Source of the DNA: Arbacia lixula | Lineage: Eukaryota; Echinodermata; Echinoidea; Arbacioida; Arbaciidae | Assembly: GCA_963669155.1 (NCBI GenBank) | Contig: OZ022595.1 | Coordinates: forward strand, 5,761,642 to 5,825,641 | Reading direction: 5' to 3' | Length of the DNA stretch: 64,000 bases | In this document: one piece after another, positions 1 to 64,000 of the stretch | Layout of the letters: each line of letters begins with the position of its first letter | Position numbering within the stretch: position 1 is the first letter of the stretch | Program-made: the position numbers and the translations under genes | The notes under the pieces: generated by a model | Databases searched by the model: none | Seen by the model: only the letters and a program-made list of their open reading frames with translations | What the model was told of the DNA's origin: nothing

Positions 1-3000
1 AACTTCAATAGGTCCCTTTTAAATTTTGTCCGCGTAAATGTTGTCAGAAAAAGGGAATTCAGCTAAAGCTAATCCCTGCCTCCACTATGTAGTTTCATTT
101 GTGTTTTTGCGCCTATTTTCAATCCTTCCATGATACCGCTTGATGTTCTTTTTGTCAATGACTTTCTAAATGACACACTTTGTGACCCTCAACTCTTTGT
201 TCTTTCTTTCCCTCTCACTTTCCCAACGTCATGTTCTTCATTTGGTTTGTCTTTTTCCCTTCTGTCTATCCAAATGAATACGTTGTCTTTTGTATTATAA
301 TCCTGATTTACTAAAAAAAAAAGTTTAGCTTCACTGAGGGTCCTTTCCCCCCTCGACGTTTAAATGACACAATTTTTTTATTTTACTATTTAAGTTGTTT
401 ATTCTTTTTCTACATAAGACCTAAGACTCGCTATGTATACTTTCATTTTATTCAGTTGAATCACCATTACTGTCATATCATTTTATTGTATTTCTGTATT
501 ATTTCTATTTGTATCAAGTGGACAAAATACAAATTAGATTCAATTGTTCTTTTGCGAGTGAGCGATCATAATGTTGGAAAGTCAGTTAAAATTAATATTA
601 TTGCTGCAATAAATATAGGTTTTCCTGCTTATTATTTGTTTTAATTTGTAACTCAAAAACATGCATCAAAATTAAGATGTTAAAAGGTGCTGGCAGTGCG
701 GGTCCGTAGCATCTTATTTTTTTTAAATTTTATATCCATTCAAATTGTTCGATTTGTGTTACGTTTTTACGAAATTTAGCTCCATTTCAAAAGCGGCATT
801 AATTTGTGACCCCCCAAAAACGTTTCGTATTCATTTGTGGTGATTCATGTTTGAAGAAAAAAAAAGAATATGCAGGGTTAAAGGATTCAATGAGGAAAGT
901 GAACTCGTGTGAATGCGGATCTGTTTTTATATAGTTTGTTATCATTCGTGGGTTTATGAATGAACATACATACACATACATATACACTCATACACACATA
1001 TACAACTCTTTTCATACAATCTTACAAATATATTAAACATTTTTTCATATTTTTTCGTGATCGATGAGTTGGAATGTGTCATATTCCTTGTTCGTCGGCA
1101 AAACATACAATGCGGGCTTTACATCATGTATTTTATTCTTTTAGAATGTACTGTGTTAACCCTTTCATTTGTTTGTGAACTGTGCTAGAATTTCAGTATT
1201 ATCTATCATTTCATGTTATGAATATTATGACCCCTATTTGTCATATGGAAGTCCCATTTCTCTATTATTGTAGCACTTTCATATTCTGTTCTTTAAGATT
1301 AGGACCAAAGTAAGCTGCATTATGGTTAATTCACGTTTCTACGGATGTCAGGTTGTTTAGGCTGAGATTTCTAGGGAAAATTAAAATAGTAACATGACGT
1401 ACCACCCTTTTTCGGATGAACCAGGCGAGTTTAGGGGACCCAACGCTCCTATAGGAAATAATCACTCGTTTTATATCCTCTGTAAATAGTCAAGATTTAC
1501 TGGAGTTGGGTTATAGGAGAATGCTTTAAATCATTAGCGGATGGGCTTGTGTTCAATGGAATTCCACCTCCACATAGGAGGAAGGACATACACTTTTTAA
1601 ATAAATGTTTGGGGAACTAAAAGGTCAGTTCGGAAGTGTATTACGTTTGTTTACACACACAATCACTTTCTCTGAAATGATAGTAACTGTGACGTAGGCT
1701 GGAATTTCTGTGAATGAACAGAAGGACAATAATAGTTTTCTCTGAACTTGGAGAAATGGTGACAGGAAGAACACATGTTGACCAATTAGATTTAATATTT
1801 CATACTCCGTCCTCTTTTCTTAAACTTTCACTCAATAACAAACAGATATACACTTCTTCACCAGGTGATTGATACACATTGGGACATTAAGCATACAGGT
1901 TGTACAAAAGAAGGGTGCAATGAGAATCCTATTTTTTCCAGATTGATCCAAATTTAGATTACATTCAGAACAGCAGGTTGGGAGACCAGAATAATTCCAC
2001 ACGAAGGGGAAATATGACAACAACTCTCTCTACATGGGAGGAGCGATTCCAACAGTCTTAATCTAAGTTGGAGATGGAGAGTCCACTAACTGTCGAAGTA
2101 CATTAACCATACCCAGTATACTTTTGAGTGGTAACGCGTCTAGGAGAGGGAGAGACTACGAGCACATAGTCTTGACAAAACTCAAAGTCTTCGTGGACGT
2201 AGACAGCGTCATGAGAACTGGACACGCGGATGACCACGGAGTGATAACTGGATACGCAGAGGATGAACGGAGGAGGCGCGATGACGGCGACCGGTATCAG
2301 ACTCCCGCGCACGTTTTCCCGTTAAGAAGTAGAAGTACAATACGTACGTGAGTAAATGAAATGTTTCGTGCTATTCAACTTGTGTATCAAATGTATCGTT
2401 AAAAGTAAAATAAATGTAAGCATAAAACTAATGCTCTCCAATGGCATTTAGATGTGTCCGATTATAGCCTATGTTGTTAATTGTTATGTCTTGTTTTTCC
2501 AGACCAGAGTAATGCTTCAGTGAGAATGTGTGGTGGTTTGTGCAAGGATATTCAGGTCAGTCAACCATTAAAATATTAATGTCTGGACCCTAGTATATTA
2601 CATACAGACCAGAACAACAAAGGGACTTTACATTTCCATTAGCAATCCCTAATTATCCCCTCCTAGCCCCCCGCCCCCCACCTCTTCCTTATCATTTGAT
2701 CTGCTGGAGGGCGAGGCACCTTTGTGAGAACGTATTGATGTGTCGAAATGATCCATGTCAGCCGAGATGGCATTTCTATACCGTATCATAGTTCACTTGT
2801 AACATAAATCTAAATGTAAATTCTCAATTTCAAATGGGACTTGGAATTCCAATACGAGTTACCTTTGAAAGCCCAAATGTTGAACATGAATCACAAAAGG
2901 GCCGATAAGAGAGTGGGTGTTGAATGCAAATCGTACGATTGGCACATTTCCATATCAATGGACATGCCTTGATATTTAAAACAAAGCCAGAGCACCCGCC

Positions 3001-6000
3001 TGTCTGGAAGGGCAAAGTGGATCGGAAAAAATACAAATTGAGTCACAATTCGGCCGTCGCGCTTTAACCCCATAAATACGGGCGATAAAAATATTATTTT
3101 AAAACATAAAACGTCCAAAACCTACATTAAATATGCTCATAACTTTGTATACTTCGTGTAAAACTACCTGCAATTACTCGTAACATCCTCCCATGTTTGT
3201 AGACAATGCCAACATATTCCTCAGGCATAATTTGCTTAGCCAAGAAATTATTGACATTACAGTGATTTTGCCGTTTAAAACATCATTGGTACTATTTTTA
3301 CCTATGATGTCACAAGACGAATCGTGATCTGGAGGATTTTGTGGGGCTCCGCAGTATACCGAGAAAAAAGATAAAAGAATATTTTAACATGCATGTATAT
3401 CATAAATATTCATGACATCATCGAAATAATGTGATCGAGAGTGAAAGGAGTGACCCACTACATACATGACATAATGCCAGTTCTACAAATTTGAAGGCTG
3501 TATAATTCTCGTGTCTTTTTTGGAATTGCTGTGGTGAAGCTACAACCCACGTTCTAATTGAAACATAGTGGTTCATATACTTCCACTTCTATTTTACAAG
3601 GATATCATGGAATCAAAAGTATACAGCGGAATCAATATTTTAGCAACATTTGCTTTGGAGGTGAATAATGTTTTCTTTTCCTTAATCGTGCCTTTTTTGT
3701 TATATTAAAGTAATTCATCGAAGAAATGTGATATAATTCATAGTACGTGATATATGGGATTTTACATGATATAATTAAGTGAAACTACAATCCACTATAT
3801 AAATAAAAATCATATTAATCGATGATATAGTTAAGAAATAGAGAGAGTAGTCCTACAAAACGAATGCTAATGCGCCTCTAGATGGCAGCAAGCAAAATTA
3901 TCCAAAAAGCTCTATAAACTATGGCCACACATTATTATTTCCCCATAGACGTTGTAAACAATGACAATGTGAAAAAAACACATGAAAATAGAATAAACAT
4001 GCTTTCCAAATGTTTTTTCACGGGTAGCTGTAAATTTGTCTTTGCCGATTTGTTTGGTTAAAAGTCTAAAACTGAGGCTACCAGCCAATTGACCTCAAAA
4101 TCTTGACCTGCTTGTGCACCTTCATAGTCCTCACATTTATATTAAGGGACACATTTGTGCCAACCCATTGCACTGCTCGCGAGCAGTACTAATTACCCTC
4201 ATGATTACGTGAAAAAAGTTGCTGAACGATGTTCAAATTATTTTATATGAATATACTTTTCAATGATTATCTCATCTTTGATATGCTTTAGAGACTTTCC
4301 CAAGGCACATTACAGGTGTTATGACGTACAATGGACATTATTCAACAGTGTTTGGTTATTGTGTACGTAATTGAACAATATTTGTGAATTCATATTTTTT
4401 TCATGACGTTATCGTCATTACTTTTTAAGGAGGGTAGACAAGGGGATTAATTTCCCCTGTTTATAACATCAATGAAAGATGCGTTCGCATATTATGTGTG
4501 AGGTTGTTTTTAAGCACATTTCATTGTTATCGTTGTTATTTGGTGATTTAAGGAGCGTTTCTCAATCACACTCAATTATGTCCACGTCGGCTTCGTGGTT
4601 GTTGGTCGAACGATACATGGGTGTGCGATATTGTGTGCGTCATTTTGTGAGTCGACAACCTTGCATATGTAGTTTGTTTCCTTTACTATTTTAGAAGTCA
4701 CATTGTTAATGATGTTTGTTAGTGATGAATTTATGTTCATGAGATGTATATTGTGATTATTACCGTTTAAATCTTTATGCGCCAATGATGCAATTTTGTG
4801 CTAGTAATACACATAAATCCCAGAGAGCAGTTTGTGTGGCACAGAAAGAGTTATATTGGAGGGTGGTAAGGTATTACTTGCACGGTTAATTATATTTGCG
4901 AATAATAAATGTGCGCGAGGTGGTTCGTGGTGTCACGTCTGTTCCTCTCACTACGCGCGCGAATCCCGAGCATCATTCGGCCAAAAATCTCTTTGGAACG
5001 TTTTCGCAACGATGTTAACAACATCCAGAATGCTGCATGCCCAAGTGAACCCTACCTTCCCCTCTCCAAATATCTTCCTTTAAATTTGGCTTTCCGCTAG
5101 TTTTTAAAATTCAGATTATCACTTTTAATGTGTAACTTTAAGCATTGGTAAGTAAACCAGTCACACGCAGTGGATATGTATTAAGTTCATAATTGGATGA
5201 TATCATTACGCTAATACATTAACATCTTTAAACAAATGATGTTAATTCACATAAGAGAGAAACAGACGGAATGTTGCTAATCTTTTGACATCATGTGATG
5301 TTATATTTGTACTTTTTTAAAAAGGGGCTGCATGTTTTCCATATCATATTCTTAATAAAAAGAAAGTACATGTATTCCAAAAATCAATGTGACATATTAC
5401 TTCACAATTATACACTAATAAGACAATTATTTGAAATAAAACATTGTGTTTATGTATATGTAAAATGTTAACCATTTAGCAGTATGGTTGTATTGCAGAA
5501 AATTATGTAAGACCACAAATTTAAGGGCAAATATGAGGCACTGATATTATTGTATTTGTTAAATTCGATACACACCAGACTCCGACACGTATTGATTACG
5601 ACAAAAGCAATGTGATTTGTGCAGCAAAGTATTTTTTATTGGTGTATAAATGGTATACAATCACACTAATCGTGATATCAGTACGGGTGATGATCAAAGA
5701 AGGGGATGGAAATTCAAACTGTTATTTTATACACGTTTTGTCTTAAAAATTGTGTTGCTTTTTATATCAGTGCTCATTATCACTTGCATCTAAACAACAA
5801 TCTCGTCCCTACTATGTAAACACGATTGTGGTTCAAACCTTCAGCAATAATGTTGGTTATTACTGCGTACAGATTGAAGAAAAAGCTTACTTTAATGATT
5901 AATGTCCGTCTATAGAAGCTAAATGTGTATATCATCGATAATATCTAAAATCACTTAAAATTGCATCAAAATTGGGCATTAATCTCTTCTTTACGAAACA

Positions 6001-6340
6001 AAAACACTCTTAATTGATTTTCACAAGTAATATGTATTAAAGGGCAGATATTATAGAAATATATGTATAATATGCATGTTTATATTTTTTGTCTATAATT
6101 TAATATTAAAAGATTCACATTATTTCTGACATGTATTGCCCCACCTCCACCATTCATATTCCTTTTTTACGTACTGAATGGAAATTATCAACATTAATTT
6201 CTTTGTCGAGCACTGATTTATCAAGCCACGTCCCATTGACATACTTTACAAACGTGTTGATATACTTCAGGAAGATTTCTGAGTAGGCTTCGAATGTTTA
6301 AACGTAAAACTTTTAAACCGTTTTGTTGAAGCTGATCAGA
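1..6340. other. AT-rich non-coding flank
   Basis: No gene with recognisable product was found. The stretch is AT-rich, with short A and T runs and a CA/TA-rich patch near 965-1010. Open frames are short and resemble no known family. A CpG-richer patch at 2130-2350 has open frames on both strands, discussed under rejected items. Confidence 0.5.
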
Positions 6341-6344
6341 TAGT

Positions 6345-6660
6345 TCATCGGAAAGTTACTTCCAACTGCATCGTTGACGTTGAGTGTTTGAAAACTTCTA
6401 AATTGATGGGGGTCTGCCAGGAATCACTTCGTGTCAGTAACGCAGGTAGGTGCATAACTATATATTTTGTGCATTCCCAAATGAAAACATGATGATATGG
6501 ATTACCACCGTCCTTCCTACTCATACCTACACAAGAAATGTGTTCCCGTTCTTGACAGGTTGTACATCGTATCCTTTGATTATGCTTTACTGCTTTGTTA
6601 CAAATAACGCAATTGACACCCTTTACCATACCCAACAGACTATTATGATGTAAGTATAAA
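6345..6660 (-). pseudogene. PHD-like zinc finger fragment, probably LINE ORF1
   Basis: The minus-strand frame encodes NCVICNKAVKH, then RIRCTTCQEREHISCVGM and a FIWECT segment. The Cys-x2-Cys, Cys-x2-Cys, His-x2-Cys spacing fits a PHD finger, but the last cysteine pair is incomplete. PHD fingers of this kind are common in the first protein of invertebrate CR1-like LINEs. Fragments of a LINE reverse transcriptase lie within 1.5 kb on the same strand. A captured host exon is less likely. Confidence 0.5.
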
Positions 6661-7221
6661 TAACAAAACAAAGCCAGACAACAACCAAAATTATAAAGAA
6701 TAATTAGAAATGCGAAGAATAAAAATGCAGAACGCACCGAAATAGATATGTACATATACTGTACAACTATTACAGACTCCAGAGGTACAAGGCCAGTCAC
6801 CCGTGGATCATAACCATCCTACATTATGTACATGATGTATAATCATATCCATTTGACTTGGTGTTAAAAATGATGAAAGTACAAAAAGACACGGTTTCAC
6901 TCGACAAAAGTCACTGAACCAAAATTGTAGGATATTTTGAAATGAGATCGAAATAGTGAAGAAATCATCGTCACGTGGTTTCTGAAAGCTGTAAAATGAT
7001 TTAAGTTCACATTCGATCTAAGCGTCTTTCATCTGAGATAACGCGTTTCATTCTTCTTCCCCAGCTAGCCGGGAGGAGGGTAGTGATTCTGCCATTTATC
7101 AATTCAGTTTTTATTCAAATCAGGTTAGTCTTTTCAGAGCCCTACGTCACATGAAATACATAATATAAAAATCAACAAATCAATAGGCCTCCAATGATAG
7201 TGCAGTTGTTGAAATCAATTT

Positions 7222-7381
7222 GAATAAATTAGGATGGTTTTATGAAATAATGCTTAATGATATTGTACAACGAATAGAGTGGCAAGTACAAAAACATTAC
7301 ATACGAATGAACAAGAAACACGAATGAAGAAAACAAATAAATTAGGATGGTTATATGAAATAATGCTTAATGGTATTGTAA
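7222..7381. repeat. Two direct copies of a 45-bp sequence
   Basis: A segment starting AATAAATTAGGATGGTT and ending near TTGTA occurs at about 7222-7268 and 7339-7381 with a few differences, about 117 bases apart. It may be a duplicated part of the neighbouring LINE debris. Confidence 0.6.
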
Positions 7382-7505
7382 AATTAATATAGTCAGTCTT
7401 AAGTTTTGCGACAAAGAACGGAAATAAAGTAGTGTCGAGTGATGAAATAAATTAGTGGTTTACAGGCAAGATTTTGCAAGTAACAAGACAATCCGTTTAA
7501 TTAAC

Positions 7506-7850
7506 TTAGGTATTTTTATTGCACCTACCCCAAACTGTGGAACAGTATTCTATATGGGAGAGGATAAGACGAAATACAGCTGGAAAAAAAGACGTGTAAT
7601 TCAACAAGCCTTGATTCTTCTGGCACATACTATATAGGACGTGAAATCTTGTGTATGACATAGGATACATGGAATGACGAGGTGAAGTAAAGTTTAAACA
7701 CTTTGCTTCAGGATGACTCCATTCAAGGTCTTGATTTGCATGTTTAAATGTCAGTACTTTATTTTTATTTGAATTTCTTTTTGTGCCAAACACCACGACT
7801 TTAGTTTTCTTGGAATCGATTTGCGCGGGTCTCTACCCATTGGTTACTGT
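7506..7850 (-). pseudogene. LINE reverse transcriptase C-terminal fragment
   Basis: The minus frame begins VFGTKRN, continues through a stretch matching the region after the reverse transcriptase core, and ends RLILSHIEYCSTVWGRC. The pairing of a K-V-V-V-F-G-T-type start with an L-x-x-S-H-I-E-Y-C-S-T-V-W-G ending is typical of CR1/Jockey-type LINEs. The catalytic core is absent. A further open frame at 7844-8029 may be leftover ORF1 coiled-coil sequence. Confidence 0.55.
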
Positions 7851-8499
7851 CTTAAGATCAGCGATCTTGTTATTCTATGACATTCCAGGTCCATGACCTT
7901 ACCCTCAATTCGATTAATGCTGGTCGTAATCCCATCATGAATAACTTCGCGGACAGCATGGCGGAGGGCATTCATGAAGTCTTCGCCTTTTACGTAGCGT
8001 TTAATAGCCTCATTAGCGACATATTCCACGGTGTCTTGGGTTAAGGCTGCAGGAATAATGGTCTTTAAAGTAAAAGTATGTGTTGATAATACTCAGGTGG
8101 AAGGTAAGGCAATCCGCCAAAATGAAAACGTTAATTTGGCTTGCATGCAGTGTGAATTAACATTTCTTGTATTTACCCGCATGATTATGTGCTCATTAGA
8201 GTATGCCTCCTAATCGTAGGCCCACATAGAACAAACCAAGGGCTAGGCGGTAAAAATAATTATCTGATTTCTGCTTCCCCCGCCGTCTGAAGTTCAGTCC
8301 AATTTCAATTGTTAACACTTTGGTATCAAACAATCGAACGATCGCAACACAGCTACAGTGCTCAGTGCTAACTCAGCAGCTCCGTAAATATTGTTGGAGA
8401 CGAGAAAAGCGAGCAAAATACATCTAGTCTCTTCGTCTTTGAGCTGCGGCAGATTCTGTTTCAGAGCAATATCATTAACCTTTAAATAGCAATTCATGC

Positions 8500-9218
8500 T
8501 GAAGAAAGAGAGGGTCGGTGTGATACCGTAGTGGGAGTTACATACTCATATTTTTTAAGCATTAATAAAGGACCTGTCTTACATTTGTGAATTGCCCAAA
8601 TAATATTACAATCAATGTGGTGAGACTAAAGTATTATACAAAGTGAATAGCACACGGAACATTATAAAAAAGTTGTGATGTATATGTACATACAAGTAGT
8701 AAGAAACTTCGTAATCTCAATATTGTAAAACATACTTCCGTCAATGAATAAATCAAAGCTCTGAAGAAACAGTTTCCTTATTTTCCAAAAAGTGATTAAT
8801 ATTCGTTTTTCTTAAACTGAAGGACAACATATGACATTTCTTTTGGTAATTCAAAGTTGGAAAAAAAACATCATATTAACATCATTGTAGATCCTTTATA
8901 CCATATATACATGTTCCAGCTTCTAAATCAAAGGACTATCCCTAAGTCGCAAATTTTATTGTGCCGTTTTTAATTTTTAATTCCCTTAATAATATAAACA
9001 CTGATCTGATCTTCGTAGTTAAAACTATAGGCACAAGGTCATATAAAACCCATGATATTATCACAAGGCCTTAACTGAGGGATTAGAACTTTTTTTAAGA
9101 TCACGACGGGTCTATAGTTAAAGTACCTTCCAAATATCACGACAGTGTATATTTTGTCATACTGAGCACTGTAAATGATAGATAAAATAAACAATTTGAG
9201 ACCAAATTCATGATACGC
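8500..9218. other. Non-coding AT-rich stretch
   Basis: No open frame, repeat or RNA gene could be supported here. Confidence 0.4.
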
Positions 9219-9257
9219 TTGTCATACATTGTCATACATTGTCATACTTGTCATACA
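9219..9257. repeat. Short tandem repeat of TTGTCATACA
   Basis: The 10-base unit TTGTCATACA is repeated about four times with one shortened copy. It abuts the start of a longer dispersed repeat. Confidence 0.8.
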
Positions 9258-9800
9258 TCCATTGTACATAAATCAACATAATCATACAAGCACCATATCT
9301 AGTAACGACAAATCCTTTTCTAGGATGGCCGCACTCATAAATGAGAAATAGTTCAGGATGTAATACATAAGCACCAGATGATTATTTATGGAAGCTTATG
9401 TAGCAATAAGGCATCTACAAGGATTAAAACATTGGTGTCTTTAAGGTAATTAGAATTGAAAATTAATTCAAATAATTATTTAGTATGGCATTCTTAATGC
9501 CTGTTTGATAAACAATGAGGGATCGGCATCTCTCATCCCGTTTTCTAGTACATAGGCCTATTTTCTTGCCAACTCCACCAGCTAAAGTGGAGTCTTTAAC
9601 GCACATATACAGCGCGGCTCTTCTAAGCACGGGACCTCCTTTTAACGTCCAATCCTTCATATTACCGTACCGATGAAGCATAATACATCGTGTCGTTCAT
9701 CTATAATACATTGTTTTGAACTAACAAAATCATGTACTTGTACTTCTGCTTGTTCTACTACACAAACAACAACAACAACAACTACTACTGCTACTACTAC
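9246..9800. repeat. Dispersed repeat, copy 1
   Basis: About 550 bases starting near CTTGTCATACAT and passing through CTAGTAACGACAAATCC. It ends in an ACA/CTA microsatellite. It is duplicated at 10853-11350 with high similarity. This copy has about 20 extra bases near 9545-9565. The minus strand has a 72-codon open frame at 9463-9681 that is broken in the other copy, so coding is unlikely. Confidence 0.8.
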
Positions 9801-10475
9801 TACTACTACTACTACCACTTATTGTAACAACAACCACTATACGGCTGTTGTGACTTCCGTTACTTCACTACAACCGATGTTGTACTACCAGTACTACATA
9901 ATCATTACGCCTACATGTAATGCTGATATATTATACACCTCGGTTACATACTTATACTAAATTTATCGTAATTTGCCAGATAGAATTAAACAATTTTTAC
10001 GACATGCTTGCACAACTCTCATAGGTGAAACCGTTATCAAAATCACATTTGTTTGATTAACAAAGTTTTCATTATTATGTATATCACTCACACTAACTTC
10101 ATGCAAAGATCCAGCAAGAAAATTTAACAGTAAATAAAACGCGGAAGGAAAATTAAAGGACAAAATATATACATATGTACTCATTAACAGAGTGACGATC
10201 CCGGAGTAAATACTACTTGCGTTTATAAATATATATATATGCCGTCACAAAAGAAAGCACCTACTATGCAACTTCTCCAACAAACGATCACTTTAATGAA
10301 TAACCGAGATTGACTCAGTCTACATACAGTTTCTGAGGAGTGAAGACCTGTAAACTGGGTCCTCACGAAACAGTTCTGTAAAACTTTATGTAGTAAGTTC
10401 TACCTATATTTACTTATTTATAAAGCTCCTGTCATCATTTGAGCACTCTACCACTGGATGGTTTTGCCCATACTT

Positions 10476-10477
<2 letters not shown>

Positions 10478-10528
<51 letters not shown>
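10478..10528. repeat. TA dinucleotide run followed by a T run
   Basis: About 17 TA repeats followed by 18 T. Simple sequence. Confidence 0.95.
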
Positions 10529-10529
<1 letters not shown>

Positions 10530-10852
10530 CCATGGAGTAAGGTCGTAACCGAATCTTGAACGAACACTGTAGTGCGGTCACGATATGATTTCATTAATCT
10601 GAAAACAACCCTCCGTTATATTCATACACATTTGATTCACTATTAAATATAATATAGCATATTCTAGGACTTTTGATATGTTTCGGGGCACATACAGTGG
10701 AGCCCAACAAAAAAAATCGAAGTACCTATGTGCATTGCATGATAACGTATGGTCTTGCTTTCATAGTGATCAGGCAATATCTAGCTTGTGCATTGCATGA
10801 ACGCGGTCTTACTGTGGTATACATCAGAAAAGTTTTAGCTAGACTTTGCTGT

Positions 10853-11350
10853 ACTTGTCATACATTCATTGTCCATAAGTCAGCAAAACAATATCTAGTA
10901 ACGACAAATCCTTTTCTAGGATTGCCGCACTCATAAATGAGAAATAGTTCAGGATCTAATACATAAGCACCAGATGATTATTTATGGAAGCTTATGTAGC
11001 AATAAGGCATCTACGAAGATTAAAACATTGGTGTCTTTAAGGTAATTCGAATTGAAAATTAATTCAGATAATCATTTCGTATGGCATTCTTAATGCCTGT
11101 TTGATAAACCATGAGGGATCGGCATCTCTCCAGCCCGTTTTTGCCAACTCTACCAGCTAATGTGGAGTCTTTAACGCACATAGAGTGCGGCTCTTCTATA
11201 CAGGGGACCTCCTTTTAACGTCCAATCCGTCATATCACCGTATAACATTATAGCATAATACATCGCTGTACATCTATCATACATCGTTTTGAAATAACAC
11301 AATCGTGTACTTGTACTTCTGCTTATTCTACTACATCAACAACAACCTCT
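10853..11350. repeat. Dispersed repeat, copy 2
   Basis: Direct-orientation second copy of the 9246-9800 repeat, with scattered substitutions and small deletions. It again ends in a CTA/ACA microsatellite, here beside the 3' end of the receptor gene. Confidence 0.8.
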
Positions 11351-11563
11351 ACTTCTAATAACTACAACATCTACTACTTCTTCTCCTAACAACAACAACA
11401 ACAACAGCAACCACAAATGTTTGTCCTGATTCCATGTTCAGCGTTAGCGCTCCGAACGCGCGCTTTCGAAGGTGTGCCATACGTCACGCCTGTTTGTACC
11501 AAATAATAAACGCCTTCCCCTTTTGCAACTCGATCTTGGGACCGGCTATGGGGAGGTTCCCAA

Positions 11564-11569
11564 TTTATT
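11564..11569 (-). terminator. Candidate polyadenylation signal
   Basis: AATAAA on the minus strand lies about 70 bases after the stop codon of the receptor gene. A 3' untranslated region this short is possible but unusual, and no clear GT-rich downstream element was checked. Weak evidence. Confidence 0.35.
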
Positions 11570-11639
11570 CGATCTGTAAATTTCAATTCCCGTTGATTAT
11601 GGAGGACGATTGCTTGTGCAACCTATTTTAAAGATTTTC

Positions 11640-12957
11640 TTATTCATATGGCGACGGGATGTACAATGGATTCTCCACCATAATATCCTCTTCATCTTTA
11701 TCTTCTCCATCAGGTCGGGTAGTTGCGCAATGACATACAGTATGATAGAAGGAGTCAGGGTCAGGGGCGGCTCTTTGCTCTATTGCTGTGTGATGGTGTA
11801 TTTGCCCTCCAAGTATCGGATCGGTGTCGATTGAAGAGTAATACTGGTTAGGGTCTTGAGGTTTCGGAACAAGGTCTTCCCCACGTACACCTTGCATGTT
11901 GCTGTCACCACACATAGGAGAGCTTTCCACAGCGGTATCCTCTACGCAATAGTAACCTGGGTCAAGAGATGATAGTGGTTGGTTCACCCTCATCATGCTA
12001 GAGGCACTAGTAGATGGCGCATGGGATGTGAGCAAGATACCATTTTTCTTTTCGTTTGTATCCCCTCCAACTGCCTCGTTCTCAAGACAGAAGTAGTATG
12101 GATTACTGGACGATCGTAGTTGCCTACTGATATCCTCGTCACCAGATGATTCTGTTTTGTTTGAGGATTGCGGATGAAATGACGAAAGTCCGTTGAAACA
12201 TCCCGTCTGTGCATTATCGTGAGAGCAATCGTTATAAGAGTCACTGGACAACATTGTAGGACTCTGCTGAAACGAAGACCTGTGTGCATTACTTGCTGCG
12301 CCCATTACAATAGGAAAAAGAGCTTGGGCAGGTGCTCTTGCGTCAGGGAATTTATTTTGGGGAGGAACGTTTGCCTGTTTGGCCTTCTTTACGGATTTCT
12401 TGGAAGGTTTACGTGGAGGGAGCAAGGGTCCTTCAAGGGTGTTCAAAGATGTAGGTCTGTGAGGCAAAGGGCGATTTACAATAAGTAACTCTTTCATGGT
12501 ACTCATTTCTATTTCCTGTGGCTCCAAAGCGTGTGCATCTCGGAATTGTTCCTCAGCCATTCCCACACTGGCTTGTTGATGTGTTTGGGTTCTGCCACTT
12601 GTTGTCACGGGTGCCATATCCATGCTAGTCTCGTAGTGCGTCACGTCATCGGCATCAGGGATGTAATACGGGTTCTCGCGTGATGCAGAACTACACTGTA
12701 GGTCCATATCCATCAAAAACGTGAGTCTTCTTGGGAGATCCGTTTGAGTCTGTAAAGGAAGCTGGTTTAAAGTGTTTGGATGCCGTGCTCCTCCAATTGA
12801 CAAGACGTCTCCAAAGTCCGGACTTGTCGACAGCGCAGCGGAGCCGTGTCCTCTGGTTGAGCCAGTCCTTGCTGCTGAGTCTCTGGAGCGTGTGTCTTCA
12901 ATGGCTGGTCCTGGTGACAGTGTGTCCCTGCTGTCTCCGCTTCTTTGTGTTGTAGAT
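11640..12957 (-). CDS. Exon 8: cytoplasmic tail with repeated tyrosine motifs
   Basis: The terminal coding exon is 1318 bases, with a good acceptor (a T-rich tract, then TTCAAAG) and a TAA stop. It encodes residues 431-869, a low-complexity tail rich in Ser, Pro and acidic residues. Three NPxY motifs occur: NPYY at 526-529, NPYY at 716-719 and NPLY at 860-863. Related tyrosine sites are DPGYY (763-767), DPNQYY (799-804) and FYHTV (834-838). A proline/basic patch, PLLPPRKPSKKSVKKAK, lies near residue 610 and could bind SH3 domains. NPxY motifs are known to bind PTB-domain adaptors and to direct clathrin endocytosis; Y-x-x-hydrophobic sites can bind SH2 domains or AP-2. Kinase signalling or internalisation is inferred. 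Confidence 0.85.
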
Positions 12958-15900
12958 CTTTGAAGAAAACAATCACAAATAAATATATTACCATGGCTTG
13001 TAGGTCACAGTCCGGTGTAACACTGCATAAAAAATACTACGTCACATGAAGTTATAGTGAACGTATTGGGTCGAGACTTGGTAAGAGTGGTACAGAGTTA
13101 TTAATCTATATTGAGCTCAAATGACATATGATTTTAAGCTAAAAAATAGATCGCAGTCCTAAAAAAGTCCTAAAAGTGTGTGGAATGGTACCACACATTT
13201 GGTGTGTTGGTAACGGCGCGTTGACATGTACGTCTTGCTATTCAATTATGCTCAGCGATGCTCATCCATAAAAAACCCCTCATCAAACATATACAATTTG
13301 ATGTGCAAAATTCAAATCGGAGATACATGACCCCATGACAAATAAGCGACCAAAAATATAAAAGAACACTACTTGACATGAAAAAATGTACACAATATGA
13401 AGGGGAAACTACTTCTGTAATATGTATTTTTTTTTGTAAATGAAGAACATGCTAAAAATATCATAAACTAAGCAATTCCTAGGTTGTTTAACACAATTTT
13501 TCTACATGATAATATAGAAGTTGACATGTAGCATAAATTTATAGCTGTAATTGTTCAAATCTGCTTCGATCTAAGGTATGGTGCAGTGTTTCCAAAAATA
13601 ATGAAATATATTGATGAAAATGTCAACTTTGTTATCTACTGCAGATCAAAATTAAATTTCATATCTCATACACAGGCCACAAATTGACAAAGTACTTGGT
13701 ATGCTACAACCTAAAACACATGCATCTATGCTGTGTTAGCATCGACGTTTGACAGACTATACATTCTTCTATTGAATGCAGACATATGTGTGAGAACCAA
13801 TTAGCCACAATGGTCCACTATATGAGCGAAGCTAACAGCGACATGGACGTTAAAAATTGATGGTCAGTGGAAACAGTATATTAAGTCATGAGAGAAAATA
13901 TTTAGAGGGAGTGAATGGAAAAGGAAGGGGTGAGAATTGCAAATTAAATGAAGATGCACAATTATTTTAACACATGTTGGAAATTGACGGCATGCTAATA
14001 GGACAATACGTGACTTGTTACTTTAAGCTGTTAGAACCAACATGCTAGGCGAGATGGAAGTGCTACATATTTTCCTACCAGGAAGTTCCTTTACTTTGTT
14101 ATTTTGCCTTCACATAGTCTGTGGGAAAACGTTATTTCACCGGCTGATTTAATACGGTTTGAATCGGAAATATGCCAGGTCTGCACAATCTCTACATAAA
14201 TATCAAACAGTTGATGATTTTAAAGGAGCACTTCTCATTATACGCCATTGATTCAGATTTGCACAAGTAAACCATTCACATCCACAGAGCAGAATCTTTT
14301 TTGCACTTAAAGCGTACAACGGATGCAACATATAGCGATTTTGTAAGTATTAAACACGACAACATTCCCACCGACCAAGGCATGCAATATTGAGTTCCAA
14401 AACAAAGAATAAAAAAAAAACACTTACACCGTCGTCTGACCAAACCGCATGGGAAATAAAAGAAAAGTGTCAAAAGACATAGTTAAAAGTGCCATTTTGT
14501 GACAGCTTCATGTTGTACATACATATCACAAGGGTATAAAGCAAGGTGTTGGCTGAAAATGCAAATTGAAATGTACATTATCAAACAAAACTTAATTAAT
14601 TTAAATAAGCTCTTCACGAGGTGACCCTCGTATGTACTTATTTTTTTTCTGCTCTCAGTAGCGAGCTGTCATGATTAACACCTTCATATTAATACCATAC
14701 AGTGCATGCAATTCAAGTAAAGCAAACAAAATACTACAATTATAAATAATAACATACTGATACCATCGATATCATTTTCATTCAATTTTCCCTAAATCTC
14801 AAATCATAACAACCCCAGACTAACCCTCTTTTCTCGATAAAAAATTCAAAACAAATACTGGAACAAGAAAAAATAAGTCAATTTATTTGTATTGTTTTGA
14901 TGGAGTACACTATGGACGTAGGAGTGTATTATAGGACATTCGTCATAATTATATACGAGTCCTCTCAAGACAAATTTACTTGCCAATCGTTCCCAGTGTA
15001 CACGATGTGAGTGACATATCATAAACCACTCTGCAACAAACATGACAAAGTACCATTGCTAAAGACATTGAATTTTTACAGGATTTTTTTTTAATTGATT
15101 GGAAAGTTGTATAGGTTATCATCGTATCGAAAATGCACGACCAGTGGTGCCATTTAATCATAAGCTGTGAACTGTGATATTTCAAGCGTGCAATCTAAAG
15201 AACGTAATTAAATTTGACCTAGTTCACATAATACCTGGTGATCTGAAGCTTCCTTATGACATAGTTGCGACTGCGGGGGATAGCCAGGATGATAATGATG
15301 ATGATGGTGGTGATGATGATGATGATACTGATGACGATAGTGTAGTACAGATCTTTCCGTACTGTCCCAGGACTATTATTCGTGTGAGTATTGACGGACT
15401 TCGTTGATCCAATATCTATTTGCATAAACATAATATACAACATATAAGCAAATTACAGTCTGGCGACGTACACCTTTGTCCGTGGCAACGGAAACCCCAA
15501 ATACAAATGCGTGGGTCAAACAGAAGCATACACGTTTTTGGAATTAGATCTATGTCTACCACTTATTCATGAACATGTACTACTGGTGAACGTAGAGGAA
15601 GTATGTAGAGGAAGTACTGTATTCGTGTTAATAGACCAGTTCGTAGAAAGGTCTGGTTGGACAATCAAATGAGTTAGATATTACAAGAATTATGAATTCA
15701 AAAAATGATAAGTGTTTGGTGCAGATCATCCCCTGGAAAAAGTGAAATATCTTAGCGTGTATTTGCAGACATCCACAAGAAGAAAACAAAGTCAAAATCA
15801 AGAATCTCACCTTGCATGCCATTTCCCCGACAGGTCGTTTATGAATTAATACTCAAAACATGTTGGCTAAGGACTCTCAATGAACCTCTACTTTCGGCCA

Positions 15901-18900
15901 GACTGTTTTAAATGTGTGGTAAATACGATTCATATGGAGGTTTAACTGCAAAATAAACACTTAGTGGGCTGTAAATATTGTATCCCGTTGCCACGGCAGT
16001 TACATTTATTTGTGAAGCAGGGGTTTGTAGCAGGGCCACTCACTAACATCATTCTCCAACAACGCTGTTTCGTTACAGTCATGGACTTATTTGCTTCATT
16101 CAACAATATTAATAGAATACGCCATTAAAGGAAAGAGAACAGTGAGAAAACAAATGAGTCAACAGAGAAAATTGGTACGCGAAGGATCGAACGAAGAGAT
16201 AATACCATATAGAAATGAAATTCTTGTAAAGCAAATTGGCAGACATAACCAAAATGATAAATCTCAAATAAACTGCCATTGTTATGCATTTGATGTGCAG
16301 AGTGACATGCAGGCTAAGCTTTAGTGCAATTTAATCAGTGTCATGGGCACACACATCCGCCTGAACTTCGATATAACATGTGCAGAAATGCCAACCTCTT
16401 GACACAACAAATCAGACTGACTAAAAAAAATTAGATTTTCACGAAAACTCAACACGACCACCGGTCTGTTGGCCCCGGGCCAGAAAATGTTAGAAAAATA
16501 TATTCCTGGTAATAATGGGCAAGTGAAATGTTTGCTCCGTCATCTTGTCCTATCTCTTTTCACCCATACTGTCCCCATAATGGTAAACTTGCAAATTTAC
16601 ATTACACAAACTACATACACTTTATCGATTATATAGATATGCGTGCAACATATGGAAAAGCGTAAAAGGACAAAAAGTGGACAATGAAAGTCGGGAAATC
16701 ATATTTTTGATGACCAAAATCGTACTGTCGTAATTTGCTTGTTTAATCATAGTAAATATGATAAAATCGAACTGGTTGGCATCTCTTCATGTATATCGCC
16801 ACACACTGCACTGGAAACTAAACGAAGAGCTAATAACATATTGAAATTAAATTCGTTTAAAGCAAACAAGCAGATATAACAAAAATTATAGATCTGAAAT
16901 AAACTGCCATTGTTACGCATTTTGATGTGCATTTAGATGATTTAGGCTTTTTACCCGAAAAGGTACGGTAGGTACGCATGAGCTATGGACAAAAAAAAAT
17001 CAGACGATAATTAGTTGTTTTGTTAGCGCTGTTAAACATTTAACTGCTGAGTTAAAAGCAGACCAACAACATAAACATGAAGGCAAGGACAAGCAGAACA
17101 TGAGCTCGAGGGGTATTAAGATCCAACAATGAATGGTTCTCAATAGAAGCAGAAAAGTGTTGAAGGAAACGATACAAGAATGTTTGAATGATTTAATGAT
17201 ACGAAGACGCCCATTTCGGGTGATGCAAATGGACAACTCGGTCTTGAAGCTGTGACAGCACACAACCACTTCCCTGTCATTGAGCATTATAAATCTACTA
17301 GCAACTCTCATTACAGCGACATTAACAATTCTAATAAGTCAGGATGCTTCTATGTGTGATTTACAATAGGCATTGATGTGTTCCTAATCAATTATCAGAT
17401 ACACACAATGTTTTGCGTCCAAATTTGTCCAAAAAGTGAAAATGTTATTAAACATTAAAATAATTATTACGAGAATGATATCTTATGAAATGTTACGAAA
17501 CTTGCTTCTAAACAAGTTTGACTTTATGAGGTGTGACTTTCAGCTTGATCGACGTTTTAACTTTGTTCATATCATTAAAAAAACAACAACAATTTTTTGT
17601 ATCACCTCGTAGTACTATGCCTATGCATGCGTGCATAAAGGTATTAAATATTTTAGGTTGTCTTGTTACTAACATGTAATATAACAGGACTCACACATTT
17701 TGAAAGGAAATGAATATACGATTGATGTTCAAGAAAGCAATCGATGTTTATGAAAGAAATACATTTTCTCTGAAGGGGCATACACGCAAGAGTATTAAAG
17801 TTGCCATCACCATGAATTGACCACAAAACTTTGAAAAGTACATTCCTTGGATGATATCGTTTGTATCAAAAGAGGAAAATAAAAATCACAGCCTCACGAC
17901 TAAGATGCTTTTGCTTTCCGAAATTGCCATATTTGTATCATGAAAACATTCACATTTTCTCATCAATTGGGTATTGTCCTGAAATATCTTTTGATTTGTT
18001 TGTATGGCAAGTTAATTTTGGCCCAAAGTTCCCCTTTAAAACGAGTAAGCGTACTAGTGATTTGAAAGAAATACTGACAATACGATGACAATTGTGGAAA
18101 GCAGCAAAGAATTTGACATGGGGTCTCAGCACAAAGACTTTGTCACGAGTACAGAAGGATTGGGTGAAAGATTTAGCGTATAGTCTAAAGTAACACACTT
18201 TTCCTCATTAATACCGCCCCTACGATTATGACTACATCTTATCTGAAAATGCGCCAGTGAAGCATTTTGGCATATGTGATACAAAACCCATTGAGCATCA
18301 GTTAATCTGTCACATAAAGGGTTAACGGACTAAGATCTATCTACATTATGTTCGGATAACGAATCTGACAACCATTTATGCATGTTCGTACAAGTTATAT
18401 ACCAAACGCATAGACCAGCAGTTTGTCTGGAACACAGAGGGTTAAGTGGCCAGCATGACCAGCATTACCATTACCATTACCGGATGAACTTCATGTACCG
18501 AAGGGTGTATATTGTAGTTAAGGAGTCCGATTTTTCAGTGTACTACCAAGCGCAAGTCCACGAACACTAACCGTTGTGACTTCGTGTCTCCATTCCTCAT
18601 GTCGTGACGAGTAGGTTGGGGTTGAGTAGGTCAAGGGGTGTGTCCTCCGGTGTCTGGAGGGTGGGGCACTCGTGGAGTATGTGGTGCGCAGTATGTTCAG
18701 TGGGACCACACATGCAAGCTGATGATGGGTGCAACCCCCAGCGGTGCATGTTGGAGTTGAATCGACCGACTCCAGTTCGTAGCCGGTGTAGGGTGACACA
18801 TTCTCTGCGAGGTAGGTTTCCACCTGGTGACGGCATTGTGTTGTAGGGAAACTGTGTAATAGTGGGTTGTGGGGTCTCCTGCCAGCCAGTTCTCCATCCC

Positions 18901-21900
18901 TCCAGGATGTTGAATTTGGAGGCACTGAGGGTTGCTGCCTGGCGGGAGAAAGGGCGACAAGAAGTTAGGCGTTGGCGGCCCAGATGAGAGTTCTGAACAA
19001 GGTCGTGTAGGGGATGCGCAGTGTTTAGCGAGGCCTCACCAGTCTGTATGTATGGTGTTCTCTCCGAAGAGCAGCGGGTGCGACGCCAGCTTATATTGGC
19101 AAGAGTTCTTATTGAGAGCGATGTCAGCTTTCTTGTGTATGCTCCGACACCTTGCTGGGGCGGCGTATTGTGCAGGGCTGAAGACTAAGGCGAGGGCATC
19201 GACACGTAGTACTAGGTAGGTCACTGATGTAGATGTTATATGATATTGGATATATAGTACTGAGCCTTGAGGAACTCAGTTTCCTAGGCGTTGTGGGTGA
19301 CTGGACAGTAAGAAGATGTGATTGGCAAGAATGTTGGTGATAAATTGCACGAGCTGGCGATCAGGGATGGTCCGGAGGAGTTTCAGGGTAGGCCTTGGTG
19401 CCTCAAAGTATCATAGGCCGCAGTCAAATCCACTAAGATGGCACCCGCCTTGCGACCTTTCATCAAAGCTGGCTTCTATGTCGTTTGAAAGCTTCACGAT
19501 CGGATCTATGATGCTGCGCCCGCGCCGGAAGCCCGCTTGAGCATCAGGAAGTTGGGTCGATGATTGGTTCCAGCCGGGCCAGAAGTAATCATTCAAGGAA
19601 CTTAAAGGAAACACAGAGAAGTAGGGCCGTAGTTCTGTGCGTTGTCCATGGAATTTTGTGGTTTTTATGAAGAGCAGTGATGGTCGCCTGTCGTCAAATC
19701 TTGGTTTGGTATCACCACGGAGACAAGATTAGTAGAACATTTAGAGCCAGTTCAGGCACTTCAGGCCGCAGTGTAGGAGGAACTCTGGTGGAATGTTATC
19801 AGGTCCTTGGGCCGGCAATAGTGGGCCCTTCGCCTGAAAACATTGCCGATAGATGACCATTAACTCCTGGGGCTTGCCATAATCTGGCCGTTCCTTGCTT
19901 GATGGAGCGAGTGTGACTTTGGTTGGCAATTTTGTAGCAGCCATTTGCAAGGATCTGCTCAACAATTAAGTCGGCGGTCACCGGGTACTGGGAAGGTCTG
20001 GAGCTTCTGCCAGTCAGGCGATTGGATGTCTTCTAAGCCCACCGGCTAGAGTGAGTGAAGTTAATTCCTTTGACGGTCTCTTCCCATATTTCTCTGCGCT
20101 TTTTGTCTAGGCAGTCTGCCAGATGTGATGCCTTGTTGGCTGCCTCCTCACCAGGTTCAGCCTGTAGGAATTTGTGGTGGTGAGCAGCGCACTCGTCCCG
20201 TGTGGGGATATAGCATCGACGGAAACCGCTTGGGATGGCTGCCCTGCTGAGGAGTCTACAGAGGGCTGAGTATGCAAAGTATGCAGACTGTCTGCACCTA
20301 AATCAAAAAGGTTTGTGAATTTATTCCACTTAGCCTTGCGGAAATTCGACTGATTCACCGGTTCTATTGGACTGTTTGGAAATATCAATGCTAGCCTTTT
20401 TTCCGATCTTGTAAAAGGGTCCAAGATGATGCGGTGGGGCGAGGACCGTTTAATTTTCAAAAGTCAGGCCTGGGTTTGAGGTCGTGTTCCACCTGCCAGA
20501 GTGGAAGCTCTCTGGTTGTTTTGGATCATGAAGAAGTTACACGTTATATCCCCAAGTAGTACTACGACAGTTGAATCTCCCACTTACATACAGGGTGGGT
20601 CGAAAGCAGGTATGGAGTCGACATTTAGGGATTTGTAGATGTTAATGACAGTGACACCTTCGACTTCTGTGAGTGTCCATTCCAGGCTAGAGTCTGGTGA
20701 GTAAAGAGACATTGCTTTTCACTTTGCTGGGCCTTTTTTTAAAATGAAGATAACAATCGCATGGATGTCGCTCTCGATGTGTGAAGCCAAGGTGTAACCA
20801 GGGATCATTAGGCGGGAAGAGTCAGTCTTTTCGAGGAGGACTGCGGTGGCTTTGTGTGTTTGTAAGACGTGCTCGATGACGGTGATCTTTGCCTTGGTAC
20901 AGTGGTAAGGCATCTGATGATACCTGCCCTGCCGTGACAAGGGCACGAGTTCCGGGTTGGCACCAGGCTGCATTATCTGATAGTGCGTTATTAAAGGTGA
21001 CTGTGACAGTGTGTGGAAATGAAAATTAAAGACTTTTTAAATTGAATGATGTTCCACTTACCATGATTGAATTGAAATAAAACACGTAATACAATACAAC
21101 ACAACATTTACATGAGGTGAACACAAAATATTTCTCATGAATTAAGCTGAGCAAGTTTCATTAACACATAAAAAAGGGCAAGCAACACAAAATTTAAAAT
21201 TACTTACTAAAAATTGGACATTAGAAATATAAGATGCTCTTTCGAGCACTATCGAGCGAGGCAAATAACGAAATAAGCCAAATAAAATGGGCAACACAAA
21301 TAGCACATATATGTTAAATACATGTGTGTGGTGTATTGACCCTAACAATTGCGTGAGCATATCGTGCACAATATACGTACCTGTCCTTACTACACCTCCA
21401 AGTCATTTTAAGAGAGTAATAAGCTCTCACTACACCTCCAGGTCATTGTAAGAGAGTAATAAGCTCTCATCATTGCATATCTTATGCCATTTCCAATTCT
21501 TATTGTGAGCATGAAATCCAAGTAACAAAATCAATTGATATTGCTAAATGGTGCATTATGAAATTATAAGAAGTTATACGCCTTTGCTGGCTTGCTCTGA
21601 ACGTCCTCTTACCGGTGGTCTGTGACGTACTTCGCAGAGAAATGGTCGTAAGATCTATTTGACATGCAAATTGAAATTGTCCAAGAGTCATATTTTGATT
21701 TGCTGCGGTGACAAAACCAACAAGACTTTATGATTGAATTAAATATGAAGACGAAAGCATAAATTATGTAAAGTGTAAAGGTTTTTCGTTTCCATTGCAA
21801 TACGATTGTCAATACCCTCTACTACCAACCAAACAATTCTTTTCATATTATCTGTTTTGTATTTATTTCAAGCAAAGTTCCACGAGCATTGACCGCCTAT

Positions 21901-24900
21901 TGAAAGTTGAGCATTGTTTCACTTTCGTATTAAAGGTTTAGACAGGACGTGTAATTTTGAACAGTTAAACTCATATACGCACATGAAATTTGAACATTTC
22001 GTTTCGTTTTGTAGGTGCTGCGACACGAACAATGAAATAATCATAGGAGATGGCATAAGTGGAACGACAAACATTCATAGGTGCACTCATTGGAGCCGGT
22101 CGAATATAAGCGTAGCCGGGGTTAGGGGGGGGGGGGGGGGGTGGTGGGGGGTGATGGGTGTGTGTGTGTGTGTGTGTGTGTGTGGGGGGGGGGTGAATGC
22201 TGTTCAGGTGTGCCGACAAAATCTCCCCGCACAGTGCCTGTAGGAATTTCTTCGGCACCCTCAAAGTGATGTCCCTTGGTATGCTTTTGCAGATGAAACA
22301 TGAATAAAACATATATTGCAAGTAATTTTGTTTTTGTTGTTGATTGAATGTTGTTGGCATAATTCATGAAATGTTCCCCCCAAATCTATGACTGATTTAA
22401 AGCGCACTTCTATAATTGTATTTTTTAGAATATACTTTGGAACTCTCGAGAGATACGCTTGCAATAACATTTTCAGCAACCCCAATCTGCAAGTACACAA
22501 CTCCAGGGTTTTTTTTTCTCACCAAGCTGTTTTTAAACTTAGAACGACTTTACGCAAGACTGGTGACCCCTTCTCCTGCTAAATCATATTCTCAAGGATT
22601 TTGATTCCTATCAGGTTAAGTTGAAATCTGATCTTTGTAAATTAAAATTCTTGCTCTAAACTAGTCTCTGAATGCAAAGTTTATGAATCGTCAAATTTTA
22701 TTTATTTGTTGGATGTTAACTCCCACTGTAATAAAAAGGGAACAAATCTCATTCAACACAAGAAAGGGTCACCAGTCATTCGATATGAGTGTCAGCGCCA
22801 ATTCTTGTGAGTCTACAGACCGCACGCTTGCACATTACGCATGCGTGCTTCTATTGCGTGCTACTAATATCAGCATACCTCTATGAATATAAGTCGGGTG
22901 TCGTAATTGCAATCTGCGTATGAGCAGATTATTGCTGGTAGAAAATGACCTCAGGTTAATGGCACTACTCATAGAGTAAAGTGGAAATTCATTAGATAGT
23001 CAACCACATTTCAAATTATTATCATGCACATGTGGCAACAGCTATTCAGCGCTGAGAAGGTAGTGAAAGCACAATGAACTATGTGCGCCTGCTTCTATTG
23101 TTGTTCCGGGCACACAGTAAAATTTCTTCACATTCATCATCCAACACAGCTTCATGGAAAAATCACAGTCAGCAGTCCAGTAGTATTTATTCAGTGGATT
23201 GTCGGACCATGGTGCAATCCAGAAATTAACTTTTTAGTCCGGGAGCCCCAGAAGATTTATTCATGTGAAAAGGGCCGGAACAACTGACCCCATAGGTCGA
23301 AAGGATATACCCTGGACATCACAAAAATGTTTTGCTGGCAAGGTGTACCCGATGCTTTTCCCCCCAAATCACCACAAATGTGACGTCACTAACGGAAAGC
23401 CTTTTTTCAAAAATGGTTGGAATATATACATGGTACCATCATAACAAAGGTGTTAACACACATTTTTTTACGCCCAATCATCAAACTTGATTGGTATAGT
23501 TTGGTTGCCTAGTAAATGTGCAACATCACCATTGACTTTTTTTGGCAATAACAGCTATGTGGGTGACGTCGACGACGACGACATATCGCGACGACGTCCG
23601 CAAAATGCAACACTTTTGTTCGTTTTTTGTGCTCTTTTTCGGTTAAAACTTTATCAATTCTTGTAGTTCACAAAGCATTCCAAATATTTATTTCAAACTT
23701 ACTTTGCTGTGTTTGGCATCTCTCAAGCTTTTCAAAACATATAAGAATGGGACATTTGGTCACGCTAATGGTCATCTCCTGACCAATAATAGAGCGTAAC
23801 GTTTTGGTGGAATGCACGTAAAGTCGGACAAAGTACTACGTACGTCCTATATACGCGTATATACTGGATACGTGCTACTTTTTGGTTGAAACGTTTCAAA
23901 TCCTTGTAATCCAAGAACCATACCCCACATTTCCTTTCAAGTCAGCCTAATGTTTTTGGCATATCTTCCGCTTTTCAAAACATATATGGATGTTACATAT
24001 TGTCACACCTATGGTCATCTCCTGACCAATAATGTAACGGAGCATTTTGGAAAAATTGCGTGAAATCGGACAAAATGTTGCGTATTAACTGCATACGTGT
24101 TTATTCTGTATACGTGTTACTTTTCGGTTGAAACTGTTTAGATCCTTGTACTTCAAGAACCATACAACATATTACTTTCCGACACGTTCTAGTGATTTCG
24201 GCACACCTTCCACCTTTCAAAACATATATGGATGTTGCATATTATCACGCTTATAGTCATCTACTGACCAATAACATGATGTCACAATTTGGAAGAACGT
24301 GCCTAAAATCCGACAAAATACTGCGTACGTTCTATAAATGCGTATAATTTTGGATACGTGTTCCTCTTCGGTTGAAACTTTCTAAAATCATTGTAATCTA
24401 AGAACCGTACCACACATTACATTTCAATTTGCTCTGATGTTTTTGGCTTTTGTTCCGCTTTCCAAAACATATACGGATGTTACATATTGTCACACCTATG
24501 GTCATCTCCGGATCAATAATATCACGGAGTATTTTTGAAGAATTGAGGGAAATCGGACAAAATGTTGCGTATTAGCTGCATACGTGTATATTCTGTATAC
24601 GTGTTACTTTTCGGTTGAAACTGTTTAGATCCTTGTACTTCAAGAACCATACAACATATTACTTTTCGACATGTTCTGGTGATTTTGGCATCTCTTCCAC
24701 CTTTCAAAACATATAATGATGTTATATATTATCACGCTTATAGTCATCCACTGACCAATAACAAACTGTCACTTTTTGGAAGAACGAGCGTAAAATCCGA
24801 CAAAATACTGTGTACGTTCTATAAACAATAAACGCGTATATTTTGGATACGTGTTATTCTCTGATTGAACCTTTTTAAAATCATTGTAATCCAAGAACCG

Positions 24901-27900
24901 TACCACACATTTCATTTTAATTTGTCCCAATGTTTTTCGTTTTTGTTCCGCTTTTCAAAACATATATGGATGATACATATTGTCACTTCTATGGTCATCT
25001 CCGGATCAATAATGTAACGGAGCATATCGGAAGAATTGAGTGAAATCGGACAAAATTCTGCGTATTAACTGCATAAGTAGCCCTTCTGTAGGCGTGTTAC
25101 TTGATGGTTGAAACTTTTTAGATCCTTGTACTTCAAGAACCATACAACATATTACATATCGACATGCTCTGTTGTTTTAGGTATCTCTTTCGCCTCTCAA
25201 AACATTAATGTTACATATTGCCACCTTTATAGTCATCTCCTCACTTATAGTATAAAATAATGTTCCGGGAAAATGAGCGTAAAATCGGACAAAATTTTGC
25301 GTATACCTTCTGTGTTCGGCATACGTGTTCTGGGTGCCTAATACTTTTTGTTTGAAACTGTTTATATCCCTAAAGCTGACAATCAATTAAAACATATTTC
25401 TTTCAGACTTCTCCTAATGTTTTGGCATCTGTTCTGCCTTTCAGTAAATATATGGATTTCACATATTGTTACACTTATGGTCATCTAACATCTCTAATGT
25501 CCAATAATAAACAAAAACATTTTTGAAGAATGCGCATAAAATAGTGTGTAGATTCTACGTACGTGTATAATTTATGTCTTTTTTTGTTTTTGCACGAAAC
25601 GTTTCAACTTATTGTTGTTAAGAAATTATCTAACATATCTCTTTTAAACTTGTATGAATGTTTTTGGCTTATTATCTGCTTTTTAAAACATATGCCTATT
25701 GTCATATTTAGTAAGGATATAATTGTAAATAAGATATTAACATCAAAACAGACAATATGTTGATCTTGCTTTCCTTGTATATGGACAATATCAACATTTT
25801 TTTTTTCTGGCGATGGAAGCGCCCTGGGCTACGTCAAATATGACGGCTTGTCGCAGTGCCGTCTGTGAAAGCGGCATTTTCTTTCATTTTCAAGTATTGC
25901 TGGTTTTGATGAGAATTCAGTGAAAATTTTGCGTTTGACAGATTGCTTTCCAAGTTGCTTTAAACTTTTGGATTTTTTTATGTTTTTTTTTTTTTTTTTT
26001 TTTTTTGGGGGGGGGGATGAAACCTACGATAAATTACGAAATACCAATGTTGCTTACAATTCAAGAACGACGGCCGAATAACGCCGAAGCATGTTTGATT
26101 CTACTTTGTCGACGAGGTGCACTGTGTACATTAATGTATTGATACATGGCAGATTGTGAACATAGCCATGACCTTCCCTCCAAAAGTACCAAAGTATATG
26201 ATCAGACCCAGTGGTGACGGCAGAATGGTTCCACCATGATAACGGCCCGTAATGATAGTACCTCCAATTTTTAACTCAGTTGCCTGCATGGTGTGGACGC
26301 AATAGCTCATGTGTTTTCCGGCGACATCGACGACGAAGGCGTGCAGCGGCCATGTCTGTTTTGGTGTTAAAATTTGCACGTACATGTATCATAATCCGTT
26401 TGACATGCTCCGTATACACTATTAAGTATTGACCACATGTGGGTGCCCTGTTAATCCTGATCGTCGTAAGGATTACGGGGCCACATTACGGGACCGTGAC
26501 TACATTCCAAATTATTGTTAGATTTCATGACTGCTTTAAATTGTTTTGAAATTATGAAATAGTTAACATCAAACCCGTTATGATGCAAATATTAGGGTGC
26601 GGAGTGAGCCTTCTTCAATGCATGATTTTGAGTTTGTGATCAAGGGGGTTATAGGATTTATATCAAATCGGCGACCCGAAAGCCATGAATATGAATTATA
26701 ACATAAAGCGGGGTTTTTAAGTAAAAAAATATTCGAACTGTTACGCGTACGTGAACGAAATGCTTGATCTTTGGGGAATAATGATTATGATTATAGCATA
26801 AGCTGGAGCCTGAAGGATAGTTCGGCCACCATACACATTGTCACACTCAAATAGATTTACAGCACTTTTGAAGAATGTAAAAATTAATGACTTTTCGGAA
26901 TCTTACCAAACACTCTTGGTTTGCGTCAGTTTGGCAATTATGCTCGTGAAAGCAAAATATCTACTAGAGGCTCACAAATAACATATCTAACGTGTTAGTG
27001 AAAGTAATCTGTCAAACAAATAATTGCCAAATTTAACAAGGAACTCAAAAGGATATTTTAAATATAATTACATTTCGCAGACTTCGCTATTTCATGTCTT
27101 CGTCGCCAATATCACCCTGAGCGTCGCTATTGCCAACACACTTGGGTAGTTGCGCCCATACACTAGGCGACCGACATGGCAGAGTTAAACCAAACTGAGT
27201 AATAAACGAAATTTTACAAGGTAACATATTTTATGATGTTACTATGTACATGTACCGTTTTACTTTATTGCGCAAATAAAAAAGTGATGTCCGTATAGTT
27301 GATTTTGGCGGGGAGGCCACGGTTATATGCACGACCCGACATGCAGCAACTCATTTTCTCAAATCCTAACCAACTTAGGTTTTTACCAAAATAATATTTT
27401 TTTTATAATTGCTACCAGCCAGAGCTTCATAGAAGCTTCGAATGCGTTTTAGATGCAGTATTTTCACACAGTTTACATCAAAATCCCGTGAAAATGAGAA
27501 AAAAAACCTGCTTTTCGCCGAGGGTACGGCAACCGGCTGCCGTCGTCAACGCCGAACAGTGCCCATCCATCGCCAGGAAAAAAAATGAATGTCGATATTG
27601 CCCATGAGAAGATAAACGAGGTGAAAAAAAATTAAATCTTGTAACTTGTAAATATATGTAAGCCTATATGTTTTAATTTTAGTACCTTACTTAATATGAT
27701 AATGCCATTTCATAGAAGCTCTACCGGTCTTTCTGGTAGTGATGCCACAAATACAAATTTCGGAGGGCAATCTACAAGATGTTCGCTATAAATTTATGTA
27801 ATTTCTTATCGACATATTGCAATGGTTAACATACTCCAACCCATCCAAACCGTCAGGGCTGTCGATATAAAACTCTAGAAAAGTGATTCATTGAGCTAGA

Positions 27901-30900
27901 TCTCGTATAATGAGTAAACATACTCCAGTGTAGTTTGTTTTATTTTCACACATTATTTTGCTTAAAATGACACGATGACCCTTAGGTGGACACAAGCTGA
28001 ATCACAAATCACAAGTCGTTATCATGGTTATAAGCTCATAGAGACGACGACAACTGAAGTTTTAAACAAAGTATCGTGTGAAGTTTATTATACAGAGAAT
28101 GATATCTCAAGCGAAGGACTCTCAATGGAGGGAAGGATTATAAAATAAACGCCCTATCTTATACGAGTTTACGCGGATTCTTCCAAAATGCTTCGTTTCA
28201 TTATTGGCCAGGAGATGACCGTAAGGCTAGCGTTTAAATATGTAATATCCATAAAACCAGAACAAGTCCGAAATATATATTGTGGAATGTTTTTTTTTTT
28301 TTAACTATAGGGATATATAAAAAAAAATCAACCAAAAAGTAACGCGCATCCAGCATAATTTTGTCCAGAATAGACACATATAAAACGTATACGCAGTGAT
28401 TTGCCCGATTTTACTTTGGAAAAAAAAACACACCTTACGTTATGTTATTGGTCAGTGGATGACCATTAGCGTGACAATATGTAACATTCATATACGTTTT
28501 CAAGGGTGTAAGGGATGCCGAAATCAACAGAACATGTCGAAAAGTAACATGTTGTATGGTTCTTGAAGTACAAGGATCTAAACAGTTTCAACCGAAAAGT
28601 AACACGCACACAGGATATACACGTATGCAGTCAATACGCAATATTTTGTCCGATTTCACTCAATTCTTCAAAAATACTCCGTGACATTATTGATCCGGAG
28701 ATGACCATAGGTGTGACAATATGTAACATCCATATATGTTTTGAAAAGCGGAACAAAAGCCATAAACATCAGAGCAAATTGAAAGGAAATGTGTGGTACG
28801 GTTCTTGGATTACAATGATTTTAAAAAGTTTCAACCGAAGAGGAACACGTATCCAAAATTATACGCATTTATAGAACGTACGCAGTATTTTGTCGGATTT
28901 TAGGCACGTTCTTCCAAAATGTGACATCATGTTATTGGTCAGTAGATGATTATAAGCGTGATAATATGTAACATCAATATATGTTTTGAAAGGTGGAAGG
29001 AATGCCGAAATCACTAGAACGTGTCGGAAAGTAATATGTTGTATGGTTCTTGAAGTACAAGGATCTAAACAGTTTCAACCGAAAAGTAACACGTATACAG
29101 AATATACACGTATGCAGTTAATACGCAACATTTTGTCCGATTTCACGCAATTTTTCCAAAATGCTCCGTTACATTATTGGTCAGGAGATGACCATAAGTG
29201 TGACAATACGTAACATCCATATATGTTTTGAAAAGCGGAAGATATGCCAAAAACATTAGGCTGACTTAAAAGGAAATGTGGGGTATGGTTCTTGGATTAC
29301 AAGGATTTGAAACGTTTCAACCAAAAAGTAGCGCGTATCCAGTCTATACGCGTATATAGGACGTACGCAGTATTTTGTCCGACTTTACGTGCATCCACCA
29401 AAACGTTACGCTCTATTATTGGTCAGGAGATGACCATTAGCGTGACCAAATGTCCCATTCTTATATGTTTTGAAAAGCTTGAGAGATGCCAAACACAGCA
29501 AAGTAAGTTTGAAATAAATATTTGGAAAGCTTTGTGAACTACAAGAATTGATAAAGTTTTAACCGAAAAAGAGCACAAAAAACGAACAAAAGTGTTGTAT
29601 TTTGCGGATGTCGTCGCGATATGTCGTCGTCGTCGACGTCACCCACATAGCTGTTATTGCCAAAAAAAGTCAATGGTAATGTTGCACATTTACTAGGCAA
29701 CCAAACTATACCAATCAAGTTTGATAATTGGGCATAAAAAAATGTGTGTTAACACCTTTGTTATGATGGTACCATGTATATATTCCAACCATTTTTGAAA
29801 AAAGGCTTTCCGGTAGTGACGTCACATTTGTGGTGATTTGGGGGGGGGGGGGGGGAAGCATCGGGTACACCTTGCCAGCAAAACATTTTTGTGATGTCCA
29901 GGATATATCCTTTCGACCTATGGGGTCAGTTGTTCCGGCCCTTTTCACATGAATAAATCTTCTGGGCTCCCGGACTATTTGTGTCCGTACACTGCACTTG
30001 TACGAACGGGGCTGGTGTGTCATAAGTCAGGTTGTCACATGGGCCAATAGTAGGAAGGAAAAGAGCGAGCATTTACCTAAGCTTCTTGTCTAGGCGCAGC
30101 ATCGCGAAATTTGCAGCATTTACACTAACCTCAATTTGTACTATACATGATATTGGAAACAACGTCAGAGCACTTTATAGAATGGGTGTCACAATCTCTG
30201 CAATCTGATTGGTTAATTACCCGTATTTACAGTGTAACTTTTTTTACTGGCAGCACGCGATATCAACACGATATCGCGATACCGAGAATTAATATGATCG
30301 ATACCAATGTTCCTCACGCTAATGGCGGCACCCACGAATCTCGAGAAACTCCGATAAAGTTAGATGAAGAATTGAAACAGATTTTGGACGATTCAGACGC
30401 TTTCAGTAAGTACAAATTCAACTCAAAGCATCGAATACTCATCAGGCGCATTCTCATTGCACTTAAGAAATCGCGAAGTTAGAAAAATCGCGAAGTTAGG
30501 GTGAAAGTTGCCTAGCAACCGTGCCAACAGCCGTCCGAAACATGAAACTTCGCATGAAACTTCGCAAGTCAGAGCGCGATTTTTCTAACTTCGCACCGTA
30601 ACTTCGCGTAACTTCGCGATTTTTTGCAATGAGAACACACACAGCAAAAAATCGCGAAGTTATCCACGTGACTTCCGGCGTCTGCTATGCAGTAGCGCGC
30701 GATCGAGTAGCCAGCTGATATGTTCGCTCCAGTACTACGTACATTATACAGGCTAGGCTACTGTCATATCGGATGCGGAGTGTCGTACTAGTACTGCATG
30801 TTTCTACCGTGTATTGTTTATTTATCTATGAACGTCAAAGCAAAACTGTATGGACGGCAGCTGCACTCACTAAACTAGATCAATTCGGTGATGACCGCAC

Positions 30901-33900
30901 TGCGCTACATACTCTACAACTAAGAGAAACTGATAAATATGGTCTTTAAAAGTTGGTCTGTAGTGAAGAGTCACGCTGCGTTTTCATCTTGACGCGCTTA
31001 ACGCTGTTATGCACTACATGTAGCACTAGTAGCAGTACTGGGTAGCTGCTGCTAGTACTAGCCACGGAAAATTAACAAACGTGCCGGTAACCTAACGTTA
31101 GATCTAATCGTAGTCACAGATGAACTTTGGACTAACCTTATTTGGGATGAGTCTAACAACTAATCGAGATGTTAGACTAGCATAGTCACGGAAGATGTTG
31201 AACTGTTAAAGATGTTTACACCACGGTATTGCCCTGCTCCTTCGGGAAAATACTACGTCAGATTGCTGTTTTGTACATGGCGATTGTGCATATACGCGTA
31301 CGTGCATTAAGCTAGCTTGACCGAGCGAATCAATTTTGTATATGTTTACAACAAACGTCGCGCGAAACGAATTGCATGCCGGGAATGGTCGATCGAGCGT
31401 GCTCGATTTTTCTAACTTCGCGTAACTTCGCGTAACTTCGCGATTTTTTGGTGTAATGTGAACACGATTGTAAAATTTTGCGATTTTTAACTTCGCGATT
31501 TTTTGTAATGAGAATGGCCCTATTGTCTGCATTTAAACGCTTTGCAGAGGTGAAACACATAAATTTGGAAGACATTTCGAGGAGAAATGGACAAACTCAT
31601 GACTGAATTCTACGCTGTCGCAGCACTGTGTGAGACGGTGCTGCGGTGATTTGCCCACTTACGTGCATTGCGAATACGTTCATTTGGGCACTCAATGCCA
31701 CTCTGGACATTCGCAGTAAATCTGTCTTTCCTGGTATGAATACGTCGTTTAAACGATTGTTATCAAATTAAAGCGTAATGAACTTGGTAGATCTATACAT
31801 GCAAACTCTATTTCTCCACTTGACATGGTCTATGGAGAAAATCATCTATATTTTAGCTGTGTTATTTGGACACTTCTCCACGTGAAAAGTCAATGAATTT
31901 TAGTCTTGGCAGATTTTCCAATCATTGATGATCATTGTCAATTGAAGATGAAGATGGATCTCTGCAATCTGATTGGTCAATAACCATGCATCCGGTAATT
32001 ACCGGATGCATGATTTTGTCATAACCATGCATCCGGTAATTACCGGACGCATGATTTTTCCATGCATCCGGTAAATGATGTTGCCAGAGATTTTTCCCCT
32101 TTTTTATCAGATTTTTGGGGCACATTCTATAAAACAGATGATGCACAGGTTTATTTCGTGGGTCAGTAGGATTGTGTACAAGTGGTACCTCTGAATTTTG
32201 CCCGAAACCCACTCGGCTTCGCCTCGTGGGTTCAGTCAATTCAGAGGTACCTTATGAACACAATTCCTACTGACCCACTTAAACCTGTGCATCATTTGTA
32301 TACTGAATGTCATGGCTCGCCAAGTTATCCTACAGAACTTAATACCAGGACTGCCAGCGCCAAGCTGCGCAGTACAGTTGGGTCGGTGGTAAGATCTCCA
32401 TCAGGGTCATGCGCAGCTTTCAATGTACCTCACCATAAAGCGAACCGACCCATTTTAGTGAGGTGACATACAAGAGCGCTGCAGAGGTGGCATACGGTTT
32501 GCATATTAACAGTATCCTCTTGGAAGCCTCACCTGGCATTTCAATGCAAGTTGGAATCGACTCTTTCCAGACTGGATGATAGGTTGATACACCAGGTCCG
32601 CACTGCAGTCTGGAGGCTCCTGTCAAGTTGTACCCGTCTTCACAAGAGATGCTGACGATGGATCCAAACCACGTGATGTTCGGCTCTACTGTCCCATGTG
32701 ATATTTCCAAGGGCTCACAAAAACCTGATGAGGCTGTAGACAGATTGAATGGAAATGATGAGGGAAGTTCAAAGCAAATCCAATTACATCTTGTTACATA
32801 CTGCATATAACGCACATTATGTAGTATATATTTTGAGACGTCCACTTATTGGCTCTGAACAAATTCATCGTGTCATTTTTTATGAAATAAAATATATGAA
32901 ACCACCAGTCAACACTAGCAATTAAAATTTAAAATGATAAGTAATGTAGTCGTGTATCTTTTTTTTATTGATATCATTGTGCTTTATGTAATTACTATGA
33001 TTGGATCATAGAATCTCTATTTTTTCTTTTGATGTGGCAGATAAACTTGAGTCAAATATGTATCTCAAATCCATTCTGATCCTGTTATCGATGAAAAATC
33101 CACACTTTCCACAAATATTGGGAATGTCAAAATACTCACTGGTGTAAACTCGTCTCCAAAGTTGAGTAACATTTTTTGACTGATCACACTCATCACCATT
33201 AAAAGCAAGCTCATCTAAATTGACTGAAGTCGCTGATGTACATAAGCACCTCTCTCCCCTTATCGCAGCAATTGCATCTGGGTTCTCAGATTGACAGGAT
33301 GAAACGCAATCAGAGATCGACTCAGAGGTCAATTCGTCGTTGAGCCTACCGGTTTCAAATCCATAGCATCCGATATAACCCGGCTCTAGTTGGAAAATTA
33401 GAACAAGCATTGTCATTCGTTAACTTCATAATAGATTTCCTCTTCGGTGTGGTCTCGGAAGGGCATAACATTCTTACCAGATCTTGAAGTAGGGTCAACG
33501 ATTTGGATGTGGATAAAAAGCAAATACCAAGTATAGCCAGGACCCTATTACCGACCGATATCTATTAGCGATCAGTCAATGTTTAATTTCGATTCGCGAA
33601 GTAAATTGACGCACATGTCGGAGCTGCAAAGGCTGTAGAAATGTACTTACACATTTAAAATGGTGATATTTCCCAAAAATTTAAATTCGCGAAATTTTCG
33701 TGTTTTGCACCGCGCACATAGTAAATCCAATTTGGAATGATATGTGCGCATTTTGAATCTTTCCATAGGAATGGTCGGTATTGTGCGAAAGCATTGAGTC
33801 GGCTCCATTCCGATAGGCACTATCGTGAAACCGTATGTCGGATCGACTGCGAATGTGCTCAGCATGTTTATTTGAGGTACTGTTTTTTTAATTGAGTAGG

Positions 33901-36900
33901 GCAAAGCTTCACTGGTCGGTAATAGAGTACACTGCCATACATTGTAGTTATCTAGTTTATGTTAACTTTTTCTTACAGCTTGTCGACTAAATCAGTAGAA
34001 ACGTTTGATAATGTGTTTTAACTTATGCTATCCAATTGAGGAAAAGCCTAAATATCATAGAAGGTAAAGAAATACTTACTGTGGCATTGCACCCGTAGAC
34101 CATTGTGAGATTGGCATTCTTCATAGGACACAGAGCAGTTGTCAAGGAGGTAGGTCCTTTCTCCTGGAATGAACAGACATCTCATGAACATGTTATCATT
34201 GGTGATGACTGGAATTTTCAACTTTTTTTATCGAGTACAAATGTACATGCAGATTTTCATGCAAATACTGGTCAAAATGATTGCGTTTCTATAACAAATG
34301 TTGTAAATTGTAAAATGTATTTATTTGGTCAATTTAAAAGATACATTTATGGAAATTCATTTTGTTCACATGATAAAAATATCTAACATTGAACATACAA
34401 ACTCATTTTTACAGATTAATTGACAACATCATACATACACGGTACTACAACAGTGAAATCAAACATAAATATTGCAAGTCAAACCGATGGGTTTACATAA
34501 AATGACAAATAATGACAAGTTTTACATCAAACAAACTGGTGTTATATAATACATACTATAATGCAATAATTTAATATTAATGTACAATTGAATTAAATAG
34601 TTATCGTAAAGTGAAATATTGATTAGGTCCCTTTAAAATAGTGAAATGTATTGATATACCGTTATGAATATTCCAGGTGAACTCGGAATAACTAAGGTAG
34701 TAGTATTAAAATTGCACTTAATGGGAAAATTGTCATTAAGTTTACTACATTTGATACTGTGACTAGAATGGTATAGGCTACATGAACATCATTAACGTAA
34801 TTGATAGTGATATGATCTCATTATTTTACCATGAATTATACAACACTGAACTTATCAGATTCGCTAATTTGGTGACGATAAATTGGATACCCTTAATGAT
34901 TTAAAAGTGATCAGAAGGTCACAACACAAGAACAGCAGAAGGCAGCAAACGACTATTCGTTTGCCCCCCCCCCCCCCACCAACGTCCATCTTTACCCATC
35001 CTTCAATTCACCCTTTTATTTTGCACTCATGCTGGACTATTTTGTTCACCATTGTACATACGAATTGAGTACGGAACAACAGAATCTATGTACCGTTTAG
35101 TACATTCATTGAACTTATCCTTGTTCCAGATCGCATGAAAGTATAAAAATCGTTTAGAATGTGATCTTCACTGACTAGTATTTCATTAGTCTTTTTAGCG
35201 ATTCTGCCTTCACATTCCTTCCTAAGATCCCGTCTTTCTCCAATTATTTAACTGGCCCGTTTCACAATAGCTTCTAGTTACCTGAGATCTTCCTTTCTGC
35301 AGACCCCGAACCAAACAACACAGTTAAAGACTAACACCGCATTTAGGCCGGCCCGAGACCACCTCCAGAGGTGGCCCCAAATCGGGGCCGGCCTCAGGCC
35401 GGCCCGAGGCCGGCCTTTTAGCTTGGTGTAAATGGGGTATAAGACACTTTCAACACTGGATTTGTAAAACATACTCAGAATTAGTTGATCAACATGTAGT
35501 GGTCCTAGTTTACGTAAGAAATACATGCTTCTTTGAGCTTTGGAAACAATAGACTTACATTCTTCAGCTCACGGGAGTTTGCTATCTATTGTTGTCCCGA
35601 GGTATCTGTATTTCTGAACTATTTTAATGTTTTCACCATTAATCTGAATTGGGTCATGTTGTGGGGCAGTTGTTCTTAAATAAAAAATGATTTCTTTGGT
35701 TTTGAAAGGGTTCATCAGAAGAAAATTATCATCACACTAAACTGATCCACATTTGACCGATATCCAATTTCGTTTCGTGTTATCAGTCCCAGAATTACAG
35801 TATCGTCTGCGTATTTGAATATTCTGACATTATCCCCTTCAGTCCTACATCCATTAGTGTACACAATGAACAATACAGCAGACGGAACACATCCTTGTGG
35901 GGCACCAGTATTAAGTAACATGGAATCTGGCAAACAGTTTTGGAACTTTTACTCTTTGAGTCCGATTTGAAAGAAAGTCCTTTATCCACAAAATCAGGGA
36001 AGGGGGAACATCCATCTGATGTAACCTGTCCAAAAGAACTTGGGTTTGAATAGTGTTAAAGGCAGACGAAAAATCGGCGAAGAGGGCGCATGCGTAGCAA
36101 CTCAGTTTATCGGTGTGCGCGATATCATGGGTGAGCGTAAACACCGCATTGTTGACGGATTTTCTCGGCTGATACGCGAACTGAAAATTGTCAATCAGAT
36201 TGGAGATGTGCGGGCAGATGAATTGCAATACAAGCCTCTCAAAACATTTTTTAACAATGGATATGAGCGCGACTGGACGACAATCTTGCAGGTCTGATGC
36301 AAGCTTTGTTTCAGGAACGGGGACTACGATTGCCGATTTCTAGCAGTCGGGGGATCTGCATGCATCTAAAGACATTTGAAACAGCTTGGTGTAGGGAATT
36401 GCCAGCTGAGAGGCACAACACTTGAGTAGTTTCCCATTTATTCCATCGGGGCCCATTGCCTTGTTCGGTTTGACTCTTTGGAACACTTTCGCGACATTTT
36501 CTATTCACTCGGGGAGGGGTGTCGTTGAGGTCTCTCAGTTCGGAAGACTTCGTAGAGGCACGATCAGAAAAGGCCATTGTGTCAAACCGAGCGTAGAAGT
36601 TGTTAAGTTCATTTGCGGTAGCCACGGGATCATTAGATACAAAGGCTGATGTCTGCGCTGTTGCTTAGTACCCGATAAAGAGTTATTTGATCGAAAGCAG
36701 CTGTGAAGTTTTCCCTTGTAGTTTGATTTGGCGCGCGTGATTTATTTCTTCACTAGTTTCTTCACTTCTTTTATTTTGTCATATTCCTGATTGTCAAAAG
36801 CTATTTTCTGTTGATAGAATAGTGTCTTTAGTTCTTTTCTCAGCCATGGCTTATTATTTAGGAAGCATTTTACTACATTGCTTTCTATACGCAACTGTTC

Positions 36901-39900
36901 GCAGAAGAGGACATAGCTCTGTTTACAATATCAACTCCTTCTTCTAGGTTCATCGCACTTTCAACCAATGCATTCCAGTCGGTGAGCTCTAAACAAGTTT
37001 GCAGTGATTCTGTTGAACTCTCTTCCACACTTTGACTCTTTTAGCTGTAGTTTTATTCGATTTCAGCACTGATTTCGACATGAGGTGAACGGTATGGTGA
37101 TCGGAGTTACCAATAGCAGGCCGAATGAGTGCTTTGTATGAATCTCTTATGGAACAGTAACACCTGTCAAGCACTCTGTCGCCGCGAGTTGGAGCCTGCA
37201 CACATTGCACATAGGTGGGTAGTGCATCCTCTAGTGGACAATGGTTCAATCTCCAAGTATTATCTTGGGTGCATCAGGTGACGCCGTGTCCATGGCATGG
37301 ACGACATCTACAATTTCTCGAACAGCTGTAGCAGCGTTCGCGTCTGGCGGTATGTAAACTAAACACAACCAAAAAAGTAAGTCCCCCCCTAAGAAAAATA
37401 GCATAACTTTTTATCGAAAAGGTTTTGGGCAAAATAATTAGGCAGGATTGTACCCTAACTTATTGACTAACTTATATGTGAAAATCACATTAATCCAATT
37501 ATTCATGCATGAGTGGGCACATTTTAAAGGCCAAAATGTAACTTTTCAAAAGTCACACGGGTAATTTTGGGATTCTGTCGGGTTAGGCCATTTCCTGACC
37601 TAGTCTTTCTGACCTAGTCTTTCTGACCCAGTTTTTTTGCCATTCACTCAGTACGGCCTCTGTTATTGGCTACTGTGCTAATGAATATTCAAGACTATGG
37701 TATGGCTTGTCGAACATTCGCGCCGGCGCGGCCAAAGAGGCGGCCAGGAGGCGCAATTTTTTCGAACATTCGCGCCGGCGCGCCCAAAGAGGCGGCCAGG
37801 AGGCGCATTTTTTTTTTTACACGCTAGCTCATAGACGCCAGAGCTTTTCACAGCTGAGAGAGAAATCCTTGCTCTCTGCAATCGGCCACAGCCTGCGAGA
37901 GCACGCTCATGCCGATATCAGCTGTTCCTTTGTACCATTGTATGTGGGTAATGAGTTGATATAAGGACACTAGAAAACCTATTACTGTGCACAAATGCCA
38001 TGTTGTGATAAAAAGTTGAGTAAATAGATATGTGTTTGTGTTATAATTATTTCATGTTTGCTAGGTTTTATCAGACTATTTATTATTTTTTTATCTGTCC
38101 CTCCCGACATGATGCTCTAAATCCCCTAGAACAAAATGAAATCTCCCGTCTCTTTTTCCCCAAATCTCGCTAGAGAAAAAAATATTGGAGTCATCGACTG
38201 TTTGATAGGGGTGCATAATAAATTTCTACCAAAAATATTCCTTATTCAATCATTCAATAACATTTTCATGAGATGATGTATTCTTCAATAATACAAGAAG
38301 GATAAACAAACTCACTTTTATCTTATTGTCCCACAAAAATCCAGTGTTTTTTACATTATATTTTCTTTCTGAGAGCACCGTCCCCTTTTTCTGTAGTGGA
38401 GCAGTCCGGCGCCGGCAATTCCCGCGTGGACTAAGCCACGTGACTCCGAGAGTGTAATCAGAGAGCGGTTGCGAATGGGATGTCAATGAGAACGCGCTAT
38501 AGAGCGCTTGCTGATATTAGAAACAACTGATAGTCTTACGTTCCTAGACACAATGAATATTTATACTCCGAGAATTTTGATAAGGCATGATCCAAAAGAA
38601 GCGCAAGTATCGCAATAAGATAACCAACAAATAAAGAAAAATGTTTGATTTTATCACGGAAGCAAGATTTTGTTAGCATTGGTAGCATTGGTAGTCAAGA
38701 GATAAGAGCATGTTTATAACAAGAGGAGAACAAAAAGTTTTAGAGTGTAGACTATCAACGTCCTACGAGTGACCTTCGTAGTCTGGACGCTACACTATGC
38801 ATCAACACATTCTTTTGCAAAATGTAAACATTGCAGGCTTGTCTTGGGGGAAGTTCTCAAACTATTAAGTATTATGACCTTCCAGACAGGCATGTGATGT
38901 CTACATTTTGCAAAGGAATGCGAATGTGATGTTAAGTATTCATTTTTCGCCATGTTATTTCAGGGAGTGTTCTTACACCTCAAACTTTGATGGTATTTTT
39001 GCCATGATGAACGACACTTACCTCAAGTAAAGAAAAGTTGTGGTTTTCTTGAAACAATTTACAGGAATTTAGTTACTACATTGATATAAATCATTGCCCT
39101 CTGAGGAGTACAGTTTCAGAACATGCATCATGGAGGGAAAAAAAGGTCCATAGAAACAGATGTGTTGGAAGTGAAAAAGAAAAAAGCGTGATTATTTTTG
39201 TTTGTTTCTTTCTTTACATAGTTATTGTGGATTTTTTTGTTCATCATTTGGGGTTCAGGGAACTAGAAAGATGAAGAAAGGAAGAATGAAACACCTGCTG
39301 AGCAGGCTCTCTTTATTATACAAGATATACATATATACATATCATCAAAAGGGGGTAAACTGTGACAAGTTGCTTGCAGAACCTGTGGAAGAAAGCAACT
39401 CGAGAATAAAAGAGGACAGCAGCCATTCTCTCTGCACAATTACAGCCACAACACGATCACAGCAAAACGAGTGTTTGGGACTGGGTCTGCGATGAAATTT
39501 GAAGTGTTGAGAACACACCTGATTTAAACTGCAAAGAAAAAAAAAACTGTTTAGAGGTATACTGATGAAAGCTACACGATAACTAAAACAGTGCTGGTCA
39601 GGATTGTGAACCAAATTAGAACTGAAATGCGACTGAAAAGGATGCAAAGCAAAAAAACCTCGGATCTATGTCTACCTATACAGTGTATTATCGTATTGTT
39701 CGCGCTACAGCCCAGTCTTACACACACGTAATGCGTTCACGGCGAGCAAAAACAAATGGCAGTCACACCTCAGTCATCACACAACAGTCATATACCAAGC
39801 ATTCTAAACCAGCCCGAAACTCACCAAAAACTCAACAAAATGCCACATCCAGCTGTCAGAAACGTCACAATATATCCACACACGGAAAAAATTGCAGTCA

Positions 39901-42900
39901 GAGGAAAAGGTGACACAAAAGAGGGCTAAAAACAGGAAAGCAAAGGAGAGGAAAATAGGCTACTCCCTACAGCTTCACTCAGCTAACCTATACTAGGAAA
40001 GTGAATGAGCGAGCAGCTAGCTCGCTAACTGCACGTGCATGCAGTGAATGAGAACGCACCCGGGTGTAGAATTTCGACAAGCCATAGTCTTAAATATTCA
40101 TTAGTACAGTAGCCAATAACAGAGGCCGTCTCATGAAAACTGCCTCGTGTACAAAATGAATGGCAAAAAACTAGGTCAGAAAGACTAGGTCAGAAAGACT
40201 AGGTCAGGAAATGGCCTAACCCATTCTGTCGTATGAATTTTTGATGAATTGAATTTCTGGTGCATATTTCATGGCCATTCTATTGTTTATCATCCTTCTC
40301 TCGATGCACTAACACCTATCTCGACACTTTACCCATTGTCCTGGTTGAGTGAGCACCGTTTAACAAATACTCATCCCTCTTGAGTATGAAACTTTTAAAA
40401 TCCCTTTATTTTGGTGAAAAATAAAACTCTGGATATTTTGACAAAGATGTAACATGACCTGTTATGTAAACATAACGAGTCATTTTCATGTCATGGTTGA
40501 GTAAAAACAATTTAAAAATCACACAAGAAATGCCAAAATGTATTGTTAAAACGGCATAAACAATTGCCCTTGTGACTTTTGAAAAGTGACATTTTTGCCT
40601 CTAAAATTTGCCCACTCATGTATGACTGATCGGATTAATAAGATTTTCCCACAGAAGCTAGTCAATAAAGTAGGAAACAAGCCTGCCAAATTATTTTGCC
40701 CAAAACCTCTTTGATAAAAAGTTATGGTATTTTGCTTTGGGGGGGGGGGGGGGAATTACTTTTTTTGTTGTGCTTAGAAATATGTCCACCCTATTGAACT
40801 CCCTTGGCAGGTAAAACGGGCTGAAAGATACACTAAGAAGCTCTACGTTTACGTTGCAGATTTCCCTTCTAACTTCGTAATGACGTCTCCAGTTAGTATT
40901 CATGTACAGTTTTTGTTCGTTTCGGCAAACAATCTGTCACTTCATATGAGATCAAAATCAGGAATATCGAACGCCTCACTGGGTGTAGACGGGTTCAACC
41001 AAGTTTCAGTAAAACAGATAATTCCAGAATTTCTAAACTCGCTGTCGTATCTCACTTTTCCGCGTATTTCATCAATCTTGTTTCCAATTGACCTAGCCCT
41101 GGGACTGCTCCCGCGCAGCGTGAGCGGGCTGCTCGCAGTAACAATTGACCATACGTTACTCATTGTTATTGTAGGCAACGTGTTCCAAGTATGTATGTTA
41201 TTTGAGCTCCATTTTATTTCCCCAAGTTATTTAGATTACATGTATTTGATTATTTGAATTAAAAACTAAGGCGTGTGTAGATAAAATTTGAGAGCATCCG
41301 TCTAATGTTACAATTGTATGATGATAGCATCATCACTGACAAATTCGGTATTGTAATAATGCAAATGTGACACGTATGGGGTAAGGATAATATCAAGGTA
41401 TTAAGGTAACACTCACTACATTGTGGAGCCTTAATGCAGCTCTTCCCTGCACATGCACCATTGTCATTTTTGGTATAGATAGTTGGTTTCCGATGTGGAA
41501 TATAAATCAAATAATCAGCTTTTGGTTTCAGGCAATGAGACGAACCAGCACTTCCTCGGCGATCTGAATGTATACGCTATCTTTCCTCAGCTGCGCTTCG
41601 GAAAGATAGCTACATCCAGATCGCCTCGGAAGTGATAGTTCATCCCATCACCTTCACCAACGTTGATTATTTGTTTAATATACTTTAAACGTGAGAAAAC
41701 ACTTACTACACTGTGGAGCCTTGACACAGTTCTTCCCTGCACATGCGCCATTCTCAATGAACGTCCCTTCTACTGCAGGATAACCAAGTTGTCTACAGAT
41801 CACAAGAGCGAGCTCCTCCTCGAGGCCATCTTCACAAACCCTTGTCCAGTTCCCTCCATTCCGTAAAAGCTCTACCAATCCTTCCTCCGGGGGGTCACTG
41901 TTAACGAACCGGACCTGCATGGCAGAGGCTATACCAGGCACGAAGAAACTGTAATTTACTTGCATGATTGATATGCATAATTCAATGGAATGATAATTAT
42001 CAATTCATACCATACAAATCGTCAATAATATCGATATCAGCCATTCCACCGTGACTCGCGTAACATTTGAATAAATCTAGTATTTCAAATCTTCTGCCAT
42101 ATCAGTATCAACTTCATTTCTCTTATGCACTATTCAATTCAATGGAATGATAATTATCAATTCATACCATACAAATCGTCAATAATATCGATATCAGCCA
42201 TTCCACCGTGACTCGCGTAACATTTGAATAAATCTAGTATTTCAAATCTTCTGCCATATCAGTATCAACTTCATTTCTCTTATGCACTATTCAATTCAAT
42301 GGAATGATAATTATCAATTCATACCATACAAATCGTCAATGATATCGATATCAGCCATTCCACCGTGACTCGCGTAACATTTGAATAAATCTAGTATTTC
42401 AAATCTTCTGCCATATCAGTATCAACTTCATTTCTCTTATGCACTATTCAATTCAATGGAATGATAATTATCAATTCATACCATACAAATCGTCAATGAT
42501 ATCGATATCAGCCATTCCACCGTGACTCGCGTAACATTTGAATAAATCTAGTATTTCAAATCTTCTGCCATATCAGTATCAACTTCATTTCTCTTGTGCA
42601 CTATATATAATTTAGTAAAATATATATTTTTTTCAATGAGAACATGCTTGAAATTAGGTTTCTTGACGTATCCTTATACTTGTGTAATTACCTAGTGAAA
42701 TACAGGTGATATCAACTTAACCTTCAGCAACAAAAGTTTGATGCCCTTTAGCATTATGTGCTTGATCGGCTTTTAATAATATTATCTCAATAATTCATGG
42801 TGGCCTCTAAAAATGTCATCAAAGGTAGAAATTAACAGGATAATAGACAGAATTTATGCACAAACTAAACATTACAATGAGTACGTCCACCTTCCCACAA

Positions 42901-45900
42901 GAGCATCACATTACCATCTAACAACCTTTCATGTGGGAATAATCGTTTCCTTATGTCAGAAATGTGCTAGCTATGCCATGTGATGTTATTATAAGCACTT
43001 GCAGGTAGTCATTGCAATGTTTAGTTTGTGGATAAATTCTGTCTATTATCCTGCTAATTTCTCCCTTCTATGATGTCGCAATGGGAATCTTGATAATGAT
43101 CATGATAATGTTTGCAAGGACAGCAGAATAAATAGTTTTGGATGCTTTTTTTGAGGATTCAAGGGTTTTAGTGAGAGTAGGTCTATGCATGCTCATCTAA
43201 CTTTGCTAGATCATACAATTGGGAATTAGCGGTTGATGACATAATTGTAGTGGTCCCTACCTACTCGAGAAGATCCTTATACAATGTTATGATTTTCACT
43301 AGCATTTTCTAGACTGAACATGAACTTGAAACATTTATTGTCGCTGAGGAAGCAAAGATAATAACATTTATTTACCATTTAAGCTACGGATGAATGGCTT
43401 CATGGGGCCTTATGAACTTCCAAAGGCAACCACCATTTCATGAGTATTACGGCCCCCTACAATATTGTGCACAATGCTAGTGTAAATGACATGAATTATC
43501 TACTCATTCAGCTCCATTCAGGACAGTGTCCAAAATGTGCAGAATCGTTTTTGTACTGACCGTATTTTGTAGTTGTGGTGAGATCAGGTCAACATCAGAG
43601 TCCATATCTCTATTCTTCATGGTAAATTCTGTTTAGTGTTAAAGTGTTTTTTTTTTTCCAGCCATATCAGCTATTACGTGTCCTCATGATTGCAGTATCA
43701 ACTACCCCCCCCTTTTTTTTAGAGAGAGAAAGAGGGTAGGATTAGAATTATTATTAATAATGTTTGTATGCAGTATAGTCTTCGATGACAATGGTACCAC
43801 ATTTTCCAAGTTAAAGTACATTTGGCCAGTATATAGGAACGTTGAGATTCAATACACATAATCATGATGATGGTTGCGTGTTAAACATATGGTGAAAGAC
43901 TGATATGCGCAAAATGTTGCTTTAGCAAACACCAAAGTTTCAACTTTGGAATGCTATAACTATATATCATAAAATGGAATGTAATTCATTTTATACACAC
44001 AATATAAAGCATAAACATGGCAAATTTCCATAATGTTTCAGTTCATTAGTGTGACAGATTTTTTGCAATATGAGCCAATGCATAATTGAGGATAATTTAA
44101 AATCTTGGAAATTCTGTTTAAAAATCACACTTATGCCCTCAAATTTTTGAAAAATTATTCCAAAGCGGAATGAATTTTCTATCATCTTGTAGACAATGTA
44201 ATTACCTTTCATATGATACCTTTATGTATAGCATCTACTGCTGTTAGAAGTGGGTAGAGTACAGTATACTAGTTACGTTTACTTACTGTACATTCCTGAA
44301 ATGGGAAACTTTCCCCCTGCTTTACCCCTCCTCCTATCACTCGCCCTTCTCCCCTCCCTTGCTTCCTCATCTACCTTTTCTCTCACTCCCCTTCGAACCC
44401 CTCTCTCTGGCTTAGTTCGTATTCCGCCCATTGATTTAATTGATTTAAGCATAAAACTATTGGGATATGAATATGTTATACATGTCATATGAGTAGAAGG
44501 GGGGGGGGGGGTAATTAAACCCCTTTTTTCCTCAGAGAAAGGAGGGTAGGAGTTGCATTTTCATTAATAATGTCTGTATGAAGTAGTCTTCGATGACAAT
44601 GGTACCACTTTTTCCAAGTTTGAGTATTTTTGGGGAGTGTGTTGGGACGTTTAGATCCGATACACATGTCCACGGTTGTTGCGTGTTAAACATATGGCGG
44701 AAGACCGATATGCGCAAAATGCTGCTTTAGCAAACAACGAAGGTTCAACTTTGGAGTACTATAACTTTATATCAGAAAATGGAATGTAATTCATTTTTAC
44801 ACACAATATGAAACATAAACATAAGTAAATTGTTAAAACGTTTCAGTCCATTAGTCAGAAAGTTTTTTGAAATATGAACCAATACGTATTTGAAGAAAAT
44901 TTCAAATCTTGGAAATTTTGTTTAAAAATGATATTTTCGCCCCAACTACCATAAAGCCATATGAGTTTGGTATCATCTTGTAGAGAATTTAATCAGCTTT
45001 AAAATAATACCTTATATGGTGAAAACAAATATTTTTTTCGATTTTTGAATGGCGGCCATTTTTTAAAATGGCCGCCGTTGCCTCCCTGAGCAAAATTCAA
45101 GAAGGCTCAATATCCAAATTTGCTTAGATAATTTAATTCTACATGTGTGCCAAATTTGGTGCATTTAGACAAAAGTGAACAATTATTCAGCTATGCCGCT
45201 GGACTAAAATACCTAGACAATGAAAACTTTTGGACAAATCCGTACCATGCCTATACCTGTGCTAGGTTTTATGGCTATTCCGAGCCCTTGCGTCACTCAC
45301 GTTATACAGGCCATTTATTCACCCCGAACGAGATATCTGGTGAGAATCTGTGTGCAATTATTTTCAGAAATTAAGTTTGGTAACTCACATGCTTGTTCAT
45401 AACAAGATATCGACAAATTAAATCCCTGGCCAGTCCTAGAGGTTGACGAGGTGAACGATATGGTGAGGCAATTTCCTTGCGACAGGTACGGCGGTGAATC
45501 TATCTTTTTACCAGTGTACCAACCATTATTCAGCTTACTGAGGGGATCCGATATCAATAAAATGTCACGAGGTTCCTCAATATTGAAATAATTGAAGCTG
45601 ACGAGAATTCGTCGATTTAGAAGAGCTGAAATGTTCCATTCGATATTTGCACCACTTGGATACTTCTCCGGGAATTCAGGCGATGTGATTGTTACTTCTC
45701 TGTCACAATCCAGAGTCCGGCTGTCTGCAGTGGTGAAAAAGTGTATGACGATAGATATTTGTTTTATTTCTTCTATTGCCTGAATGATTTATAATTCATC
45801 TTAGAAACCACTGATATAACCGAAATATTATCATCACCATTCACCAGCGGCGAACCTTGTCAAAATTGTCGAAGATGTAGCATAATGGTACTCATGTATG

Positions 45901-48900
45901 CCCTAATTCATTTACTATTACGTCATTCTCAGATCACAGAACGAATCATTTAAAAGAAAAGTATGAGGAAAGTTTCGGAGATCGTAATAATGAGACTTTA
46001 GATATCAAGTCGCTGTTTTCACGAACCGTTACGGGTGGCCAAATTCGGCCTATTTTTCAATTGTGAGTTTTCTTCATTTTTAGATGTCTTGTACGAGTAC
46101 CTTTATGGACCAGAAGTTTGAAATCATGAAATGCAGTATTTACGTCACAAATGACGTGCGATCCGGTTCGTGATAACTCTCAGCACGGCAAACTGGGCGA
46201 ATGCGTTTTCACGAACCGAGCCGCTAGCGGACGACGTGAGATCAATTGAGCTGGTAAGTTAACTTATCGAGTATTTGTATCAATATATATGATATGATCT
46301 GCCAGTTTCATGCCAAATCTTGTAGCAGATGCTGATTTAGACCCTGTAATATAGTTTGAAGATCCCAAATTAGCGTAAAATTGATGTAAATATGACGTTA
46401 TTAGTTTGAGTGTCCCACCTATTGTTTTTTTGTGTATTGAAGATGCATTGGTACTACATATACATGTAGTACTAAAACTAAAAGTATGCGAACTGTATAG
46501 TGTACAATACACGGTGGGTAACTTGAAGTTGTATGGGGCTAAAATGACAATCGATTTGATCATTTCATGTTTCATTCTGCATGTTAATAAGATGTGCATG
46601 TTTTCACCTTCTGGTAAGAATAGCTTTCTAGCAATGAAATGCAAGAAAAATTAAGGACAACTTGAATAACAATGATCCTACTACTACTAGCCTCGCCCTC
46701 GGGCTAGGCCACGGCACGGACGGTCCGCTTAATTTAGGGCTAATATTATAGACTTAAAGGGTTACTAAATGAGAAAAATAAGTTCCCACTGATCTATGTA
46801 AAATTATCCACTAAACACGAATTTCACATTCGTTTGCCGCAATAGAGTCTCATTTTGACGAAAATTTGAAAAAAACGTACGCCTCCACTCTCCAGGAACG
46901 TCCAGTATAGTCAAAATGCCATAAATGCCAACGACGTGAATAAAATATTTTATTCACGCCGTTCAAACAATAATTTACCAATGGGAACCCCAAAGCTTGT
47001 TTGAGGTTTGTCCGAGTAGCAACAAGTAATAGATTCAAAGTGCATTCCATGCATTGAATCTGAATGACAAGATACAGGTGAATGCAATAACGCGTTACTA
47101 CGCAGTTAGGGGAAAGTTGTGAATACATTACGAAAATGGTCTATTGTTGACTTCCGTACAATCTATGGCATTTTGACTTCTGTGACGTCACTGGAGGCGT
47201 GCAATTTTATCAAATCTTCGTCAAAATGAGACTTTATGGCGGCAAACGAATGTAAAATTCGTTTTAGTGGATAATTTTACATAGATTAGTGGGAACTTGT
47301 TTTTTTTAATTTAGCAACCCTTAGTTCAATACTTCAACTTGTGTAAGATTTTCATAATCAATAGACACGTTACCTATGCCTGTGTGAGTGTCTGTTTATG
47401 TGCCCTCCCCAGTGAAAATTGGTTTCATTGATTCCCCTGATTGTTCTAACTTCTGTAAGTACTTGAAAATTGTTGTTGTAGATGCAGGCATGCCCCCTCC
47501 CCCCCCCCCCCACCTTGATGTGGACTATATTAATTCATGATTTGCTCTCGTAATAGTTTCTGAAATAATGTACTGCATGATTTAGATTTTTGATAGAACT
47601 TGTGTCAAATCGGTGTTCTCCTGTAATACACATGCTCTTGAATTATTGATTCTATACTGATGGTTTAGAAATTAATTCATAATTTCATATTTGCTCTGTT
47701 TATTATGTATAACAGGATTCTGGAACAGTCGAGTCATCCTATCCAGTAATTTGTGGCTGCACTGAGGCTGAATTTCTATCCCAAGACTCAGTGATCTCTG
47801 TTGCATCATGCAGGAAAGAGACAGGTGGAAAGTAGCAATCAGACACTTGCTTTTATTAAAGGGAAAATCCACCCTTAAGTTGAAATGGTTTGAATTATAG
47901 TAGAAGAATGAAAGTGACATACTAATCAATATTTGTCAATCTGTCAAAGAATAAAAAAGGTTTTTTTTTTTTAAGTTTCAATTTTGTGATATTACTATCG
48001 AGCTGGTCTGTGTCATATGTTGTGTGCTGTGTGATTCCATAAATTTTCATTTTAATGTGATTTCCAGAAGGAACAAGTCCTTATCATGGAGGCTTGCGTG
48101 TAAAGACATGTGCATAATGATAAATACATAAGTGAAACAAATACTAGAAATAGTACATAACTTAAACCAGAATAGCTCGCAAATGATGTCACAACATTAA
48201 GAATGCTAAATTCATAGCTCTGTTATAATTAAACATATTTTTTCATCAAACAGTCGCTAATTTGTGTCTGTCATCATTCTGCTTTTATTAAAACCAACCT
48301 TACTTCAGGGTGGACTTTCCCTCTAACATTGTCAGACTGTCATGTCCATTGACTGTATTACACTAGGAAAAAAGGTGCAATCAATCAACTACTAGTAAAT
48401 TTGTTAGAAATGAATTGATCCTCAATACATGCAGACGTAAAGATAAATTATGTACCCTCATAAGGTAATAATGGTCACTTTGTTGATTATTGAAAGGTAA
48501 TGCCAATAGCCTGGTTGTGGTGGTGGTGGTGGTGGTGGGGGGGGGGGGGGTGTATTTTATTCATAGCAATCACAGTGAGTCAGGTATCATTGTTGTACAT
48601 GTAGTTAAAAGAAATTATCCAATGTACTCTATGAGGGATCATGAGCCCCTCTTTTTTTAATGAAAAAATACTTTTGGCAAGCCAGTAAAAAAGAAAAAGA
48701 AGGGTTTCGCATTGCCTGTTTGATACAATCATGATCGCACTTAAATTATTGCTATAGGAAAATAGTATAAATGTACATGTATTCATAATTTAGTATAGCC
48801 TGTAAACAGTTGCTTCCTTGTCATACTTTCTTACACATAGCTCAAAGATTCTTTCACATTCAGGCCTCCTAAAATTATTATTGAAAATAGGTTTGTATGT

Positions 48901-51082
48901 ATTCAAAAGTAATTATGGATATAATCATGAAATGTACCATTATGATGTCTACACAAATTTGATAAAAGTATGAAGCTTGATTTACTTGTTTTCGTTGATG
49001 TAATAATTCATATTCCATTGCTTCTTATAGAAGCAAAATAGTTTGCTGCACCATGTACTGTTATAACTAGTTATTGATATACAATAATGCACAGGTGCAC
49101 CACATGTTTACATGACACTTGAGGGATATGGTTTGTAGCTTGTGGCATGAGGTGAAAATATCCACTGAAAAGGTAGACATTTTTTAATGTTTTCATTTAC
49201 AATGTAAATTCATTCTTTGCTGTTACATGTGTCATGTGTACATTAATATCCTTAGTATTCATGGTAGTGTGGTGAATGGTGATGAATCCACTTTCTAAAT
49301 ATTAAACATGTGTTTTGATTATTACATGTGTAATCCAGACACGATAGGTACCAATCGTTTGGCTGCAAGTTGTATTTTCCCCACTGTAACAAATTATATT
49401 TGTTATTGTGTACTTAAATGGGGCAGTTATTCTGTTTGCCCAGTATTTTGGAAGAAATCACAAACTAGTGTCGTGCTTAGCCACTAATTCAAAACTTAAT
49501 GGTTTTGATATTTGATATATCACACAAATTCCAATTGCATGAAGCCAGAATTTAGAATATCAATGATATTTTGTTGAGATTTATTCAATGTTATGTCTGT
49601 AATCAACCAAATGAATACACTTTTAACATGGACATTTCTATGCACTTCATAGTAAACTGCAATACATGTAGAGGTTTGCTTGAAAGTTAATACTGTAAAT
49701 GCAATGTTTGATATCGTATATTCGTTTGGTGTATTTTCCTTGCCAGGATGATTGTAAATCTAGTTACATGATTATATAAAGTATGTAAATATGTAAATAT
49801 GTGGTTTTGAGTTCTTAGTTTGCATGTGTTTGTTGGGAGTGTGTATGTATGTGGGTCTGCAATTGCACACTGTGTTTTGTATGTGACTGTGAGTAATCAC
49901 TGAGTATGAGTCTAGGTATGGGGATGTAATATGTTTTTTTTTCTGGATTGTGTGTATATGACTTGTGCGTGTTAGCCGCTTTGTTATCATCTAAAGAACG
50001 ATTCTTCCCAGTTCATATCTCATAACCATAGTGTTTGCTGAACGGCGGCGCGCACACAGATAACATAGCTCTGGTGCAATGCACTCTCGGACTGAGCGTC
50101 GGTCGCGTATGACGCGCTGCATCATTGCGCACACCCAGTTTCCTACGCGCGCAAGCAATGCGATCCTCCCAGCACGGTTCGTGGCAACGCAAATATGCAC
50201 GTACGTGTACATGTAACACTTCGTGAAAACGATGTGCACACAAGAACACGGTCTTGGCGTTTTCACGAACCGTGCTCCTAGACTATAAACTCGATACACC
50301 CCTGTAGCAAGAATGTGTGCAGGAGTTATGAAATAATATTTACATTATAAGAAACTTCAAATCATATACGTCCACATCAAAGTAAAAATTGGGCCAAAAG
50401 ATGAAGAAAACGCATTCAAATCGCAATTTGAAAACAGTTGTTAACTTCGAACGCGATCATCTCGGAAACTCTTTTTCGTGCTAAACGCGCACGCGTAACG
50501 GTTCGTGAAAACAGCGACGTGTTTTTACTTTTTGTATTTTTTTAAAATATGTATACAAATGCATTATTTACATGCACATAATATATCATTTATTATATGA
50601 TGTTATATTAAATCATCATGAAACATTTTCATGAGCATGCTAATATTTCCAAGACGGTAAAACTACATATTACATCCTGAATGAATGCATCCAATCATTG
50701 TAGCAAGCAATTCGGTATGGCAGATTTATGTTAATCAGTTAACAATGCTACAATGAACAAACCCATGTTTATATTCCTGTCCGTATTAACGGTGAACATA
50801 TAGCTTGAACACATTATCTTATGAGGTTTGTATCCGTGAAATTAGTGCTAGGCATGTTCAAACAAGCATGATTTCACATTAGCTGCGATATAAAACCTCA
50901 GTCCGGGAGCACATACCTGAGGCCTAATAAAGCTACTCGCAGCACATGCTACGCGGACCTCTTTCGAGTTACTCCTAAATGATATGTGAATACTCACATT
51001 GTTGTGCCTGTTCTGCGCTTGTAAAGATGATTACCCCCATACAAGCTAGGACGAGCAGGGCATGGCTTCGAACCAGAGGCAT
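11640..51082 (-). CDS. Multi-exon CUB-SRCR-WSC-Sushi single-pass membrane receptor
   Basis: Eight exons on the minus strand join as 51082-50998, 45724-45389, 41928-41707, 34163-34080, 33385-33140, 32724-32533, 15361-15235 and 12957-11640. The total is 2610 bases in one frame, giving 869 residues and a TAA stop. Each exon is bounded by AG and GT sites, and every junction keeps the frame: six phase-1 junctions and then one phase-2. Predicted order: signal peptide (1-23), CUB (about 35-138), SRCR (146-242), WSC (about 246-324), Sushi (327-386), transmembrane helix (396-416), cytoplasmic tail (417-869). The extracellular part resembles scavenger or lectin-like receptors of marine deuterostomes. 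The ligand is unknown; pathogen or glycan binding is only an inference from the domain families. No known orthologue is claimed. Further exons could be missing from the long introns, but none is needed for a continuous product. Confidence 0.85.
12958..15234 (-). other. Last intron of the receptor gene
   Basis: About 2.3 kb, AT-rich, joining the membrane and tail exons. No transposon protein, tandem repeat or extra exon was recognised. Confidence 0.6.
15235..15361 (-). CDS. Exon 7: transmembrane helix encoded by an ATC microsatellite
   Basis: This 127-base exon is phase 1 at the acceptor (CCTGGGACAG) and phase 2 at the donor (CCAG then GTATTA, a weaker donor). It encodes R-K-D-L-Y-Y, then about 21 hydrophobic residues (396-416) of which 14 are Ile, and then P-R-S-R-N-Y-V-I-R-K. 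The basic cluster after the helix fits the cytoplasmic side. On the plus strand the helix is a degenerate GAT/GGT repeat, so it could be dismissed as simple sequence. The lengths, both phases and the position between ectodomain and tail all fit. No other membrane-spanning exon was found between 12957 and 32533. Confidence 0.75.
15362..18519 (-). other. Intron sequence between Sushi and membrane exons, gene-proximal part
   Basis: AT-rich sequence without a supported exon. A short ATTACC microsatellite lies near 18460-18480, at the 3' edge of the LINE that follows. Confidence 0.5.
18520..20975 (-). pseudogene. Decayed non-LTR retrotransposon with endonuclease and reverse transcriptase
   Basis: Broken minus-strand frames run in the order expected for a LINE. 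An endonuclease start lies near 20970-20720 (KATAVLLEKTDSSRLMIPGY). Further on are GPDNIPPEFLLHCG (about 19800), AGFRRGRSIIDPIVKL (about 19520), ALVFSPAQYAAP (about 19200) and a C-terminal zinc-knuckle-like end, LHRLRTGVGRFNSNMHRWGL with CMCGPTEHTAHHILHECP (about 18700-18800). Motif pieces sit in different frames, so it is inactive. It is probably 5' truncated. The family resembles Jockey/CR1-clade elements of marine invertebrates. Confidence 0.85.
21389..21468. repeat. 40-bp tandem duplication
   Basis: Two head-to-tail copies of a 40-base unit beginning ACTACACCTCCA and ending AATAAGCTCTC, with two differences. Confidence 0.85.
22120..22195. repeat. G-run and GT microsatellite
   Basis: A G run, a GGT-rich patch, a pure GT array of about 24 bases and a second G run. 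Apparent frames on either strand here are simple-sequence artefacts. Confidence 0.95.
23600..25760. repeat. Left arm: tandem array of about 244-bp units
   Basis: A conserved GGTTGAAAC-like anchor recurs near 23641, 23886, 24126, 24370, 24613, 24863, 25106, 25350 and 25592, giving nine units of 240-250 bp. Each unit also has TTCAAAACATATA, a GGTCATCTCCTGACC-like segment and a CGGACAAAAT block. Units two apart (for example 24.06-24.24 and 24.54-24.72 kb) are more alike than neighbours, suggesting amplification as dimers of about 487 bp. Confidence 0.85.
26131..26385 (-). CDS. Unrecognised open frame inside the foldback centre
   Basis: An 84-codon minus-strand frame encodes a hydrophobic, glycine-rich peptide including GGTIITGRYHGG and LGLIIYFGTFGGKV. 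The local base composition is less AT-rich than its surroundings and the peptide looks protein-like. No family can be named with confidence. It could be a fragment of a host gene captured between the arms or a remnant of an element protein. It may also be chance. Confidence 0.25.
   Translation of the reverse strand: MYVQILTPKQTWPLHAFVVDVAGKHMSYCVHTMQATELKIGGTIITGRYHGGTILPSPLGLIIYFGTFGGKVMAMFTICHVSIH
28140..29640. repeat. Right arm: inverted array of about 244-bp units
   Basis: Six units in reverse orientation to the left arm, with TTTCAACC anchors near 28330, 28595, 28838, 29080, 29322 and 29568. The array is three units shorter than the left arm, so the arms are unequal in length. Confidence 0.85.
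30444..31520. mobile_element. TIR element built on CGCGAAGTTA repeats
   Basis: The left end has CATTCTCATTGCA followed by AAATCGCGAAGTTAG. The right end, read in reverse, has CATTCTCATTACAAAAAATC and then CGAAGTTA. Extra copies of ATCGCGAAGTTA in both orientations cluster at 30480-30660 and 31400-31500. About 1.07 kb with no transposase, so likely a non-autonomous DNA transposon. The target duplication was not resolved. Confidence 0.65.
31985..32075. repeat. Perfect 28-bp palindrome with a near copy
   Basis: The palindrome at 31985-32012 has the half-site CATGCATCCGGTAA. A second copy at 32026-32053 differs by one base, and a third half-site follows near 32058. Together they can form cruciforms or hairpins. 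Confidence 0.9.
32134..32300. repeat. Long hairpin, MITE-like
   Basis: A stem of about 60 bases pairs CAGATGATGCACAGGTTTA, GTGGGTCAGTAGGATTGTG and GGTACCTCTGAATT with their complements on the right side. A loop of about 40 bases separates the arms. It lies about 230 bases beyond the Sushi exon's 3' end, in the intron. Confidence 0.85.
32533..32724 (-). CDS. Exon 6: Sushi (CCP) domain
   Basis: This 192-base phase 1-1 exon has acceptor CTCATCAG and donor GTGAGG. It encodes residues about 325-389. It has the four-cysteine complement control repeat pattern: FCEPLEISHG, then SISCEDGYNL, RLQCGPG and PVWKESIPTC, including the conserved Gly-Tyr and the Trp before the last Cys. Such modules mediate protein binding in complement regulators and adhesion molecules. 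Splicing straight to the membrane exon gives a very short stalk (I-E-M-P-V-R-K-D-L) before the helix, so this is likely the membrane-proximal ectodomain module. Confidence 0.88.
33140..33385 (-). CDS. Exon 5: WSC domain
   Basis: This 246-base phase 1-1 exon has acceptor TTTTCCAACTAG and donor GTGAGT. It encodes residues 243-325. The WSC pattern is visible: GYIGCYGF, then SDCVSSC, an Ile-Arg-Gly-Glu-Arg-Cys-Leu-Cys stretch, a later Asp-Glu-Cys, and the closing WRRVYT. WSC domains are cysteine-rich carbohydrate-binding modules known from yeast stress sensors, polycystins and kremen. The usual C-x-G-N near the end is not obvious, so this is a divergent member. It sits between the SRCR and Sushi exons. 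Confidence 0.82.
33545..33925. mobile_element. MITE with 12-bp terminal repeats
   Basis: Perfect terminal inverted repeats, CTATTACCGACC at the left and its complement at the right, bound about 380 bases in the intron between SRCR exon 4 and the WSC exon. The interior is CpG-containing and has no coding capacity. Confidence 0.65.
34080..34163 (-). CDS. Exon 4: SRCR domain, second part
   Basis: This short 84-base phase 1-1 exon has acceptor TTCATTCCAG and donor GTAAGT. It encodes residues 215-243, including RTYLLDNCSVSYEEC and NGLRVQCH. This fits the second half of an SRCR domain, where a hydrophobic LD pair is followed by spaced cysteines. With exon 3 it gives a domain of about 97 residues and eight cysteines, a normal SRCR length. 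Only one of the three frames is open through the exon and it matches the phases on both sides. Confidence 0.78.
34164..35269 (-). other. Intron stretch upstream of exon 4
   Basis: AT-rich intron sequence with a run of about 15 C near 34963-34977. No exon or element was supported. Confidence 0.5.
35336..35430. mobile_element. Short GC-rich palindromic insert in the LINE
   Basis: About 95 bases with GGCCGGCC repeated four times interrupt the LINE frame between S-V-E-S-V-L and V-F-N-C-V-V-W-F-G. The outer ends (CCGCATTTA and the complement of CCCCATTTA) form imperfect terminal repeats. This suggests a very small MITE or other insertion. Confidence 0.5.
37580..40222. mobile_element. Element Y: nested inside element X with perfect 8-bp target duplication
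   Basis: Both ends read GGGTTAGGCCATTTCCTGAC in inverted orientation, and the inverted repeats run for about 140 bases, including tandem GACCTAGTCTTTCT units. The flanks ATTCTGTC (37572-37579 and 40223-40230) are identical. The second X copy at 54 kb has the same site uninterrupted, which defines this insertion directly. A 9-bp reading of the duplication is equally possible. Inside are a duplicated CpG-rich segment (37712-37806) and an inner hairpin near 38800-38935, but no recognisable transposase. Confidence 0.85.
37712..37806. repeat. CpG-rich direct repeat inside element Y
   Basis: Two tandem copies of about 50 bases, each with CGAACATTCGCGCCGGCGCG and GGCGGCCAGGAGGCGCA. They stand out from the AT-rich surroundings. 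Confidence 0.85.
41417..41518 (-). CDS. Possible optional exon duplicating the SRCR cysteine cluster
   Basis: This 102-base open stretch is phase 1-1 with no stop. Its donor is a strong GTGAGT, but its acceptor (ACCAAAAG) has a weak pyrimidine tract. The 3' half encodes NGACAGKSCIKAPQC, almost the same as the end of exon 3 about 290 bases upstream; the 5' half is unrelated. If included between exons 3 and 4 it would add 34 residues and keep the frame. It is either an alternatively spliced module made by partial exon duplication or a decaying copy. The conserved donor and reading frame argue slightly for use; the poor acceptor argues against it. Confidence 0.4.
41707..41928 (-). CDS. Exon 3: SRCR domain, first part
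   Basis: This 222-base exon is phase 1-1, with acceptor GGTATAG and donor GTAAGT. It encodes residues about 141-215 and opens with the SRCR start VRFVNS, followed by EEGLVELL, W-T-R-V-C-E-D and the family hallmark VICRQLGYP. It ends with the cysteine cluster GACAGKNCVKAPQC. SRCR domains bind polyanions, microbial surfaces or other proteins. The domain finishes in the exon at 34163-34080, about 7.5 kb away across an intron full of transposons. A 157-bp tandem array begins only about 50 bases upstream of the acceptor. Confidence 0.88.
41981..42608. repeat. Four-copy 157-bp tandem repeat
   Basis: Copies begin at 41981, 42138, 42295 and 42452, each with TTCAATGGAATGATAATTAT. Only a few positions differ among them (for example AATAATATC or AATGATATC), indicating recent expansion. 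The array lies in the intron about 50 bases upstream of the SRCR exon 3 acceptor. Confidence 0.97.
42817..43075. mobile_element. MITE with about 64-bp inverted repeats
   Basis: The left arm CATCAAAGGTAGAAATTAAC and onward is mirrored by the right arm, which ends TCCCTTCTATGATG. The strongly conserved inner block AGGATAATAGACAGAATTTA occurs in both arms. There is no coding capacity. Confidence 0.85.
43703..44227. repeat. Duplicated segment, copy 1
   Basis: About 520 bases beginning with a C/T run and AGAGGGTAGGATT, containing CTTCGATGACAATGGTACCA and GCGTGTTAAACATATGG. A second direct copy is at 44509-45020. Confidence 0.8.
44509..45020. repeat. Duplicated segment, copy 2
   Basis: Direct second copy of the 43703-44227 segment, about 800 bases downstream, with moderate divergence. 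Between the copies is unrelated T/C-rich sequence. Confidence 0.8.
45389..45724 (-). CDS. Exon 2: CUB domain
   Basis: This 336-base exon is phase 1 on both sides. Its acceptor is CTGCAG and its donor GTGAGT. It encodes residues about 29-141. The CUB signature is clear: C-D-R-E-V-T-I-T-S-P-E-F-P-E-K-YP at the start, then a WNI strand, a middle region with LLISDPLS, and the closing GNCLTISFTSS and GFNLSISCYE strands. CUB domains are extracellular beta-sandwiches that bind proteins or glycans. The second cysteine of the usual first disulphide is missing: the segment reads A-N-I-E-W where C-x-W is expected. The first Cys may therefore be free or pair elsewhere. The domain follows directly after the signal peptide. 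Confidence 0.88.
46009..46220. repeat. Cluster of GTTTTCACGAACCG motifs, left
   Basis: GTTTTCACGAACCG occurs within 46014-46027 and at 46205-46218, with a reverse GGTTCGTGA near 46174. A 25-base stretch at 46009-46033 is perfectly inverted at 50494-50518. Confidence 0.75.
46755..47323. mobile_element. MITE with long inverted repeats
   Basis: The left end AAAGGGTTACTAAATGAG and right end GCAACCCTTAG are inverted. The match continues through AAGTTCCCAC, TAAAATTATCCACTAAA and GTCTCATTTTGACGA for about 130 bases. Total about 570 bases with no coding capacity. Confidence 0.85.
48513..48551. repeat. GGT microsatellite and G run
   Basis: A GGT array running into about 13 G. Simple sequence. Confidence 0.95.
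50040..50519. repeat. CpG-rich patch with GTTTTCACGAACCG inverted repeats
   Basis: GTTTTCACGAACCG at 50259-50272 and its complement within 50499-50513 bound a MITE-like unit of about 265 bases. More half-copies lie near 50174 and 50220. The adjoining 50040-50180 is rich in CpG and CGCG. Open frames in this patch are probably due to composition. Confidence 0.65.
50998..51082 (-). CDS. Exon 1: signal peptide
   Basis: The first coding exon has 28 codons plus one base. It starts at an ATG with A at position -3. A short basic start (Met-Pro-Leu-Val-Arg) is followed by a hydrophobic stretch, LLVLACMGVIIF, and then Thr-Ser-Ala before Glu-Gln, a good signal peptidase site after residue 23. The exon ends at a strong GTGAGT donor in phase 1, matching the phase of the CUB exon acceptor. 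A TTTCACAG about 20 bases upstream of the ATG could be an acceptor joining an untranslated exon. No promoter element was identified. It is the only exon with these properties found upstream of the CUB exon. Confidence 0.8.
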
Positions 51083-51479
51083 GATCACGTGTAAATAATA
51101 TCTGTGAAATATTATATAGAACGGTATGTAAAGTGCTTAGAAAATGTCATCCCATGCAAGGTCCTGACATAAACGCAACCATGGCACGTGCGTCCTTGGA
51201 CAGAATACTTCATTCACATTTCTGCTCTTCACCCAGGTATAGAAATTCAAGTAAATAAAGGATTAAAACAAATAAGAGGTCAAAGTAATGATTATGATGT
51301 CAAAACAAATGAACAGTTACAATCATAGTTCCATAAACATACCCAGCTATTTTTCAAGAGAGGGAGAGGGTGGGGGTGGGTGGGGGGGGGGGGGGGTAGC
51401 CTCATTCAGTTGGGTCGCCGGAGTGTGTTTGAATGCAAATCATCGGTATATTATTTTCACTATAGGTGTGGCATAACCC

Positions 51480-51870
51480 AAACGGGAAGCACTCGTTATT
51501 CCGAAGGTTCGTTAGTCCGAAAAAGAAATAAGGTTCGTTATTTCGGAGGTTCGTTAGTCCGAAAAAGAAATAAGGCTCGTTATTCCGAAAGATCGTTATT
51601 CCGAAGATTCAGACTAACGAACTTTCAGAAAAACGAACCTTATTTCGTTTTCGGATTAACGAACCCTCTGAGTATCGAATCTTATTTAGTTTTCGGATTA
51701 ACGAACCTTCGGAATAACGAACCTTCGGAATAACGCCACAATGCTCGGAATAACCAACGAACCCCTTTTCGTTTTCGGACTAACGAGCATCTAGGTATAT
51801 GCAATGTACGTGTTTCGGAATTACGAACTTTCGGAATAACGAATCTGCGGAATATCGAACTGTAACCACC
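51480..51870. repeat. Array of TTCGTTATTCCGAA-type motifs
   Basis: About 390 bases made of variants of TTCGTTAKTCCGAA in both orientations, mixed with AAAAGAAATAAGG spacers. The left half is mainly one orientation and the right half mainly the other, so the whole can fold back. Frames in it are repeat artefacts. Confidence 0.85.
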
Positions 51871-52479
51871 CAAACGCCCTTCTTAGTAGCTTGTGGTTAT
51901 AATCACAAGTAATAGTTTTGGAATATTACATTATTTGTCATACTTTGACGGTGTATGTGATTATCAAAAGCTGGATTGAAGCTTTCCTTTGTTCTCTTCA
52001 ATCATCCAGTTAGATTCAATTTACTGTACCGACAAAAAATGACTTGCCCCCCCCCCAAAAAAAAAAAACACCACCAAATAATAATCAACGAAAAATAATT
52101 GATTCTGAGCTTACGTCGTAGGAGGTAGCCAGTAGCTGATCTGCTTGGATTGTTCAAAGCTTTATGTTTTAAAATCTGTTAGTATCATCATCAACCATGG
52201 ATTTTCTTGAAAGATAACATACATTTAGTTGATTTTATTTAGAATCGAACAACCAAAATTAAAATATATCTTCTTACAATGGTCAAAACTCATTAAAATC
52301 ATATCCTTATAAAGTCCCTTTATATATACAACATGTAACTTGAAATGGTCGGCAAGTCACGCGGCCGAGCACATGTATCCCCCGAACCCATCGAATCATC
52401 CATCATCGCGATATACCCCCCCCCCCCCACCCACCAAAAGTGATAGGCATCTTTACCTTCTATTATTACTTCTGTATGC

Positions 52480-52890
52480 CAAATGTTATGACAAACTGAA
52501 CCCCCCCCCCCGAAATATGACATGGCATCCTATAAAAGTTAGAACAATGAGGGCGCTGTCACAGAAAAATTACTGTTACGAAGAATGACACCCCCACCTC
52601 CCAATAAACCTCCAAAGCAAGTTTGAATAAAAACGGACAACACATGTGACCAACAGATCACATACAGGTAATGTGACATGGCACCCAAATCGGAACACTG
52701 GGGGCGCCATCACCGAATACTTATGTGGTCTAGAGTAAGAATGACCACCCATAGACCTACACAGCAAGTTTGAATAAAATCCTTTGGTATTACAACAAAG
52801 AATTTTTTTTTTTTTGGCAAATTCAGACCTATCAGGTTGATCTTTGTAAAAGGCGAAATATTGGGGGCAACATCACCAAAAGTTATAGGT
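52480..52890. repeat. Diverged tandem repeat, about 150 bp
   Basis: A GGGCGC-x3-TCAC segment recurs near 52551, 52701 and 52863. CAAGTTTGAATAAAA recurs near 52619 and 52761. Roughly three diverged units with C-run interruptions lie just before the LINE. Confidence 0.65.
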
Positions 52891-53863
52891 GTCTAGAGTT
52901 GACTATGATACACGTACACAACATCAACAAGGCCCCAGGGCCTGACCAAGTCTCTAATAGGACCCTTAGACTGTGTAAGAATCAGTTACCAGGTGTGTTC
53001 ATTAAACTGGTCAATTACTCATTGGATCAGGGAATAATACCCCTCCTTTGGAAGATGTCTTTGATAAAGCCCATCTCAAAGAAAAGGAAAATGATTTTCG
53101 ACCTATCTCACTTACCAGCGGTGTAATGAAGTGCTTTGAAAAGGTTATGTTAAAACGCCTCATCAAATACACTTCATCCTTCGCTGACCCAATGCAGTTC
53201 GCGTACAGGTGTAAAAGAGGTGTCGCTGATGCGGTACTGACAAACCTGCACAAGGTATACTCTCACTTGGACAAACGAAAATATATGTAAGATCTACTTT
53301 TGTAGATTTTTCTAGTGCCTTCAACACTATTGTCCCACACCTACTTGTGAAGAAACTGATAGCTTTCAGGTTCCTCCCAAGATAATTTTATGGATTCAAA
53401 ATTTCCTCAGCGACAGACCACAAAAAGTAGTTATGGGAGATGTTCAGTACATTGAGAGAATAGTTCGTACAGGAGAACCGCAAGGTTGTGTTTTGAGTCC
53501 GGCACTTTTCTCCTTGTATACTAGTGACTGTCGGTGTACTAGCTGTGAGTGTAGCATCATTAAATAATTATGCTGACGACACCGTAATTACCGGGTACAT
53601 TTCCGATAGTGTTGATTCATATGTCACGACGATAGCAAATTTTGTGGAGTGGTGCGATGACCACTATCTGGTATTAAATGTAACCAAAACAAAAGAGCTG
53701 ATAATAGAGTTCCGCCGTTATTTCACCGAACATAAGGCAGTATCTGTTCATGGAGAAGATGTAGAACAAGTGAAGGAATACAAATACCTGGGAACGTTTA
53801 TAATTAATTCGCTGAAATGGTCAAGGAATGTGGAACGAAATCAAAAGAAAGTAAATAAGAGGC

Positions 53864-55222
53864 CAGGGGCGTAGACAACGGGGGGATGAGGGGGATGCAT
53901 CCCCCCACTTTACAAGGTGGGGGGGGGGGGGATGGCATGTACAATCATCCCCCCAGGTTTGGGGGAATGATATTCCCTTAATAGGTCATAATGATGATAA
54001 TAATAGTAAAAATAATAATGATAACAATCATATTAATAATGATAATTATCATGATGATGATATTAATGATGATCATTATTGTAATCGTGTTTATTAGTAT
54101 TAGCCGCATTCACATGGTGAAAGCCAATTCAGACGGTAAAAAAGAGAAAATCTTACAAGTATTTTGTGGTTATCTTGTGGTTTGTCTTCACTAAGCAAAA
54201 TAACATGACTTTTTATCAAAGTAGTTTTGGGCAAAATAATTTGGCAGGATTGTTTCTCACCATATTGACTAACTTCTGTGTGAAAATCACATTAATCCAA
54301 ATATCCAATAAGTCATGCGTGAGTGGGCAAATTTAAGAGGCAAAAATGTAACTTTTCAAAAGTCACAAGGGTAATTTGGGGTTTCTGTCATATGAATTTT
54401 TGATGAATTCCATTTCTGGTGCATAACTTATGTCTTTTCATTGTTTATCATCCATCTCTCGATGCACCTACGCCTATCCCGACATTCAACCCATTTAACC
54501 CGTTTAAAGATACTCCTCCCTCTGGAGTATGAAACTTTTAAAAAAGCTTTATTTTTGAAAAAAAAAATGCAGCTGGATATTTTGACAAAGATGTAACATG
54601 ACCTGTTATGTAAACATTGGAATTCATTTCCGTGTCATGGTTGAGTGAATACACTTTAAAAATCGCAGAAAATAAAGAAATGCCAAAATGTACTGCTAAA
54701 ACGGCATAACCAATTACCCTCGTGACTTTTGAAAAATTCTCCATTTTTTTGCCTTTAAAATTTGCCGACTCATGCATGAATAATTGGATTAATGTCTTTT
54801 TCACACAGAGGTTAGTCAATAAGTTAAGGAATAATCCTGCAAATTATTTTGCCCAAAACCGCTTCGATAAAAATATGTGCTATTTTGCTTAGGGCGGGGG
54901 GGGGGGGGGGGTGAGGTACTTTTTGGTTGTGTTTAGAAAACAAAAACAAGTGGTGAGTCCGCTAATCAGGAGACCTTGTCTTCCATAACTTTTTAAGGGG
55001 AAAAATATATGTGAGTGTGTCCATTACATAATTCACAGCGTGAATTGTTTTTCGGATTCTAGGATGGCTCATAAAAAGAAGTTGAAAACATCAAAAACTA
55101 AAAACTAAACATCGAAACTATGACTGTCCATTTAAGGCGCCCTCGCTCGGGCGCTTTTGCGCCCTCTCGAGCGTTGGCAGCCCAGTCATCCCCCCAGGTG
55201 TACGAACCTGTCTACGCCACTG
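53864..55222. mobile_element. hAT-like non-autonomous element inside the LINE
   Basis: The ends are CAGGGGCGTAGAC and, in reverse, CAGTGGCGTAGAC. They are flanked by 8-bp sequences TAAGAGGC and CAAGAGGC, which differ at one base. CAGNGGCG termini with 8-bp duplications fit hAT transposons. The LINE reading resumes across it. It carries G/C runs, an AT-rich ATAATGATG patch and a copy of element X, but no transposase. Confidence 0.8.
54192..54935. mobile_element. Element X, second and uninterrupted copy
   Basis: The same family as 37362-40774: CATGACTTTTTATCAAAG and TTTTGGGCAAAATAATTTGG at the left, with the mirrored sequence before a G run and TTGGTTGTGTT at the right. The outermost left part (about 35 bases with the C run) is missing. 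It has the target site of element Y unoccupied (TTTCTGTCATATGAA near 54383). Confidence 0.85.
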
Positions 55223-55640
55223 CAAGAGGCTGTACTTTGTCAGAATAATGAAGAAATTGAAGGAAATAACACACTTATTGTACTGTTCTACAAGTAAATC
55301 ATTCAAAGTGTTCTATCTTACAACTTAGTGTGTTACTTGGCAAATGTTACAAAGGCTAGTCTAAAGAGGCTCGAACAACCAAGAAAGGTTGCCCAACGGA
55401 TAATAGGGGCAGACCTGCCCTCACTTGAGATTATCTATCAAGAAAAAGTCGCTAGCAAAATAAAACTCATTATGTCTAACCTCACCCAACCACTCAACGA
55501 TAATTTCAAGTTCAACAGATCAGGAAAACGTTTATGTGTCCCCCGTACTAGGACCACCCGTTTTAGGCAATCTTTCGTCCCCAACTCGATTCACCTTTTA
55601 AACGCCCAGGCGCGAAGATCAGTCTCCGAAATGTAATAAT

Positions 55641-56340
55641 ACTGATAATACAAACATATAGGTTTATAGAACGCAGAAACTATTCCATCAAGTTTATATT
55701 CTACTGCGCTTTATAGGACTCCTCAAATACTGGCTATTAATTAAATACATGTGTTTTGAGCTTTGATTTAAAGTTGTTTTACGGACGGTGTTTTCCTAAC
55801 TTTCGGGGGTATATGTCCCAGAGCTTGGGGGCTACACAAGCAAATGCTTGATCACTTAGCGTTACTTTTGTTTTGAAGGATGGAATCGGTAAAAGCAGAG
55901 GATCCGTTGAACTGCCCAAATTCTGACCATTATTACTGGTTTTATACCTCAATAATTCTGTAATTTACCCAGGAGCTTGACCAAGAAGTGTTTTGTATAC
56001 AATTAGTAAGACCTTGAATGCTATTCTCTGCCGCATTGGTAACCATTGCAGGTTCCCTAATATTGGTGTAATAAGTGTTTATCTCGTACAACCCAATATA
56101 AGCCTTGCACAGGTGTTTTGCACAGTTTCAGTAATTGTAAAGCTAATATAAACATCATGTATCCTTTAGAATTCGTATAATTGTATATGTTTTTCTATTT
56201 ATATGTACCTTGTGTGATGTCACATTCTTTATTCGTATCAATGTAAACCAGTGAAAATGAAATTTCCAATTGGACAATAAATTGCAATATCTATATCAAA
56301 TTAAAAAAAAAACGTTGAGAAATGCGATCAGTATCCTCCA
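55641..56340. other. Non-coding stretch after the LINE
   Basis: No protein can be supported. The text around 55790-56060 looks like an old untranslated part of a retroelement, but no match can be named. Confidence 0.4.
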
Positions 56341-56349
56341 CACAAGCAG

Positions 56350-56830
56350 ACTCTGAAAATGTACATATTTTGTGTACAAAGACAGACGCGAGGGCGCCAC
56401 CACCAAAAACAACGGGCGTCTTCGCTTTACCATAATACACATTATTACCAAATTCAATGATCCGAAAAGAACTGCAGCCAGTAGGGCGCTTACAAGAAAG
56501 TTTACCTTTTTGTGTACAAAGACGGACCAAGCGAGGGCGCCACCACCAAAAACAATAGGCGTCTTTGCCTTACCATAATACACCTTCATACCAAATTTGA
56601 AGATGATCCGAAAATAGCTGCAGCCAGTAGAGCGCTCACAAGAAAATGTACCTTTTTGTGTACAAAGACCCACCAAGCAAGGGCGCCACCACCAAAAACA
56701 ATAGGCGTCTTTGCTTTACCATAATACATCTTCATACCAAATTTGACGATGATCCGAAAGGCGTCTTTGCTTTACCATAATACATGTTCATACCAAATTT
56801 GACGATGATCCAACGAAGTGCAGCTAGTAG
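56350..56830. repeat. Tandem repeat of about 143 bp plus a 55-bp duplication
   Basis: TGTGTACAAAGAC recurs at 56371, 56511 and 56657. Units share GGGCGCCACCACCAAAAAC, GGCGTCTTTGC and ATACCAAATTTGA. At the end a 55-bp part is duplicated (56704 and 56759). Open frames here run through the repeats and are not convincing genes. Confidence 0.88.
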
Positions 56831-56849
56831 AGCTCTCACAAGGATATCT

Positions 56850-57520
56850 CTGCAGCGCGGACGCTGTAGCGGACGCGGCGGTGGCGGCGGTGGCGCGACA
56901 AGGCCAAATCCATAGTATCCTCCGAACTCTGTTCGGGGGATACAATAATTATGGAATAGTGTTTTACGAAGGATAGGCGACATGTTTCCATATTTCTGAT
57001 GTAGTCCAGTGCAAAAGTGGCTTCGGGTTGATGGTATAGATGCAATGTGTAACCATGGTAACCTACTATAACGCGCTTTATGTACCCATGCAGCCATGTT
57101 TAATTACCGGTTTAAACCTTGATCTTATATGCGACTTTTGCAACTTGCTGCAGAGCCTTGATAAACCCTAAATGCCCGAAGCAAACTTTCGCCAGACTGA
57201 TGATTCTGTGACGGACAAAGGGGCAGCATTGCCAAATGGTTTGGGATTTGTAAATTAGTGTGAGTAGCCTTTAATGTACACGAGAGGATCCATGCTCGCT
57301 TACTGCCTCAAAGCAAACCTGTTTAGTCTTATTGAAGTACGCGTAGTATTATAGAGATGTACGAGTTCCATGTTAGAAATCCAGAGTCAGAAAAATATTA
57401 TTTTGCGTTGCGTTGAGTATATGTCGGAGTGGTTCGGTGGTTGCAAGGAGAAGTGAAGAGGAGATGAAGAGATTCCCTAACATCTTGAGAAATCCACGAT
57501 GTAGATTATGAATTCTGATT
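56850..57520. other. Non-coding stretch with a GGC-rich patch
   Basis: A short GGCGGT-rich patch lies near 56855-56895. Otherwise no gene, LTR or RNA was recognised. Confidence 0.4.
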
Positions 57521-57539
57521 GGTCAAAATTTCCCGCTGT

Positions 57540-60060
57540 ATAAATACACAAAGAAAATGTGAAACAATCCTGAAAATGAGAGCAAAATAAATAAAATGTT
57601 CACCGAAAGTTTAACACGAGTTACTGCACGTAGCGAGCAGGCAAATGCACACGACGACGCGATCTCGTCTTCCGCACCTCCGGTGCAGGTAGCGACGGAG
57701 GAGAAAGCGTGGGAGACGAGCTGGAAGGGGAAGTGGTAGCCGTGGACGTGGCAGGGGGCGTGGCAGGGGGCGCGGTACGCCCAATCTGGGTGCTGACATA
57801 CGACGGCTTTTGTTGAGCACGGGTGCCGCGCGGACGCATTTCGTGCTTGACCTTGCAGTAGCGAGCAGACGACGACCCAATCTCGTCTTGGGTGCTTCCT
57901 TACTGTATCATCCCGGGTGAAAACATAGGAGGATGAGTGCAGATCCGTGTTCACATACGACGGCTTTGTTGAGCACGTGCCGCGCGGATGCATGTCGCGC
58001 ATGAACTTGCGCTGGCGATGGACGTAGTCGCATGGGTCGAAGTCGTTGACCGTGCCGGATGTAGCAACGAATTCACCAGGTAGGCGACGTATAGTGTCGT
58101 ACACAAGTAGAGCACGCAAGATCAGCTTTGACTGCAGCGCGTATTCCGAGTAGACCTTGCGGTCGATGCTCCGTCCAACGTGTGTCACCATGTGCTTTAA
58201 GCGATGCTTTAAGCTAACGATGTAATCGCTCGACCAGGCCGTTAGCAGCGGGTTGGTAGGCCGTAGTGCGCAGGCGATTGCCAGGTGTAGGAGAAGATGG
58301 GATTTGAATTGGTGGCCCCTATCAGTCGTGATGGTGGACGGGGTGCTAAATCGAGCGACCCAATTCGTGATGAAAACGCGAGCGATAGTCTCCACTAAAA
58401 TATCTGATATCGGGAATGCCTCCGGCCAACGCGTGTACCGATCCACGCATGTCAGGAGATACGAAAAACCTTCTGATGGCGGGAGCGGGCCGACGATGTC
58501 GATGTGTACGTAGTCGAAAACGTGCCGAGCGGTACATTGTTGTGACGATGCACCTTACATTGCTGGCAGTCAAGCGCACGTCACGGTTGATTCCAGTCCA
58601 CACGAACCTGTCTGTGATGAGTTTCTGCGTTGCACGAACTCCTGGATGAGACAGATTGTGCAGAGAACGGAAGACTGACCTACGGAACAAGACAGGTATG
58701 TACGGGCGAGGGAACCCGGTGGACATGTCGCTTAATATCGTGCAATGCAATGAGAGAATAGGGACGGGTACGAGCTGAAGCGAGGTGTCGCTGAAGTGCG
58801 CGATTTCGTCATCGCCTTCCTGGGCGATAGCGATGGCGTCGAAGTCGCTTTTCGCGTCATTGAACTCGAGGCTGTTGATGTGCGAGTGGGAGAGGGCATC
58901 AGCGGCGAGGTTGTCGCTGTCTGAGGTGTGCCTTAAGCCCGATGTGAACTGGGAAATCAGGTCCAAATGCCTGACTTCGCGTGGCGTATATTTGTCTGGC
59001 CGGGCATTGAGCGCGTGGGTGAGGGGCTTGTGGTCAGTGTATACGCAAGAGACGTCCTTCGAGGAGATGGCGGAAATGTTTGATGCACAGATACACGGTC
59101 ATTAGCTCTCTGTCAAACGTGCTGCTACAGGTATCCGCTGGCTGTAAGCGCTTGGAAAATAACGCGCGTGGCTGCCATATCCCGTCCACACATTGTTGCA
59201 ACGCCCCACCCACATCCATGTCCGAAGCATCAGTGAGGAGGCACAGTGGGGCGTCGGTCTTGGGGTGAACGAGCATTGTCGCGTTGGCTAATGCACATTT
59301 CGCGGCATCAAATGCATGCTGAAGATCCTCGAGCGTGATAGGCTGATTAACATTGTTCTTTAACATGTCCTTTAACATGTCGGTTAAAGGCTGCATAGCA
59401 TCAGCACACCGCGGGATGAATCTGCGGTAGAAATTGACAAGTCAAAGGAATTCTCGCAACTGTCAAAGCTAAATCGGTGGGGGTAGGTCAAGGATGGCTT
59501 TTAGCTTGTCAGGGAGAGGAGCGATGCTGGCGTGGTCGACGACGTGGTAGAGAAAATGCAGTGACGGGGCGCCGAGCTCGCATTTGGCCGGGTTGATAAT
59601 GACCCCGTATTCAGCGAACCGTGCGAAAAAGGTGCAAAGATGTTCTTCGTGTTCATCGGGCGAATCGCTTGCGACGAGGACATCAGCGATATCTGCGTAG
59701 GCGAACGGCAATTCACGGAAAACTTCGTCCGTGAACCTTTGAAACGTTTGTCCTGAGTTTCGGAGGCAAAGGGCATGCGGACGTATTCAAACAATCCAAT
59801 GAGCGTGGTGATGGCCGTTTTGTGGACGTCGGATGGGTGCATGAGGATCTGATGGTAGGCTTTGACGAGGTTGATCTTGTAAAACATTGATTTCCCTTCC
59901 AAACCAGCCGAGATGATGCGAAGATGCGAAACGGGGTAGATTGAGTGCGCGATAATTCCCGCACGGTCGCCAGTCCCCCAGGGTCTTCTTGGCCTCATGT
60001 GCAGCGGCGACGACCAGTTGATCTTCGACGGGCGTACGATGCCAAGCTCCATCATGTGGT
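57540..60060 (-). pseudogene. Degenerate Ty3/Gypsy-type pol (RT, RNase H, integrase)
   Basis: Minus-strand pieces are in the Ty3/Gypsy order. Reverse transcriptase lies at 60055-59470 (GIVRPSKINWSSPLH, KINLVKAYHQILMHP), with the catalytic motif disrupted as AYADIADVLVAS. RNase H lies at 59396-59034 (CLLTDASDMDVGGALQQ, TFDRELMTVYLCIKHFRHLL), with the end DNLAADALSHS near 58900. The integrase zinc-binding part is SLHNLSHPGVRATQKLI and its core is DRYTRWPEAFPISD and TTDRG near 58330. A C-terminal FDPCDYVHRQRKFMRDMHP is near 58020. The frame shifts repeatedly. No LTRs, primer site or gag were found. Confidence 0.9.
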
Positions 60061-60177
60061 CGAATTCAACACGGGCGATTGCGAGTTATCGGGCGCAAGA
60101 CGTCGCGGGCGCTGAACGACCGGTGGGCCCGTCATTCATATGTGGTGCGTTAACCCCTACTTACTACAATTTTGTAT

Positions 60178-60225
60178 CACACCTGACGAAGTGTAGGAGC
60201 GGCGCACGAAACGTCGTGATCTTTT
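60178..60225 (+). ncRNA. Possible hammerhead ribozyme core
   Basis: CTGACGA (60183-60189, fitting CUGANGA) and GAAAC (60208-60212) are separated by a short hairpin with GTGT pairing to GCAC. This matches the conserved core and stem II of hammerheads found in Penelope-like and other retroelements. Stems I and III were not established: the third stem (ACG/CGT) has only one loop base. It sits beside the Ty3/Gypsy remnant but could belong to another element. Confidence 0.35.
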
Positions 60226-60539
60226 TCGATTCCGTTTGACCATACATTGTGAGACAAACGATTATCACTAGCCAACAGAACATTTGTTGATTTAAATACG
60301 ATCAGAACATCGCTTTAAGTCTTGTGGGAAGATGTTTTTCGTTCTCGGCCTGCTAACCAATACGAGTTTGCCTGTATGACAACATTACACCATATCCGCC
60401 CCCTCCTTGATTAAGCAACCAGGATAGATATTCTGAAATCCCCATAGACATTGTTTTTAGCCAGTCAGTTCCCGGAAGCAAGGGGTACAATCTGGTCTCG
60501 GCCACACCTACTTATGAACACCCGACCCTTTACCTAATA

Positions 60540-60985
60540 GAATCCTTATAAAACAATATATAGCCCATGATGGATGCACAGTATTACATGTTAGTGTGAT
60601 GGTGCAACTAGAACAATATTGTTCTTACATTATTTGAGTAATATTTCACCGTGTACTTAACCAACAAGTTTCGTGTGATTTACGGAACATTTCTGTACTG
60701 AAGCAAATGATTTATATAAGATTTATGTAAGAATATAAAATCCTTTGTTAAATGTCTGGTATATCAATTGCATGGTATGAATGGTAATATACTTGAATGG
60801 TTCATACAAATATTACGCATGTACTGCTACTGGTTATACTAATGCATGTACCAATAGAGCAATAACAACTCCCACGTATCCTAATGGTGCCACTACCATG
60901 ATTACTTCTACGAACACTTCCACTTTAAAATGTTTATTAATGCAATTTAACGTATACTTTAACCTATAAATACATGTCAGGAATT
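60540..60985. repeat. Dispersed repeat family, copy A
   Basis: About 445 bases including AATCCTTATAAAACA, TTTCGTGTGATTTACGGA and AGCAATAACAACTCCCACGT. It is repeated at 61480-61935 and partly near 62500 and 63110-63250. Confidence 0.85.
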
Positions 60986-61479
60986 GTAAATATTGTTAGC
61001 CATGCAGTACCCAACACAGCCCTTAAAAGAGAATCAATGGATCGTAAATCATATAATAGATTCCTTGGATGTAGGTCGGCACCTCATCGTCGGACAAATG
61101 GGAAGCCACAGGGATGTGAAGGTTATGGACCGCCGTTTTAGGAATATCGTCGGCTAAACGGGTACATCATAACGCAGCGTGGAGCCTTGTACAGGGGTGG
61201 ATTGAAATGGCCATGAACTAAACGAGGTATGTATCTACAGTGTGCGCGTGCTTCGCCGTGCATAATATCACGAACAAAATGCACTGATGTTCCCGTATTG
61301 TGTATCATGGTAACCATGGGTATCCAAACAACGGCGTGAATTCTATAGGGCCGAATGATCGATTAAATAGCTAATTAATTATTAACAAGCAAAAGAACCA
61401 TTCACAAAGATCGTCTCATTAAAAAAACGGGAAAGGGGAAAAATGTGTACACAAAGTGAATGTGAAAAAGGGGTATCAG

Positions 61480-61935
61480 AATCTTTATAAAACAGCATAT
61501 AGACCATGATATTGTTAGTGTGATTGCGGAACTTTAATTGTTCTTACATTATTTGAATAATTTTTCACTGTGTACTTAACCGACAAGTTTCGTGTGATTT
61601 ACGGAATATTTCTACACTGAAGCAAATGATTTCTGTAGGACTTATGTAAGAATATACAAACCTTTGTTGAATATCTGGTATATCAATTGCATGCTATGAA
61701 TGGTAATATACTTGAATGGTGCATACAAAGATTACGCATGTGGGTATACTAATATATGTATCGCTAGAGCAATAACAACTCCCACGTATTATAATGGTGC
61801 AAATTCTGTACTACTTCTACTGCCATGATTACGTCTACTCACACCTCCACTATAATATGCTTATTAATGCAATTTAACGTAGACGTAAATCTATGAATAC
61901 ATGTCAGGAATTGTAAATATTGTTAGCCATGCAGT
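61480..61935. repeat. Dispersed repeat family, copy B
   Basis: Direct copy of 60540-60985, offset by about 940 bases, sharing TTTCGTGTGATTTACGGA and ending with GTTAGCCATGCAGTACCCAA. It has small indels. Confidence 0.85.
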
Positions 61936-62568
61936 ACCCAACACTAATAGGATTTGGAAAAAACTAGATCTACACACCGTCGTCATGATTGTGTGTTGCA
62001 CATCGTATCTAGCATACTCTCTGACTGAGTCATACTCGTAATGCACCATTCATGACACTGTAGACAGTGTCTCTCTCCCAATGACTGCCAAACACGACCT
62101 AGTAATAATACTCCTCCCTGATATATCAAAATTAATTGATTGTTCTACATGAGAGCAACGTATCTTCAAACAAACATGATTTAATGTCAGTTGCAATATA
62201 TTTGCTCGGTCTGGGAACATAAGATAACAAATATTATGGAGCTCCATCCCCTGATTACACACTAAACATGTTGCCTTGGAGATTGTGAAAGTCCCTTTCG
62301 TATTATGATTTGTGCGGTCTGAAGGTCTTTGATTCATTCATGATTTGCTTTGAATAATATATGCCTGTATAACAAAACGTGATTTGGATGACATTTGAAA
62401 GAGTTTACCAAAGGTGTGACATGAAACTTAAAACTCAAAGTTTTAATGAAAGGTCCGGACACAAAAACTAATTTTGAACAAAATAAATATTCAGCAAATA
62501 TATGTAAATTATGTTAATCGCTTCATATTGTTACAACCACAATAACTCCCACCTATTGTAATGGTGTA

Positions 62569-62773
62569 ATGGTGCTACTACTATTTCTACGTCTCCTACT
62601 ACTTTTATCACTACTACTACTACCACTATACACTACTCCTACTACTTCTACTAGTACTATTACTACTCCCCCTACTACTTATTCTACTACTACTCCTCCT
62701 TCTCCTCCTACCACTACTACCTTTACTACTACTTCTATTACTACTACTACTACTACCACTACTACTACTACTT

Positions 62774-62816
<43 letters not shown>

Positions 62817-62821
62817 TACTT

Positions 62822-62857
<36 letters not shown>

Positions 62858-62871
62858 TACTACTTCTACTT

Positions 62872-62920
<49 letters not shown>

Positions 62921-62945
62921 TACTATTACTACTACCATGACTACT
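62569..62945. repeat. Long CTA/CTT microsatellite
   Basis: About 375 bases of imperfect CTA with CTT and CTC variants. It grew from the same spot in the dispersed repeat where the other copies have a few CTA-like triplets. Long frames through it (poly-Thr, Leu, Ser or Val) are artefacts. Confidence 0.97.
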
Positions 62946-63249
62946 ACATCTACTAACACTACCCCTAGGAAATGCTAAATGCAATTTTACAAAAGTGATT
63001 TTATTATCTTTAAGAAATTGTGCAAGATATGTAAAATAAAGTTTTAATCATAGGTGAAGACACAAGAAATAAATTAAAACAAAATGGATATTCAGCAGAA
63101 ATATGCAAATTAATGTCAGTCACTTGATACTAACATTACTACCTTATGTACTAATAGTTCTATATATGGCTACAGCAATAACAACTCCCACGTACAAAAA
63201 ATGGCGTTACTACCATACTTCGACTATTGCTAACACTACGACTATGGTA

Positions 63250-64000
63250 AGCTAATGAGTGTGATTTTACGTATAAACAAATTTACATTCGTGTCCAGAA
63301 TGTAATATATTCTTAAACTGAATAATATACAATACTTCAATGTGGCAAGATTATATCTACACACTGACATGACCGTCGCCATCATAATAGGCTCTCATGT
63401 ACTCCCACTCTCACTGACTGCACACGTAATGCACCTTTAGCGTGGCATTGTGGATGATCACTCTCTCTAGCAATGACTGCCAAACATGAACTTCCTCGTT
63501 AGCCTCACTGACACATAATGTCTAAATATTGTGCTCAAATGCATATTCCCCTGCTAGGCGTAACTCTGGCCATCAATTCCTAGATATTGTGGACAGTGTT
63601 GTAAGCATCTTGCGATGTTTCCTACCTCGTAACGTCATCTACACAACGCAGTAAAAGGTATCCGAACGACAGCGTGAATCCCAGAGTGCCGACTGTTCAA
63701 CCTGCCATGTTGTTTTGTGGGCAGGGAGCCAGAACTACTAGGTATTCAAAACCCTTTTTACACTTTGAAAAACAATGAAATATGAATTACATCTTCAATC
63801 AAATTGAAACTGACACCTCGTAAAGTCAAAGAATGTGTTTTTTTTTTCAAAGCTCGGTTTGTGAAATTTAATCGATTAGAACTTTTGTAATGATCATATT
63901 GCAATATTGAACAAAAATTTTAATTTTGGTCAAATTTCAACCTAACAAATGGTATGTTTCACATGATTTGTTAAGACCATAACAGTTAATATCGTGTATC
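63250..64000. other. Non-coding end of window
   Basis: No gene, RNA or mobile element could be supported. Confidence 0.4.

Follow-up and report, generated by a model that had tools for sequence, protein, structure and literature searches.

CNDP1 has a signal peptide with a leucine repeat encoded by a trinucleotide repeat. Transmembrane receptors with N-terminal leucine repeats have also been described (PMC1557989), and a known parallel to the gene presented here is membrane exon 5 of human MICA, which contains a GCT microsatellite with reported alleles of 4, 5, 6 and 9 repeats (PMC4753467). The MICA allele A5.1 is described as a frameshift (PMC3930404), which means that a gene of this kind can retain even alleles that break the frame. 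Moreover, the transmembrane-first model proposed in yeast holds that membrane helices can arise readily from thymine-rich non-genic DNA (PMC7005711), and isoleucine has been classed as intolerant to repeats, with isoleucine repeats consistently low across the compared proteomes (PMC5125637); thus, a receptor anchor made of isoleucine runs would be unusual.

The receptor gene described here lies in a window of 64,000 nt (the whole stretch of DNA analysed; OZ022595.1, called C20 in coordinates, 5761642–5825641), and the genome searched comprises 607 Mb in 590 contigs. As in MICA, a triplet repeat sits inside a membrane-helix exon, here a predicted one, and is read in a hydrophobic frame, the MICA unit encoding non-polar alanine in an immune surface protein, and length changes by whole codons, here between gene copies, the exon lengths of which are 1 mod 3 in 6/6 cases. 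However, MICA is MHC class I-related, whereas the window gene is without an MHC class I-like ectodomain, since Pfam recognised no MHC domain in the four ectodomain ORFs scanned, only CUB, SRCR, Sushi and weak WSC matches. Furthermore, alanine is reported from part of the MICA helix, whereas isoleucine makes up two thirds of the helix here, and the MICA variants are described as proven alleles, whereas the present comparison is among gene copies and not alleles. The segments of CNDP1 and of the leucine-repeat receptors are likewise hydrophobic targeting segments derived from a trinucleotide repeat, but theirs are leucine-based signal peptides, whereas the segment considered here would be a permanent isoleucine helix. 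In the transmembrane-first model as outlined, a whole small ORF arises, whereas here, if at all, one exon would have arisen within an existing receptor family. An isoleucine version that spans the whole helix and is tied to a swapped 3' gene end was not found in the titles and abstract openings that searches of open-licence papers returned, and one study of Plasmodium amino acid repeats reportedly mentions isoleucine repeats. In principle, MICA already provides a membrane exon with a triplet repeat, and the whole-helix isoleucine version together with the swapped 3' end would be a new variant. The cluster, with its copies in different states of preservation, provides a natural experiment on the limits within which a repeat-coded helix can drift in length and purity, and a sharp exchange of the 3' end would allow receptors to change anchor and tail while keeping their outside part.

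The minus-strand gene model has eight exons with a spliced length of 2619 nt and encodes 872 residues (Table 1), with exon phases of 0, 1, 1, 1, 1, 1, 1 and 2 and GT/AG at the intron borders. The order along the protein is signal peptide, CUB, SRCR, WSC-like, sushi, membrane helix and a tyrosine-rich tail of 438 residues; the assignment of exon 4 to SRCR is a probable one, made from its position and Cys pattern, and the WSC score in exon 5 remains sub-threshold (16.1 bits, with a curated cut-off of 27.8). The host would be an animal, to judge from domains and introns. Multi-domain receptors of invertebrates show a similar set of SRCR, CUB and sushi domains, with phase-1 introns between the domains, and ectodomain exons with phase-1 introns are common to the window gene and the CUB-SRCR-WSC-sushi family of this genome. 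The tail has zero Pfam matches at E 0.1, and its NPYY, NPLY and other tyrosine motifs presumably resemble adaptor-binding sites. Such a receptor would expose CUB-SRCR-WSC-sushi on the outside and the tail on the inside, the anchor feeding into the segment with the tyrosine motifs.

Table 1. Features of the receptor gene, in positions of the window
Feature	Positions	Strand	Evidence and remarks
Exon 1, signal peptide MPLVRSHALLVLACMGVIIFTSA...	50998..51082	-	ORF, donor GTGAGT; similar in copies D and E
Exon 2, CUB	45389..45724	-	Pfam CUB 3.4e-13; phase 1-1; equal length in C, D, E
Exon 3, SRCR first part	41707..41928	-	Pfam SRCR 5.5e-10; phase 1-1
Exon 4, probable SRCR second part	34080..34163	-	Phase 1-1; equal length in B (with stop), C, D, E
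Exon 5, WSC-like	33140..33385	-	Pfam WSC E 0.013; phase 1-1
Exon 6, sushi	32533..32733	-	Pfam Sushi 2.2e-6
Exon 7, ATC-repeat membrane helix and basic stop-transfer	15235..15361	-	Phase 1 in, 2 out; may start at 15415
Degenerate GAT/ATC array	15288..15338		TRF: 17 units, 79% matches, score 60
Possible 5' extension of exon 7	15362..15415	-	In-phase upstream acceptor; open in 6/6 copies
Exon 8, cytoplasmic tail, 438 residues	11640..12957	-	Open ORF; NPYY, NPLY and other tyrosine motifs

On the minus strand, the ATC frame of exon 7 (127 nt) is free of stops; the exon has GGGACAG just before and GTATTA just after it and joins the sushi exon (phase 1) to the tail exon (phase 2). Its product, RKDLYYTIVISIIIIITTIIIIIILAIPRSRNYVIRKLQIT, contains the helix TIVISIIIIITTIIIIIILAI, in which Ile accounts for 14/21 residues, 13 of them encoded by ATC, and which is followed by the basic cluster PRSRNYVIRK. 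With a Kyte-Doolittle value of 3.48, the helix is by far the strongest hydrophobic segment of the model and, apart from the signal peptide (2.0), the only strong one (next segment, 1.15). An earlier note on this DNA had described the exon as a membrane helix with 14 Ile in 21 residues, followed by a basic stop-transfer cluster and fitting its neighbours in phase, and this description stands in each of these respects. The same holds for its view that the helix codons derive from a repeat, since ATC is used for 13/14 Ile codons in the helix and for 16/40 in the rest of the gene (binomial P 6e-5) and the 17-unit array is detected by TRF. The term microsatellite, which was also applied there, fits only loosely: the array is present, but it is a worn tract in which the longest uninterrupted ATC run is 5 units in the window copy. 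When 284 kb of the cluster were scanned on both strands and in all frames for tracts with at least nine ATC codons per 20, a threshold chosen after seeing the exon 7 tract, 6/6 tracts were copies of exon 7. On this sequence evidence, exon 7 is quite likely to be the single anchor of a type I receptor, formed from a worn ATC array within a derived 3' gene end; it would be spliced into the transcript and inserted into the membrane, with slippage as the presumed cause of its changes, and the helix would most likely act as a plain hydrophobic anchor with a basic stop-transfer.

The 5' border of exon 7 may lie at either of two acceptors (127 or 181 nt), since a second one lies in phase 54 to 57 nt upstream across the copies (15415 in the window), leaving the phase unchanged and the whole lengths at 1 mod 3 in 6/6 copies. 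In copy A, which is that of the window, the upstream acceptor is preceded by pyrimidines at 11/20 positions and the acceptor at 15361 by 8/20, a weak tract. The helix is the same under either acceptor.

Copies of exon 7 occur at six places, namely A, B (5849 kb), D (5901 kb), D2 (5899 kb), E (5987 kb) and F (6046 kb), and a genome search returned the window locus and these five copies, all remaining matches falling inside the repeat itself. D and D2 are a recent tandem duplicate, in which 5898.5–5899.8 kb and 5900.4–5901.8 kb of C20 share 1378 bp at 99.6%, with an identical exon. The duplicated exon runs from phase 1 to phase 2, so both cannot be spliced together in frame, and the near identity of D and D2 reduces the independent exon copies to five. 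Exon lengths in A, B, D, D2, E and F are 127, 139, 133, 133, 118 and 118 nt, all 1 mod 3, and helix lengths, counted from the first residue past the aromatic pair (or Asn-Tyr) through the Ile that precedes PR, are 21, 25, 23, 23, 21 and 18 residues, with longest pure ATC runs of 5, 14, 4, 4, 3 and 4 units, respectively. Thus, the length steps of whole residues expected in the earlier note are seen in six of six copies, as differences between gene copies. Replication slippage would lengthen or shorten the helix by single Ile residues, as expected of a coding tract that is a worn ATC array, in which most point mutations of ATC also stay hydrophobic.

Such slippage could also make helix length vary among living individuals, which we regard as rather doubtful. 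The copies do differ by whole codons, and the described human MICA alleles, which segregate with 4 to 9 GCT units, indicate that five units can be polymorphic (PMC4753467). However, the pure runs of A, D and E contain only 5, 4 and 3 units, the run of 14 units lies in the damaged copy B, and the copies were all read from one haplotype.

The copies are unequally preserved. The ectodomain exons are open in A, D and E and also in copy C, whereas copy B is damaged: its frame is broken in exon 3, exon 4 and the tail contain stops, and no match to the CUB, WSC or sushi exon was found there. Copy F is damaged as well, as it meets a TGA at the start of exon 7, after its open 5' extension; its helix includes an Arg, and its tail is interrupted by stops. 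The long tail is absent at D, and in a protein search of the genome at E up to 10 it was matched outside A only by the damaged copies B and F. In copy E (C20:5981.2–5982.1 kb), a short DNA remnant of the long tail encodes, in one reading, about 20 residues from the acceptor and then a stop. With the long tail missing from D and E and with damage in B and F, the window copy is the sole complete one, and the branch with the ATC helix may be partly dying.

This state of the tails, lost or broken in the other copies with an ATC helix, would also be expected if exon 7 were unused, either in a decaying gene or in one with another anchor, and the open ATC frame, which a stop-free triplet repeat has by its nature, would then be a by-product of the repeat. 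Such disuse seems quite improbable, because the non-repeat codons after the tract, the donor and the phase are preserved in the six copies and the window tail is open over 438 codons. Intron 6 also offers no other candidate anchor: between 12958 and 32532, no other exon from phase 1 to phase 2 with a hydropathy of at least 2.0 was found under the splice patterns tried at lengths of 70–259 nt, in agreement with the earlier description of exon 7 as the sole membrane-spanning exon. Moreover, hydrophobic frames from phase 1 to phase 2 between splice-like sites formed 71 clusters in the 568,000 strand bases of the same 284 kb, 12 of them with a net charge of +3 or more following the helix. Of these 12, seven corresponded to the six copies of exon 7, one of which fell in two clusters, and five did not.

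The copies with open ectodomains (A, D and E) have helices of 21 to 23 residues, whereas both extreme lengths and the longest array belong to the damaged B and F, and this spread, drawn from few genes, is suggestive of a constraint on length. Although substitutions break up their ATC arrays, D and E retain hydrophobic helices of 23 and 21 residues, respectively. Gaps were multiples of three in 6/6 cases in the exon (181-nt version) and in 2/15 in the flanking introns in pairwise alignments of A, D and E, but these gaps do not represent independent events and triplet slippage alone yields multiples of three. In exons 2–6, no stops occur in 358 codons of A, C, D and E, and point estimates of ectodomain dN/dS range from 0.55 to 0.66 in the six pairs of these copies; in the 17 codons past the tract dN/dS ranges from 0.14 to 3.21, with very few changes. 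The tract is also robust to substitution. Single substitutions lead to a stop or a charged residue in 0/189 cases in a pure ATC tract, 6/189 in the A tract and 26/189 in the ordinary helix. In simulation, 12 random substitutions left 98% of A tracts and 35% of ordinary helices stop-free with a hydropathy of at least 1.6. Thus, the hydrophobicity of D and E could persist for some time without selection, and its retention is weak evidence for selection on the helix. The same robustness of ATC codons to substitution might explain how a repeat of this kind could serve as a lasting anchor.

The gene belongs to a family with two kinds of 3' end. The sushi exon matches at least 16 genes, which include A, C, D and E, eight at C20:3.92–4.05 Mb, two at 6.09 and 6.11 Mb on C20, one on C4 and one on C5 (43% identity); this count is a lower bound, as 147/578 first candidates were scored, and the addition of B and F brings it to 18. 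Ten of these 18 genes have an ordinary, unrelated helix and tail, and five have the ATC helix, which occurs at six places (search at E up to 0.1). In a relative at 3.92 Mb, a stalk exon comes after the sushi exon, then the ordinary helix EDQCATYLVKALITSTAVLGFLLLITVTSWIASRCR, entered in phase 1 and left in phase 0, and then a shorter tail; a stalk exon like this one is carried by the C4 gene. The ordinary helix was found at 10 places and the ordinary tail at 12, which are the same ten genes plus copy C and the C5 relative, the latter at E 1.5e-8, and two of the ten ordinary tails contain one TAA each. Neither the ordinary helix nor the ordinary tail has a match in the window. Homology between the long and the ordinary tails was considered and rejected, the best E in an exhaustive two-sequence comparison being 0.044.

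The change between the two ends is sharp. Between A, D and E and the 3.92-Mb relative, local scores of the upstream intron are 244 to 279 and the sushi exon is 91.5 to 96.5% identical, whereas downstream of the sushi exon the scores fall to 15 to 17, against 197 to 535 among A, D and E themselves; in the comparison with this relative, the one with an ordinary helix that was read, homology is lost no more than about ten bases from the sushi donor. Copy C shows the reverse, with a downstream score of 184 and an upstream score of 26 against the 3.92-Mb relative, and the 250 nt upstream of its sushi exon are unaligned, with scores of 23 to 30. Thus, insertions can also end an alignment beside the exon, as copy C is unaligned upstream although it is ordinary-tailed. 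In a search with 3 kb of the ordinary 3' end, the window and the cluster gave no match except copy C.

As the distant C5 relative has an ordinary tail, the 3' end with the ATC helix is most simply taken as derived, and it would have taken the place of the ordinary helix and tail, the sushi donor marking the junction. The direction of this swap, read from one outgroup tail, is a provisional one. No membrane exon was recognised in the C5 gene (scanned in two stretches about 300 bases apart) or in the C4 gene (scanned to 3 kb), so the polarity is drawn from the C5 tail; the same scan recovers the ordinary helix in a relative that carries it. The derived 3' gene end behind the ATC helix is new relative to the earlier note.

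How the helix arose is a further question, for which slippage in an existing helix exon has to be weighed against a birth from a non-coding ATC microsatellite that was exonised as the new 3' end formed. Such a birth is possible but rather unlikely. It would accord with the restriction of the module, as no homologue of the helix exon was found beyond the six copies (E up to 0.1) and the long tail occurs nowhere beyond A, B and F (E up to 10), save the DNA remnant in E, and also with the ordinary helix and tail showing no convincing similarity to the ATC end and with the ordinary tail of the outgroup. However, a non-coding counterpart of the exon was not found in the genome, and the 438-residue tail, in which tyrosine motifs recur, resembles a signalling tail of long standing and so points instead to the capture of a whole helix-plus-tail module from a lost or unrecognised gene. 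The full sequence of events, in which a non-coding ATC microsatellite would have become the anchor through a 3'-end swap at a splice donor and would continue to change in length by slippage within narrow bounds, is distinctly unlikely.

Copy C combines an open ectodomain with the ordinary tail, the stretch due to hold the helix exon being missing (C20:5868396–5868408), and may be secreted or dead. The window also holds several repeats and elements apart from the ATC tract. A 2.65-kb element (37580–40222) is 97% identical to an inverted copy at C20:5973551–5976184, its ends match in inverse orientation, and it was probably mobile recently. In intron 6, a 242-bp unit forms two oppositely oriented arrays (23708–25304 and 28436–29497), a 157-bp unit is repeated four times (99% matches) directly upstream of the SRCR exon (41979–42604), and at 62575–62955 a CTA repeat with about 128 units (79% matches) far exceeds the ATC tract in length.
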